A program made the position numbers and the translations under genes. The notes under the pieces were generated by a model. It did no database searches and was not told the origin of the DNA. It worked only from the letters and a program-made list of their open reading frames with translations. A stretch of 64,000 bases of DNA from Pseudomonadota bacterium (GTDB lineage Bacteria; Bdellovibrionota; UBA1018), in NCBI GenBank assembly GCA_027485695.1, contig JAIXQO010000001.1:62001-126000 (forward strand), written 5' to 3'. This document shows, piece by piece, positions 1 to 64,000 of this stretch (within the stretch, counting starts at the first letter, position 1; every line of letters begins with the position of its first letter).

Positions 1-2
1 AT

Positions 3-710
3 AATATTCTCCGTCCGTCCCCAGACCTCAACTGGTACACCGGAAAAACGCTCGATCAATGGCTGCATGAGACCCCCGCGCGTTCGTTTCCCGCGGCCAA
101 ATATCCGACACGACTCTCTATTCAAGGTGCCGTAAGCACAATTGGCGATTCTGAAAACTATACGGGAACACTCGCGTCGGGTGTCCTGACGATCGGTGAT
201 GAACTGCATGTCGCCCAAGACGACCGGATCATCCAAGTTCAAGGAATCTGGAAAAGCGGTCAAAAAACCGATCAGGTTCAAGCGGGGGAAGCGATTCAAA
301 TTTCCCTATCAAATGGGGAAAAACTCAGTCGCGGCCAACTTCTAGAGGAGCCTGAGTACCCCACTAAAAAATCCAATCGCTGGCTCGTCGAGTTCTGCGC
401 AATGACAGACGACTCAATGCCGATGGATACGGCATTTTTCGCACGCCACTTTACTTCGGAGACGCCAGCATCGTTCGAATGCATCGATGAGACTCTGGAC
501 CTTCGTACTTTGCAGTGGGCTCCGACCGAGCATGCCACCCTTACGTCCCCTCAAATTGGTCGTGGCGTCCTCAGTTTTGCTTCGCCCATCACGGCCGATG
601 CATTCGGCTCCATTCCAGGAGCCGGTCGGATGATTCTGATACGTGAAAGCGATCATGCGACCGCTGTCGCTGTACTTCTCAAAGAAGCTCTGCCCGATAC
701 GATTAGTTGA
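3..710 (+). CDS. cysN: Sulfate adenylyltransferase subunit 1 (CysN), C-terminal part; 5' end truncated by the window
   Basis: Frame open from base 3 (NILRPSPDLNWYTGKTLDQWLHE...RLSIQGA...GTLASGVLTIGDEL) into ORF 402-710; EF-Tu-like beta-barrel region typical of CysN; adjacent to cysC. Confidence 0.75.
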   Translation, partial: NILRPSPDLNWYTGKTLDQWLHETPARSFPAAKYPTRLSIQGAVSTIGDSENYTGTLASGVLTIGDELHVAQDDRIIQVQGIWKSGQKTDQVQAGEAIQISLSNGEKLSRGQLLEEPEYPTKKSNRWLVEFCAMTDDSMPMDTAFFARHFTSETPASFECIDETLDLRTLQWAPTEHATLTSPQIGRGVLSFASPITADAFGSIPGAGRMILIRESDHATAVAVLLKEALPDTIS

Positions 711-1452
711 CCTTAAGCGCGTGAAGTTGGGGATAGCGAATCTTCAGCGCCGAAACGAGGCGAACGTAGGTCTCGGTTTCACTTTCATCTACGGTATCGA
801 TAACCAGGTCCGGGTGCGCGGGTTCCTCAAAAGGATCGGAGATTCCCGTAAAATTTTGGATCTCTCCGGATCGCGCTTTTTTATAGAGGCCCTTGGTGTC
901 CCGAGATTCGCAAACCGCAAGCGACGTCTTGACGTAAACTTCGGCGTAGTTTGCAAATGTTTCCCGGTTATCACGACGGGTTTCCTCATAAGGCGTGATG
1001 AACGATGCGACGACGAAAGCGCCCTTAGACTCGAGCTTCGCGGCAATAAAACTCATGCTTTTCAAATGACGAAGTCGTTCCTCTTTCGAGAATCCACGAT
1101 CCTGAAAGAAGTTACGAATCACGTCGCCGTCTAGGAACTCGACCGAGTAACCGTTCGCCTGAAGGTCCCCAAAAAGACGACGAGCTAAAGTCGTTTTCCC
1201 CGCCCCGCTGAGTCCCGTAAACCAGATCACCGCTGGAGTGATATCTCGCTTGCCCCAGCCGACACGGTTCCAGATACGTTCGTGGAAGTAAAACAGCGCG
1301 ATCTTAGATCCCGCGTCGAGCAGGCCAGCGCTCAGGCTCATTTTCAATTCATGGGTGATGACGTAGACCACCGCCATAGTCGCCAGTGTCCCGAGAACTC
1401 GGTAAGAGACTGCCTTAGTGAGTGATCGAAAAGGATGATCTTCAAAGCGCAT
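703..1452 (-). CDS. cysC: Adenylylsulfate (APS) kinase with N-terminal DUF2061-like membrane domain
   Basis: APS kinase motifs VIWFTGLSGAGKTTLA, FLDGDVIRNFF, FTGISDPFEEP; N-terminal approx 70 aa HPFRSLTKAVSYRVLGTLATMAVVYVIT...AGLLDAGSKIALFYFHERIWNRVGWG resembles DUF2061. Confidence 0.9.
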   Translation of the reverse strand: MRFEDHPFRSLTKAVSYRVLGTLATMAVVYVITHELKMSLSAGLLDAGSKIALFYFHERIWNRVGWGKRDITPAVIWFTGLSGAGKTTLARRLFGDLQANGYSVEFLDGDVIRNFFQDRGFSKEERLRHLKSMSFIAAKLESKGAFVVASFITPYEETRRDNRETFANYAEVYVKTSLAVCESRDTKGLYKKARSGEIQNFTGISDPFEEPAHPDLVIDTVDESETETYVRLVSALKIRYPQLHALKVN

Positions 1453-1552
1453 ATACGGTACCGCCGCATATCATAAGGCAAATAAGCCAAAAGACCAGCC
1501 GGGAAATCCGTAACCGCTTGATTCCAAGCTGCCACTAAGAGAAAAATATCTA

Positions 1553-2611
1553 ATGGCTATGGACTTGATCGCTCGACGTCAGGAAGCACTCCGCTTGGGA
1601 TTCGATGGATCAAAGATCCGTGAGAAATTCCCAGGTCAAATCATTCGTTTCGTTATCTTAATGGTATTGTCCTTACTCGGGACCCGGTTCATCCTCGTTT
1701 CCGATTCCGTATTTCTATCTGTACTCATGAGCCTAGGTTTGGGTCTCGTGTACGCGTCTCTTGGGATGTTCACGCACGACTTCCTGCATGGGACGATTTG
1801 GGAGCCCAGAAGCGTCCTTGGTAAAGCGATTTCAAAAGCCATGTCTTTCTTCGGCATGTTTATTCTCGGGCTTTCGCCGGAGCTTTGGAAAGTTTGGCAC
1901 AATCGCGTGCATCACTACCGCACCAACGAACCAGGTGCCGATCCCGATTCTTTTGGACTCTGGTCCGAGTTTCAAAAATTACCGATGAACGAACTGATCC
2001 TCAAACGTGCCCCGGGAAATCCACATTGGCTTGCCTGGATTTACCTGCCGCTCAACTTCTCGAACCAAGCCATGACCGTGACTTGGTACTTTCTTTTTTC
2101 GAGTAAGGATCCCGCGTTCAAGAAAGCGAACCGATCTTGGATCTTGGGAGAGACTTTTCTCATCTACGCTATTTGGATCGCGACGTTCTTGTACTTCGGT
2201 TTTGCAGTAGGATTTTTGGTTTTGATGCTGCCTTCGATGATTGCCAACCTGATCTTAAGCGCCTACATCCTCACTCAGCATACGATTTGTCCGCTGACGG
2301 ATTCAAACGATCCATTGGAAAATACACTTGGGGTATCCACTCACCCGGTGATCGAAGCGATTCATTTTAATTTCAGCCATCATGTCGAACACCATTATTT
2401 TCCGGAGATGAACGCCCATCACTATCCGGAACTCCGTGCATTGCTCATGAAAAACTTCCCGAACGATTACCGAATTCTTCCGCTTTGGAAAGCGGTCCAT
2501 CTCTTGCTCACCACCCCTCGCGTTTATTTGGATCACCACACGCTCTATGATCCGAAAACGGGTCTTAAGAAAAACGTCGTTCAAACCGGAAGAACTCAGC
2601 CCCAATCATGA
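1553..2611 (+). CDS. Fatty acid desaturase family protein
   Basis: Membrane protein with histidine boxes HDFLHG, HNRVHHYR, HHVEHHYFPE. Confidence 0.88.
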   Translation: MAMDLIARRQEALRLGFDGSKIREKFPGQIIRFVILMVLSLLGTRFILVSDSVFLSVLMSLGLGLVYASLGMFTHDFLHGTIWEPRSVLGKAISKAMSFFGMFILGLSPELWKVWHNRVHHYRTNEPGADPDSFGLWSEFQKLPMNELILKRAPGNPHWLAWIYLPLNFSNQAMTVTWYFLFSSKDPAFKKANRSWILGETFLIYAIWIATFLYFGFAVGFLVLMLPSMIANLILSAYILTQHTICPLTDSNDPLENTLGVSTHPVIEAIHFNFSHHVEHHYFPEMNAHHYPELRALLMKNFPNDYRILPLWKAVHLLLTTPRVYLDHHTLYDPKTGLKKNVVQTGRTQPQS

Positions 2612-4872
2612 ATCTTTTCAGAAAATTTAATCTCGCGATTTACCGCTTCTACTCAAAAACCATTCGGAGGACGGATCGCAACCCTAGACTCTACCTATCA
2701 GTTTTCATCGGTTTAACCCTGCTTTTCGCGCTCTTCATGCCCAAGATGAGATTCCTACTATCTACGGATGATCTCATCGGAGACGGCATTCCGAGCGCCG
2801 ATACACTCAAAGTTCTCAAAGAAGAGTTTCCCGAGGGCCCGTCTACTCTTCTCACGCTCACCCCGCCGGCCGAATCGCCCGCCTTCGGTGCTCGAGAGTT
2901 CTGCCTGATCCAAAGATGGCTTGCAGACCAAAAAATGATGAACTCGGATCTCATCGATACGAGATCACCGCTCGATATCCGCCATCCGACGCCGCCCTCG
3001 ATGGTAGGGAAACTCTACTACCCTCGACTCATCGACCTCGAATGTTTTGACCCCTCCGCTAACCCTGATCCAATCACCGAAGAGCAGAAGGCACGAACGG
3101 GATGGGATGCCGTGCGAGCTTCTCCTTGGGGCTTCTTGATGACGGACCGTGAAGGGCGCGACTTCACCGTACAATTCACGTTTCAAGAATCTCCCGGATT
3201 CAAATTTGGAAATTTTGACCCATCGGCCGTTGATCGTCTGCGCTCGAGTTTCGAGCACACGCTTCTTCCAAAACTTCAGGCGCTTCACTCTGAAAAACCT
3301 ATTACAGTTACCTGGCTCGGAACTGCCGATCACCAGTTCTTCACTCAAAAAGGGCTGAAAGCAGCAAGCGTGCTTAATTTTGCGATGCTGCTATTCCTAC
3401 TCATTGCGCTTCGATTCACTTACGGCACTTGGAAAGCAGGCTTGCTCTATAATTTTACGCTCATCATTAGCGGCATTTGGATCTATGGCGCCAAGGGTAT
3501 GATGGGATCACCGTTTGACGTGCTATCGAATTCGATTTTCCTCATGATCGGTATCAGTACGCTCGAGGATTTCATCTTCGTCACCGGAGAGCAGCTCCGG
3601 CTCGGTGAGCGGGCGAACTGGCGGAGATCCATCAAGAAGCTCATCATTCCATCCTTCTACACCTCCCTCACCACGGTGATCGGATTTGCGTCGCTTTGCA
3701 TTACGGATCTCGGCATCATTCGCCGCCTCGGATTTTGGTCTGCCTGGGGCGCGGCATTGGAATGGATTCTGATCTTTATTGTGATTCCCGCTTTTCTCCC
3801 GCTCTTCTGGAAAGGCAAGACCTGGGTCGATCCGTCTCGCGCGAAATTCGCCCAGTATGCTTCGACCCTATCGCTTCGAAAATTTCCGAAGATGCTCAGT
3901 TGGATAAGCATGCTCGTCTATCCGGTGGGAATCTGGGCATCATTCAACTTGAACGTAAACGATTCCTCTCACCTGCTATTCCCGAAGGAGCACCCGTTTA
4001 GGGAATCCGTTCGACACTTCGAGAAGACTCGAGGATGGTTCGGATCTGTGCATTTGCTGTTTGATCCAAGCGTAGATACGGAGACTCAGGAGCGAATCTT
4101 CAAGGCCTACATGCGGGAGCCTCTCGTCAAAGAGCAAGTCATCGCCTACGAGTCAGCTAGTGAGGAACTCTCAGCATTTTCCGAAGGCCATACTCCCGAT
4201 TTCAAACGCTTAATCGAATCTGATTTCAAGACCTCTGAGGCCTACCGACGAATGGTCGCGAAATCTGGATTCTCACGCATCATCCTCTATCCGAAAACCA
4301 TTGATGTCGACACGCTCATGGGAATGCAGGACCTGCTCGCCAATTACTGCAAACACGGGGAGTGTCAGCTGACCGGAAGCCTCATGGCTTACGCAGAGTT
4401 CTCAAGGACTATTCCTAACGTTCTCTTGGAGAGCATGATCTCAAGCTTGCTGCTCGTGATCGCGATCATCGCTTGGATCGCTTACTCGATGAGACAGCTT
4501 AGATCCGTACCGGCGCTCGTCCTCTCCTCATTCTGGGGACCGGCCGTGATGTTCGCACTCATCGGAGTGTTCCAACTCAAGGTGAACTTCTTGACGTGTA
4601 TCTTCGCAAGCGTATTAGTTGGACTCACCGGCGATAACGGGATTCAGTATTTAATGGGTTCCGGTAAGAAGGGATTAGACCGAGGGGTCGAAGAGCGTGG
4701 CGGGTCATCGGTGGTCACGGTCGTACTGATGTCATCAGCAGCGGTGATTTTCTTTGGATCGTATTTCGATCCCCCCAAAACGTTCGGAGCCCTCCTTGCG
4801 GGAGGGCTCCTAGCCGCACTTGTCGGCGATCTTTGGATTTTGAACGGCCTTCGAGGCGAAGACCGTTCCTAA
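2608..4872 (+). CDS. MMPL/RND-family (Patched-like) membrane transporter
   Basis: 754 aa, two sets of clustered TM segments with large extracytoplasmic loops; starts inside the desaturase stop (ATGA overlap). Confidence 0.8.
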   Translation: MNLFRKFNLAIYRFYSKTIRRTDRNPRLYLSVFIGLTLLFALFMPKMRFLLSTDDLIGDGIPSADTLKVLKEEFPEGPSTLLTLTPPAESPAFGAREFCLIQRWLADQKMMNSDLIDTRSPLDIRHPTPPSMVGKLYYPRLIDLECFDPSANPDPITEEQKARTGWDAVRASPWGFLMTDREGRDFTVQFTFQESPGFKFGNFDPSAVDRLRSSFEHTLLPKLQALHSEKPITVTWLGTADHQFFTQKGLKAASVLNFAMLLFLLIALRFTYGTWKAGLLYNFTLIISGIWIYGAKGMMGSPFDVLSNSIFLMIGISTLEDFIFVTGEQLRLGERANWRRSIKKLIIPSFYTSLTTVIGFASLCITDLGIIRRLGFWSAWGAALEWILIFIVIPAFLPLFWKGKTWVDPSRAKFAQYASTLSLRKFPKMLSWISMLVYPVGIWASFNLNVNDSSHLLFPKEHPFRESVRHFEKTRGWFGSVHLLFDPSVDTETQERIFKAYMREPLVKEQVIAYESASEELSAFSEGHTPDFKRLIESDFKTSEAYRRMVAKSGFSRIILYPKTIDVDTLMGMQDLLANYCKHGECQLTGSLMAYAEFSRTIPNVLLESMISSLLLVIAIIAWIAYSMRQLRSVPALVLSSFWGPAVMFALIGVFQLKVNFLTCIFASVLVGLTGDNGIQYLMGSGKKGLDRGVEERGGSSVVTVVLMSSAAVIFFGSYFDPPKTFGALLAGGLLAALVGDLWILNGLRGEDRS

Positions 4873-4881
4873 TCGATTAAC

Positions 4882-6573
4882 TTAGCGAACAAACGGCATC
4901 AGCAAGTTTGCGGCAACTCGGCCACCGCGAGACTCGGTGAGGATGTCCATTTTATGAGAGATATCGGCGCCATTCGTTCCCGGAAAAATCTGAGAATAAG
5001 CGGTAGGATTCCACGCAGTCGCGCGACCCAAGAAGTAATTGCGATAGGAGCAATTACGGCAAAAGGACTTGTCTGAAAGCTCCTTAGGTCCTTGCTCGAA
5101 CTTCGTTGGCATCATATCGACCAGGTTTTTTGGAGGATTCAAGAAATACGCCTTCAGATTCACCTGAACGACTTCGCCCGAAAGTGCACTCTTGACTCCA
5201 CGCTGACCTTTGTCGTTTGCGTTGTTCTTGTAGTCTCCGGCCTCGGTCAACGCGACCAGACTGTCGACCGCAACATCATTGAGCTCGTCCCGCTGCACGA
5301 AAACAGCCGGGTCTAGCAACCAATCGCTGTTCTCATACTTTTCGTCACGTTTCTCGAGAGCTTCGTTCGCAATTTTCAGGAACTGGGCACTTTGATAGAG
5401 GTTGTTATAGGCCAATCTCATCAGCTGTTCACCGCTGAAATAAGGCTTGCCGTTTGTGAACTTACCCCATTTTCCGGCTGCGACGATTTTTCCGAAATTC
5501 GCGTATTCACTTTTCTTAGTGACCGATCTCATGATTGCGACTCGACCTTGGCGGGTCAGGTCGCCAATCTCTGGCTTACCGGCAAAAAGGTCCATGAGCG
5601 GAGCATTCGCGATCGCCATCCCTTGTTGATAGCTGATCTGATCGCGCAGGTAGAGGTACCCACGGAAATCATAGGCAACGAACGTTTGGATACCGGCCAA
5701 GCGTCGGTGCAATCGAGCGAGTACAGAAGCGAGTTCGGCTCCGCCGATCAAACGGTATTGTTTTTCATTCTTGTCCGGGAACGAAGCTTCACCGAAACGG
5801 AGGCGGCTATCGTACACGATCGGTTGCTTAGCAACCAGGTCCATCAGGCTCTTGATCGACGAGATCGATTTCTGGAGCTCGGGGCTGATCTCTTTGACGA
5901 AAAACGTCTGAATGTCGTTCTCGTTATTGAAACGCGTGAGCTTCCCTTTTTGAGGTTCCGTCAAATATCGGAAGAGCGCTTCGTGGTGCGTACCTGGAGA
6001 GTGAATCATCACTTGCTCAGCCATCGACCGAAGAACACCGACGAGAATTTCCTGCGATGCGCGAATCTTCTCGACCGCAGGAACCATGCGCCATGCGATT
6101 CCGCCCATTTGGCGGGTCGGTGCTACGCGAGCGTAGAAATAACGGAAGTCCGCGTTCGCAACGTCATTGAAGGCCGCTTTATTGTCGGCGAATGCCTTAT
6201 AATCGGTTTCAAGATTCTCAAAAAGCTCAGCCATGTCTTCGCCAGTTTTTGCAGCAAGCAAACGCTCACGAAACTTCACCATATAAGGCGAGATTTTGGC
6301 TGGATCTGCCTGAACGGATTTCTTCTTATTCGTAGAAAGAAAACGTCCGTTCTCTTTTTCAACGCTGCTTTGGAGCGCTTTGAACTGGTCTTTGGTCCAG
6401 CTGGATTCTTCGGCGTTCGAGAAGACGTCCTGAAGTTCCAAATTTTTATTATCGAAACCAATGATTGCAGATTCTTGGGCAGGCGCGGACGCTGGTTGCT
6501 TGTCTTCGGAATACGAAGAGGCGACCAACCCGAGGCCGGCCACGACGGCACAAGCGAGTTTGGTAAATTTCAT
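4882..6573 (-). CDS. Hypothetical secreted protein (approx 563 aa)
   Basis: Long ORF (track 4882-6597); preferred internal Met gives signal peptide MKFTKLACAVVAGLGLVASSYS; contains CRNCSYR near C-terminus; no family recognised. Confidence 0.7.
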   Translation of the reverse strand: MKFTKLACAVVAGLGLVASSYSEDKQPASAPAQESAIIGFDNKNLELQDVFSNAEESSWTKDQFKALQSSVEKENGRFLSTNKKKSVQADPAKISPYMVKFRERLLAAKTGEDMAELFENLETDYKAFADNKAAFNDVANADFRYFYARVAPTRQMGGIAWRMVPAVEKIRASQEILVGVLRSMAEQVMIHSPGTHHEALFRYLTEPQKGKLTRFNNENDIQTFFVKEISPELQKSISSIKSLMDLVAKQPIVYDSRLRFGEASFPDKNEKQYRLIGGAELASVLARLHRRLAGIQTFVAYDFRGYLYLRDQISYQQGMAIANAPLMDLFAGKPEIGDLTRQGRVAIMRSVTKKSEYANFGKIVAAGKWGKFTNGKPYFSGEQLMRLAYNNLYQSAQFLKIANEALEKRDEKYENSDWLLDPAVFVQRDELNDVAVDSLVALTEAGDYKNNANDKGQRGVKSALSGEVVQVNLKAYFLNPPKNLVDMMPTKFEQGPKELSDKSFCRNCSYRNYFLGRATAWNPTAYSQIFPGTNGADISHKMDILTESRGGRVAANLLMPFVR

Positions 6574-6677
6574 GAGAAATGATCTCCTTAGGACCAAGTT
6601 TTAGGCTCACTCAAGAATATAGGAGAAAACCATAGGTCCTCAATCGTGAATTTCATCAGTTTAACGATAATTGCTGA

Positions 6678-8414
6678 TTATTGGTTCACGACCGGGATCG
6701 AATTGGCGAGATCCAGAGCCGTCATGGACTCGTACTGATCTTGGACGCTGCGATCCATGCACTGCATGCCAATTTCGAAACGCTTATTGAACGATTTATC
6801 GTCAAAATTCACGCTGCCGATGAGCGTCGCGACCCGGTCAAAATTCCAATGCTTGAGGTGATAGAAGTTGAAATAGGTCCAAGCTCGGATCCCCGGCGTT
6901 TTGATGAAATCAAACATGCGAAGGTAGCTTTTCTTAGCGTCCGCCTCGGCGACTGCTTCGTCTAGGTAACGGAAAACGTCTTCTTGAAAGCCTTTGTCCT
7001 CATCACGAGCTTTTTGGATCCTACGTTTCAAATCCATATTGAGCTCACCGTTACCACCGTCCACGCCGTTCCCGATCATGTCGACGCGAACCCCATCAAC
7101 GAATGCTTTGCGTTTGAGCTCACGAATGATGTTGTCCGATGGGGACTCCGGGTCAAATTGATCCACGTTGTAGAGAAACTTGGTCGTCGAGAATCGAATC
7201 TGATTTTTCGATAAGCGAGCCGAAGCTTTGATCAAATCTGCGTAGGCGGTCTTTTTACCTTTTGGATGTTGCGCGAATACGCGGCAAATACCGGTATTCG
7301 GGAGAACGGAGGGTTGCGCGCCAAACCACTCGTTATATTTTTTTTGGCCACGTTTCCCCGCTTGAACCTCTTGCGAATATCGCGATTTGATGGTCGGGAG
7401 ATAACTGGTCATCGACGGCGCATCTTCGCTACGGATTTCACCCCAGAGACTCACATATTCGCGAAGAATATCTGTAACCGCTGGGCCCTCGACGTGCACG
7501 TCGGTGTCGCGGCTCAGGAAATTGAATCCATCTGCCTGAACAAAATCACGCATCATACTCTGGGTTCCAATAATCGCCTGCTCTCCGTCGACCACCCAGA
7601 TTGTTCCGTGAACGATATCTTTTGCGAATTTCACACCCGCAAGCTTGAGTCGTTTTTCGCATTTCTTGGCAAGTAGTCCGAAATACTTGTCGACAGCGAT
7701 TCGAACATCTACGCCCTGGCGCGCCTTATTTTCCAGCGCCACGATCATATTCTCTGTTGAAACGTCGCAATCGACCATGATCGCCGCGATCAAGATGCTA
7801 CGGGTGGCGTTCTTGACCATCTCGAGCGCCTTGACGCTTGCATTGCTGTTGTGGAGAAACGTCACCCGGTTTCCAATCGTCAATTCGGATTGGGAAACGC
7901 TATCCAGGCTTTTTTGGACCGACGCACTCAAAAACGGAGAATAGATTTTTCCCGTTTGTTTCTTGAAGTCTCTTGTTACGAGTTCGAGCGGACCCTGGAG
8001 TTTTCTGACTGGTGGGTGAAAGAGCGATCCCCACCCATAGAGGTACGGATACGGACGAGAGTAGTCTTGGCTTGCACTTTGAAATTTCTGTTTTCCGTAA
8101 TACTCGATCTTAGCTTCGAGTAGGTCTTGTGCACCCGTTCTCGTGATATATCTTGGGTAGTTGAATCCGAAGGCCGCTTGATGAACGCCGGTGTCGTCGT
8201 TCCCTACGAGCCGATAGATCGGACGCTGTGAAGTACGCTCGTCTAGATGAAAAACAGGGGTTATTCCGTTTCTAGTGACCAACGCATCTCCCAATTCCCT
8301 CTCGAATACAGAAGAAATCTGGGAATAAGACATCTCTTTTGGAGTTCCCTCCGCAAGCGCGAAAGGAGCCAAAAACGACAAGGCAAGCGTGGTGGCGGCC
8401 GAACGAACAATCAT
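6678..8414 (-). CDS. Secreted phospholipase D-like protein with one intact and one degenerate HKD motif
   Basis: Signal peptide MIVRSAATTLALSFLAPFALA; second motif HLKHWNFD...LIGSVNFDDKSFNKRFE canonical; first motif HGTIWVVD...IIGTQSM lacks the Lys. Confidence 0.8.
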   Translation of the reverse strand: MIVRSAATTLALSFLAPFALAEGTPKEMSYSQISSVFERELGDALVTRNGITPVFHLDERTSQRPIYRLVGNDDTGVHQAAFGFNYPRYITRTGAQDLLEAKIEYYGKQKFQSASQDYSRPYPYLYGWGSLFHPPVRKLQGPLELVTRDFKKQTGKIYSPFLSASVQKSLDSVSQSELTIGNRVTFLHNSNASVKALEMVKNATRSILIAAIMVDCDVSTENMIVALENKARQGVDVRIAVDKYFGLLAKKCEKRLKLAGVKFAKDIVHGTIWVVDGEQAIIGTQSMMRDFVQADGFNFLSRDTDVHVEGPAVTDILREYVSLWGEIRSEDAPSMTSYLPTIKSRYSQEVQAGKRGQKKYNEWFGAQPSVLPNTGICRVFAQHPKGKKTAYADLIKASARLSKNQIRFSTTKFLYNVDQFDPESPSDNIIRELKRKAFVDGVRVDMIGNGVDGGNGELNMDLKRRIQKARDEDKGFQEDVFRYLDEAVAEADAKKSYLRMFDFIKTPGIRAWTYFNFYHLKHWNFDRVATLIGSVNFDDKSFNKRFEIGMQCMDRSVQDQYESMTALDLANSIPVVNQ

Positions 8415-8571
8415 AGGATTACCTCAACTGTCCCACCGATATACGTGAACACAGTCTCAGGGGCAATTATTTAATACATAGTTTTTATATATCTTACGGC
8501 ACTTTTAATTGACTCGAGCGGCCATTACACCCTAAACTGTCCCTCGTTTCAAATCGATAGAGGTTGTATAT

Positions 8572-9330
8572 ATGCGAATTTTAAGCGTAATTGGACTTGT
8601 ATTCGGACTCACTGGCTCGGCGTACGCGCACTCCACAGGATCGACCTTTGCTTATGACCTCTCGATGAAGGGCAGTACTTACAACCTCAAAATGGCGATG
8701 ATTTTCGACGCTAAAATCGTGGATTTTCGGACGGTTACCGAAGCACTGAACGACGCCAATCTCATGAACTTGGTGAGTAAAACGATCGTCGAAGGTTGGA
8801 TCGACGAAGTTCAAGGCACCTCTCACGATGCTCGGTTCCAGTGGAACCTCCGCCTCAATAATTTCGGCCTCAAGTCACACCTCATTACGAAGTGCCATGC
8901 CATTTATAACCAGGACATGACCGACTGGCGCCGTCGATGTGATCTGGATACCAAAAACGCAGATGGTAACAAGTCGATGGTATGGAAGTTCGACATCATT
9001 CATTGCCGCGACGGAAAAGATACGATTCGCTGCGATTTCGACATCCAGGGCCAACCAAAGGATATGAAACTCGCAGGTTTTAGGATCGTTCGAGGTGCTA
9101 AGATCGCATTCGAAGGCAAACGCCAAGCGATCGAAAACTTCTCCAAGATTTTTTTCTACCTAGTCGAGATGAGCACATCGGTGGTTGAGTCGATCCGCAA
9201 TTATGAAGCATCCAACTTGGCTAAGCGCCTGAATGCCGATATCGACGACGGGCTTAAGAAATACAAAGAAGGCGACTGGAGCGAATCCCTGAAATTCAGA
9301 GCGGCAGTCAAGTACGGTCCGAAGTTCTAA
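8572..9330 (+). CDS. Hypothetical secreted protein
   Basis: Signal peptide MRILSVIGLVFGLTGSAYAHS; 252 aa; no family recognised. Confidence 0.65.
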   Translation: MRILSVIGLVFGLTGSAYAHSTGSTFAYDLSMKGSTYNLKMAMIFDAKIVDFRTVTEALNDANLMNLVSKTIVEGWIDEVQGTSHDARFQWNLRLNNFGLKSHLITKCHAIYNQDMTDWRRRCDLDTKNADGNKSMVWKFDIIHCRDGKDTIRCDFDIQGQPKDMKLAGFRIVRGAKIAFEGKRQAIENFSKIFFYLVEMSTSVVESIRNYEASNLAKRLNADIDDGLKKYKEGDWSESLKFRAAVKYGPKF

Positions 9331-9343
9331 CCTGTATCCTCGT

Positions 9344-10459
9344 CTAGTAACCGTAACGCTTCATCGTCTCCCCGGCGATGCGTTCAACCTCATCGTATCC
9401 GCTGTACTGGTTCACATGGCGGGTTTTTCCGATGCGATCGAACTCTTCGCGGAACGGCGGGAAATCATCTCCCGGCCATTTCATCTCCATGAATTCGAAA
9501 AGTTCTCGGAGACGATTCTCAGGATCTTTGAGAAGGTCTTCGTATCGAATTTCTGAGAAATGCTTGAGTTCTGATTTCACGGCCTCGACTTCGTGAATCG
9601 CGTCTTCCCACACGTGTGCAGTGGTACGGATGTCATCTGCACCGAATCTAGCGACATACTCCGGCAGCTTCTGAAGACGCGGGTAAGGTACGAGGTTCTG
9701 AACCGTCGGGTGATTGATCTTCTTGGCTTGCTCGTTACAAAGACGATGGAGTTTCAAAAGGGAATTTGCCGTGGTTCTCGCGTCACGAACGATGTGCACG
9801 AACTTAGCGTCCGGAAACAGGTCTTGGAGTAAACGAAGCTCCGTCGGAAACATTACGTACTTACAAATGAATCGCGGAGTGCGCCCTTGTCCGGCACCGA
9901 AGCAGCTCAGCACTTTTTTGATATCGTTTTGAATCTCCTCGACCTTGCTCGGTTCCAAGTCACTTCCCCGAACTCTAGGCCAGCTCAGTTGAGCGATCGG
10001 TCGATCGAACCACTTACCCCAGAGCATAATCGGCTCGCTCGGGCTCGTGAAATCCGAATCGATCGAATCACCGAAAAACCGTTCACCGCGTACATTGAAG
10101 TTGAACGTGCTTCGAACTTTCTCGAATGCTCGCATCGCATTCGGGAATGAGTTCATACCATTTGTGATGTATGCGGAGTCCGGATGTGCGCAAAGCAGGT
10201 TGTAAATCAGCGTTGTTCCTGAACGTGGAAGTCCAACCAAGAAAACCGGCCGATCAATTTTAATCGAGGATACGTCTGCCGGGAAAAACCACTTTTCGAT
10301 CGCGGAAAAAGCCGCATCCACCGCGTAGGGCTGAGGTAATGGAACAACGAATTGCTGTTCAAACGCCTTCTTGAAAAGAATTTTCGACCAAAAATTTGCG
10401 TATTGAATATCGTTATTCATTTGAGCGATAAGATATCGAATGAACATTGAACTCGACAA
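9344..10459 (-). CDS. Sulfotransferase family protein (PAPS-dependent type, Sulfotransfer_3-like)
   Basis: PVFLVGLPRSGTTLIYNLLCAHPD (PAPS-binding loop), KFVHIVRDARTTANS; start may be internal (10420 or 10447). Confidence 0.85.
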   Translation of the reverse strand: MSSSMFIRYLIAQMNNDIQYANFWSKILFKKAFEQQFVVPLPQPYAVDAAFSAIEKWFFPADVSSIKIDRPVFLVGLPRSGTTLIYNLLCAHPDSAYITNGMNSFPNAMRAFEKVRSTFNFNVRGERFFGDSIDSDFTSPSEPIMLWGKWFDRPIAQLSWPRVRGSDLEPSKVEEIQNDIKKVLSCFGAGQGRTPRFICKYVMFPTELRLLQDLFPDAKFVHIVRDARTTANSLLKLHRLCNEQAKKINHPTVQNLVPYPRLQKLPEYVARFGADDIRTTAHVWEDAIHEVEAVKSELKHFSEIRYEDLLKDPENRLRELFEFMEMKWPGDDFPPFREEFDRIGKTRHVNQYSGYDEVERIAGETMKRYGY

Positions 10460-10468
10460 CTTAAAACC

Positions 10469-11884
10469 TTGGGCGATGATCTAGTCATGTCGTTTCTCCC
10501 TCGTGATTTCCCGAAATCACTCGAAAAAGAAGCCGAAATGGTCCACGCTTGGGCACGCAAGTTCGCCGAAGACGTTCTCATTCCGCGCGCGAGTCAGATC
10601 GATCAAGAAGTTTGGGACAGTTCAACCAAGATTCCGTCGGATTGGATTGAAAAAGCGAACGATGAAGGTTTGTTCGATGCTTGGATTCCACGCGCGTTCG
10701 GTGGACGGGGTTATTCTCCCTGGAGCTACATGATTGCTAGCCAGGTCTGGAGCGAAGCCTGTCTGGGGTTCACGAACATCATGGGGGCACATTACTTCGC
10801 GATCACGTTGCTCTCGTGCGGGATGGAGATTCCACTTCTAGAAAAAGCCTGCCGCCGGGTCGTCGAAGGAAGAAAAAATCGCCGCCCTTACTTATTGGCC
10901 GGTGCGATTACCGAACCCGATGCCGGATCCGACTTGGAGGACACTGATCTTATTCGAGTCGCGAAGATTCGTACCAAGATCACCATTCAAGGCGATACGG
11001 CCATTATTCAAGGCGGCAAAATATTCATCTCAAATGCCACCTGGGCATCTGCGTTCGCGGTGGCGTCCTATGAAGACCTGAAACGTCCCCATCAAACCGC
11101 GACGATCGCTTGGGTCGAAGCGAATCAGCCGGGACTGTCCGTTGGAAAGATCGAAGAAAAACTTGGACAATCAGCCTGTCCGGCATCTGAGGTCCGATTC
11201 GATTCTGTTGAAATACCTATTGATCAACTCGCGCTCTACTCCGGACATTTCTCAATCCCAAAAGACTACCAAGACTACTGTGAGCTTCTTCTTGACGAAG
11301 TTCTCGGCAACTCACGTCTCGGAGTCGCCATCATGGCTGCCGGAGTTTCTCGTGCGATTCGCAGGGCCCTGACTCCTTACGCGAACCAGTGGAAAGACGA
11401 ATGGAAATTTGCTCGGTTCGGAGAAATCCTTAAAAACGACGAGATCCTGAACATACTCGCCGTTGAGGCCAATCGACGTCAGTGGAAGAACGGACCTCAA
11501 GCTGAAACACAACGGGGTGCGGGACTCTGGTTGGTGCAGAATCTTCCAACCTCACTACTCAAAAAACTCTTCAGCCAACTTCCTCCCCGAAAACTTCGCG
11601 ATAAGAAACTCAAGCAGTGGCGACAAGAGAAGCCTCTTGAGAAAACCATGTATTGGGGTTCACTTCTCAAAGCAGGTATGAGCGACCTCTTGATGAATAG
11701 CTTGGACAACGCGCGGGTTCTTGCAGGAGCGGAAGTCTGGAACGATCATTCGCTACCACTCGAGAAGTGGACCCGCGATGCCAAACTTCTTCAAATCTAC
11801 GAAGGCACCAATGCGCTCAACGTCATTCACGTCGCCAAAGCGAGCGGCGCATTGGGTTCGAGGAAACTTTATGAACTGGAATGA
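10469..11884 (+). CDS. Acyl-CoA dehydrogenase family protein
   Basis: AGAITEPDAGSDLEDTDL; C-terminal DARVLAGAEVWND...LLQIYEGTNALNV typical of ACADs. Confidence 0.85.
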   Translation: MGDDLVMSFLPRDFPKSLEKEAEMVHAWARKFAEDVLIPRASQIDQEVWDSSTKIPSDWIEKANDEGLFDAWIPRAFGGRGYSPWSYMIASQVWSEACLGFTNIMGAHYFAITLLSCGMEIPLLEKACRRVVEGRKNRRPYLLAGAITEPDAGSDLEDTDLIRVAKIRTKITIQGDTAIIQGGKIFISNATWASAFAVASYEDLKRPHQTATIAWVEANQPGLSVGKIEEKLGQSACPASEVRFDSVEIPIDQLALYSGHFSIPKDYQDYCELLLDEVLGNSRLGVAIMAAGVSRAIRRALTPYANQWKDEWKFARFGEILKNDEILNILAVEANRRQWKNGPQAETQRGAGLWLVQNLPTSLLKKLFSQLPPRKLRDKKLKQWRQEKPLEKTMYWGSLLKAGMSDLLMNSLDNARVLAGAEVWNDHSLPLEKWTRDAKLLQIYEGTNALNVIHVAKASGALGSRKLYELE

Positions 11885-12683
11885 AGTTCAAGTAGAGGTA
11901 CGCAACGCTGCTCTATCTTGGTTGAACCGTAGCTCGCCTCGCATTTCGGAAGCTCGAGACTTCATTGTGCCTGAATTCAAAAACGCCAGCTTCTCAGTAT
12001 TTATCGAAGAAGTGGCTCGTCGGGATGCGGCTCTCGCCTTCGACGTCGGGCATTTACTTCTACGCGACGAACCGAGCTCTCAGACCGATCGTGAACCTTG
12101 GTTGATTCATTTTCCGTCGGAACGACGACTGAGTTTCACCTCTCGTCGCATTCATTCGCTGAATGACGCCACTTCAGGTCGGCCGGTTCCTGGATTTCCC
12201 AACCACCGAATCCATTTCGGAGAAAAAACGGGCGATTCAAGCGTTCCGGAACTCTCCGTATTTCTGTTTTGGGCTTCTTGGCTATCGGGAATTCTCGCGC
12301 AAATCGCAGCCGAGACTTCTGCATACGCTGAACAGCGATATCAAGGTGGACGCCTCATCCAGGACTGGTCTGAACATCGACTGAAATTGGATCACCTCTG
12401 CTCCGAGATCCTCGGTCACTTGCTTGCGCTCGACCAGATCCGCTCGGCACCGGAAATAATGTCGGAACCGCTCCAAGCCTTGACGTTCCGTCTCGCTCAT
12501 CGAGCAGAAGCGCTTGCATCCGACGCTCTGTCTCTCTTTGGTGGCGCTGGTTACATGCGCGAATATCCAATCGCCGAGCGGTTCGCCTGTCTCACTTGTT
12601 TTGTTCCGACATTGAGGAGCGATCCGTTGCTTTCAAAAATTCCAGAATCTGCTTACCGACGCATGAATCGTCGTTCGACTTAG
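11871..12683 (+). CDS. Degenerate/partner acyl-CoA dehydrogenase-like subunit (270 aa)
   Basis: ATG at 11871 in frame with ORF end 12683 and overlapping the upstream ACAD stop; C-terminal ACAD signature ALSLFGGAGYMREYPIAERF. Confidence 0.7.
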   Translation: MNWNEVQVEVRNAALSWLNRSSPRISEARDFIVPEFKNASFSVFIEEVARRDAALAFDVGHLLLRDEPSSQTDREPWLIHFPSERRLSFTSRRIHSLNDATSGRPVPGFPNHRIHFGEKTGDSSVPELSVFLFWASWLSGILAQIAAETSAYAEQRYQGGRLIQDWSEHRLKLDHLCSEILGHLLALDQIRSAPEIMSEPLQALTFRLAHRAEALASDALSLFGGAGYMREYPIAERFACLTCFVPTLRSDPLLSKIPESAYRRMNRRST

Positions 12684-14869
12684 AGGATCTCGACCGTTCC
12701 TTGGCTTCCGTCGATGCGGACGCGCATTCCATTTTTGTAAGTCGTGCATGCGCCAATGCAATGAGCGACTGCGGGAAAACGCTGTTCACGTGCGGCAACG
12801 AATCCGTGCGCGAGTATTCCCCCGGTTTCGCAGATCATTCCACCCAAAATCGGGAACAATGGAGACCAGGATGGGTTCGGTCCAGAGGTCACTAGGATTT
12901 TGCCTTGAAGCTGCGACGGATTCACCGGGGGCGATTCCAGTACGATGACTTCTCCTTCGACCACTCCAGGACTCGCGCCAAATGAGTTCAAATCTTTACG
13001 ACTGATCTCCTGCGTGGGAGGAATTTGTGAATAGGGAGCAGATTTTGCGTAGAGCGCCCATACTCTTCGCCGTTCACGTACACGATCCCGGTAGTCTTCC
13101 CGACTAATGGAGCCACTACGCAGCTCTTGCACTTCTAGGAAAAAAACGTCGTTTTGGGAATCGAGTCGCCCCTCTTCGACGAAACGATTTCCCAAATTTA
13201 GCGCGATTTCACGAGATGGAACTAAGGCTTTCCCGGTGAGAAAGTGGAGTTCCTCATCGATCTCAAGAATCTGATGAAGTGACTCAGCAGATTGTTTTAG
13301 TTTCTTGGCATCAAATATATGGCCAGGAAACAACTGATCCCACTGAACCGGGGATGCCGAGGAGGGCACTTGAGCGGGCGATCCCGCTTGCGAGAACGAA
13401 CGATTCTCTCCTATGGAAGGGGCCGCAATATCCCAACTAAAGCGAATGTGTCCGTAATCAGACCAAAACTGATCGGCTTCGATCTCTCCACGCGCTAGGC
13501 GCGCATAGTCTTCGGAGAAGACGCGAGTACGGTTTCCTGCGTACTGACTGACCCATTTGAGCCAGTCGTCCCGACTCACGCCGATTGAATCGATGTATGC
13601 ACTTAAGCTTTTGAAAAGAATCTCCCGGCTCAAAAAGATAGCAACATCCGGCTCAAAAAAATCTTCGCTCATCGCGCGAAGCTTCTTAAAGGAAATCGAT
13701 TCGGATTCGTTTTCCGGATTCAAATCGGAGAGTGCTCGATCAAACCGGGATTTCCTCTCACCCCATTCTCCTCGAATTTTTCTAATGACCCGCTCGGTGA
13801 ATGCGGAGCCGATCCGAAACTTGAGCCAGGCACGAAAACGACTCGTACGAAAAAAGGCGATCGGAGATTGAAAAAAAATCGCCAGAAGTTCAGTCCAAGG
13901 AAATAGACTCGAGAACAAATGACTCGCCAGTAACTTCACGCCGTTTGGATAAGCAAACGCGTTTTTACGGTGGTAAATCCAGCCCGCGAACGAAATTGCA
14001 AACCGATCCGTACGCAGCGGGCGAATGCCGTAATATCGAGTGAGGGCCGCGAGATTCGGTCCGAGCTGCTCGGCAATCGCAGTCCATCCCAGCGGAGACA
14101 TTGCCTCAGGAAATCGCTCAATCGCTTCGTCACGCACATAGGCTTCATCAGACTCGATTCGGGAAACCCATTCTGCTTCATAAGTCGCAATCGGCCTACA
14201 CTGAACGATAACGAGTTGAGATCCGGTCCAAATCCACTCGACATCCACGGGTCGACCAAAATGCTGTTCTAGCTGCTCCAAGCAACGAGCGAGCGGAATC
14301 CCAAACTCGGGGCGCTGTCGAACGATCTCTGAGAGTGTCGCTGAATCGGGTGTGATCTCGCCATGAACCAGAGCCGCTAGGTGCCCATTCACCCACTCCA
14401 CTCTCCCTGCTTTGCTCCAAAGATTTTTCGGATCGCGAGAGAATGCGACGCCGCTTTGTTGAGCTTCAATGTACGGCTGAATGATGAAATGAATGCGTAG
14501 ATCGGTCCGATTTTTGAGTGCATCGGGCCTCGTACTAATCACTCGGCGAATAGACGAAGATAGATTGGATAATGAATCGACTCGGACGCTTTCAAAGAAA
14601 CCGGCATAAGATTGCGATGAACTATCCTCCAGATTCGCGCTCGATCGAACAATCCATGGCATCAAGGGCAGTGAACTGGTGTCAACACCCTCTCCACTAG
14701 ATTCCCAAAGTTCGAGTTCATTTGGATCCGCTGTCCAGGTTTCTGGAACCACGATATCAAGGCCAGCCAGGCGTGCGAGCTGCGTCGCTTTGCCGCCGTA
14801 TCTGCGTGCGTACTCTTGCTCAGAACTATCGGCGAGCGCCGGTATGCGAAAGAGGGATAAGTGAGCCAA
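12680..14869 (-). CDS. PEP-synthase/PPDK-like enzyme (ATP-grasp N-domain + phosphohistidine swivel domain, no PEP barrel)
   Basis: YGGKATQLARL, VRSSANLEDSSSQSYAGFFES, QSGVAFSRDP, QCRPI; C-terminal GASPGVVEGEVIVLES...CETGGILAHGFVAAREQRFPAV. Confidence 0.85.
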   Translation of the reverse strand: MAHLSLFRIPALADSSEQEYARRYGGKATQLARLAGLDIVVPETWTADPNELELWESSGEGVDTSSLPLMPWIVRSSANLEDSSSQSYAGFFESVRVDSLSNLSSSIRRVISTRPDALKNRTDLRIHFIIQPYIEAQQSGVAFSRDPKNLWSKAGRVEWVNGHLAALVHGEITPDSATLSEIVRQRPEFGIPLARCLEQLEQHFGRPVDVEWIWTGSQLVIVQCRPIATYEAEWVSRIESDEAYVRDEAIERFPEAMSPLGWTAIAEQLGPNLAALTRYYGIRPLRTDRFAISFAGWIYHRKNAFAYPNGVKLLASHLFSSLFPWTELLAIFFQSPIAFFRTSRFRAWLKFRIGSAFTERVIRKIRGEWGERKSRFDRALSDLNPENESESISFKKLRAMSEDFFEPDVAIFLSREILFKSLSAYIDSIGVSRDDWLKWVSQYAGNRTRVFSEDYARLARGEIEADQFWSDYGHIRFSWDIAAPSIGENRSFSQAGSPAQVPSSASPVQWDQLFPGHIFDAKKLKQSAESLHQILEIDEELHFLTGKALVPSREIALNLGNRFVEEGRLDSQNDVFFLEVQELRSGSISREDYRDRVRERRRVWALYAKSAPYSQIPPTQEISRKDLNSFGASPGVVEGEVIVLESPPVNPSQLQGKILVTSGPNPSWSPLFPILGGMICETGGILAHGFVAAREQRFPAVAHCIGACTTYKNGMRVRIDGSQGTVEIL

Positions 14870-17498
14870 GAGTGATACCTACGCGTTCCGCGAGTTGAAT
14901 GATTTCTTGAACCTTGTTTTTAGACAATGGTCCGAGACTGAACGGTTCCATTCTTCCATTAAGCCCGAGTGTGATCGTTTCCGCCAGACATGCGTAGAGT
15001 TGACCCGGCGGCAATGGCAGAATCGCCGTATGAATTCGGGTCGCCTCGGGTAGCTTGGCCAGTCCACCTTGAATACAACGAACGTCCGGTCGCTCGACGA
15101 ACACGCGAGGATCAACGTTCGATGGAACCGACAGATCCACGACCGTGGCACCCTGGGCCAGCACTTCGGGAGTGATGATTTGCTTAGCCGTATTGGTGCC
15201 GATCAAGACAGCGCTACACTCTTTCAAATCTTCGAGATTCGATGAGAATGTTACGTTCTCAGATCGCATCGAGGAGTTCGCAAAAATTTGCCCCGCCGCC
15301 GCTCTCATACGTACCAGCGAGTCTGGATCATCGCGCGTAATGAGGGTGAGCGCTTTTGCTTCATCGCCTAGCAATTGCGCGACGACGTTGCAAATATTTC
15401 CGGCCGCGCCGACGACCCCGACTCGAATATCACGCAGAGACACTCCTTTTTGAAAGAGTGCTTTTTTCAGCGCGAGGAATGCGAGACCCGCCGTTAGGCT
15501 GTTGCCCGTAGTGCAAGGAACGCCCATATCTTCTACGCCGTATCCGTTTTCGCTTACGATACTCGTGTACTGTCCAAGTCCGACGAGCTTTGAATCGAAA
15601 TCACGACTGAAATCTACCATGTCACGTACGAACCGAATCGCTTTGAAATCGCCGCTTCGCAGGCTGTTTTCAAAGAACTCAGTCGTCTTCATCGTCCCGA
15701 TCAAATACAACTTCACGCCGGCTCGCTTGCCGTCTTGACCCTCTTGGCCCCAGACGATTTGCTCATGATATACGACTGGCTGTTCGGATTCGGTGTATTT
15801 TCGGAGGAATCGCTTACGCTCTTCTACCGGAATGAAACCAAACATCGGGTCAATCAAAACCAGGTGATCTAAATCGATGGTATGAGATGAGAACGAGATC
15901 GTCGGTAGCCCTGCAGCTTCTTCCTCATCGATACGACGACAAACCGGAGACTGAAACTCCAAGTCGGCTTCGGTGAGCGGTTGTTTCCAAAGATGGCTCG
16001 TCATCCGCAGCATCTTGCGGTCTCGGATCCACCGGCAGACTTCGGATAGGGCATGGATGAACTGATCCGTATCGGCGTCTGAGATCCAAGCACTCGGCTC
16101 AATCCGAATCACTTCAGGTCGACTCAGCGTAACTGCAACTCGAACGTCGAATCTGTTTAAAAGCGCGCTCATCACGAGATAGCTCGCGTACCCGGCATCA
16201 TGAATCATGCGTAGGAGATTGGCAGTGGGCGTCTTCTTGCCAGTAAAATCGAATTCGATTCCTAGCAGAAATCCCTCGCCCCGAACTTCACGAATGAGCC
16301 CCGGGCATTCGCGCTGTATTTTTGCTACGCCTTCGGAAATTCGTTTCGAGAAGCGTTGTGCTTTTTCAAGGACTTCTCCTCGAGTGAGGATATTTAAGGT
16401 ACGAATCGCCAAGCGCGAGGCAACTTCATCTTCAGCAAAGGTCGAACTGTGAATAACGCTGAAATCTTCTTGGTAGTTCGGCTGCGAAACACACAACGCG
16501 CTGATTTTACCGAATCCGCCACCCAGGCTCTTGCCGAGTAGAAAATACTCCGGGGAAAAATCGAATTTGGAACCGGCTAAAAACGCGCCCGTACGAAAAG
16601 TACCCGTTTGAATTTCGTCCGAAATTCTCGGGATGCGTTTCTCGCCCACCGAGTTTCGAAGCCAGCTCACAAACGGTTTTGGCAAAGGCTCAACGCCCCC
16701 TTCGCCTTGGATCGGTTCGTAGATCACCGCCGCAATTCGGTTCCAACGACCCAGTTCGGCTGCCGGAGCTTTCAATTCGAAACGTTCCAAAATGTTCGCG
16801 TAAGATGGTTCGCTCCACGGATCGACGAACTCGACTGCGATCGCGGATTGGCTGTACATTTTCCGAAACGCCGGATTGCCTGTGACCTGAAGTGAGGCCG
16901 CAGTTTTCCCGTGATACGCGCCTCGAAGAGCGATCACGACCGGCTCGCTGTTTTTCACCTGCTCGATATAGGCCGCAATGACGGGTAGTTCAGGTGCGGT
17001 TGCGTTCCGAGCGCGGATTTTCCCATGCAAGGAGCCGAGCGTGAAAACATAGGACTCACGTCGATTATGATACTCAAATAGCGCGTGTTTGATCGCGGCT
17101 TCAACAGCCTCGGTCCCGGTACTACAGAGGTGTGTGTAGTAGTGTGGTGCCGAAGGCTGCTCCAGGCGGACCAATTCGTTGATCTTCTTGCCCAATATCC
17201 CGGAGTAGACACGAACGGAGGCTTGCGCATGCACCGGACACTTCTCATCTAAGAACTGCCTGAGTTCAGCAACGATCTCTGGGTGATGGTGGCCGAGTAG
17301 AGTTGAACCGTAGCCACCCAGGAGGTCGATAACGGAACGCTCGACTCCGCCATTGTCGACGTCGTTATAAAAGAGTCGATCACCCTCAGCGCGACTGTAG
17401 ATTTTATCGATTTTCAAAGTCTTGAGCAGGCGCGTGAGCTTGGGTTTCGCGTAGTCGCCGTATTCATCAACGAGTCGTTCGATGTTCGCATCCAACAT
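14826..17498 (-). CDS. Fusion: class III PLP aminotransferase + acyl-ACP reductase (AAR)-like domain
   Basis: N-domain: LCSTGTEAVEAAIKHA, DEIQTGTFRTG, LLGKSLGGGFGKISA; C-domain: GLGQYTSIVSENGYG, TTGNSLTAGLAFLALKKA, RVGVVGAAGNICN, GQLYACLAETITLGLNG, aligning by eye to cyanobacterial AAR (GLGGFTSIIFENFD, TTGNTHTAYVICRQV, VAVVGATGDIGS, MFACFAEAMLLEFEG). Confidence 0.88.
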   Translation of the reverse strand: MLDANIERLVDEYGDYAKPKLTRLLKTLKIDKIYSRAEGDRLFYNDVDNGGVERSVIDLLGGYGSTLLGHHHPEIVAELRQFLDEKCPVHAQASVRVYSGILGKKINELVRLEQPSAPHYYTHLCSTGTEAVEAAIKHALFEYHNRRESYVFTLGSLHGKIRARNATAPELPVIAAYIEQVKNSEPVVIALRGAYHGKTAASLQVTGNPAFRKMYSQSAIAVEFVDPWSEPSYANILERFELKAPAAELGRWNRIAAVIYEPIQGEGGVEPLPKPFVSWLRNSVGEKRIPRISDEIQTGTFRTGAFLAGSKFDFSPEYFLLGKSLGGGFGKISALCVSQPNYQEDFSVIHSSTFAEDEVASRLAIRTLNILTRGEVLEKAQRFSKRISEGVAKIQRECPGLIREVRGEGFLLGIEFDFTGKKTPTANLLRMIHDAGYASYLVMSALLNRFDVRVAVTLSRPEVIRIEPSAWISDADTDQFIHALSEVCRWIRDRKMLRMTSHLWKQPLTEADLEFQSPVCRRIDEEEAAGLPTISFSSHTIDLDHLVLIDPMFGFIPVEERKRFLRKYTESEQPVVYHEQIVWGQEGQDGKRAGVKLYLIGTMKTTEFFENSLRSGDFKAIRFVRDMVDFSRDFDSKLVGLGQYTSIVSENGYGVEDMGVPCTTGNSLTAGLAFLALKKALFQKGVSLRDIRVGVVGAAGNICNVVAQLLGDEAKALTLITRDDPDSLVRMRAAAGQIFANSSMRSENVTFSSNLEDLKECSAVLIGTNTAKQIITPEVLAQGATVVDLSVPSNVDPRVFVERPDVRCIQGGLAKLPEATRIHTAILPLPPGQLYACLAETITLGLNGRMEPFSLGPLSKNKVQEIIQLAERVGITLGSLIPLSHTGARR

Positions 17499-17554
17499 GG
17501 ATTTATTTTCCTTGCTCTCATGGCGGCCTGAGTTCAGGATCCGGGGTAAGGCGC

Positions 17555-19957
17555 ATGCAAAATATACAATTTTTAGGTGAAAATGACTTAAAAATCGAAC
17601 AAGCCGGAAACAAAGCCGCGCGGCTGCACGAGCTTACCCGCGCACTCGCCGACGGTAAAACCCGTGTTCCGCCAGGATTCGTGATTCCACACTCGGGAAT
17701 GGTCCTCGATGTTTCATTTAAGAGCGCACTCCAAGACGCCATCACTCACATCGGTGGATTCCCGGTGGCGGTTCGTTCCAGTTCCCGATTCGAAGACCTC
17801 GAGGGTGCGAGCTACGCCGGGCAATACGAGAGTTATCTGGAGGTAGCCTCGATAGAAGATGCGCTTGAGAAGATCAAACTCTGTTTCGATTCTGCACACA
17901 GTGCTCGTGTGCGAGCCTACGAGGCTTCTCGATCGACGGAAACCGACGGGTCCGAGGCGCTTTCGGTACTGGTGCAAAAGATGGTACCCGCAAAAAACGC
18001 GGGCGTACTTTTCACCATTCATCCGACGACCGGCCGAGAGGATCACTTTCTCATCGAGTGCGTTCAAGGGCTAGGCGAACGATTAGTGTCCGGGCATGCC
18101 ACTCCCACGTCTTACGTTTACGACTGGGCAAACGACGACATCGTTGAGCATACCTACACCCGCGACGGCGGGAAGCTTGAGCCACATGATTTAGCGACGC
18201 TTGCTCGTCTCGCGCTTGAAATCGAAGCACACTACGGACGCCCTCAAGATATTGAATGGGCTCAAGACCAAAACGGTGAGATCCGTATTCTCCAAGCTCG
18301 GCCGATCACTCGAATCTTCTGGCGCAAAGACGTTGATGAATTCACGAACGCCGACTTCAAAGACGGTGGCGTCTCCGCAAGAGTATGCACGCCAATCATG
18401 TATTCTCTCTATCGGCGATCGATTCAAAGCTCCATGCAAACGTATTTTCGCAAGATTCGTTTGCTACCAAAAAACTCTGAGCAAAAAACGTGGATTGATT
18501 TCTTCTACGGACGTCCCTATTGGAATGCTTCCGAAGTAAAACGACGGTTATCCAAAGTTCCAGGGTTCGATGAAAAAGCATTCGACGAAGATTTAGGCAT
18601 CCAAAAAGACTATTCACCGAACGGTCCAACGAGAATTCCGGAGAATCTCAAGACGATTCTCCCGGTGATCCCGACCGCCCTTGCGCTGTCGCGCGAGTAT
18701 GATCGACAATTGGAACTCACCCAAAATTACCGCGAGCCCTTCTTAAAAACCGAAGCATCGTTGAGAATTCGCCTTCGAGAACCTTTGCATTCGTTCGATG
18801 ACGAGTTTCGCCTCATGAATGAAATCATTGAATTTCAGGCACAAACGGAGTTCGATTACTTCACCACGATCTACAACAACTCCAATTTTCAGTCCGACTT
18901 CAAAAAATTACTTGGGTCAATTGAATCTCAGATCGGAAAGAAGCCCAACCTCGGAAAACTCGTTTCTGGACTTTCCGATATCAGCCACCTGAAGTCGCAA
19001 GAAGGTCTACTGACGCTGGTGCATGCACTCGGCACGGCGGACTATCAAAAATTTCGGGATCAATTCCTGAAGGAGTCCGGTTTTCACGCCGACGAAGAAC
19101 TCAATCTCCTTTGTCCACGTTGGGAAGAAGTCGGCGAGCAGATCGATCAAAGGGTCGTCGAACTATCAAAATCTGTTTCCTCACTTCGCGATCCCAAAGT
19201 AACCGCCCAAGTACAGCACGAGTCTTACCAGATAGAACGTCGATCAATCGTTGAACTCTTGAACAAGACGACGTTCCATCGATATGTGACGCGTCCTCGA
19301 TTCGAAAAAGCGCTCGATCGCTCTCGGCTCTATATGCGCCAACGTGAGGTGATGCGCGAGTACTCAACTCGCGCTTATGCGTTGGTTCGATTTGCGCTGA
19401 TACGCTTATCAGAAGTGCTGGTATCGTCCCGTATCATACGGGACGCCGGCGACATTTTTTTTCTGTATGCGGAAGAGCTCCAGAATCGTATTTGGGAAAA
19501 TGAAACGTCCCCAGAATTCGAGAGGCGACTTTATTTACGGAAGATTCGCTATCAAGGTTTGAGGAACCTCGTTCCACCCAATGAGTTGGGCGGCAAAGTA
19601 CGCCAGCGTTCAAATGTTACGCGGGCCGAAGGTGGGCAGTCCATTCGCGGACTCGGCTGTAGCCCTGGAAAAATTCGAGCACGCGCTCGAGTCGTGATGT
19701 CACTCGAAGAGGCCTACACCCTGAACTCAGACGAGATCTTAGTGACCCAGTTTACGGATCCAGGATGGACGCCCATTTTTGGAAAAATCGCGGGCGTGAT
19801 CACCGAGGTCGGGGGAATGCTCTCTCACGCCGCCGTGATTGGCCGTGAGTTTGGGATACCCGCGATCTTGAACCTTCCCGGAGCGAGAGAACTTCTTAAG
19901 ACCGGGCAAATGATTGAGATGGACGGGGAAACCGGAGAAATTACGATTCTCAGTTAG
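17555..19957 (+). CDS. PEP-synthase/PPDK-like enzyme (ATP-grasp N-domain + phosphohistidine swivel domain, no PEP barrel)
   Basis: AGNKAARLHEL, VRSSSRFEDLEGASYAGQYES, NAGVLFTIHP, ILQARPITRIFW; C-terminal GCSPGKIRARARVV...TEVGGMLSHAAVIGREFGIPAILNLPGA. Confidence 0.88.
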   Translation: MQNIQFLGENDLKIEQAGNKAARLHELTRALADGKTRVPPGFVIPHSGMVLDVSFKSALQDAITHIGGFPVAVRSSSRFEDLEGASYAGQYESYLEVASIEDALEKIKLCFDSAHSARVRAYEASRSTETDGSEALSVLVQKMVPAKNAGVLFTIHPTTGREDHFLIECVQGLGERLVSGHATPTSYVYDWANDDIVEHTYTRDGGKLEPHDLATLARLALEIEAHYGRPQDIEWAQDQNGEIRILQARPITRIFWRKDVDEFTNADFKDGGVSARVCTPIMYSLYRRSIQSSMQTYFRKIRLLPKNSEQKTWIDFFYGRPYWNASEVKRRLSKVPGFDEKAFDEDLGIQKDYSPNGPTRIPENLKTILPVIPTALALSREYDRQLELTQNYREPFLKTEASLRIRLREPLHSFDDEFRLMNEIIEFQAQTEFDYFTTIYNNSNFQSDFKKLLGSIESQIGKKPNLGKLVSGLSDISHLKSQEGLLTLVHALGTADYQKFRDQFLKESGFHADEELNLLCPRWEEVGEQIDQRVVELSKSVSSLRDPKVTAQVQHESYQIERRSIVELLNKTTFHRYVTRPRFEKALDRSRLYMRQREVMREYSTRAYALVRFALIRLSEVLVSSRIIRDAGDIFFLYAEELQNRIWENETSPEFERRLYLRKIRYQGLRNLVPPNELGGKVRQRSNVTRAEGGQSIRGLGCSPGKIRARARVVMSLEEAYTLNSDEILVTQFTDPGWTPIFGKIAGVITEVGGMLSHAAVIGREFGIPAILNLPGARELLKTGQMIEMDGETGEITILS

Positions 19958-20726
19958 ACACCGACAGACGAGTGCGAACTTCGTTCACGATCGATTCCGA
20001 TGAACGGCCATCAATTGGTACCTCGATCACTCGAGTACCTTGAGCCAACCCTAACATTCCTGAGATCTGTCGAATACCTGCCTGAAGTTTGAGTAACGTT
20101 TCGATGCCCTCGTGCGCCTCGGTCACGCCAGACTTATCTTGATTCTTGAGTCGCATGCGTTCTCGGATCGTGATCTCGCTACCGACAAGCAGCAGTATAT
20201 CTGTGGACGCACGACACCCATAGATTTGATAGAGTTTCCCCGCGAGTTCGACCGGAGGCTTGGAGAAAATCTCGACCATGTATTTGCCAAGACTTTCCAG
20301 ATTGCACCCAAGGTGTTCGCAACGCTCACTTAGTACGGGCAAGTACCGTTCGGGAACATGCTCTGCGCTCCATCCGGTCGATAGAAGTTTTAAATAGAAC
20401 CCTGAATAGACCACGCTATCGACGATCGGATCGCGTTCTCGAATGAGGGTCTGCGTTTTTCTTCCAAGATCTGACTCCAACAATTCGCTCTCGGCTGATC
20501 CAGCAAGGGTCATCGCGAGAAATAGTGCAACCGCCTTGGTTTTCACGTCACCGACTCGGTCGGCATGGTTGCCGAGGTCCTCTAATGCACGTGAAGCCTG
20601 AGCGCACGCGAAACCCGGCCCTGATTCGAAGTACTGCGGAGATCTGAGCGTAGGAAAATCTCCCAGGCTACTGAGTAGCGTAGTTTTTCCCGTGCCGTCC
20701 ACCCCACAGATTGAAATCACTCTCAT
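19950..20726 (-). CDS. P-loop nucleoside/thymidylate kinase-like protein
   Basis: N-terminal Walker A ISICGVDGTGKTTLLSSL; internal RERDPIVDSVVYSGFYLKLL. Confidence 0.75.
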   Translation of the reverse strand: MRVISICGVDGTGKTTLLSSLGDFPTLRSPQYFESGPGFACAQASRALEDLGNHADRVGDVKTKAVALFLAMTLAGSAESELLESDLGRKTQTLIRERDPIVDSVVYSGFYLKLLSTGWSAEHVPERYLPVLSERCEHLGCNLESLGKYMVEIFSKPPVELAGKLYQIYGCRASTDILLLVGSEITIRERMRLKNQDKSGVTEAHEGIETLLKLQAGIRQISGMLGLAQGTRVIEVPIDGRSSESIVNEVRTRLSVSN

Positions 20727-21520
20727 GACAAACTTCCTGAAGGAATCTCACCTCGAAAAAGGCCTAAACACGTATGATATGCGGTTTTTCCGCATTCTTC
20801 CCAGCGATCTGGAGAAATCCCCAGACAAAGGAGTCGTTCACGAAGTTTGCGATTGTGAAACGCCCAGGGTTTCTGAGTCAAATCGATTCGAGCGATCAGG
20901 AGCGCGGCTCGTGTCAAGTAAAGGTCACGAAAATCGACTTTGCGTACATTCTCCTGATAGATACCGAAGATCGTTTCGATTCCAGCTAAATGTCGGCGCT
21001 CATCTTTTTCGATGATTTCCACGAGTTTTACGAGCCTGGTGAGTCCATCTCGCTCGGCTAGTATTTTGAGCTCTCCATATACGTATTTAGAGAACACCTC
21101 ATAGAAATAGATCATCGCGAGCGCCGTCAGTGGATAGCGCTTGCCCGTTAACTCTGACGCTTGCGGGAGAAGCGCATCGTAGAATAGTCGAGACGCGAGT
21201 GAGCGACTCTTGCGTTCATAACCAAACGTTTGTTTCACGTAACCGCGCAAGAGGCGATGGTGACGATTCTCATCTTCTTGGTGAACTTTCAGGTAGTCGA
21301 ATACTACGGCTTGACTCTCCAGTGCGCGAACCACTGGGGACATGAATAACTCCTCCGAGGCTTCTGTTGAGGCAATGGAAGACAGGAGCTGTTTCCAAGC
21401 ATCGACCCGCTCGGGCGAAACCTGGAGAATCTCGTCGCGAAATGCATCCACCGGCTGGCATTCCAGCGCGGCTTTGGTTCCGTACTCCGTTAAGAGCTTT
21501 AGTTTTCTTTCGACTTCCAT
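20723..21520 (-). CDS. Ferritin-like (putative diiron) protein
   Basis: Two ExxH elements in helical context: VHQEDENRHHRLLRG and YFYEVFSKYVYGEL...IEKDERRHLAGIE; 4-bp overlap with next gene. Confidence 0.65.
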   Translation of the reverse strand: MEVERKLKLLTEYGTKAALECQPVDAFRDEILQVSPERVDAWKQLLSSIASTEASEELFMSPVVRALESQAVVFDYLKVHQEDENRHHRLLRGYVKQTFGYERKSRSLASRLFYDALLPQASELTGKRYPLTALAMIYFYEVFSKYVYGELKILAERDGLTRLVKLVEIIEKDERRHLAGIETIFGIYQENVRKVDFRDLYLTRAALLIARIDLTQKPWAFHNRKLRERLLCLGISPDRWEECGKTAYHTCLGLFRGEIPSGSLS

Positions 21521-21540
21521 TTAAACATTCTCCGTCGTTT

Positions 21541-22890
21541 CTACTCGAGTTCCATGAGGGCGCCTTGAACCGCAAGTTTCTCGCCTGTAGGTTTCAGCCA
21601 GCCGATTTTTAGTCTTAACCCAATGGAGATCGCCTGAATTGCATTGATGAGGGTTACCAGAGCGATCAGCAATGCTCCATGATCCTTACCGAGCGCACGG
21701 ATGCATTTCCACGGGAATATCCAACGAGAAAATGTGCTCGGTTTTCCTTTTCCAAGATAAATCTGGGCGCGAACGGCGCCGATATCCTCATCCTTAGCCC
21801 GCCATGCGGTGATGTAGGAGGCTTTCCAAAAATGAAATCGATCTGCCGGATCGGGACAAAGGCGAGAAAGCGCATAACACTTCTCTATTCTCGACAGAAC
21901 CAATGTCCGAAGCCAAATAATCGCCTCACCGTAGGCGATGCGAGCTTGAGATTTCGCAGAGATCGCTTCGCTTGATTCGGACTCAAGCGCCGAAATGAGC
22001 GATTGAATATCCTGACGCTGCTTGAGTACCGGAAATGCGGCTAGAACATAACCCAATGAGTTTCTGAATTTTTCGATCGCGTTCCATTCACGAATTCTTG
22101 CCATCAAATCGTCGACATTGATCGCCGGAAGTGCTTTTTGGAGGACCAAGAAAACATCACCGAGCTCCCGAGCTCCGATCTTGGCATCAGAAAGGTGGGC
22201 CGCGAGGTGGATCAGGAAATCGTCCCATCCCAATCTAAACGCGTCGACGTCTCCATAACGAAAAACGGACTTATTGGCCCAAACCCTCTCGAGAGGAGAA
22301 CGTTCAGAGCGGTGAGGCGAAAGTAAATCCCAATGGAGCCCCAAAACACAGGCACCATCCGGCAGATAGAATGGCGGCGAATGGTGTTTCTTGAAATCTA
22401 CGTCCGCGGATTTTCCAAAAATCGCCCGGGAACTTTGATAGCCGAGAGATTCGATGACTTGAACCGTTTTAAGCGCGTCCGACTTCTTGACCAAAAAATC
22501 GAAGTCGTTCATCCGTTTATAGCCTGGAAAACTCAAAAGTTCGTGCCCGATCACGCTCCCCTTGAGCACGATGCAGTCAATTTTTGCGATCGTCAGAGCT
22601 TGCACAAGAGCGGCAGCATGTAGTTCTCGATTTGCTTCGCGCTCCAACTCGCGTTTAGCGGCACGGGCGATCGGCGAAGGAACATCGTGTTCGCGATTCG
22701 CTTTTTTGAATGCGTGCGAGGCATTGACACGAAGTGAATTTCGTTCCACCAAATCCCAGAAGAAGAACCTCTCCACATCGCTCAAGTGATCGAAGTCTCT
22801 TAGGTGAAACTCCCGTGGATCCACGAGCGATAGCGCAAGTCTCGACACCTTTTGGATTTGTTCAAGTGTCTCGGGCTTGCGACGAATCAT
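21541..22890 (-). CDS. Nucleotidyltransferase-fold family protein (NTP_transf_5-like)
   Basis: IDCIVLKGSVIGHELLSFPGYKRMNDFDFLVKKSDALKTVQVIESLGY... and HHSPPFYLPDGACVLGLHWDLL; ATG at 22890 overlaps stop of upstream gene (ATGA), so the track start 22983 is probably too long. Confidence 0.7.
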   Translation of the reverse strand: MIRRKPETLEQIQKVSRLALSLVDPREFHLRDFDHLSDVERFFFWDLVERNSLRVNASHAFKKANREHDVPSPIARAAKRELEREANRELHAAALVQALTIAKIDCIVLKGSVIGHELLSFPGYKRMNDFDFLVKKSDALKTVQVIESLGYQSSRAIFGKSADVDFKKHHSPPFYLPDGACVLGLHWDLLSPHRSERSPLERVWANKSVFRYGDVDAFRLGWDDFLIHLAAHLSDAKIGARELGDVFLVLQKALPAINVDDLMARIREWNAIEKFRNSLGYVLAAFPVLKQRQDIQSLISALESESSEAISAKSQARIAYGEAIIWLRTLVLSRIEKCYALSRLCPDPADRFHFWKASYITAWRAKDEDIGAVRAQIYLGKGKPSTFSRWIFPWKCIRALGKDHGALLIALVTLINAIQAISIGLRLKIGWLKPTGEKLAVQGALMELE

Positions 22891-23540
22891 TGCGGCACCT
22901 GAAACGCTCTCCAAACGTTCTCGAACACTGTTTCCGGACTGTCCATCGCGGAAACTTTTGACCAGGACCAGCGATCTGCCCAATCCGACAGAATTGCTCC
23001 CGTCTTCTCATTAAGCTCCTCGAATTTTGATCGCGCGTTACTTTCTGATGCGAAGTCTGATTCATAGCCGCTGAGTTTGGTCTTTCGGGATTGAGCTGCC
23101 TTGGCATCCACCTCAAGTAGGACCGTTCGATCGGGAATCGCTAATGCCAATGCCGCTTGAAGCCTCGGGTCGTTTTCAGACTCGGGCTCTCGCGCGAGTT
23201 CGGACGCGATGTACTTGTACCAATAAGAATCAAAAAGCACGATCTCGGCGTTTGAATCACGAGCACGCAAAAAGGATTCACTCAAACAATGAAGCAGAAA
23301 ATAAGATCGAGACGACGAACTGAGGCATGCCAGATAGCTGTCGATCTGTTCTGGTTTCAAAGGAAAATTCTTGGATTCTAGGCGAATGAGATCCCAGATA
23401 CTAGCCACCCGAACCTGACGGCCCTGTGCGCGCCATCGCTCGGAGAGCGAGGATATGACGGTGGATTTTCCAGCGCCATCCGCGCCGGTTACGCAAAAGA
23501 ACATCGCGTCCCTCTCCTCTTTGAACGATTTCGTCTTCAC
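22887..23540 (-). CDS. P-loop thymidylate kinase-like protein
   Basis: MFFCVTGADGAGKSTVISSLSERWRAQGRQVRVA; likely internal start (23504). Confidence 0.75.
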   Translation of the reverse strand: MKTKSFKEERDAMFFCVTGADGAGKSTVISSLSERWRAQGRQVRVASIWDLIRLESKNFPLKPEQIDSYLACLSSSSRSYFLLHCLSESFLRARDSNAEIVLFDSYWYKYIASELAREPESENDPRLQAALALAIPDRTVLLEVDAKAAQSRKTKLSGYESDFASESNARSKFEELNEKTGAILSDWADRWSWSKVSAMDSPETVFENVWRAFQVPQ

Positions 23541-23620
23541 GAACTGGGGTGATTTTATCGTTCGTTTCCCTTTTGTTTTAAACTAATATTAAATCAAATA
23601 GAACCCTGGAATATAGACTG

Positions 23621-24331
23621 ATGCGCGCGCCAAAGGTCCTCCTGATAGACCTCGACAATACTCTGCTTGGATCACATAAGCGCCAGCTGCACTGGTCGTT
23701 CATACGGGCGTTCATCAGTGAGGCTCGGAATCGGGGTCTGGGATTTTGGTCTGCCTTGTCCTTGCTTCATATTCTCAAGAAAGAAACGACCCGTATCGGC
23801 TCTAGCCAGACCAATGTTGAGCGAGCTCTGCTGGCCATTCGCAGTCGCTATCCTGCGCAGTTTTTGGACGACCTATCCGTTCATACATTGATTCAAACAG
23901 TATTCACACGATGTCGCCCCCAGTTTTTCACGCTCCCACAAGCTCGACCGTTCCTCGACTGGGCTAAAAAAAGAGGCGATTTCCGAATGGTCCTGGCGAC
24001 CAATCCTATTTGGCCACTCGCGGTGGTCGAACTTCGACTCGCCTGGGGTGGGATATCAGGCGACGAATTCGAGTGGATCACCCATGGCGAGGTGATGCGT
24101 TCCGCTAAACCCTCGCTTGATTACTATCGGCAAACGATCACTCATCTCGGGGTGGATGCGAAAGACTGCCTCCTCATCGGAGATAGCGTCACCAAGGATT
24201 TGCCCGCCCATGAATTAGGCATTCCGGTATTTTTACTCGATACAAGAATACAAGAGGACCATCAAAAAGAAATTTACGTAGGTGACCTGCAGTCCCTGAT
24301 CACTCGACTCGATCGGGCAAAAAAAACATGA
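23621..24331 (+). CDS. HAD-superfamily hydrolase
   Basis: VLLIDLDNTLLGSH (DxDxT), MVLATNP, SAKPSLDYY, CLLIGDSVTKDLPA. Confidence 0.88.
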   Translation: MRAPKVLLIDLDNTLLGSHKRQLHWSFIRAFISEARNRGLGFWSALSLLHILKKETTRIGSSQTNVERALLAIRSRYPAQFLDDLSVHTLIQTVFTRCRPQFFTLPQARPFLDWAKKRGDFRMVLATNPIWPLAVVELRLAWGGISGDEFEWITHGEVMRSAKPSLDYYRQTITHLGVDAKDCLLIGDSVTKDLPAHELGIPVFLLDTRIQEDHQKEIYVGDLQSLITRLDRAKKT

Positions 24332-25251
24332 ACACTTATGTGATTCTGAACCAAGTCGCTCAGGCCGGAAAATCAGCCGAGACTTTCGATCGACTCAAAT
24401 CAAATCTACCTAAACATGAGCTTTTTGTGATTCGCTCCGCCGATGAGTGGAAAACTCTGCCTGCCTGGATTGAATCCAAAATGAGCGAACCGGCTCGATG
24501 GATCGTGGCCGGCGGAGATGGATCGGTCCACTCTGTTTTGAACCTACTTTATGCGAACGCAGAACAAAAAAAAATTCCCAGCGAACAGTGGCCGATTGGT
24601 CTCATCGCACTTGGCTCCTCGAACGACTATCATAAACGTCATTCGCACCGGATCTCAAACCTATTGAGAATCGATTTCGATCGAACGAGCCAACAAGAGT
24701 TACTTGAAGTCGAAATCACGAGCGGCAGCCAGATTCAAAAGCGCTACTCGTTCTTGAACGTGGGGGTAGGCATCACAGCCCAAGGTAACTGGATATTTAG
24801 TCATTCTCCGCTCATTCGCCAGATTAAATCGTGGTCCGTTCAATCGGCGATCCAGCTGGCTGCGCTGAGAGCATTCTTCTCCAAACCACACACTGAGGCG
24901 ACCATTTCACTCGACGAACTGCCTCCGCGTGCAATCTCGATCGCGAACTTGTCCGTATTTATGAATCCGCATTTTTCGGGTTCGTTTCGTTATCCCATTG
25001 CGCAGCCTCTAAACTCGGGCAAATTCGGTGTGGCCTGGGTCGAAGAAGCACCTCTCCATCGACTCACGCCGGTTTTTCTTGGCCTCATGCGAGGTCAGTT
25101 CACTCAATCAAACACCCGACATCTGGGTCTGCACCGAGAAATTCAAATTGCATTCTCGGCCTCTACGCCCGTTGAAATCGACGGAGAGCTCTGGGACGCG
25201 AACTCCATTCGAATTCGAATCGCTCCTCGAAAGGTCCTCGTATGCCTGTAA
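24328..25251 (+). CDS. Diacylglycerol kinase catalytic-domain / sphingosine-kinase-like lipid kinase
   Basis: VAGGDGSVHSVLN, LIALGSSNDYHK, FLNVGVGI, PVEIDGELW; ATGA overlap with HAD gene. Confidence 0.83.
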   Translation: MNTYVILNQVAQAGKSAETFDRLKSNLPKHELFVIRSADEWKTLPAWIESKMSEPARWIVAGGDGSVHSVLNLLYANAEQKKIPSEQWPIGLIALGSSNDYHKRHSHRISNLLRIDFDRTSQQELLEVEITSGSQIQKRYSFLNVGVGITAQGNWIFSHSPLIRQIKSWSVQSAIQLAALRAFFSKPHTEATISLDELPPRAISIANLSVFMNPHFSGSFRYPIAQPLNSGKFGVAWVEEAPLHRLTPVFLGLMRGQFTQSNTRHLGLHREIQIAFSASTPVEIDGELWDANSIRIRIAPRKVLVCL

Positions 25252-26270
25252 AAAATTCGCCCAAAGAAATTCGTGACATGCTCCAGTGGTTGGGCTCGCC
25301 CATGCGCTCCAAGAAGCAGGTGAACGGTGTGAACGAATCAGACGCCGAAATCCTCAAGATCAGTCCCTCCCGATGGATGGCGTTCAATGTAGACGGTATT
25401 TCTGAGGAAATCGAATACGGGCTCTACCGCGATCCCTATACGATGGGCTGGATCACCGTGCATGCGACGCTTTCGGACATCGCCGCATGCGGGTTCAAGC
25501 CAATCGGGTTTTTGTCGAGCGTGTTATTCAGTCGAAAGTTCACTTTGGAATCAAAAAAGCGCTTCCAAGCTGGGTTAAATGCCGCACTCAAACAGACGAA
25601 AACGCCGCTGCTGGGCGGCGATCACGGCGAATCTGCGCACGGAGTTTTTCATGGATTCGCAATCGCTGAGAGTAGCCAGAAACCGCTCCAACGGATCGGA
25701 ATCAAACCGGGAGACTTGATCGGTACCGTTGGGACTCTTGGAGTGGGACCAGCTCTCGGTTTCCGTTTTCTCACACAATCCCCTGAATCCTACTTTCCAG
25801 AATCGAACTTCAGGCCAATCGCCAAACTGACCGAAGGAATGCGACTGATCAAGCACGCTCACGCCGCAATGGATACCAGCGACGGTCTGGCCTCGGCTCT
25901 GCACACTTTATCGATCTTAAACGACCTCAGATTCGAACTGAATTTTGACCAGCTCCCTTATGACAAAAAAGCCCTGGAGTTTTGTTCCAAAATTCAGATC
26001 CCACGTGAGACCCTTATTTTCGGTGAACACGGGGACTACCAGCTCGTTTTTACCGCTAGTGTGGTGGAATTTGCGAAGATCCGAAAACTCGTCCCAGGCG
26101 TAACCTGCATCGGGAGAGTCCTCAAACGATCCGAAAAACAGCACCTGTTCCACACTGGGGACCAAAAAAAACCCTGGAACCCGGGCCACGTTGTGGAACT
26201 CAACAAAGATAATATGGAAAATATAAAAGCAGCATTCACGGATGTGGTAGAGTGGGCGCGAAGGATCTAG
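25242..26270 (+). CDS. AIR synthase-related / ThiL-like kinase
   Basis: TMGWITVHATLSDIAACGFKPIG, GGDHGESAHG, LGVGPALG, MDTSDGLASALHTLS, FGEHGDYQLVFT resemble ThiL motifs. Confidence 0.75.
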   Translation: MPVKNSPKEIRDMLQWLGSPMRSKKQVNGVNESDAEILKISPSRWMAFNVDGISEEIEYGLYRDPYTMGWITVHATLSDIAACGFKPIGFLSSVLFSRKFTLESKKRFQAGLNAALKQTKTPLLGGDHGESAHGVFHGFAIAESSQKPLQRIGIKPGDLIGTVGTLGVGPALGFRFLTQSPESYFPESNFRPIAKLTEGMRLIKHAHAAMDTSDGLASALHTLSILNDLRFELNFDQLPYDKKALEFCSKIQIPRETLIFGEHGDYQLVFTASVVEFAKIRKLVPGVTCIGRVLKRSEKQHLFHTGDQKKPWNPGHVVELNKDNMENIKAAFTDVVEWARRI

Positions 26271-26276
26271 CCAGGC

Positions 26277-27569
26277 ATGACGAACCCTAGCGGAAATTCT
26301 GAAAACTTCACTCTCCATGATTTTTATAAGATCAGTGGATCCACGCTCGAGGAGCGAGTCGCCCCGTTTTCAGACGTCATTCGTGATTACAACGCCAAAG
26401 GCTACACCATGTATTCTCGGGAGGTCATCGGATCTCCTGGACCGCGTGTTAGTGTCCGCGACCCTCTTACTGGCACTATCCGCGAAATGATCATGATGGG
26501 ATCCAACGACTATCTCGGGCTTTCCCATCACCCTTTGGTGAAGAATCGCGTGATCGAAACCGTTCAGAACAATGGTGTCGGCATGGGCGGTCCTCCGCTT
26601 TTGAACGGGATGAGTGAAACTCACCGAAAGCTCGAGCGCGCACTTGCTCGCCTCAAGTCCCAAGAAGACTCGTTGATTTTTGCAAGCGGGTTTCAAGCGA
26701 ACTTAGGTTGGACGAACGCACTCCTTCGAAGTGGCGACGTCGTGATTTTTGACGAACTCAATCACGCCAGCTTTTTTGATGGGCTGGCTGCCACTCGGGC
26801 TACCAGAAAAATTCGCGCTCACTCCTTCGCTCACAACGACTTGAGCGACCTCGAAGAAATGTTGAGACGCGCTCAAGAAAAACGCGGCGCTGACGGTCAA
26901 ATCTTCGTCATGGTCGAAGGCGTCTATTCGATGGATGGCGATCTCTGCCCACTTGCTCAGGTTTGCGACCTTTGCGAAAAATACGGCGCTACTCTCGTTG
27001 TCGATGATGCTCACGGCACCGGCGTGATCGGAGAACATGGCGGCGGCGCGTCCGACTATTACGGCGTCAGCGAACGCGTTGGCCTCTCGGTCGGTACTTT
27101 TAGCAAGACGTTTGGAGTGACGGGTGGATTCATCTCCGCAAGCTCCAAGGTTGTCGACTATCTACGGTTCTTCTCGCGATCCTATATTTTCTCTGCTCAC
27201 TTGCCGCAGTCGATCGCGGCAGCCGTACTCACGGGCTGTGAGATCATCCACGAGCAACCCGAACTCCGCCAAAAACTTCGAAACAACGTCGAGTACTTCG
27301 TGGAGGGACTACGCCGATTAGGGCTCGAAGTGAATTCAACCTCGGCGATCGTTCCAATCCGCACGCCACAGCCGATTGATCTACGCCTCCTCAATCGCGC
27401 GCTCCACGAGCGTGGTCTGTTCGTGAACCCGATCGAGTACCCTGCGGTCTCGTTATCAGAACAGCGAATTCGTGTGAGCCTCATGGCAACTCATACTCAG
27501 GCGGATCTCGACGAAGCGATTGGAATCATCCGCGACTGCGGACGAGAACACGGATTGATCGCCCGATAA
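26277..27569 (+). CDS. Alpha-oxoamine synthase (serine palmitoyltransferase / KBL / AONS-like)
   Basis: MMGSNDYLGLSHHP, VVDDAHGTGVIGEHG, SVGTFSKTFGVTGGFI (PLP Lys), SLMATHTQADLDEA. Confidence 0.88.
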   Translation: MTNPSGNSENFTLHDFYKISGSTLEERVAPFSDVIRDYNAKGYTMYSREVIGSPGPRVSVRDPLTGTIREMIMMGSNDYLGLSHHPLVKNRVIETVQNNGVGMGGPPLLNGMSETHRKLERALARLKSQEDSLIFASGFQANLGWTNALLRSGDVVIFDELNHASFFDGLAATRATRKIRAHSFAHNDLSDLEEMLRRAQEKRGADGQIFVMVEGVYSMDGDLCPLAQVCDLCEKYGATLVVDDAHGTGVIGEHGGGASDYYGVSERVGLSVGTFSKTFGVTGGFISASSKVVDYLRFFSRSYIFSAHLPQSIAAAVLTGCEIIHEQPELRQKLRNNVEYFVEGLRRLGLEVNSTSAIVPIRTPQPIDLRLLNRALHERGLFVNPIEYPAVSLSEQRIRVSLMATHTQADLDEAIGIIRDCGREHGLIAR

Positions 27570-27582
27570 AGGCGACATCAGA

Positions 27583-28212
27583 TTATTTCACTTTTCCTTG
27601 AAGGTAGGCTGCCATCATCTCCGCCGTATTGCGGACATTGATTTTCGCCATGATGTTCGACCGATGGCTTTTGACGGTTTCGGATGAACACTTCAGAATA
27701 TTTGCGATCTCCCGACTTGTGTGACCTTTGGCGATCCACTCAAGTACCTCGTACTCTCTCGGTGTCAGAGAAGGACGAGTCGAGACTTGACTCAGTAATT
27801 TTTCGACGGCCGGATCCACATAAGGAATTCCGGTGTTATCGTGCGCAGCTTTGAAAATCGATCTTAGGTTCTCTACAGAGTGTGTTTTTTGCAGCAGTGC
27901 TTGCACTCGGTACTGAAGTACTTGTCTTAAGATCGCAGGATTATCACAATTCGTCAGCACGATGATCTTCAGTGCCGGCGCGATTTCCCGAATCATGCGA
28001 ATGATTTCTATGCCTGAAAAATCGGGAAGTCCCAGATCCAACACCAAAACATCCGGCATCCGTTTCTTGATCTCATCGAGCGCCTCATTCCCACTCCCAG
28101 TCTTTCTGAGATTGAATGGCTCTGGATGAGAGCTTCGTAGAACATATTCGACGCCCATTTGACAAATCGGATGGTCGTCGCACAGGAGAATATCTTTGAT
28201 GGGTTGTGACAT
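27583..28212 (-). CDS. NarL/FixJ-type response regulator (REC + LuxR HTH)
   Basis: LLCDDHPICQMG, VLVLDLGLPDFSG, LTPREYEVLEWIAKGHTSREIANILKCSSETVKSHRSNIMAKI. Confidence 0.93.
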   Translation of the reverse strand: MSQPIKDILLCDDHPICQMGVEYVLRSSHPEPFNLRKTGSGNEALDEIKKRMPDVLVLDLGLPDFSGIEIIRMIREIAPALKIIVLTNCDNPAILRQVLQYRVQALLQKTHSVENLRSIFKAAHDNTGIPYVDPAVEKLLSQVSTRPSLTPREYEVLEWIAKGHTSREIANILKCSSETVKSHRSNIMAKINVRNTAEMMAAYLQGKVK

Positions 28213-28432
28213 TTCTTTTCATATTGTAGTCACAACTCTCAACGAGATTCCATGACGAGAAAAAATTTCATCGTCACCCAAAGTGGGGATCCTACCTAGA
28301 CATTACTTAGATTTTTTTTGATTCGTCAAAATTTCCTCACGGATTCTTTGAAGATCAATATTCTCTATATAATATACAGGATTTTTTGAACGCATTTGAC
28401 CCTCCGTCTTGATCTCCACTAACATGGAAATC

Positions 28433-29809
28433 ATGTTCAAAAAATTTCTCGTGATCGCTCTGCTCGCTGGATCGTTTTCTCTATCGGCTCAATCCGCGGA
28501 TCCAGGCACCATTTTTTCATCTGATTTTTCAGTCGGGGCAAGCCTCAAACATAAAAATCTACCTTCTTGCGATTGGGAAAAGCCTTTTTCAATGCGAACC
28601 AAGAGACTCTGCGCGGATGCGGGTGCCGGGACAGGGCTATATATCTCCAACAACGTTTCTTCTCTAAAACAGTTTCCCGCTTATTCACTCGCTAATCCCT
28701 CGATACACCATACCTATCTTTGGGTGGACTCCAATTCGATCATCCAAGGCGTGCAGATTTGGACAGAGAGTTCTGGCCACAACTACATGCTCAGTTATTT
28801 GATAAAAAATTATGGAGAGCCTGAACGATCCAAAGAGGTGATCGGATCTTTTTTAGGCTCAGAATTCGACAAAACCGGAAAACCCGTTTCCTCTGAATAC
28901 AAGTGGAACAAGGGTGACTACCGCTTGATCTATCGCCCCTATCAATCGAGTCGTGACTACCGGATGGGAACCGTCATTCTTGAAAACGATATCGGAAAAA
29001 AACTGCGAGAAGAATTCGCGCCCGATTCCCGCGAGAAGCAAGCAGAGCGCGCCGCTCAGCAGAAACCGCAGTCCAAGAAGATCTGCTTGGATGGTATCTG
29101 TATCGGAGATTCACCGGACTCTCTTCCGGCGGGCTTAAAGTGGGAGTTTGCGCGTCCGGAAGACTATCGCGACCTCTTGGTCCCATTAAAAGAAGCAAAA
29201 GCTGAATGGGAAAAGTCAGCTGCCCAAGCCAAGAAAGAGGGATGGGAACGTCCGGATGATTTTATGGTCCGCAATGCGCAAGGCGATATCGACAACGCCG
29301 TCAAAGAGCTCAAACGCATTTACCCGAGTGGGGACACTTCCGCGATCCAAGAGCTTGCCCGCCGCTTCTCTTCGAGTAGTGGCGAGTTCGAGGGAAATTA
29401 CTTAAAGCTCAGCGACATTCCACTGCTCAAGAAATTGAAATTTGCTTGTGATGAAAAGGTTTGGGCGTTTCGTTATGTGACGAAAAGCGGCTATCCAACC
29501 GAGGTTTTGGTTGGATACGGAGTCGAGGATGAGAAAAATGGCTCACAAAAGCTGCGAGTCGACGCCATTATTCGAAAATATCCCGAAATTCGAAGCGAAA
29601 CGGAGCTCTTCAATCACGTGACGGCGCTTGAGAAAGCGGTGGGGGCGGAGATATCTTTTGGAAACAAACAAACGCTCGCTGAGTATCCCGTACAACTGTC
29701 CTATTCGTTCGACCGACTACAGATCAATTCTAGAAACTACATCCGCTATTTCCAAAGAGACCATTTGGCAAAACATCCGGGTTGCTCTAAACGCGTATCG
29801 GTTGAATAG
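28433..29809 (+). CDS. Hypothetical secreted protein
   Basis: Internal start gives signal peptide MFKKFLVIALLAGSFSLSAQSA; no family recognised. Confidence 0.65.
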   Translation: MFKKFLVIALLAGSFSLSAQSADPGTIFSSDFSVGASLKHKNLPSCDWEKPFSMRTKRLCADAGAGTGLYISNNVSSLKQFPAYSLANPSIHHTYLWVDSNSIIQGVQIWTESSGHNYMLSYLIKNYGEPERSKEVIGSFLGSEFDKTGKPVSSEYKWNKGDYRLIYRPYQSSRDYRMGTVILENDIGKKLREEFAPDSREKQAERAAQQKPQSKKICLDGICIGDSPDSLPAGLKWEFARPEDYRDLLVPLKEAKAEWEKSAAQAKKEGWERPDDFMVRNAQGDIDNAVKELKRIYPSGDTSAIQELARRFSSSSGEFEGNYLKLSDIPLLKKLKFACDEKVWAFRYVTKSGYPTEVLVGYGVEDEKNGSQKLRVDAIIRKYPEIRSETELFNHVTALEKAVGAEISFGNKQTLAEYPVQLSYSFDRLQINSRNYIRYFQRDHLAKHPGCSKRVSVE

Positions 29810-29824
29810 AACGGTGGTAGTCGA

Positions 29825-30298
29825 ATGAAGCATGCGAGCACCGCTGTTTGGTTGGGATTCTTTCTACTCTTTGTCGGGGTAGGATTCGCATCAACACGTA
29901 TTCGAGGTAAAAAGATGAGCCCAACTAAGCGATCAGACTACGTACTCGCGACCACTCAAGTTCCGGCTCAATACGCGGTACCTTTTGGTCAGCGGAGTGA
30001 GCCAGGACAATCGTTTCAGTTCCCGGATTTCATTCTCGCCCATCGTTACTGGCGCGACCTAAATGCAGAAGAGCAGCGGCAAAAAGATCAATCGAACGCC
30101 GAAGGCATCGACGGAGGCGCTTCCATGACGGCGCCGTTCAATGGGTTTGAAGTCAGAAGCCTAGACGGAAAATCGCTCGATACCCTCGAGCTCTCGATTT
30201 TGCCCTATGCATCGGAACACCTCACCGTGAATGGTAAAAAATTCATGCTGCGCAATGACCAAGATACCGACAAACAGTGGGTCGTTCGTCAGTACTAA
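29825..30298 (+). CDS. Hypothetical small membrane-anchored/secreted protein
   Basis: 157 aa, N-terminal hydrophobic segment AVWLGFFLLFVGVGFAST; follows the upstream ORF by 15 bp. Confidence 0.6.
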   Translation: MKHASTAVWLGFFLLFVGVGFASTRIRGKKMSPTKRSDYVLATTQVPAQYAVPFGQRSEPGQSFQFPDFILAHRYWRDLNAEEQRQKDQSNAEGIDGGASMTAPFNGFEVRSLDGKSLDTLELSILPYASEHLTVNGKKFMLRNDQDTDKQWVVRQY

Positions 30299-30308
30299 TC
30301 CTACCTCT

Positions 30309-30365
30309 ACCAAAAAACAAAAAGGGGAACTGCCGCAAGGCAGGTTCCCCTTTTTGTTTTTTGGT
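30309..30365. terminator. Bidirectional intrinsic terminator
   Basis: ACCAAAAAACAAAAAGGGGAAC-TGCCGCAAGGCAG-GTTCCCCTTTTTGTTTTTTGGT, near-perfect inverted repeat with A- and T-tracts between convergent genes. Confidence 0.85.
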
Positions 30366-30485
30366 GGCGGAGAGAGAGAGACGCGAGGGCGGCGAAACGA
30401 TCCGGTGGATCGTTTTGAAGACACGCGTGCCCGAGAGATCGCGAAGCGAGCCTCACAGGGATTCGAATCGAAATCCTCCCCTACT

Positions 30486-30534
30486 GAAAAACAAAAAGGG
30501 AACCGCCGTGAGGCAGGTTCCCTTTTTGTTTTTC
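30486..30534. terminator. Intrinsic terminator 3' of tRNA-Ser (second copy of the 30309 hairpin)
   Basis: GAAAAACAAAAAGGGAACC-GCCGTGAGGCA-GGTTCCCTTTTTGTTTTTC. Confidence 0.85.
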
Positions 30535-30536
30535 GG

Positions 30537-30626
30537 TGGCGGAGAGAGAGAGATTCGAACTCTCGAACGATGTTACTCGTTGCACCCTTAGCAAGGGTGT
30601 GGTTTCGGCCACTCACCCATCTCTCC
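30537..30626 (-). tRNA. tRNA-Ser (GCT anticodon), CCA encoded
   Basis: Reverse complement GGAGAGATGGGTGAGTGGCCGAAACCACACCCTTGCTAAGGGTGCAACGAGTAACATCGTTCGAGAGTTCGAATCTCTCTCTCTCCGCCA: acceptor GGAGAGA/TCTCTCC, anticodon loop TTGCTAA, long variable arm, GTTCGAATC T-loop. Confidence 0.93.
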
Positions 30627-30872
30627 GCAGGTCTCTTCCGATAGACCTTTACCCTACCAAAACGGACCTATACGGGCAAAGGGAAAGTCGGCCAAAACTG
30701 CCGACCTTTGGCCGAAAACTCCGTTCAAACGCCGATTTAACTCCGTTTACACGCCCTTTTCCCCCATTTCACCCGGCAATTCTGACCGATTGCGACAACC
30801 ATTATGAAAAAGCGAAAATTCTCTAATGAGGTCCAAGCGTTCTGCCAGATCTCACACCGATCAAGGGGGTTT

Positions 30873-32255
30873 ATGCTGACGACGCAACTTGAACAGTTTT
30901 TAAAATCCGCGCAGGAGCTCGAGAATCAACTCCAAGATGAGCGCAGAAAAAATCAGCGCATCGCGCGTGACTACCTACAGACACGCCACACCCTGGAGTC
31001 GGCGGTCAAACAACTTCAAGAACGGCTACGTTCACGCGAAACCTTGCTTCAAACCGTTCAACAGTCGTCGCAAGGCTATCAGCAAAAAGAAAAACAGTAC
31101 GAACAGATGATCGCCAATCTGCGCGCGCGCGACGAGCAGATGCAGAAATCAATCGACGAGCTCCGCAGACTGAATCACGAAAAAGGTCTCGCTCTCCAGA
31201 CCCAAGGCTCCAAGTCGGTCGCAATCGAAGAGGAACTCTCCCACTATAAGTCCGCGTGGCCACAAGTGATGGAGCGAGACACCGAAGCGCGTAAGATTCT
31301 CGCCGAACGTGAAAAATGGCTAGAACAGGCCAACTCACACCGAGTGAAAAACGAGGAGCTGAGGAAAATAGCCCAAGCCCAGGCTGAGAGAATCGCCCTT
31401 CAGGAACGGCACCTCGCTGACTATCAAAAAGAACTTCAGAGCGCGCTGATTCGTCTTCAAAGTTCGGAGACGAAATTCAGTCAGATTCAAAAAGAGTATC
31501 AGCTCGCGCAACAGAACAAGAAATCGTTGGATGCCGAGATTCAGCAGGTCCGTACTCACCTAGAAGAGAAGTTCAAATGGGAAGTCGCAACCGAGCGCGA
31601 AAAGATCAAAGCGGAACTTGAAAAAGACGCTGCGCTCGATCGCGAACGTTTCCGGGAACTCAGCCGCAAGGCGATTCAAGGTGAGATCGACCGCCTGATG
31701 AATCATGAACGAGCCCGCCACCGCGCACTATCAGAAGAGCTCGAAGAATCCCAACGCTCCCTCCATGCGCTGAGGTCCCAGACCGCGGCTCTTGAGCAAG
31801 AGCTTCGAACCTCCCAGGATCGCCTAAGAAAATCGATCGAAGAAACAGCCCAGGCCGATGAGAATCGTCGTCGCGAACACGCGAGTGAAATTCGCCGCAA
31901 AGACGAGTGGGCTGAGAATCTCGAACAAGAGAATCAGTCGCTCCATGAAGCTCAGCGAAACGCTGTGCTAAAAATCGAATCGCTCGAGAATCGTCTCAAT
32001 GAAATCGAATCGCAGAACCATGTATCGGATGAGCAGTCGACTCGACTCATTTCGCAACTCGATGAAACGAAAAAACAAGCCTCACGTGCGCTGGTCCTAG
32101 AGCGCCTGAAACACGATCAATCCATTGCTGCACTTCAGGCGAGAATCGATCGATTGGAGCGAGAAGCCCACCAAATCACTCGAATCGAAGATATGGATTC
32201 CGAAGAGGAATCCGCCGAGATCTGGACCGCAATGCCGGTCCTGATTGAACATTAA
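30873..32255 (+). CDS. Coiled-coil protein, function unknown
   Basis: 460 aa from internal ATG (track start 30804); almost entirely Glu/Lys/Arg/Gln-rich heptad-like helix. Confidence 0.75.
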   Translation: MLTTQLEQFLKSAQELENQLQDERRKNQRIARDYLQTRHTLESAVKQLQERLRSRETLLQTVQQSSQGYQQKEKQYEQMIANLRARDEQMQKSIDELRRLNHEKGLALQTQGSKSVAIEEELSHYKSAWPQVMERDTEARKILAEREKWLEQANSHRVKNEELRKIAQAQAERIALQERHLADYQKELQSALIRLQSSETKFSQIQKEYQLAQQNKKSLDAEIQQVRTHLEEKFKWEVATEREKIKAELEKDAALDRERFRELSRKAIQGEIDRLMNHERARHRALSEELEESQRSLHALRSQTAALEQELRTSQDRLRKSIEETAQADENRRREHASEIRRKDEWAENLEQENQSLHEAQRNAVLKIESLENRLNEIESQNHVSDEQSTRLISQLDETKKQASRALVLERLKHDQSIAALQARIDRLEREAHQITRIEDMDSEEESAEIWTAMPVLIEH

Positions 32256-32260
32256 GCGAA

Positions 32261-33223
32261 TTATCCCGCCCTTTTAACGAGACACATCTCAGCAACCTGA
32301 GCTTCTGGGCGGATTTCGGACAAGATTCTCCAGAATTCTTCGAGAGTACGAGCTTCGATCTTTTCGCCGGAGTCCAAGATGATATCAACCCGAGGATTAT
32401 CAATTTCGCCGATGATCACGCGATTCAGGTAGCGATCCGATTCGATAAACTGCCGTTTGAGTTCATCGATCACTTTCGGGAACTTTTTCCCGCGAAGTAC
32501 TCGTGGGCGAGCTTTTTCATCGAGGTATTCAAGTTGATCGAAGGTTCCGAAACGGGCCGGACCAAAGACTTCTGCAATCACCGCAGCTAAATTCCCTGAG
32601 ATACGACTATTGAAGAACAGATCGTTGGATATTTTGCGCAATCCACCGTTCAATTGACCGTTGCGACCACGAAAAATCCCCCCCTGGTCAATTCGGTCCA
32701 AATAACAATGGATCAACCCTTCGAGGCCATGAATGTTCGGGTAGCGTCGCTTGAGTTCAGATTCGTAGTGCGTTTTCCACCAACTCCCCGGAATAGACGG
32801 TCCGTCATGACCGACAATCGACCCAAGGATTCGGCGCCAGCGAACGCTGGAGACATCACGTTTTTTTCGAAGATCGTTCCCGTAGATCATACTGATGCGA
32901 GCATGGTCGAGGAATGCTTTGAATCGATCGTTTCCGTATCTGCCAATATAGCGATCTTGAACGTGTTTTTCTTTGCCTAAGTCCGAAAGATAGATCGCCG
33001 CCACGAGAACATCCGGGTCGCAGCCGCAAGTCACCAGGTTCTCGCGGTGACCACGGAGCGTCTTCACCATCCGGAGAACGTGTTTGAGGTTCTCATTTCT
33101 TCGGGTCGGACCCGTTTTTCGGTATTCCAATAGGATGTCCATGACGAACATCCGCATCGTCGGATCTAAAACCAGTTTCGCAGGGCGGGTACGGGCGTTT
33201 TCCATCTCTAAAGAAATCGGCAA
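32261..33223 (-). CDS. Hypothetical protein, possibly HD-domain-like
   Basis: 320 aa; HVLRMVKTLRGH...LVAAIYLSDLGKE...SIVGHDGP gives a weak HD-like pattern. Confidence 0.55.
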   Translation of the reverse strand: MPISLEMENARTRPAKLVLDPTMRMFVMDILLEYRKTGPTRRNENLKHVLRMVKTLRGHRENLVTCGCDPDVLVAAIYLSDLGKEKHVQDRYIGRYGNDRFKAFLDHARISMIYGNDLRKKRDVSSVRWRRILGSIVGHDGPSIPGSWWKTHYESELKRRYPNIHGLEGLIHCYLDRIDQGGIFRGRNGQLNGGLRKISNDLFFNSRISGNLAAVIAEVFGPARFGTFDQLEYLDEKARPRVLRGKKFPKVIDELKRQFIESDRYLNRVIIGEIDNPRVDIILDSGEKIEARTLEEFWRILSEIRPEAQVAEMCLVKRAG

Positions 33224-33311
33224 TTCATGAGGATAGGTTTAGTGAGTTTGCCGTCATAATCCGCTGTAATGGGCGATTAGTTTTTGACGTCGCTCTAGTG
33301 CGACGAATGCC

Positions 33312-33355
33312 AAAAAAAAAGTGGTGCCGGACTCCTTTCGGAAGTCAGGCACCAC
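33312..33355 (-). terminator. Intrinsic terminator of the carboxy-terminal protease gene
   Basis: GTGGTGCC...GGCACCAC hairpin followed on the minus strand by a T9 tract. Confidence 0.8.
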
Positions 33356-33378
33356 CGTCTTCATTGCACGAGCTTGAT

Positions 33379-35367
33379 CTAGGGTTTGGAGGAAACCTGG
33401 ATGGGGCCTGCACCTTTGGAATTGAGGATCCAGTCCGTCAAGATATTGACACCTTCGGAAACCAGCGGAGCTTGGGTTTCCTTGATCTTGGCTTTTCGGG
33501 ACTTCTCTTTGCCTTTGTCGTCTTTCTTCTTGGACTCTTCTTCTGCAGCCTTCTTACGAAGGTCTGCGAGCTTCACGACGCCTTTGTTCTTCTGAGATTC
33601 CTCGATCGACTTGGAGATCTCAGTGAACTTCTCGTCCTTGGAGACGCGTTCAGAGGACTTCTTCTTGAGTGTCGCAACGAGTTCGCCGGTGACGGGTTCC
33701 CAGGCTTTTCCCGTATCCGAGGCGTTGGCATCGGTACCGAGGAAACTCGTGATCTTCTGTGGAGGAAGCGAGTAGTCCATGGACTTCTCGCCGATGTCCT
33801 CATGAGTGAAGACCGACGGCAACTCAATATCGCTGTTCACGCCTTTGTGCTGAGTCGATTCGCCCGCAGGAATAAAGAACATTCCCGTCGAGACCTTCAT
33901 TGCACCCAAGCCCTGTGGCAAGTCGGAGACGACCTGCACAGTACCTTTGCCGAAAGTATGGTCGCCGCCCACGATCAGCGCGCGCTTATAGTCCTTGAGT
34001 GCGCCCGCTAGAATCTCAGACGCGGAGGCGCTGAGACGGCTCGTCAATACGACCACTGGTCCGTTGTAAACGACGTCATCGTCACGGTCGGAGAGGACTT
34101 CGACTTTTTCGTCGAACCCTTTGGTCGCTACCACGGCGCCTTTGCGAATGAAGAGGCCCGCAATACGAACCGCGTCCTCGAGTAGTCCGCCGCCGTTTCT
34201 AGATAGATCGAGCACGATTCCTTCGACTTTGTTCTTCTTGGCCTCGAGGAGCAGCGTTTTCATGTCGTTGTAACTCGAACGACCTTCCTTACCACCACCG
34301 CCGTAGAATGACGGCAAGTCGATCACGCCGACTTTGAGTTCTTTGTCGCCCACCTTGCGGGTTTCATAGGTGATCTTGGCGGCCGATTCTTTGATATCGA
34401 TCTTGTCACGAACGATGCTCACCTGAAGCGTCTTGTTACCATCTCCTTGGCGAAGGATGGTCAGCGTGACTTTGCTTCCTTTTTTGCCGCGGATCATTTT
34501 CACGACGTCTTTGAGATCCATGTCGATGACGGAAACCGATGGTTTGCCGTCTTGGGCAACGGCCATGATCTTATCCTTGGTCTGGATCGTCTTGGCTCGA
34601 TCAGCTGCACCACCCGGGATGACTTCTTCGACAACCGTGAATCCGTCCTGTGAGGACAGCGACGCTCCGATTCCCTCGAGCGAAAGTTGCATCTGGATCC
34701 GGAACTCTTCTAACGTGTCGGCTGACATGTAGCTCGAGTGCGGGTCTAGCGCGAGCGCAAAACTCTCCGCGAAATCCACGTAGCGATCCTGGGATTTCTT
34801 CTCTTTCATCCGCTTGAGAACGAGTTCGTAACTATGAACAACGTTCTTCTTGGCTTCGGGAAGCTTGGTCTTAGAGAGCAAGTAGTTTGAGATTTGGAAA
34901 TTGATCATTGCCGCTAAGGTTTTCTTCTTCTCGGCTAGGTCTTTTGGGTATTTGCGTTTCTCGGGGTCGGTCACGAGTTCCACGTTCTCGTCGAGCGCAT
35001 ATTTTTCACCGAGAAGTTCCTTGGCATAGGCTTCGTTCTCAGTCGCGCGCGTGACCATCAGATCCTGGACTTCATCAAGCTTCGAGCAGTCTCCCGCCTC
35101 TGCAGACTTGAAGGTCGCCACGAGATCTTTTTTCAGTTTCGTGACATCCGCATCCAGGAGCAACGTCTTGGAAGGATCAAGTCCCTTGATGAACTGATCG
35201 ACCGTATGCGATCGAATATCATTGGTGAGTTCCTTGTTCACGTAGTGAAATCTGAGGAACAGTTGGAAGAGCTGTGGCATTACCGCGCAGCTGAGTTGAG
35301 CAGCGCTCGCAGGCAAAACCGGGAACGCGAACAATAGAGCCAAAGTCAGAATCCAGCGTTTCATCAA
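33379..35367 (-). CDS. prc: Carboxy-terminal processing (tail-specific) protease, Prc/CtpA family
   Basis: PDZ region GIGASLSSQDGFTVVEEVIPGGAADRA, catalytic SRLSASASEILAGALKDYKRALIVGGDHTFGKGTVQ; N-terminal Tsp-like region; signal peptide. Confidence 0.9.
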   Translation of the reverse strand: MMKRWILTLALLFAFPVLPASAAQLSCAVMPQLFQLFLRFHYVNKELTNDIRSHTVDQFIKGLDPSKTLLLDADVTKLKKDLVATFKSAEAGDCSKLDEVQDLMVTRATENEAYAKELLGEKYALDENVELVTDPEKRKYPKDLAEKKKTLAAMINFQISNYLLSKTKLPEAKKNVVHSYELVLKRMKEKKSQDRYVDFAESFALALDPHSSYMSADTLEEFRIQMQLSLEGIGASLSSQDGFTVVEEVIPGGAADRAKTIQTKDKIMAVAQDGKPSVSVIDMDLKDVVKMIRGKKGSKVTLTILRQGDGNKTLQVSIVRDKIDIKESAAKITYETRKVGDKELKVGVIDLPSFYGGGGKEGRSSYNDMKTLLLEAKKNKVEGIVLDLSRNGGGLLEDAVRIAGLFIRKGAVVATKGFDEKVEVLSDRDDDVVYNGPVVVLTSRLSASASEILAGALKDYKRALIVGGDHTFGKGTVQVVSDLPQGLGAMKVSTGMFFIPAGESTQHKGVNSDIELPSVFTHEDIGEKSMDYSLPPQKITSFLGTDANASDTGKAWEPVTGELVATLKKKSSERVSKDEKFTEISKSIEESQKNKGVVKLADLRKKAAEEESKKKDDKGKEKSRKAKIKETQAPLVSEGVNILTDWILNSKGAGPIQVSSKP

Positions 35368-35690
35368 AAAGGATCTCCTAAGCGAGACGGGCCATCCGTC
35401 CCAAGTAAAAGGCAGACCTCTATTGTCTGCCCACTGCTCGTCGAAATAAAGAGAGAATCTCCGTGTTTTCGCGACACTTTAGTGACGTGTACGATCGTTC
35501 CGGTGAAATAATGGCGTGATTTCATTTTTCACGCCGTCGAATGAGAAAGCCTTAATCCTATTCCGAGGAAACGATTTTGATCGGGACATCTGATTGGGAC
35601 AGAAGAAGTGCCCTTCATACCCAGATAAATCTAAGATTCGTCTCATAGTTTCTATTTTACCTACGCATCTCCGGCGCTAGACTAAGAGTC

Positions 35691-37424
35691 ATGGATCAAC
35701 AAACCAGTTTCATGCGCTCCCTTTGCCTTGGGTATATCGAAGAAGACCTGATCGTTCCGTTTCCGGAACAATCCGAGGACGAAAAAGAACTCCTTCGCGG
35801 CGTCATCCAAAGTTTGGAACAGACGTTCAAAGGGCGCGACGACGAATACCGGAAATGGGATCGCGCCGGCGACCTCCCCCCCGAAGTGGTCCAGCAAATG
35901 AAAGAGCTCGGACTCTTTAGCTTGATCATCCCAGAGGAATTCGGCGGCCTCGGAATGAACGCCAGTTCGTACTCCCGCTCCCTCCAGGAATTGGCGAAAT
36001 ACGACGGAAGCGTGGCCATCACTGCCGGCGCTCATAGCTCCATCGGGATGCGCGCACTGATTCTGTTCGGAACCCCGGAACAACGGGCGAAATACTTACC
36101 AAAACTCGCTACTGGCGAGATGATCGCCGCTTTTGCGCTCACCGAGCCAGGCGCTGGTTCGGACGCAGCCGCGATTAAGACCAAGGCTGTTCGCGACGGC
36201 AATGACTGGGTCATCAACGGTAACAAGCTCTGGATCACGAACGGTGGCATCGCTGATTTCTTCACGGTTTTTGCGCGCACTGAAGGTCCTGAGGGGCATT
36301 CGACCGCGTTCATCGTCACCCGCGATATGGTCGGAGTGACCACCGGTCCTCACGAAGACAAAATGGGCCTCCGTGCAAGCTCCACGACGACCGTCATGCT
36401 CGACAACGTCCGCGTTCCTCATGAAAACGTGATTGGCGAAGTCGGCAAAGGTTTCAAAGTCGCCATGAACGTCCTGAACTCCGGAAGAACCGGTCTCGGC
36501 GGCGGTTGCATCGGCGCCATGAAACACTTGATTGAACTCACCACCAAGCAGTGCAAAGAGCGCGAACAATTCGGTAAGCCGATCGCAGAGTTCGGCCTCA
36601 TGAAACAAAAAATTGGTCACATGGTCGTTGAGTGCTACGTCACCGAAGCGCTCGTGTCGCTTGTTGCTGGTCTCATCGACAAAGGCTACAAGGACTACGC
36701 CGTCGAAGCCGCGATCAGCAAGGTTTTCGCAACCGAGTGCCTCTGGCGTTCCGCTGACGAAGCTCTCCAGGCTGCCGGCGGGAATGGTTACATGTGCGAA
36801 TTCCCTTATGAGCGCATCCTACGTGATTGCCGAATCAACCGAATTTTTGAAGGAACGAACGACATCCTGCGACTTTTCATCGCACTGACTGCGATGAACG
36901 ACGTCGGTAAGGAGCTCTCTTCTCTCGGTAAGTCTCTCGAAGGTATTTTCAACGACCCGATCAAAGGTTTCGGCGTTATCTCCGAATATGCGCTCCGTCG
37001 CGTTTCCCAAACGACGGGTGTCGGCAAGGTTCGAGGTAATTTCTCGAAACTGAATCCGGCCATCCAGCCTCAAGCTGAGATATTCGAAGACGGCGTGCGT
37101 GACTTAGCCGCGGCAACCGACCGAATCCTGCGTAAACATGGCAAAAGCATCATCGGTAAGCAGTTCGCAACCAAGCGTCTGGCCGACATCATGATCGACC
37201 TTTTTGCACTTGCAGCGACACTCAGCCGCGTGAACTCGTCGATCAACAAAAACGGTCCTCAAGCCGCCTATAAAGAACTTGAGATCCTCCAAGTATTCGC
37301 TGGCCAAGTTCGCCGTCGAACAAAGTCGAACTTCAACAAGATCGACAATAACGACGACGAATTGATCAAGAGCCTTGCAGATCACGCGCTCGAAAACGAA
37401 CGCTATATCTGGGATACAGTGTAG
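35691..37424 (+). CDS. Acyl-CoA dehydrogenase
   Basis: FALTEPGAGSDAAAIKTKA, GNKLWITNGG, ALQAAGGNGYMCEFPYERILRDCRINRIFEGTNDI. Confidence 0.93.
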   Translation: MDQQTSFMRSLCLGYIEEDLIVPFPEQSEDEKELLRGVIQSLEQTFKGRDDEYRKWDRAGDLPPEVVQQMKELGLFSLIIPEEFGGLGMNASSYSRSLQELAKYDGSVAITAGAHSSIGMRALILFGTPEQRAKYLPKLATGEMIAAFALTEPGAGSDAAAIKTKAVRDGNDWVINGNKLWITNGGIADFFTVFARTEGPEGHSTAFIVTRDMVGVTTGPHEDKMGLRASSTTTVMLDNVRVPHENVIGEVGKGFKVAMNVLNSGRTGLGGGCIGAMKHLIELTTKQCKEREQFGKPIAEFGLMKQKIGHMVVECYVTEALVSLVAGLIDKGYKDYAVEAAISKVFATECLWRSADEALQAAGGNGYMCEFPYERILRDCRINRIFEGTNDILRLFIALTAMNDVGKELSSLGKSLEGIFNDPIKGFGVISEYALRRVSQTTGVGKVRGNFSKLNPAIQPQAEIFEDGVRDLAAATDRILRKHGKSIIGKQFATKRLADIMIDLFALAATLSRVNSSINKNGPQAAYKELEILQVFAGQVRRRTKSNFNKIDNNDDELIKSLADHALENERYIWDTV

Positions 37425-37512
37425 ACCATTGGTTAACTGCAAAGGTTCTCGGTAAGCGATTCCTTAGCGGAGGGTTCTCCGTTAGTATCGTCGCGATCGA
37501 AGGATTCGCACC

Positions 37513-38736
37513 ATGGCAGTTCACCAGTCCAGCTCATTTTCCCCGTCGTTTTATCGGCTAATTTTTGCGCGTTTTTCCATCGGATTCTCGACCCAAGCCC
37601 AGGCGATCTTGCTCGGCTGGCAGATGTACGAGATGACGAACGATCCACTGCAGTTGGGCCTAGTCGGACTTTGCGAAGCGATTCCGGCTCTCTCGCTCGC
37701 GCTATTTGCTGGTTACCTAGTGGATCTGTTCTCACCCAAGCGGATTTACCAAATCGTTCAAGTGCTGAGCCTGGTTTCGCTCTTGATCGCCTGGAACGCG
37801 CACTCGCGCGAACAACTGCTGCTTGCGGCCGTCGTCACCGGACTTGTCCGGGGGTTCGCAAGCCCCGCAATCCAAGCCATGATCCCCAGACTGGTTCCGC
37901 TCACAAATATCTCACGAGCCGTCGCTTGGAACGCGTCCGTCAATAAACTCTCCACTGTCGGAGGACCTGCTATCGCAGGCGTACTCCTCGGAGCATGGGG
38001 ACTGCATCTTCCCTACGCCGTGGCTTGCATATTACTGGGCGTGTCCGTCGTGGCTACTCACCTCATTCAACTCGATCCAATTCAAAAGGTCGTTCGTGTT
38101 CAGAAATCATTTATCAACGAACTCTTCGAAGGCGTTCGTTTCGTCATTCGCGAACCTCGTCTGCTCAGCGCGCTCACTTTGGATATGTTCGCGGTGCTTT
38201 TTGGCGGGGTGATGGCTATCCTGCCGGTCTTCGTCAAAGACATCCTCCATGCGGGTCCCGAAACGCTCGGAGTTCTCCGAGCGGCTCCTGCAGTGGGAGC
38301 TGTACTCATGGGGTTTTATCTCATTCGAAATCCCCTGGAACGAAACGTGGGACGGCTGTTGTTCGCAGTCGTATTTGGGTTCGGGCTCTGTATTTTAGGG
38401 TTTGCCGCATCTGAGACTCTCCTGCCCGCGGCCATTTTTTTGGCCGTGAGTGGAGCGCTCGACTCCGTCAGTATGGTGATCCGAGGAGCAATCGTACAGC
38501 TCCTGTCTCCGGATGAAATGCGAGGACGTATTGCTTCGGTGAACTCCATCTTCATCGGCTCATCCAATGAACTCGGCGCGTTCGAATCAGGGCTTGCGGC
38601 AAAACTCCTCGGCACGATTCCTTCAATCTATTTTGGCGGCTGCATGACGCTTTTTTCTGTTTTGTTCATATATGCAGTCCATCCACGACTTTGGAAATTA
38701 GATCTGCGAGAACTCGTTCCACTCAGCAAAAAATGA
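37513..38736 (+). CDS. MFS transporter
   Basis: Approx 12 TM; FARFSIGFSTQAQAILLGWQMYEMTNDPLQLGLVGLCEAIP, LLSPDEMRGRIASVNSIFIGSSNELG. Confidence 0.85.
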   Translation: MAVHQSSSFSPSFYRLIFARFSIGFSTQAQAILLGWQMYEMTNDPLQLGLVGLCEAIPALSLALFAGYLVDLFSPKRIYQIVQVLSLVSLLIAWNAHSREQLLLAAVVTGLVRGFASPAIQAMIPRLVPLTNISRAVAWNASVNKLSTVGGPAIAGVLLGAWGLHLPYAVACILLGVSVVATHLIQLDPIQKVVRVQKSFINELFEGVRFVIREPRLLSALTLDMFAVLFGGVMAILPVFVKDILHAGPETLGVLRAAPAVGAVLMGFYLIRNPLERNVGRLLFAVVFGFGLCILGFAASETLLPAAIFLAVSGALDSVSMVIRGAIVQLLSPDEMRGRIASVNSIFIGSSNELGAFESGLAAKLLGTIPSIYFGGCMTLFSVLFIYAVHPRLWKLDLRELVPLSKK

Positions 38737-38766
38737 CCATTTGTGGGCGAGACCCAAACTGATTAA

Positions 38767-39633
38767 ATGAATGGATACTTTATGGGATTCTTGAGCAATC
38801 TGAAAAACCGATTGATCCATGGTGGTCTGACCGAAGAAGAGCACGAGCGCGTTTCGCGCGCGATGACTCAACTCAATTCGGCTGGCTTCGATCCGTGGGG
38901 AGTGAGCCCGGAAACACTCAAAGCATCGCTCGCGAGCTCGATCTGGTTGTATCGCAAATATTTTCGTGTCGAGACCAAGGGACTCGAGAACGTTCCCGAA
39001 GGTCGCCTCCTCATCGTGGGAAATCACAGCGGACAGGTGCCGATCGATGGAATGCTGATCGCCACCTCGATGCTTCTGGAAGCCAATCCGCCCAGGCTCG
39101 CTCGTGGGATGGTGGAGCGCTGGGCTCCCGCCCTCCCATTTATCAGTACCTGGTTCGCTCGATGCGGTCAGATCACGGGCGACTATCACAACTGCAAAGA
39201 ACTCCTTGAGCGAGATGAGTGCGTGATGGTTTTCCCCGAGGGCGTAAGCGGTTCCGGGAAAACGATTTTTCACCGATATGAACTCCAAAGATTCGGAACC
39301 GGTTTCATGCGACTTGCGCTCGAAACTAAAACTCCAATCCTACCCGTCGCCGCAATCGGTTTTGAGGAGGCACTCCCGAGCATCTCGAAACTCTCAAAAC
39401 TCTCTAAGCGCGTCGGAGCTCCCTACTTGCCCCTCATTCCGACTGGCTATTTGCCACTACCGACCAAAGTCACACTGCGGTTCGGTCAACCGCTGCGATT
39501 CGATGCCCCAGCCGATGCCTCTGATTCTGCGATCGAGCAACTGGTCGATCAGGTGAAATTCTCCATTCAAAAGGAACTCGACGAGGGCCTCCGCATCCGC
39601 GGCGAGCGGATCTTCACCGGAGTTGCGAAATGA
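38767..39633 (+). CDS. Lysophospholipid acyltransferase (PlsC-like)
   Basis: IVGNHSGQVPIDG (NHxxxxxD) and VFPEGVSGSGKT motifs; start may be 38782. Confidence 0.83.
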   Translation: MNGYFMGFLSNLKNRLIHGGLTEEEHERVSRAMTQLNSAGFDPWGVSPETLKASLASSIWLYRKYFRVETKGLENVPEGRLLIVGNHSGQVPIDGMLIATSMLLEANPPRLARGMVERWAPALPFISTWFARCGQITGDYHNCKELLERDECVMVFPEGVSGSGKTIFHRYELQRFGTGFMRLALETKTPILPVAAIGFEEALPSISKLSKLSKRVGAPYLPLIPTGYLPLPTKVTLRFGQPLRFDAPADASDSAIEQLVDQVKFSIQKELDEGLRIRGERIFTGVAK

Positions 39634-40580
39634 GCGAGAAACGGAGGATTCTTTTTACCGGTGCCAGTGGCGGACTTGCGAGAATCATCGCCGACCGGAT
39701 CAAAGATGATTTCGAAATCTACGGAATCGACGTGAGACCCCTTCGTGTGGGAGCTCGATTCCCGGGAGAGTTTCTTCAGCTCGACTATCAGAGCCGAAAA
39801 GTTTCCGAACTATTTCGTTCGATGAAGTTTCAAGCCATGGTTCATCTCGGGCGTCTACCGATGGAAGCGCAATACCGGAAATTCTCGCGTTTTCACACGA
39901 ACGTCCTCGGAACCCGTAATCTCCTCGATCTCTGCCTGAAGCATCAGGTGAAAACCGCGATCGTCATGAGCACATTTCACGTCTACGGTGCGCACCAGCA
40001 CAATCACCTCTATATAACCGAGGATGACGCCTTGCTCGCCAGCCACACATTTCCGGAGATCACGGATGCGGTCGAACTAGATAATATTTCGGTCGCGTTC
40101 TCGCTGAAAAATCGAGAGATTCGCACGCTGATTCTGAGACCTGTGAACGTCATCGGCAATCGCATCCATAACCAAATTTCGATGTTCCTCAGAACCGGCG
40201 CTTGCCCAGTTTTGATGGGCTACGATCCCATGCAGCAGTTCATTCACGAATCAGACATGGCCGAAGCGGTGTTACTTGCTTTAAATGGCGACAAGTCCGG
40301 GATTTACAACGTCGCTGGCGAAGGCGTAATTCCATTCACGAAAGCTGTCGAAATGGCAGGATCCAAAGCGGTGCCAGTGCCTGAATTCCTCAAGGGACCG
40401 AGCATTCAATTCATGAAATGGGTGGGATTTGATTTTCCGAAACACTTGGTTGAGTACTTCAAGTACCCCGTGATCGTGTCGGATAAAGCGTTTCGTCGTG
40501 ACTTCGGTTATCAACCCAAAGTCACGACGAGAGATGCATTAGAGAGTTTGATCACCGGTCTCCCGGGATCACTCGGATAG
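39630..40580 (+). CDS. NAD-dependent epimerase/dehydratase (extended SDR)
   Basis: ILFTGASGGLARIIADRI Rossmann motif; HLGRLPMEA, ILRPVNVIGNR; ATGA overlap with preceding gene. Confidence 0.83.
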   Translation: MSEKRRILFTGASGGLARIIADRIKDDFEIYGIDVRPLRVGARFPGEFLQLDYQSRKVSELFRSMKFQAMVHLGRLPMEAQYRKFSRFHTNVLGTRNLLDLCLKHQVKTAIVMSTFHVYGAHQHNHLYITEDDALLASHTFPEITDAVELDNISVAFSLKNREIRTLILRPVNVIGNRIHNQISMFLRTGACPVLMGYDPMQQFIHESDMAEAVLLALNGDKSGIYNVAGEGVIPFTKAVEMAGSKAVPVPEFLKGPSIQFMKWVGFDFPKHLVEYFKYPVIVSDKAFRRDFGYQPKVTTRDALESLITGLPGSLG

Positions 40581-40585
40581 ATCGA

Positions 40586-42244
40586 TTAGAGTCCGACGAC
40601 CGCGAGCGAATCGTTGACCTGGCCGCAAGTGCTTGGATCATAGATTCGGGAGCAAGCGGTTTTCAGTGCGACGGCTGCGCCTCTGAAGTCAGTTCTCTCG
40701 TTCATGAATTGAGTCAGAGCGAGGTAGATGACTTTTTCTGCTCGTTCTTCGCCGATGCGTTTAACCATCTGGAAGAAAGCGTGCCCTGGGATCGTCGCAT
40801 TGCCGTGAACGTAGCAGCGATCGTTTGCAGCCGTACAGGCAGCGGCACCCATCGCCCCGCCGCCAAAGGCGAGGAGTTTTTCACGAACGTGTTTTGGCAT
40901 TGGAACTTCGATACGTGCACCGTTTGGATCAATAAAACGGTGTTTAACCGAATTCGGGAACTCATGATCGCGAAGAGCGCGGGCAGGATCTCTCAAGAAA
41001 ATGCCTTGGCCGACTTTCCAGCTACGCTTGCCTTCGATCATTTTTCCGAAGAAGTCGGAAATCGCCTCGTTCAATGCGCCGGTTTCATCTATTGAGATGA
41101 ATCCAGCCGTTTTGCTCACCACTCCGTGGGTCATCTCGTGACCAGCGATATCGACGTATCGGGAGAAGTCTCCCATTTCGATTCCATCGCCCGTTCCGTA
41201 GACCATGTGGTTTTCTTCGGTGTTCCAGTAAGCGTTGTCAAACTGGCTACCGACTTGAACAGTAGCAACCAATTCTCCTCCGCGACCGTCGAAGCTGTCG
41301 CGATTGTGGCGAGAGAGGTAGTAGTTCAAGACTTTCTTGGCATTTTCGAATGCATTTGTTCCGGAAATATCTGGACCAGGCGAAACCCAGCGACCACCGT
41401 TCACGATCGGCTTACAGCCTTTCGGGAAAACGACCATCGGCGAGCCGTCCGTCATCGAGATGAGCTGGCAGCCTTTGGTTGGGTTCATGTTTTGCGCTAA
41501 GAACGCATCGCACTTACTGAGTTCCAACTGACCTTTGCGGCTGCCGGCAATATCCACCAGCTCGCATGCCACCGTACGAGGAAACAAGGTGCCCGGTGGG
41601 ATATCGACGATATTTTGAAGACCGATACCCAAATTTCTAGCGCTGTAGATTTGAATCGGCGCGATCTCTTCATGGTTCGAGATCTGAGCAATCACTTCAC
41701 CCGTGTGAGCGTCGATCAGAGTCGTACCGCCGGCGCCTTTGGAATCGTCACGCTGGCGAACCGAGTAGATGAGGCGAGCGGAGAGGTTGTCTCCGTTCGG
41801 CAGAATCTTGAGTTCTGGAAGCGCGGAGAGAGGGTTTTTCGACAAGCTCTGCGTGATCGCCACCGCTTGTTTCGTCGTGATCGTTGGTTCGGCCGAGATG
41901 TTCAGCTTAGGAACCGTTGTTGTAACGATTTCTTCGCCGTTCGTCGAGGTGTGCACCATCGCCGTAGCACCCAGGACCGGGAGTCCTTTGTAGAAGTAAC
42001 GTGCTTTGGTGGTTTCGACTTGGTCGCCCACCACTTTACCCAAGATTTCGATGCGACCGTCTTTGTCGAGACCGTCGATCTGATCGGCAACGGATGATTC
42101 AAGTTTCAATTTTTGGCGAATCGATTCGAAAGCACCAAGAGATTGAAAAAGCTTAGGCTCGTATGCTGAGTTCGCCATTGCGGCGGACGAGAGACCAAGA
42201 GCTAGAATACTGAACTTCTGAATGTAGCAACGTGAAAAATTCAT
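40586..42244 (-). CDS. Thermolysin-like (M4) neutral metalloprotease precursor
   Basis: Signal peptide, FTP/PepSY propeptide-like region, DIAGHEMTHGVVSKTAGF (HExxH), GALNEAISDFFG (Glu ligand), VHGNATIPGHAFFQM. Confidence 0.92.
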   Translation of the reverse strand: MNFSRCYIQKFSILALGLSSAAMANSAYEPKLFQSLGAFESIRQKLKLESSVADQIDGLDKDGRIEILGKVVGDQVETTKARYFYKGLPVLGATAMVHTSTNGEEIVTTTVPKLNISAEPTITTKQAVAITQSLSKNPLSALPELKILPNGDNLSARLIYSVRQRDDSKGAGGTTLIDAHTGEVIAQISNHEEIAPIQIYSARNLGIGLQNIVDIPPGTLFPRTVACELVDIAGSRKGQLELSKCDAFLAQNMNPTKGCQLISMTDGSPMVVFPKGCKPIVNGGRWVSPGPDISGTNAFENAKKVLNYYLSRHNRDSFDGRGGELVATVQVGSQFDNAYWNTEENHMVYGTGDGIEMGDFSRYVDIAGHEMTHGVVSKTAGFISIDETGALNEAISDFFGKMIEGKRSWKVGQGIFLRDPARALRDHEFPNSVKHRFIDPNGARIEVPMPKHVREKLLAFGGGAMGAAACTAANDRCYVHGNATIPGHAFFQMVKRIGEERAEKVIYLALTQFMNERTDFRGAAVALKTACSRIYDPSTCGQVNDSLAVVGL

Positions 42245-42370
42245 TTACCCCCCCACCTACTGGGATCGAGGGGATAACACGATCATTACGAATTAGGAAA
42301 GAGCGGGAGATACAAAAAATTAATGATTTCTCATTATATATATTTATGACAATACGCGTCATCAATAACT

Positions 42371-42799
42371 TCAGTGACAATTCTGTTCGATTAGGTCGTA
42401 GAGAAACAAAGAAGCACCGCCCAACTCGCGTTTTGAGGCAATTTCGCGCCCCGAGTGAGCCAAAATAAGCCGAAGGCTTTTTCCGCAATCCTGTTGCCTG
42501 AGTTCATCGACGGAGAAATCAAACAGCAGGCTCTTCATCTCAAGCAGCGGAAGTGCCGCCTCCACGGCTCCATCATCCATGTTGCTCGGTAGGGAATCCG
42601 CGAGTCTTGCCGTCTCTCGACCAAATTCAACGAACAGTTTTTTTCTTTCAGAAAACTCAACCTTCGGACGAATCAGCTCCGCGTGAATTTTCGCCAATGA
42701 AGGAAACTTCGAGAGGGGGAACTCAGTACGGTCCGCCGCAAACGTCGTTACTGCCCCGATTGCGCTCGCTACGTAGATGAATCGTAAAACTAGAAACAC
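42371..42799 (-). CDS. Hypothetical secreted protein
   Basis: 142 aa with N-terminal hydrophobic segment; overlaps preceding gene by 10 bp. Confidence 0.5.
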   Translation of the reverse strand: MFLVLRFIYVASAIGAVTTFAADRTEFPLSKFPSLAKIHAELIRPKVEFSERKKLFVEFGRETARLADSLPSNMDDGAVEAALPLLEMKSLLFDFSVDELRQQDCGKSLRLILAHSGREIASKRELGGASLFLYDLIEQNCH

Positions 42800-44070
42800 T
42801 GCGCACCTGTAGATTTCTCTATTTGCTCAAGCTCTTGGACAATACCGGGTCGATAACTGCCCTTGATCTCGTGACCGAAGAGTTTCTGTTCGAGTTTTCG
42901 CTGCGATTCGATCGATGGATTGTTGTAGTAAGTGAGCGCGACGAGTTTTCGTGTCTCGCTTCGTTCTGCAAGCCCCTTACCTAATGCGGTGATGCGGGTG
43001 ATATCTGCCGAAAACAGATCGCTCTTTTGCGCGACGTTTTTGCTGGTTGATTGAACGATTTTCGATTTTACCGCAGTCTCTAGCGCCGCCATCGCAGACG
43101 GTCCGCCCACATTGTGTCCAATTGCCACAACGGTCTCAATGACCTGAACACAGGACGCACGATGATCCGGAATAAAACGATCACAAAACTCTGATCCGGG
43201 CTCCGCGTCGTCTCGCAAAACCCAACCCAGTTTTTTACCTACCCCCAGTGACTCTACTTTTTCCTCGATCAGGGCGATTTGATAGGCATTGTAAAGCATG
43301 CCTAAATAGAGGGGCGAAGCTTGCGACTCCGAAGTATTTTCGCCTCCGTTCAACGAGTCACAGGGATCTCTTAAACGACCCAATAGTTTGCTGGGATTTT
43401 TTTTAGCCGCCAGCAAAGTTCGATCGGTCGTACCAAATATTCGACAAGCTGGAGACTCCGCTCGAGGCGTCAACGGAGGAGAACGATTGAGACGACTCGT
43501 CAGCGCCTTTTGACCGGTGCTGACCCCAATGTCATTTCGCTTCTGGATCAAATCTTCAAATGCCACCGAAGTCATCTGAAACGGACCCAGGGCATCTCCG
43601 CCGCCTTCGATCCGTAGCTGCAGCGTGCTTTCTTTGAGCATCTCTCCGAACAAGAGCTTTCGGTAGTTCTTCACGCCCAGGCATTCGGCAGCCGCGTTGA
43701 AATGCACGCTCATAAAACGTGCATATTTCGAATCAGACTGCGCAGTTCCCGACGTCTTCCGGCCATTTTTACACCCGTAAACACCGTAAGAACTCGCCCT
43801 GGATTTCAAGGCTTCGGCCCAACAATCCGTACCATACAGATACATTCCCCGGATCGCTTCGCGCGCCAATCGCGAGGAGATGGATCGGGTAACGATCGCA
43901 GAAAAAGGCTCGGCTGGGCACACAGGTGAAGAAACTCCGAACACCTCGAGCAGTTTGCTTTCGGGTACCATGCGGCTAAGCGCATCTTGGGACCAATCAT
44001 AATAAGAACCCGTATCTCCGGCCTGGGCCGCACACACAAGGACAGGGAGAAGTAGCGCAAGAAATCTCAT
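42790..44070 (-). CDS. Hypothetical secreted protein, possibly lysozyme/lytic-transglycosylase-like
   Basis: Signal peptide MRFLALLLPVLVCAAQAG; GEMLKESTLQLRIEGGGDALGPFQMTSVAFEDL is SLT-like (E-S...GPFQ). Confidence 0.55.
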   Translation of the reverse strand: MRFLALLLPVLVCAAQAGDTGSYYDWSQDALSRMVPESKLLEVFGVSSPVCPAEPFSAIVTRSISSRLAREAIRGMYLYGTDCWAEALKSRASSYGVYGCKNGRKTSGTAQSDSKYARFMSVHFNAAAECLGVKNYRKLLFGEMLKESTLQLRIEGGGDALGPFQMTSVAFEDLIQKRNDIGVSTGQKALTSRLNRSPPLTPRAESPACRIFGTTDRTLLAAKKNPSKLLGRLRDPCDSLNGGENTSESQASPLYLGMLYNAYQIALIEEKVESLGVGKKLGWVLRDDAEPGSEFCDRFIPDHRASCVQVIETVVAIGHNVGGPSAMAALETAVKSKIVQSTSKNVAQKSDLFSADITRITALGKGLAERSETRKLVALTYYNNPSIESQRKLEQKLFGHEIKGSYRPGIVQELEQIEKSTGAQCF

Positions 44071-44128
44071 CTCACGCTATTATGCCGAAAAATGGGCAAC
44101 TCAATCAGTAGGCAATTCTCGCCGAGTA

Positions 44129-45886
44129 CTACTCGCCTAGCGCCATTCCGAAATCGCGTGGGTCTGAAACGCCGTGCAGACGGGAGCCCTCTCGGCTGAC
44201 CGCCATCACCGCGCAGCCGACCTTGCCCACCTTGGGAGTATGACCGATTTTTTTGAGCTCTACATGAACTCGATTAAATAAATCAGCAGTCTCAATCGTC
44301 AATTCATCCGGGCGCCACTGATGGTGAATTCTCGGAAGAGCAACGGACTCGTAGAGCGGATACTCTTCGTTCAGGTAGTGCAGGATCGTTTGAGCGACGC
44401 AGTTAATGATCCGAGTTCCTCCGGGAGCGCCCACGGCGAGAATGGGGCGATCCCCTTTCATGACAATGGTTGGGGACATGCTACTGAGCGGCGTTTTCTT
44501 GGGGGCAACCGCGTTTGCCTTGCTTCCAATGGCTCCGAAGATATTCGAAGCGCCCGGTTTGGCCGAGAAATCATCCATCTCATTGTTCATCACGATCCCG
44601 GTTCCGGGCACGACCCATCCGGAACCAAACCAACCGTTGATCGTTTGCGTGGAGACGACCACGTTGCCTTCTTGATCCATGATCGAGAAATGTGTCGTAT
44701 CGTTCGATTCCTCGAACGCTGAGAATCGATTCTCTAATTCGGATGCCGTCCAAGCGCGATCGGCATTCCACATAGCCTTGACCTCATTCATGTAATTATC
44801 GGACACCATCTGTTTAACCGGGACGTTCGTGAAATCCGGGTCACCCATGTAACGAGCGCGATCACGAAACGCGACCTGCATCGAGGACGACAGTCGATGA
44901 ATATAGGTTGGTGAGAACGCCTCTTGCTCGGTGCCTCCCAGCGTCTCAAACAATTTCAATATTTGAACGACGTGCGTTCCTCCGCTACTCGGAGGTGGCA
45001 TTGAAAAAAGTTGGTAGCCGTGGAAACTGCCTTGTACGGGCTCCATCCAACGGACTCGGTAGCTACGGAAATCCTCGAGGGATAACCACTTGCCGAGCTT
45101 GTTGCTTTCGTTGACGATCGTTCGCGCGAGCGAGCCCGTGTAGAACGAACGATCCTTGGTCCGAGCGACTTCGCGGAGCGTTTTTGCGAGATCCTTCTGA
45201 ATGATTTTTTCACCGAGTTCAAAAGGCTTCTTGCCGTCCTTGAGCATGATTTCAGCCGTGCTTTTGTATCTCTTCAGAACATTCAGCTCGGCTTTTGATG
45301 CGGTCACGAAATACGGATAAGCCTCAAACCCGTTCTCGGCGAGAGTGATCGCTGGCGCGACGGTTTTCTCGAACGGTAGTTTCCCAAACTTGTCATGGAT
45401 CTCGACCAGTCCTTTGACCAAACCCGGAACTCCGATTGCGTAAAGCCCATAGACGGATCGATCCGGAATGACTTGGCCTTTTTTGTCGAGGTACATTTTC
45501 TCGCGAGCTTTCAAAGGCGCGTGTTCACGAAAATCAATTGCGTAGACTTTGCCAGTCTTGGCCTCACGGTAGAGCAAGAACCCGCCGCCACCGAGGCCAG
45601 TGGACTGAGGCCTTTCGACACTGATGGCGAACGACGCGGCGATCGCAGCATCGATGAGGTTTCCGCCTTGATTGAGCATTGCGCGAGCAGCTTGAGATGC
45701 CGCTCGCCCTTGAGTCGAAACGATCCACTTGGACCCGTATGCCTCGGACACTGCGCGTTCGGTTTCATTCTGCCGCACGGCGAGAGGCAAAGGCTCCGCC
45801 GGTTGCGGCGCGGTTTTACACGCAAATGCGAAAATAAGCGCGAACGAGAGGACATGAAGGCCATGACGCGTTTTCATATCTTTCAT
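44129..45886 (-). CDS. ggt: Gamma-glutamyltransferase
   Basis: MLNQGGNLIDAAIAASFAISVERPQSTGLGGGGFLLY, NDTTHFSIMDQEGNVVVSTQTINGWFGSG, MSPTIVMKGDRPILAVGAPGGTRII; lipoprotein-like N-terminus; start may be 45877. Confidence 0.93.
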   Translation of the reverse strand: MKDMKTRHGLHVLSFALIFAFACKTAPQPAEPLPLAVRQNETERAVSEAYGSKWIVSTQGRAASQAARAMLNQGGNLIDAAIAASFAISVERPQSTGLGGGGFLLYREAKTGKVYAIDFREHAPLKAREKMYLDKKGQVIPDRSVYGLYAIGVPGLVKGLVEIHDKFGKLPFEKTVAPAITLAENGFEAYPYFVTASKAELNVLKRYKSTAEIMLKDGKKPFELGEKIIQKDLAKTLREVARTKDRSFYTGSLARTIVNESNKLGKWLSLEDFRSYRVRWMEPVQGSFHGYQLFSMPPPSSGGTHVVQILKLFETLGGTEQEAFSPTYIHRLSSSMQVAFRDRARYMGDPDFTNVPVKQMVSDNYMNEVKAMWNADRAWTASELENRFSAFEESNDTTHFSIMDQEGNVVVSTQTINGWFGSGWVVPGTGIVMNNEMDDFSAKPGASNIFGAIGSKANAVAPKKTPLSSMSPTIVMKGDRPILAVGAPGGTRIINCVAQTILHYLNEEYPLYESVALPRIHHQWRPDELTIETADLFNRVHVELKKIGHTPKVGKVGCAVMAVSREGSRLHGVSDPRDFGMALGE

Positions 45887-45936
45887 TTCTACGGAGGTTC
45901 CTAGATTTCATCCAGTGCTTTCGTTATACGAAAACA

Positions 45937-47610
45937 ATGACCCATGGATTGAGTGTCGTGCTGTTATGGATGATTTCAGCGTCTGCCTTCGCCTCCATTG
46001 AACCGGATTGGTCCTCACAAGCGGTTCTCTACTCACCACGTTCGAACCCCTATGGTTACGACGCCGCCGAATGGGCCACGCGCCGCAGAGAAGGTCAGCA
46101 AATCGCGCTCGAGTACCCAGTTGAAATCTCCGGTGTCCTCGCCCCTTGGCGCCCCATGAAACAGTTTTTGAACGAACCAAGCCCAAGCCCGCTTCGTCAG
46201 CTGCTTCAGACGCTCTTCCAAAAATTTTCTAGAATTCGCTCCACGGACGACCTATTTGCATTGGCAGGGCTTCAGAGTTTTCCCGAAACTCGCCAGGCCT
46301 ATCCGTTTGATTTTCCGATTCCGAATTCCTCGAAACAAACGCGCATGGGCGTGACCTTGATTCACCGGAACGGCGTCGAGACATTTACGCTGAGCTGCGC
46401 GGCCTGCCACGCGAGTAATCTGTTTGGCACCAAAGTGCTTGGAATGACGAATCGTTTTCCACGCGCCAACGAGTTCTACTTCACCGGAAAAAAAGCGGCC
46501 CAATTCGTTTCGTCTGAGTTTTTTAGACTCAGCGTCGGTGCCACTCCAGAGGAAACAGCGGTGTACGAACTCCTACGCAAGCGGGCCAAGGCCGTCGGAG
46601 TCAAAATACCGGAAATCATCGGTCTCGACACCTCGCTTGCGCAAGTCGCGCTCTCCCTTGCCCGACGTGCGCCAGATGATGTCGCCAGTTTCGATCCTCG
46701 GTTCGAACGGCGACCTCGTGCAGTTTCCTTGGCGACACAAGTCGCCGACAGCAAACCAGCCGTCTGGTGGAACTTGAAATACAAGACACGGTGGTTATCA
46801 GATGGATCCGTGATTTCTGGTAACCCGGTCTATACGAATTTTCTCTGGAATGAGATTGGTCGGGGCACAGACTTAGTCGAACTGGAATCCTGGCTGGACC
46901 GAAATGAAGATCGTATTCGTTCGCTGACCACCGCAGTGTTTTCAACCGAAGCTCCTCACTATACGGATTTTTTCCCGGCGGAGTCGATCTCGCTCGACCG
47001 CGCTAAACGAGGTGAAACAAAATTCGTAGCTCTCTGTTCGCGTTGCCACGGCAACTACGAGAAAAATTGGTCACTCCCGAATGCCGATTCACTGTCGTTG
47101 GTTGAGAGACTCAAAACTCATCGCGTGAATTACGCGGAGAAGACCGTCGTAAGAAATGTCGGTACGGATCCAGGGCGCGCGCGCGGAATGAAAGATCTAG
47201 AACTCGGTCTGAATCCACTTCGCATCTCGCAGAAAAATCAGGTGCTCATCGAAACCCAAAATGGCTACGTTCCACCTCCACTCGTCGGGATCTGGGCGCG
47301 TTGGCCCTATTTCCATAACAACTCGGTCGCCTCACTCTGTGAGGTGCTCATGCCTGCGTCCGAACGTGCTCAGAAATTCTATATGGGAGAGGCGCTTGAT
47401 CGGACGCGTGATTTCGATTCCGAGTGCAACGGTTACCCGCTCGGCAATAAAACACCCGAGTTCTGGAAATCCAAAGATTTCCTCTATGATACGCGTCGAG
47501 TAGGTTTATCCAACCAAGGACACGATGAAGGAATATTCCTGAAAAAGGGCGTGTCCTTGATCACTCCCGAAGATCGACGGGATCTGGTGGAGTACTTGAA
47601 GACGCTGTGA
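45937..47610 (+). CDS. Di-heme cytochrome c family protein
   Basis: Two CXXCH motifs: LSCAACHASNLF and VALCSRCHGNYEKNW; signal peptide. Confidence 0.85.
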   Translation: MTHGLSVVLLWMISASAFASIEPDWSSQAVLYSPRSNPYGYDAAEWATRRREGQQIALEYPVEISGVLAPWRPMKQFLNEPSPSPLRQLLQTLFQKFSRIRSTDDLFALAGLQSFPETRQAYPFDFPIPNSSKQTRMGVTLIHRNGVETFTLSCAACHASNLFGTKVLGMTNRFPRANEFYFTGKKAAQFVSSEFFRLSVGATPEETAVYELLRKRAKAVGVKIPEIIGLDTSLAQVALSLARRAPDDVASFDPRFERRPRAVSLATQVADSKPAVWWNLKYKTRWLSDGSVISGNPVYTNFLWNEIGRGTDLVELESWLDRNEDRIRSLTTAVFSTEAPHYTDFFPAESISLDRAKRGETKFVALCSRCHGNYEKNWSLPNADSLSLVERLKTHRVNYAEKTVVRNVGTDPGRARGMKDLELGLNPLRISQKNQVLIETQNGYVPPPLVGIWARWPYFHNNSVASLCEVLMPASERAQKFYMGEALDRTRDFDSECNGYPLGNKTPEFWKSKDFLYDTRRVGLSNQGHDEGIFLKKGVSLITPEDRRDLVEYLKTL

Positions 47611-48244
47611 TCTCGGGCGGATGATCCGCCAGTGATCGGGCAGGCTCGATGAGTTTATGTTTTTTGCGAACCGTCAGCCAGCCTACGATGACGACAACGA
47701 TCCCGAGGAGGATCCATTGTCCCTGGGCGAGTGCGTCGCCGATCTGCTCGCGATTTCCGGCCGCAATACCCACCACATAAATCATCGCAGGAACGACGAT
47801 CAGAGCTCCCGCCGCATCGCACGCGATGAACGCCAACCATCGAAGCCTGAGTACACCGGAGGTGAACATGAAAATCGTACGAATTCCTGGCATGAACCTG
47901 GCCGCAAAAACGACTCCATATCCGTATTTCTGAAACGAGGCCTGAGCACTCACGAGTCGCTCATCCGTGAACGCGCGATTGAACGGCCATTTTCTGAGCA
48001 CACGCGTTCCGAATTTGCTCCCGATCCAGAACATCAAAGAGTCCGCAATTAAGATCGCTAGTATCGAAATTACGATGAGCAAAGGCGCGTCGGCTTGCCC
48101 CCGATAGACGAGGTATCCGCAGGTCAGGAGCACTAAGTCAGTCGAAATCGGAAAACAGAGTCCGGCCAGAAGTATAGAGCTGAAAACTGCCGGATAGAAA
48201 ACCGGATGACTCCCTGATAGATATGGACTCAGCCAATCGGGCAT
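47561..48244 (-). CDS. DedA-family membrane protein
   Basis: MFWIGSKFGTRVLRK, FQKYGYGVVFAARFMPGIRTIFMFTSGVLRL typical DedA motifs. Confidence 0.88.
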   Translation of the reverse strand: MPDWLSPYLSGSHPVFYPAVFSSILLAGLCFPISTDLVLLTCGYLVYRGQADAPLLIVISILAILIADSLMFWIGSKFGTRVLRKWPFNRAFTDERLVSAQASFQKYGYGVVFAARFMPGIRTIFMFTSGVLRLRWLAFIACDAAGALIVVPAMIYVVGIAAGNREQIGDALAQGQWILLGIVVVIVGWLTVRKKHKLIEPARSLADHPPEITASSSTPPDPVDLRE

Positions 48245-48256
48245 AATTCATCGTAG

Positions 48257-48778
48257 GTGAGTTTAATCATGATGAGAACCCAGAAATCAGAGACTCCGAG
48301 CACCGATACAGAGAAGTGTTGGAACTCCGCGCTGAACTACATTTCACGACGAGAGCGCTCATCACTCGAAGTCAGGGAGTATCTGATCGAGCGCCGAGGT
48401 TACGCGTCAGAAACGGTTTCCGAAATCGTCGAGAGGCTCATCTCCCACCGTTGGATCGATGATCAACGTCTTGCGGAGATCCTTGCTCGTGCTGAGTGGC
48501 GCAAGTCCAAAGGTACCCGGACGATCCAGCAGAAACTCAAACAAAAAGGTCTCCACCTGACCGAGCCTGAACTCAACACCATCCTCGAAGAAGATCAGCA
48601 CACCGACGCGCTGAAGCTTGCTTCTCACTGGGTGAAGCGCAAATACCCCGAATACCACCAAGATCCGCGCGAGCGGCAAAAAGCGTTTCAAGGACTCGTG
48701 CGGCGAGGGTTCAGTTTTGATATCGCTAAGCGCGCGCTCAGCCGCTCTCCCACCGAAGACGACGAAGAGACGCTTTAG
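48257..48778 (+). CDS. recX: Regulatory protein RecX
   Basis: ALNYISRRERSSLEVREYLIERRGY...VERLISHRWIDDQRLAEI; RecX helical repeats. Confidence 0.83.
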   Translation: MSLIMMRTQKSETPSTDTEKCWNSALNYISRRERSSLEVREYLIERRGYASETVSEIVERLISHRWIDDQRLAEILARAEWRKSKGTRTIQQKLKQKGLHLTEPELNTILEEDQHTDALKLASHWVKRKYPEYHQDPRERQKAFQGLVRRGFSFDIAKRALSRSPTEDDEETL

Positions 48779-48840
48779 GGTTTGGTTCGGACTCGACATT
48801 TCGATTGTTTTATCGAAATGACCGGCGTTTAAATATCCAC

Positions 48841-50505
48841 ATGTCGCTGACGTTCAATCCTTCTCAGTCTCGTCGTGAGTTCTTGGCATTCTTTGGTCGA
48901 TCTACCGCTGCAGTTGCCGCTATCTCGGCATTCCCGTTTGCATTGACCGCATGTAGCACGACACGTGAGAGCGCGCTCGGGCGATTGCCTTTTCAACCCA
49001 TGCTCCCTTCGACGGCAGACGAACTGAAACTCGTTCCGGGACTTCAGTACACCAAGGTCCTCGAATGGGGAGATAGCCTCAACGCCCAAGGTGAACGATT
49101 CGGCTTCAATAACGATTTTCTGCAATTCTTCGCAGCCGCCAACAAGACGGACGAAGGCGTACTCTGGGTGAACCACGAATATCTGAACCCGAGTTTCATT
49201 CATGGCCGTGACATCGATCGAAAGTCGGTTCGCTCCAAAAAAGAAATCGAAACCGAAATGGACGCGGTAGGCGGCTCATTGGTTGCGATCCGACGAAGCA
49301 CGGACACCGGTCACTGGGAAATGGTCAAGAACAGCCCTTACAATCGCCGAGTCACGGGACGCACGCCCATTCCTTTTGCAGGAAATCAAAAAATCAAAGG
49401 CTCCTCGACCGCGATCGGTACGCTCGGCAACTGCGCTGGGGGCCGTACTCCTTGGGGAACGGTCCTGACTTGCGAAGAAAACTATCAGGACTTTTATGTC
49501 GATCGCGAAATACAGTCAGACGGGACGACTCGCCCGATGAAATCGGGTTCTGATTTCGTGAATTGGTCCGCGGTATTCAACCATCCACCGGAGCACTACG
49601 GCTGGGTCGTCGAAGTGAACCCTTGGACCGGTGCTGCTCAGAAACATGTATCGCTCGGACGTTTCGGCCATGAGTGCGCGACCGTTCGCCAAGCCGCCGA
49701 TGGCCGCTGTGTGGTTTACTCGGGCGATGACTGGCAGGAGAAATGCCTTTATAAGTTCGTGGCGGATCAGCCAGGCAACCTTGAGAAAGGTACGCTCTAT
49801 ACGGCGAACTTAGAGCGCGGAGAATGGATTCCACTCGACCTCGAGAAATCTCCGGTCCTGAAGAAACTCTTTAAGAATCAAACGGACGTCTTGATCTATG
49901 CGAGACAAGCCGCCGAGCTCGTCGGCGGCACGAAATGTCATCGTCCCGAAGATATCGAGATTTGTCCTCGCACAGGCGCCGTCTATATCGCGATGACCAA
50001 CTGTGTGATCCAAAACGACTACCACGGTTACATCTTAAAACTCGAAGAAGAGAACAATGATCCGCTCTCTCTGAAATTCAAATCTTCGACGTTCTTGGCC
50101 GGCGGTCCAGACGCAACGATTTCATGCCCAGACAACTTGGCATTCGATCCAAAAGGCAACCTTTGGGTCACCTCCGACATTTCCAGTAGCAAAATCGGCA
50201 AAGGCGACTATCAACCGTTCGGCAACAACGGACTCTTCTTCGTTCCGATGAGCGGCCCATCGGCCGGTCTCGCATTCCAAGTCGCATCCGCTCCGGTCGA
50301 TGCGGAATTCACCGGCCCCCTCTTCTCACCAGATGGAAAAACGCTTTTCCTCTCCGTTCAGCACCCAGGCGAAGAGAGTCCGTCGATCCATCAACTCACC
50401 AGCCACTGGCCAAATGGGGGGTCGGAGATCCCAAGATCCGCAGTGGTAGCGATCGAAGGTCCGACGCTTCAGAAAATCTACGATGCCACGAGTTTAGAGG
50501 GTTAG
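48841..50505 (+). CDS. PhoX-family (DUF839) protein with Tat-type signal
   Basis: SRREFLAFFGRSTAAVAAISAFPFALTAC; FGFNNDFLQFF...GVLWVNHEYLNPSF, CAGGRTPWGTVLTCEENYQDF, GRFGHECATV, SPDGKTLFLSVQHPGE. Confidence 0.88.
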   Translation: MSLTFNPSQSRREFLAFFGRSTAAVAAISAFPFALTACSTTRESALGRLPFQPMLPSTADELKLVPGLQYTKVLEWGDSLNAQGERFGFNNDFLQFFAAANKTDEGVLWVNHEYLNPSFIHGRDIDRKSVRSKKEIETEMDAVGGSLVAIRRSTDTGHWEMVKNSPYNRRVTGRTPIPFAGNQKIKGSSTAIGTLGNCAGGRTPWGTVLTCEENYQDFYVDREIQSDGTTRPMKSGSDFVNWSAVFNHPPEHYGWVVEVNPWTGAAQKHVSLGRFGHECATVRQAADGRCVVYSGDDWQEKCLYKFVADQPGNLEKGTLYTANLERGEWIPLDLEKSPVLKKLFKNQTDVLIYARQAAELVGGTKCHRPEDIEICPRTGAVYIAMTNCVIQNDYHGYILKLEEENNDPLSLKFKSSTFLAGGPDATISCPDNLAFDPKGNLWVTSDISSSKIGKGDYQPFGNNGLFFVPMSGPSAGLAFQVASAPVDAEFTGPLFSPDGKTLFLSVQHPGEESPSIHQLTSHWPNGGSEIPRSAVVAIEGPTLQKIYDATSLEG

Positions 50506-50507
50506 AA

Positions 50508-50897
50508 CTAGGCCGATTCGGGCGCAGTGAGGATCTTTTTGATCTGCTGAATCAGCGCGTCCGGATCAAACGGCTTAGAGATCAAGCGATTGATTTTGAA
50601 CTCCCGCAGTGACTCCGGCGTGAGTTCAGTGTTCGCGGAAAGTACGATCACTGGTACGTTTCCATCGACCGCACGGATGGAGCGAATGAGTTCCTCGCCA
50701 TTTCCGTTTTCCATCATCCAGTCCGTCAAAATCAGGTCCGGGCGCTCGGTCATGAAATTTTTAAGCGCGCTTCGACCACCTTCGGCCTCCCGCACCTCGA
50801 AACCGTCGAGCCGCAAGAATTCCGCGAGGATTTCACGAATCACAGACTCGTCCTCGACAATGAGTACTTGGGGTGCGCGGGATGCGGATGACGCCAT
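50508..50897 (-). CDS. CheY-like single-domain response regulator
   Basis: VLIVEDESVIREILAEFLRLDGF, DLILTDWMMENGNGEELI, VIVLSANT, ISKPFDPDALIQ. Confidence 0.92.
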   Translation of the reverse strand: MASSASRAPQVLIVEDESVIREILAEFLRLDGFEVREAEGGRSALKNFMTERPDLILTDWMMENGNGEELIRSIRAVDGNVPVIVLSANTELTPESLREFKINRLISKPFDPDALIQQIKKILTAPESA

Positions 50898-51192
50898 AAT
50901 ATCTTTCTAATCTGACAAAAACAGTACGAGCTGTCTCAAGTATTAGATGCAAACAGCCCGGGTCGCCAAATTAATTTGCGGTTATGTGAAAAAGTTCATC
51001 TTTTTAATTTGGAGATGAAAAACCTGGTGGGAAACAGTGAAACAACGCCCACCTATTTGTGGGATCAAGGTTCGTTGGAGCCTTCCTGACGGGAGCTTTT
51101 TAATCAATCCAACTGACTGATCGATGGAACGACTCCCCCCCTGAAACACGGAACTCATGGCGGTCCAATATCTGCAAAGTTAGAGTGGATCT

Positions 51193-52281
51193 ATGGCAAT
51201 TCTCCTCACTGCTTCGCTCCTGCTCGCCTCGTTTTCGCCTGCGTATGCCGACCCGAAACTCTCTGATTTGAAACTTCCCGCGGGTTTCCAAATCGAAACC
51301 ATCGCGAAAATTCCGAATGCACGTGGGATGACGTTCAGTCCATCTGGAACGCTCTTCGTCGGGTCAAGAACGGAGGGCCGTGTCTACGCAGTGAAATTCG
51401 ATCGCGACTGGAAAAATCCGAAAATCTACCCGGTCGCCCTCAATTTCGAGCAACCGGTCGGAGTCGCGTTCAAGGACGGAGATCTCTATTTCTCATCGAT
51501 TTCAAAGATCTACAAAATCAAAGACGTCGAAAAAGACCTGATGAATTCACCTAAGCCTGTTCTCGTTACTGACCAGCTGCCCGACAAAGCTCATCATGGC
51601 TGGAAATTCATCGCGTTCGGTCCCGATGGAATGCTCTACGTTCCGATCGGTGCGCCTTGCAATGTTTGCGACGAAAAAGGCTTCTCAAACATCATGCGCA
51701 TGAAACCGGATGGAACTGGACTTGAGGTTTACGCGTCCGGCATTCGCAACACGGTTGGATTCGATTGGCATCCAACGACGAAGGAATTGTGGTTCACCGA
51801 GAATGGTCGCGACTGGATGGGCGATGATATCCCGCCTTGTGAATTGAACCATGCTCCCAAGGCTGGGATGCATTTTGGATTTCCTTACTGCCATGGATCC
51901 AAGATCCTCGATCCTGTGTACGGCAAGGACAAGAAGTGCGCGGACTACACGACGCCTGCATTTGAACTTCAAGCACACGTCGCACCACTGGGTATGCGTT
52001 TCTACCGGGGCAAGATGTTTCCGGAAAAATTTCGTAATCAGTTTTTCGTTGCTGAACACGGTTCATGGAATCGTTCCAAGAAGAGCGGCTACCGTTTGAT
52101 GCTAGCAACGACCAAAGCTGGCAAAATCACGAGCTACGAACCGTTCGTCGATGGTTTCATGAAGAATGAAAAAGCCTGGGGTCGTCCGGTTGACGTTGAA
52201 AACGCGCCAGACGGATCACTCATTGTTTCAGATGACGAAGCAAACGCCATTTATCGAATCACTTACTCTTCTCCGAAGTAG
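51193..52281 (+). CDS. Secreted sorbosone-dehydrogenase / PQQ-sugar-dehydrogenase-like beta-propeller protein
   Basis: LPAGFQIETIAKIPNARGMTFSPSGTLFVGSR, HHGWKFIAFGPDGMLYVPIGAPCNVC, ENGRDWMGDDIPPCELN, FFVAEHGSWNRS. Confidence 0.87.
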   Translation: MAILLTASLLLASFSPAYADPKLSDLKLPAGFQIETIAKIPNARGMTFSPSGTLFVGSRTEGRVYAVKFDRDWKNPKIYPVALNFEQPVGVAFKDGDLYFSSISKIYKIKDVEKDLMNSPKPVLVTDQLPDKAHHGWKFIAFGPDGMLYVPIGAPCNVCDEKGFSNIMRMKPDGTGLEVYASGIRNTVGFDWHPTTKELWFTENGRDWMGDDIPPCELNHAPKAGMHFGFPYCHGSKILDPVYGKDKKCADYTTPAFELQAHVAPLGMRFYRGKMFPEKFRNQFFVAEHGSWNRSKKSGYRLMLATTKAGKITSYEPFVDGFMKNEKAWGRPVDVENAPDGSLIVSDDEANAIYRITYSSPK

Positions 52282-52478
52282 TCGATACGAATCACATCCA
52301 CGATCTCGCCTCTGATGCTCCGGGGCGTTTCGGTATGTTTCAATCGTTCCACACTCGTTCCTCAGTTCTTTGCTGGGCTTCCTCGGCCTTTTTGCGACTT
52401 TTTTGCCCTTCCGCAAATTTTTAGATTGAACGGATTAAATTCCATTGATATGCGGCGCGTCATAAAGAGGACTCCCCT

Positions 52479-53207
52479 ATGAATAAGAAAATTGGCTTAG
52501 GAATTTTAGGCGCACTTCTCCTGTCCTTCTCGGGCTGCGAAGTGATCGAAGGTAACCTGTCCGGCGCAAGCAACCTGACAGTGATCGACACCAAAGGCGT
52601 CGCTCATGAACTCAAGGACGGCAGCTACAAAATCAAAATCAAGAACAAGACGATGGTCTTCAAAGACCAGTACTCCGGCGCAAAAGCGACGATCGCAATC
52701 CCACAAGGATTCGAACTTCCGGCTGCGAACGCTGGAAGCGTCACTCTTGCTGGCGACCGTATCGGCCAGAACATCGATCTCGTGTTCAACACTCGCCGCG
52801 TAGACACTGGCTCTACCCCGGTTTTGTCGTATGAATCGTGCGACTGCGACCGTGGCGGATGCTTCGGACGCCGCGACGTCACCACGACGTACAACTCCTC
52901 GACCTTCTACTACGACATCGCATTTTTGGCCAAAGACACCAAGGCACCATCCGGTGAATTCAGCGCGGTCGAAGGCAGCAAATCCGCGAACCGTTTCGTC
53001 GGACCTTGCTACAATGTGCGCCCACGCCCACGTTGCGTACCGCCTTCTTACTACGACGGACGCATCGGTCGTTGCGTGCTTCCTCCAGCACCTCCACGCC
53101 CACGTCCTCCAGTCGTAGTTCCAGCTCCACGTCCAGTTCCGGCTCCGACGCCTGCCTGCCCTCGTGGCACGCGCTGGGACGCTCGCATCCAGCGCTGCGT
53201 TCGCTAA
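52479..53207 (+). CDS. Hypothetical lipoprotein with Pro/Cys-rich C-terminus
   Basis: Lipobox LLLSFSGC; C-terminal proline/arginine-rich region with repeated WD/YDxRIxRCV motif. Confidence 0.75.
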   Translation: MNKKIGLGILGALLLSFSGCEVIEGNLSGASNLTVIDTKGVAHELKDGSYKIKIKNKTMVFKDQYSGAKATIAIPQGFELPAANAGSVTLAGDRIGQNIDLVFNTRRVDTGSTPVLSYESCDCDRGGCFGRRDVTTTYNSSTFYYDIAFLAKDTKAPSGEFSAVEGSKSANRFVGPCYNVRPRPRCVPPSYYDGRIGRCVLPPAPPRPRPPVVVPAPRPVPAPTPACPRGTRWDARIQRCVR

Positions 53208-53237
53208 GCTGAACTGATCAAAATTTGATCTATCGTG

Positions 53238-53270
53238 AAGGCTCCCTTTGAAAAAAGGGGGCCTTTTATT
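53238..53270 (+). terminator. Intrinsic terminator
   Basis: AAGGCTCCCTTTGAAAAAAGGGGGCCTTTTATTGTTTTT just downstream of the lipoprotein gene. Confidence 0.8.
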
Positions 53271-53411
53271 GTTTTTGAGCCGGGATTCTGGGGATTTTTG
53301 GTACTGCACGCGTTTTGCAAAACTTGGGCGCAGAGGTTCGTAGGATGTTTGCACGTAGTACCCGTTTCAGTCCCGCCAATCAGTCACCTTCGTCGCGGAA
53401 GGAATGAACTC

Positions 53412-53984
53412 ATGCAAAAGATCGCATGGCTGGTCAGCATTCTTGGAGTCACCATCGCATGGGGAGTGATGAGTACCTTGCCGTCGAACTCGGACTCTAC
53501 CGAGCGCGCCGCAACCCATCCCTCCTTCGAAAACCGTTTTTCTTCGGCCGCTCAAGAATCGATCTATCAATGCTTGCGACTCAAGAACGTGCAGAATTTC
53601 GGCGATCTCACACGGAATCTAGAGCAGTCCCTCGGTTCCCCTCGCAAAGAAATCTACTATCAGAATATCCATCTCAAGACGGCCAGCGGAAACCGCGCTC
53701 GAATCCGTTTAGTGGATCAAGAGGCGCGATTGTTCACGTTTGACGAGGAAGGGTTCCCCATTTTCAATGAAGTGCTCTCACCCGAACAGATGCATGAGCT
53801 ACTCAACGAGGGAAATATTCAGAAAAGCCAAGAAACTTACGGGCTCTTCTATCCGAAGAAAAATACATTCGCTGAAGGTATCGAAGAGAACGGAACGATG
53901 ATCCAGTTCCTATTGACCTCTGAGCTGGGAAGCCTCGGCTGCTACCAAGGAAAATGCGATTGCGTACAAACTGCCAATAACTAG
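53412..53984 (+). CDS. Hypothetical secreted/membrane-anchored protein
   Basis: In-frame ATG inside ORF 53235-53984; N-terminus MQKIAWLVSILGVTIAWGVM hydrophobic. Confidence 0.6.
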   Translation: MQKIAWLVSILGVTIAWGVMSTLPSNSDSTERAATHPSFENRFSSAAQESIYQCLRLKNVQNFGDLTRNLEQSLGSPRKEIYYQNIHLKTASGNRARIRLVDQEARLFTFDEEGFPIFNEVLSPEQMHELLNEGNIQKSQETYGLFYPKKNTFAEGIEENGTMIQFLLTSELGSLGCYQGKCDCVQTANN

Positions 53985-54000
53985 ATGCGCTCCCATAAAA

Positions 54001-54028
54001 AAAGGGAGCCCGTCACCAGGCTCCCTTT
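54001..54028. terminator. Intrinsic terminator between convergent genes
   Basis: AAAGGGAGCC-CGTCACCA-GGCTCCCTTT perfect inverted repeat with A/T tracts. Confidence 0.8.
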
Positions 54029-54053
54029 CTCGTTTCATTTTCAATACTAAGAT

Positions 54054-57376
<3,323 letters not shown>

Positions 57377-57628
57377 TGGTGATTTCCTTTTCTTTTACGC
57401 TAGTCCCTTTTGGACAAAACGGCACGTGAGAATGAGATTATTTTTGATTCATCGTCGAGCCAATGACGGCCCATCTCAAGATTAAGAATTTTTTCATTCT
57501 CCCCCGATTCGGGCGTTTAGGCGGTTACCTCGCTCAGGTTTTTACAGTGTCAAATTTGACACGTCCTGGATTTCCCGAGCTTTTGTCGGGTCCGCTCTGG
57601 TCGCATCATTGCATCTGATCCTCGTATC

Positions 57629-58504
57629 ATGGGAACTCACCACAAGCTGCTCTGCATGACCGTCGCGTTCATGGGTTTAACAAACCTAGCCTCAGCTCGG
57701 TCGTCTAAAAACTCAGACGGACCGATCCAATACTCCGCTGGGGTCGGTTACTCCGGCCGCGATACTTTTCGTGGGCCCAAGGGTGAACCACAACACCTCA
57801 ACTACTTCGGGGATTCTCGATCGGGTCCGGTACTCACGGCCACGGTGAGCGGCGCACATTCGTTTGGACGAGAGAAACAAATCTCTGGCTCCGTCTCCGG
57901 GATGACCTCTGCTCACTTCGGCGGAATAGAGGAATCCGTTCGCCTTAGGACTCCTATCGCGGACCGTCCGATTCTTTTGGGCATCGATTTCAAACAAAAC
58001 GCCGGTTACTCAAAATATGCAACCCAGATGAAATCAGGGTCGATCTCGGTGCTTACGCCTACGATCGGCAATCCAGAGAGCGGAGAACTACTGGTAGGCC
58101 TTTCAGGGAAATCTACTCGTCTCACCAAAGGAAACGGAAAATCAGGCGATCAAAAAGGCAGCCATCGTGTCAGTGCAGTCACGATCGGCCCACATGTGAG
58201 CTACCAGAAAAATCAGGTGGTTGATCTGAGCGCTTACGCGGAACTCCCGTTTTTTGTTCGAGATGAGCAAGATCAACGCGCGCCGGGCGTTCAATTCACG
58301 GACGTCTCCCGCAAAATCCTACCTCGAGGCGGCTCTGTTGGTGCGACGGCCTGGGTGTCTATCCCGACTGATCACGTAAGAATCAGCAATCTCCAGATCA
58401 AAGGTCAGATCGAAAAAACCCAAGTTCGTAGCCCGGACCAAATCGCTCCGAGTGAGCGCAACGGCTACTACTCGGGAACAATTTCGATCCAAGTCGGAAT
58501 CTAG
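57629..58504 (+). CDS. Hypothetical secreted protein, possibly outer-membrane/beta-rich
   Basis: Signal-like MGTHHKLLCMTVAFMGLTNLASA; alternating polar/aromatic strands. Confidence 0.55.
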   Translation: MGTHHKLLCMTVAFMGLTNLASARSSKNSDGPIQYSAGVGYSGRDTFRGPKGEPQHLNYFGDSRSGPVLTATVSGAHSFGREKQISGSVSGMTSAHFGGIEESVRLRTPIADRPILLGIDFKQNAGYSKYATQMKSGSISVLTPTIGNPESGELLVGLSGKSTRLTKGNGKSGDQKGSHRVSAVTIGPHVSYQKNQVVDLSAYAELPFFVRDEQDQRAPGVQFTDVSRKILPRGGSVGATAWVSIPTDHVRISNLQIKGQIEKTQVRSPDQIAPSERNGYYSGTISIQVGI

Positions 58505-59310
58505 ATATTAGACATGAAGTTTTGCAGGCCCTGGTGAAACTCTGAATATTGATCCAAATTCGAATGTTCTCCCCCGGGAATCGTCACCAACCGACAGCCT
58601 GGATTCAGGCGCGATAGTTCTAAGCCCTGCTCATAGGGAATCAATGCATCGTTCGTTCCGTGCAGAATCAAGATGGGTGCTTGAACAGATGGAATCCACA
58701 CGTTTGACGGAACCTTGAATCGAATGAGCCAGCTCGGCGCCCACGGAGCGACGAACTGAATTTCTCGTTCGAGCGAATAGTAAGGCGTCTCTAGCATCAG
58801 AGCCCTGATTTTGTTTCGGCTCGCCAGGTTGACCGCGAGTCCGCTCCCGACTGATCGACCATAGAGAGCGAATCGATGGTTTGGATCCAGAAAGCGCGCT
58901 TGAGCCGTAGCGAGGAACTGTTCAGCAATGCCGATCATCTGGGATTCGGATTCGATTGAACCCTCGCTCTTGCCAAAACCTGGATAGTCGTAGACCCAGA
59001 CCGACCAACCTGTCAGTTCAGCGATATCGTCAGCGACTTCGGACCAATGCTCGAGGCTCCCAGCGTTTCCGTGGAAATAGAGGATCGTTCCTCGAGAATT
59101 CACTGGCTCAACCAACAAACTATGGATCTTCAGTCCTTGGTGCTCGAAAAAGATCTCTTGGGAAGGAAGACGCGTGACATAACGGTACTCGTTTGACGTC
59201 TTATCCGGGTGAAAAATCAGACGCTGCTGGAATCCATAGATGAATCCGGCGGCCGCGCCAACAAAAACGAATATTCCCAAAGCGAACTTCAATCCTAAGA
59301 TGGCCATCAT
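58501..59310 (-). CDS. Alpha/beta hydrolase, membrane-anchored
   Basis: ILYFHGNAGSLEHWSEVA, YDYPGFGKSEG, LYGRSVGSGLAVNLA nucleophile elbow, ILHGTNDALIP, GGEHSN; N-terminal TM. Confidence 0.9.
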   Translation of the reverse strand: MMAILGLKFALGIFVFVGAAAGFIYGFQQRLIFHPDKTSNEYRYVTRLPSQEIFFEHQGLKIHSLLVEPVNSRGTILYFHGNAGSLEHWSEVADDIAELTGWSVWVYDYPGFGKSEGSIESESQMIGIAEQFLATAQARFLDPNHRFALYGRSVGSGLAVNLASRNKIRALMLETPYYSLEREIQFVAPWAPSWLIRFKVPSNVWIPSVQAPILILHGTNDALIPYEQGLELSRLNPGCRLVTIPGGEHSNLDQYSEFHQGLQNFMSNI

Positions 59311-59411
59311 CAGAGTCTCTTACAAAAGAGTAATCTTGGGTAGCGAGGTGAGATCAGGCGGTACGAGAAATCTAGCTTTTCATTTTGGAGTAGCAGCGAG
59401 ATAAGCATCCC

Positions 59412-59822
59412 ATGTCCAATACATCCAACACGCACTCCACCACCATCGGTTACTTACTTTGGATTTTCGGATTCACTGGTGCGCATCGATTTTATTACGG
59501 TAAACCCGTGACTGGCACGATCTGGTTTTTCACGGGAGGACTCTTGGGCATCGGTTGGTTCATCGACGTGTTCTTGATCCCCTCTATGGATCGCGAGGCG
59601 GATGCTCGTTTTCAAACGGGCGAGAGCGACTACAATGTCGCTTGGTTGCTCCTGACCTATTTGGGATTCTTCGGCGCTCATCGATTCTATCTCGGTAAGA
59701 TCGGAACTGGACTGATTTGGCTAGTCACGGCAGGTCTCTTCGGATTGGGTTACCTCTATGATTTTTGGACGCTGAATACCCAAGTTTCGGAGAAAAATAG
59801 GACAAATCCTTCTATTTCCTAG
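59412..59822 (+). CDS. TM2-domain membrane protein with duplicated TM2 unit
   Basis: Two copies of GxxGAHRFYxGKxxTGxIW ([36 protein letters not shown]). Confidence 0.88.
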
Positions 59823-59872
59823 TCAATTCAAGGGTCTGGTTTGCAGGTACGTAGTTTGCTTCTTTTGGGGGT

Positions 59873-60703
59873 ATGTTGCAAAACGCCCACTATTTTTTTA
59901 GTTCCGGATTAAGCCAAGCCTACTTCGAATCGAACCACTCTCACGCAAAACCTACCGTCGTATTCGTTCACGGTTTTCCTCACACCCATGAACTCTGGCG
60001 CGACCAAGTGTCGGAGTTCGGCGAAACCCATCGAGTCATCACTTATGATTTGCGTGGATTCGGCGAGAGCGAAGGTGCGGGCAAGAACTACTTGATCGAC
60101 TACTACGTCGACGATTTGATCGCGCTGCTAGATCATTTGAAACTTCCCAAAGCAACGGTTTGCGGCCTCTCGATGGGCGGCTATATTGCGCTTCGGGCGA
60201 TCGCCCGGGAACCTTCGCGTTTCAATGGCTTAATCTTGGCAGATACATCGGCTGAACCGGATCAAAACGCCGCAAAATTGAAACGACTCGATCTCGTGAA
60301 AACGTTGGATGATCAAGGTCTCTCGACGTTTGTCGATGCCGTGATCAAAGGCGTGCTTCAACCCGCCACGATCGAGCAGAGCCCTGAGCGCTTGACCGAC
60401 CTAGACCACATGATCCGAGAGAACTCTGAACAAGCGATCACAGGAGCACTAGCCGCACTGTCCGCGCGGCTTGACTTGAACGATACGCTTTCTCAAATCA
60501 GCGTTCCGACCTTGATTCTAGTAGGCGAGGAGGACAAGACCACGCCACCAGAACTCTCCGAAAAACTCAAAACACAGATCGATGGATCAGAACTTGTGAA
60601 AATTCCGAGGGCAGGACATCTGAGCAATTGGGAAAATCCCGAGGCTTTCAATCATGCCTTACGCGCATTTCTTAAAAAGATGCCGGAACTTACTCCGGCT
60701 TGA
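59873..60703 (+). CDS. Alpha/beta hydrolase
   Basis: VVFVHGFPHTHELWRDQ, YDLRGFGESEG, VCGLSMGGYIALR, LILVGEEDKTTPPE, AGHLSNWE. Confidence 0.92.
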   Translation: MLQNAHYFFSSGLSQAYFESNHSHAKPTVVFVHGFPHTHELWRDQVSEFGETHRVITYDLRGFGESEGAGKNYLIDYYVDDLIALLDHLKLPKATVCGLSMGGYIALRAIAREPSRFNGLILADTSAEPDQNAAKLKRLDLVKTLDDQGLSTFVDAVIKGVLQPATIEQSPERLTDLDHMIRENSEQAITGALAALSARLDLNDTLSQISVPTLILVGEEDKTTPPELSEKLKTQIDGSELVKIPRAGHLSNWENPEAFNHALRAFLKKMPELTPA

Positions 60704-60727
60704 TCAGCTGCCTAGCACCTTGAAGAG

Positions 60728-61618
60728 CTATCGCTCTGTTTTACAAATCTGCCGAAGAGATCGGGCCAACTCTTTTTCTAAAGAAGATTGGTCCGTATTC
60801 TTACGTTTGACCAGATAGACCGGGTGTCGTTTTCGGTCGCGTATTACGGGACTTGACCAAGCCTCGAGCTGAAGTTCTTTCTTGGCGCGCTCGTTCTGAA
60901 GTCTGACGATGAACTCGGGTAGGTAAGCGACCGCCAAATCCTGCCGAACCAGTTCCAGTGCAGACTCGAGCAAAGTTACGGTAAATGCCAGTTTGCGCGG
61001 AAACTTCGAATCCTCCCAACCATCCAAACCTTGAACCTTGGTTGGCGTGGATTTCAGAGGTGTGTTCGGCACTACAAATGGCAATTCCGGGAACTCGTGA
61101 TTTTTCCAACGACTCTGACGGCAGGTGAAGATCCCCATTTCGATTTCCATCACTTTCAGGTGCTCCAAATCGGGATGTGGAATGGGAATAAACGTCAGAC
61201 CAATATCGATTCGTCGATCCACGAGCGCTTCTTCCAGCGCGCCGGGTATGAGTTCAAAAACATGTATCAACCGCTCGGATGATTTTGCAGATTTGAGCCA
61301 CTCACCCAGGAAATAGGTCGTGAACACCTCGAATGAACCGATTCGAACCGTCTCTCGAGACCGCAGAGGTTGGTCTGAGGATTTCAACGAATCACAACGG
61401 CTCAGGATATCTTCGATCTTCTCGAATACCGCGTGGGCTTGATCAGTAGGGCGAATCTCTCGCCCAACTCCCATAAATAGTTTTCGGTCCAACTCCGTTT
61501 CCAATGTCCGAATTGATTTGGAAACCGCCGACGGGGAAAGCCGCATGAGTTCCGCAGCTTTGCGGATATTGGAGGTGCGGTAGACGGTCTGGAACACCTT
61601 AAATCGATTGTAATCCAT
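60728..61618 (-). CDS. LysR-family transcriptional regulator
   Basis: FKVFQTVYRTSNIRKAAELMRLSPSAVSKSIRTLETELDRKLFM N-terminal wHTH. Confidence 0.9.
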   Translation of the reverse strand: MDYNRFKVFQTVYRTSNIRKAAELMRLSPSAVSKSIRTLETELDRKLFMGVGREIRPTDQAHAVFEKIEDILSRCDSLKSSDQPLRSRETVRIGSFEVFTTYFLGEWLKSAKSSERLIHVFELIPGALEEALVDRRIDIGLTFIPIPHPDLEHLKVMEIEMGIFTCRQSRWKNHEFPELPFVVPNTPLKSTPTKVQGLDGWEDSKFPRKLAFTVTLLESALELVRQDLAVAYLPEFIVRLQNERAKKELQLEAWSSPVIRDRKRHPVYLVKRKNTDQSSLEKELARSLRQICKTER

Positions 61619-61692
61619 AGGTGCACAATTGTACTCAATTACTCTCTTTTTTTCACCATAGGAATCGCCTAGTTTCCGTGGTCGGAGGTCCT

Positions 61693-62004
61693 ATGAAAAA
61701 AATAAGCCATTTAATTTTAACTTTCGTCGCACTCAGCGCAGCAAACGTTTTTGCGGAAGAAGTCGACAGCAGTCCATTTCCCGCCGAAGGTTACGCTTCA
61801 ATCACTTCAAGCGGTTGCTGGGGTCCGCTTTATCCTTGCGACGATGCCGAGTCGCAAATGAATCGGTTCGCGCGAAATACTTGCGGCCCTCGACTCACCG
61901 CCATTCAGGTGACTCCCATCGAAAGTTTCGTCGATATGGCGTTTGCTCGTCCAGGTTGCGTTTTCACTTGTACGACTCGTGCTCAATTTCGATGTGTTCT
62001 TTGA
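61693..62004 (+). CDS. Small hypothetical secreted Cys-containing protein
   Basis: Signal peptide MKKISHLILTFVALSAANVFAEE, 6 Cys in the mature part; in-frame ATG within ORF 61621-62004. Confidence 0.65.
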   Translation: MKKISHLILTFVALSAANVFAEEVDSSPFPAEGYASITSSGCWGPLYPCDDAESQMNRFARNTCGPRLTAIQVTPIESFVDMAFARPGCVFTCTTRAQFRCVL

Positions 62005-62008
62005 GATC

Positions 62009-62048
62009 AAACCGCGGAAATGGGATGAAGCGCCCGCTTCCGCGGTTT
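62009..62048 (+). terminator. Probable intrinsic terminator
   Basis: AAACCGCGGAA...TTCCGCGGTTT 11-bp perfect stem immediately after the stop codon; downstream T-tract is weak. Confidence 0.6.
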
Positions 62049-62205
62049 CATTAAAATCTATTTACTTCTGGATATCCAAGTTTGATCAAACTGGGGAATG
62101 ATAGGCTCGCCTTATTCACTCATAGAAAATATCTCTTTTACGAATGCACTCAGGTTGTTCAGACTAGCATCTAGTCCAAACTTCGTGATCCCTGTGCCGC
62201 TCTGA

Positions 62206-64000
<1,795 letters not shown>

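Follow-up and report, generated by a model that had tools for sequence, protein, structure and literature searches.

The locus considered here, from a Bdellovibrionota genome (GCA_027485695.1, contig JAIXQO010000001.1, designated C1), raises the question of what product could require a predicted fatty-amine-forming enzyme of the tambjamine type together with an alpha-oxoamine synthase (AOS), several kinases and genes of lipid transport, and how far the gene cluster in question extends. The window, i.e. the whole stretch of DNA that was analysed, comprises 64,000 nucleotides; coordinates given below are window positions unless they are preceded by C1.

Extent and conservation of the cluster

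The cluster extends from cysN/cysC at the left edge of the window up to position 27569 and is thus larger than the ten contiguous genes at 12680–27569 of the original prediction, the boundaries of which are too narrow because homologues of the genes at 703–12683 accompany the cluster in other genomes. Within 12680–27569, the ORF coordinates hold, their number being, however, eleven—five on the plus strand and six on the minus strand—and the 4-bp overlaps are confirmed at 20723–20726 and 24328–24331. What was missing from that inventory is the left half, where genes for a sulfotransferase and its PAPS supply lie together with those for a desaturase, two acyl-CoA dehydrogenase-like enzymes, an MMPL/HpnN-like transporter and a PLD protein resembling cardiolipin synthase. 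The two divergent promoters did not find support, a consensus scan yielding one promoter-like site in 23541–23620, none in 17499–17554 and overall fewer than shuffled sequences; the promoter and terminator scans of the window were uninformative. The Rfam search of the window found nothing, and PADLOC returned weak matches to P-loop and PLD domains only, so that a defence system is not indicated. A LuxR-type regulator (27583–28212) adjoins the cluster.

Concerning the taxonomic distribution, the TamH-like fusion is present in 27 of the 291 Bdellovibrionota genomes and the 800-residue ligase PigC_A in 28, the overlap comprising all 27 (Fisher 3e-37). PigC_A without the fusion was found in one of the remaining 264 genomes; within the phylum, TamH is strictly partnered by it. 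Around this pair, approximately 16–20 gene families of the window recur in three distant genomes, and the block is conserved in the genomes G271, G147 and G161; parts of it are retained in G189 and G198. The refuting condition of the original prediction, a scattering of the genes in relatives, was put to the test, and the genes proved strongly co-conserved; their co-location far exceeds chance. It should be noted that most TamH genomes carry the TamH/PigC_A pair without the other modules, that the AOS and the sulfotransferase are absent from many of these clusters, and that in sister clusters the accessory genes are replaced by PSD-, UbiA- and CarS-like ones. At the threshold used, the fusion was not found in other sampled genomes of the family to which the source genome belongs, and this counts against the pathway proposed below.

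The TamH-like fusion and the PigC-type ligases

The fusion (14826–17498, minus strand) joins a class III transaminase, the Aminotran_3 domain of which covers residues 35–487, to a thioester reductase, recognised as a PigE/AAR-like domain within residues 617–877. The PLP lysine of the transaminase is K323 in GKSLGGG, whereas the reductase exhibits the nucleotide-binding motif GVVGAAG (GxxGxxG) at position 694 and the catalytic Cys837 in ACLAET, both the lysine and the cysteine being invariant across six homologues. The domain order and the catalytic residues are those of TamH, so the protein is predicted to be an enzyme of the type forming the fatty-amine tail of tambjamine. TamH, with the same TA-TR architecture, forms fatty amines in vitro, and PtTamH required acyl-ACP and did not accept C12-CoA (PMC9594044). 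The best-named family for the fusion is the prodigiosin PigE (NF053554; score of 325 versus a cut-off of 850), in which the order is reversed, the reductase preceding the transaminase; the AAR profile gives a score of 45 versus a cut-off of 450.

The two proteins originally described as PEP-synthase-like, PigC_A (17555–19957, plus strand) and PigC_B (12680–14869, minus strand; uncertain TTG start), both contain PPDK_N and the PEP-utilizer mobile domain, with the histidine in TEVGGMLSH and CETGGILAH, respectively, and a profile search found no PEP barrel in either. They are members of the PigC/RedH/rifampin-phosphotransferase superfamily, PigC_A being a predicted phosphotransfer ligase. PigC/RedH is among the ligase families matched, with scores for the PigC equivalogs of 265–267 bits versus cut-offs of 1300–1350 (for the prodigiosin PigC, NF052631, 265 versus 1300), and models of PRK06241-type PEP synthases score slightly higher than these. 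The closest solved relative of PigC_A is the rifampin phosphotransferase Rph (PDB 5FBS and 5HV1), with which it shares the ATP-binding and swivelling His domains, but from which it differs by its position outside a resistance-gene context and by its strict partnership with TamH. PigC_B is divergent and its copy in G271 lacks the ATP-binding half, both counting against the proposal.

The tail module of tambjamine YP1 from Pseudoalteromonas tunicata (TamA/TamT/TamH/TamQ) has in common with the present cluster the TA-TR order and the catalytic motifs (PMC9594044, PMC6667630), an acyl-CoA dehydrogenase-like gene and a PigC-type ligase, represented there by TamQ, the partner of TamH (PMC6667630). 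The predicted chemistry from thioester via aldehyde to fatty amine, followed by ATP-driven conjugation, corresponds to the tail half of that pathway (PMC9594044, PMC6667630), and the acyl-CoA dehydrogenase-like enzyme at 10469–11884 (plus strand), conserved in G271, G147 and G161, may play a role analogous to that of TamT. A second such subunit (11721–12683, plus strand), with a borderline match of its C-terminal domain and an uncertain start codon, overlaps this ORF; its position is occupied by a 199-residue ORF in G271 and by a homologous ORF in G161. In contrast to the tambjamine YP1 system, the cluster has no MBC/pyrrole genes and additionally codes for an AOS, a diiron oxidase and several kinases, for lipid transport and for a sulfotransferase together with its PAPS supply. 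No TamA was found, a TamA-like ANL-ACP fusion not being seen among the five AMP-binding proteins of the genome, which, given the acyl-ACP requirement of PtTamH, also counts against the proposed pathway. The tblastn search with the window genes revealed no PigC_A near the Streptomyces TamH-like gene.

Sulfation genes and putative lipid and tailoring genes

The PAPS-dependent sulfotransferase (9344–10459, minus strand; PRSGTT loop) belongs to the cluster, which is a new result of this analysis. At the left edge lies the 3′ part of cysN, coding for the sulfate adenylyltransferase subunit 1 (1–710, plus strand; 45% identity to cysN of G147; 100% overlap of the ORF L153 with 3–710), the start of which is at C1:61448, left of the window, preceded by cysD (C1:60471–61448, NCBIfam). 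It is followed by the APS kinase gene cysC fused to DUF2061 (703–1452, minus strand), so that the only CysD and the only APS kinase of the genome flank the cluster. The sulfotransferase occurs in seven of the 291 genomes, six of them TamH-positive, and all seven possess an APS kinase (versus 41 of 291 overall); the single CysD and APS kinase adjoin the sulfotransferase or the cluster in five of six genomes. Since all six such genomes lack sulfite reductase, PAPS probably serves sulfation, and its assimilatory use was rejected. The set for PAPS-dependent sulfation—the PAPS-loop sulfotransferase and CysD/N/C, without assimilatory sulfite reductase—is thus complete.

The left half further encodes a DesB-like membrane fatty acid desaturase (1553–2611, plus strand), with a desaturase as its counterpart in the G147 cluster and a fatty acid hydroxylase in that of G271, and an MMPL/HpnN-type RND transporter (2608–4872, plus strand; weak HpnN and HAE3 matches), a putative lipid exporter for which three of six homologues match MMPL and which is conserved across both cluster types. 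These are followed by a secreted protein without a predicted function (4882–6597, minus strand), whose family is widespread in the phylum, the six top-scoring members being TamH-linked, and whose structure prediction gave an unusable model (pLDDT 46). Next come a PLD-like, weakly cardiolipin-synthase-like protein (6678–8414, minus strand), conserved in G271, G147 and G161, and a small protein with an N-terminal signal-like segment (8572–9330, plus strand), conserved in the cluster.

As for the right half, the domains originally assigned are borne out by profile matches, weak for the TMK-like P-loops and below the cut-off for the ThiL-like protein. It contains a P-loop kinase-like protein (19950–20726, minus strand; Walker A GVDGTGKT, weakly TMK-like) with homologues in G147, G161, G189 and G198, an NTP_transf_5 nucleotidyltransferase-fold protein (21541–22983, minus strand; true start probably downstream of TTG), a thymidylate-kinase-like P-loop kinase (22887–23540, minus strand; weakly TMK-like), a HAD phosphatase (23621–24331, plus strand), a DAGK/sphingosine-kinase-like lipid kinase with DAGK_cat (24328–25251, plus strand) and a ThiL-like kinase of the AIRS superfamily (25242–26270, plus strand; 159.9 bits versus the ThiL cut-off of 184). 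The ferritin-like diiron oxidase (20723–21520, minus strand) was correctly recognised from the outset, as evidenced by the R2lox profile match, the invariant ligand set E...ExxH...E...ExxH and the fold, whose core of four helices carries two Glu as well as two ExxH ligand sets. Its nearest relative is R2lox (PDB 3EE4 and 4HR0), followed by aldehyde-deformylating oxygenase; the diiron fold and ligands are shared, whereas identity in the fold alignments is 14–20%. The gene is present in five of the 291 genomes, all TamH-positive.

The proposed product and its alternatives

Based on the above results, we consider it somewhat probable that the product of the cluster is a lipid that carries sulfate and a fatty amine and is exported. 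The acyl-CoA dehydrogenase-like pair, the desaturase or both would introduce unsaturation into an activated fatty acyl chain, which the TamH-like fusion—a homologue of which has been tested in vitro and which keeps all the catalytic residues—would convert from thioester via aldehyde to the fatty amine. PigC_A, perhaps with PigC_B, would then activate a partner at the expense of ATP, through its phospho-histidine swivel domain, and join this partner to the amine. The best candidate for this partner would be an amino-ketone or amino-alcohol unit formed by the AOS, in some relatives together with a ketoreductase, and tailored by the diiron oxidase, the kinases, the HAD phosphatase and the nucleotidyltransferase-like and PLD-like proteins. 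The originally predicted formation of a 3-keto base from acyl-CoA and an amino acid is plausible, the AOS being intact and distinct from the SPT-like AOS of the genome, and two relatives carrying an SDR in the cluster. CysD/CysN/CysC would provide PAPS for sulfation of the product by the sulfotransferase, a step well supported by the genome context, and the MMPL/HpnN-like transporter would carry the product to the envelope. Since the AOS and the sulfotransferase are missing from many pair clusters, the core coupling cannot depend on them, and the coupling partner may be something other than the AOS-derived unit.

A diffusible specialised metabolite—an antibiotic, pigment or signal—instead of an envelope lipid seems unlikely. 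It would agree with the antibiotic nature of the tambjamine relatives, the patchy distribution and the adjoining LuxR-type regulator, but the lipid-type neighbours (MMPL/HpnN, DAGK and PLD/cardiolipin synthase) and the PSD, UbiA and CarS of the sister clusters speak for the lipid, and a typical drug efflux or resistance gene was not recognised in the cluster.

A sphingolipid-type pathway, with the AOS as serine palmitoyltransferase, the DAGK-like enzyme as sphingosine kinase and TamH/PigC adding an N-linked chain or head group, is quite improbable. Shared with bacterial sphingolipid synthesis are the AOS family, the lipid kinase and the SDRs within the clusters of G147 and G161, to which an epimerase in G271 may be added. 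The AOS of the cluster (26277–27569, plus strand) is intact, consisting of a single 430-residue AOS domain without a carrier protein; a far better SPT match is, however, encoded elsewhere in the genome, at C1:148777 with a GNAT-like neighbour (482.8 versus 317.7 bits with the SPT model NF047600, both below the cut-off). The cluster AOS has the motif GVGMGGPPLLNG, versus GTGFTGSRFLNG in this SPT-like paralogue, and is a second, distinct AOS. The amine-forming fusion is a further difference from bacterial sphingolipid synthesis, and the existence of TamH/PigC clusters lacking AOS also argues against this reading.

That TamH/PigC, AOS/kinases and the sulfotransferase represent two or three independent pathways, neighbouring by chance, is very unlikely: most TamH genomes, which have the pair without the other modules, would fit, but the combination is found again, differently ordered, in three distant genomes, and no diiron gene occurs without TamH. 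Scarcely credible is a cyanobacteria-style alkane pathway, in which the AAR-like domain would deliver a fatty aldehyde for deformylation by the ferritin-like protein; despite the AAR homology and the match of the diiron protein to ADO structures (TM about 0.60/0.70), R2lox is the better match, just five of the 27 TamH genomes have the protein, and the AAR-like domain, unlike that of the cyanobacterial AAR/ADO system, is not stand-alone but fused to an intact transaminase, which would be expected to aminate the aldehyde on the spot. Finally, a tambjamine/prodiginine pathway condensing the fatty amine with the bipyrrole MBC is largely refuted, regardless of the co-occurrence of TamH, PigC and TamT analogues, since the five AMP-binding ORFs of the genome (about 93% complete) are all acyl-/acetate-CoA ligase-like, with no prolyl-AMP ligase, and the cluster lacks a fused ACP-AOS (PigH) as well as pyrrole or MBC genes.

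Returning to the sulfated fatty-amine lipid, a broader and more tentative possibility, to which we assign less than an even chance, is that Bdellovibrionota and some planctomycetes make envelope lipids of an undescribed class with TamH and PigC_A as the common core, a phospho-histidine ligase joining a chain via its fatty amine. The rest of the molecule would be exchangeable, being the sulfated AOS-type module in the window or a CarS-/UbiA-/PSD-like module. The designation of the cluster as undescribed stands within the literature searched, mostly outside subscription journals, where no TamH/PigC cluster without bipyrrole genes was found and TamH-type fatty-amine formation is known from one pathway, that of tambjamine. 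The inferred sulfate offers a direct handle on the product, through 35S labelling and sulfate loss in MS. TamH with a PigC-type ligase, and never TamH alone, is present in about 9% of the sampled Bdellovibrionota, and the spread of the pair, without a prolyl-AMP ligase in the genome tested, suggests that the coupling chemistry is more widely distributed than the original pigments; in predatory bacteria, it may serve the assembly of membrane lipids.

Gene content and conservation of the cluster

The window spans C1:62001-126000 of its source genome (G000; 4.05 Mb), and the contiguous gene set at 12680-27569 consists of the open reading frames described in the original prediction, these being eleven rather than ten. 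Profile searches upheld their domain assignments, and the sequence confirms the short overlaps at 20723-20726 and 24328-24331; in support of the two proposed promoter regions a consensus scan recovered just one weak site, in 23541-23620. TTG start codons underlie the long overlaps at 14826-14869, 22887-22983 and 11721-11884, which probably stem from misassigned starts.

The anticipated co-conservation in relatives was borne out by a neighbourhood check: in three other genomes (G271, G147 and G161) the same set, in differing gene orders, surrounds the pair of the TamH-like fusion and the PigC-like protein. The shared block comprises the alpha-oxoamine synthase (AOS; 26277-27569, +), DAGK-like, ThiL-like, TMK-like, HAD, NTP_transf_5, sulfotransferase, acyl-CoA dehydrogenase-like, PLD-like and MMPL-like genes and that of the small protein at 8572-9330; the diiron and secreted proteins join it in two of the three, and parts of it occur on short contigs in G189 and G198. 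In the fusion tree, the fusions of clusters with the accessory set occupy separate branches, interleaved with TamH genes having other neighbours, so that this set is either exchangeable or has been repeatedly lost.

The ferritin-like diiron protein (20723-21520, -) is present in 5/291 genomes, all of them TamH-positive. Its metal ligands are invariant in the alignment, and its predicted structure (pLDDT 85, modelled from four sequences) best matches R2-like ligand-binding oxidases (TM 0.69, E 6e-5), followed by aldehyde-deformylating oxygenases; a two-electron oxidation of some lipid chain is the natural guess.

The TamH-like fusion and its PigC-like partners

The best-named NCBIfam family for the fusion (14826-17498, -) is PigE (8.8e-97), and its nearest PDB relatives are PigE (4ppm) and CrmG (5dds); the reductase part alone matches PigE (7e-40) and a long-chain acyl-ACP reductase (8e-12). 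In PigE, however, the reductase precedes the transaminase, whereas the window fusion has the opposite order, that of the tambjamine-pathway homologue PtTamH (PMC9594044), and it is therefore regarded as TamH-like. It contains the PLP lysine (GKSLGGG), nucleotide-binding (GVVGAAG) and reductase cysteine (ACLAET) motifs, the lysine and cysteine being invariant across six Bdellovibrionota homologues. By analogy with a tested homologue, it would form a fatty amine.

Among the 291 genomes of the phylum searched (E <= 1e-60), the fusion was found in 27 and the 800-aa PigC_A (17555-19957, +) in 28. All 27 fusion genomes carry PigC_A (Fisher 3e-37, a figure inflated by shared ancestry, the genomes not being independent); the only PigC_A genome with no detected fusion, G255, is an assembly 82% complete. 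PigC_A retains the phosphotransfer histidine (TEVGGMLSH); among solved structures it is closest to rifampin phosphotransferase and PEP synthases, and from its family it is predicted to carry out ATP-driven coupling.

PigC_B (12680-14869, -) shares only 29% identity with PigC_A in the terminal domains, and its G271 counterpart lacks the ATP-binding half entirely, so that PigC_B may need another protein for its phosphorylation. PigC_B-type proteins at several loci (L037:10920-11999 with L035:3-443; L041:1474-3075; L044:16792-18393) are too short for that half, the alignment evidence covering G271 only; if they are real, phosphorylation of their swivel histidine must fall to another protein.

Probable sulfation and the PAPS context

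The sulfotransferase family of 9344-10459 occurs in 7/291 genomes, six of them TamH-positive, and from its family the enzyme is predicted to sulfate the product. A sulfotransferase of the same protein family lies at L191:1198-2361 (G169:C148), in a genome that belongs to the same taxonomic family as G000, with no TamH detected in that 87%-complete assembly. Immediately left of the window, G000 carries cysD and cysN, the 3' end of the latter reaching into it; next comes an APS kinase gene (703-1452), in which DUF2061, a predicted membrane domain, is fused to the kinase N terminus. G147 has cysD-cysN-cysC beside the cluster, and G161 the run AOS-DAGK-SDR-cysD-cysNC-PigC_A-PLD. In each of the six sulfotransferase/TamH genomes there is a single APS kinase and a single full-strength CysD-type match, and in all except G271 these adjoin the sulfotransferase or cluster. 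Sulfite reductase was found in 0/6 cluster genomes versus 11/14 controls, absences from the 72%-complete assemblies G189 and G198 weighing little alone. Since, in addition, APS kinase is present in 7/7 sulfotransferase genomes against 41/291 overall (about 7e-7, hypergeometric), PAPS most likely serves sulfation.

The family to which the secreted protein at 4882-6597 belongs is widespread across the phylum (59/291); in two TamH-negative genomes, members lie at most about 3 kb away from an APS kinase (G031:C1:16019, kinase C1:13051; G239:C162:7805, kinase C162:5968).

Sister clusters and the nature of the product

Other TamH/PigC_A genomes have no AOS or sulfotransferase in the cluster; in their place stands a varying mix of PSD-like decarboxylase, UbiA-like, CarS-like and P450 genes, or DUF3419 with a methyltransferase. 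On a planctomycete contig (L051), TamH is accompanied by PSD- and UbiA-like genes and by two PigC-like proteins. Such neighbours are indicative of chemistry on lipid head groups, and it is chiefly on their account that a membrane lipid is preferred over a diffusible compound. A second TamH cluster type (L147:8927-18118, L148, L149, L150/L192) combines UbiA-like, CarS-like and PigC_B-like genes, with a P450 in some members and a PSD-like gene in G144, a set recalling archaeal lipid head-group assembly. At L039:12907-15319 a methyltransferase adjoins TamH, as in four genomes altogether, three of which also have DUF3419 (BtaA-like) and PSD-like genes; this set could serve betaine- or amine-type head-group synthesis.

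A tambjamine-like bipyrrole is very unlikely, since all five AMP-binding proteins of G000 are FadD-, Acs- or FadD11-like, with no prolyl-AMP ligase and no obvious TamA among them. Against the serine palmitoyltransferase family the cluster AOS scores 317.7 bits and is surpassed as a candidate by the genome's AOS at C1:148777 (482.8 bits), to which it is 36% identical. The latter adjoins a GNAT-like 382-aa protein (L194:6437-8971; G000:C1:147436-149970), the two together forming a candidate ordinary bacterial sphingolipid locus.

The cluster AOS as a candidate for the coupling partner calls for care: because many TamH/PigC genomes are without this AOS in the cluster, it cannot be required everywhere for the coupling step. 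Export of the product is suggested by family membership. Gene content, catalytic residues, co-occurrence and PAPS context are established, and this is a coherent, conserved and apparently undescribed biosynthetic cluster, a variant of tambjamine tail chemistry in a sulfated lipid-like context.
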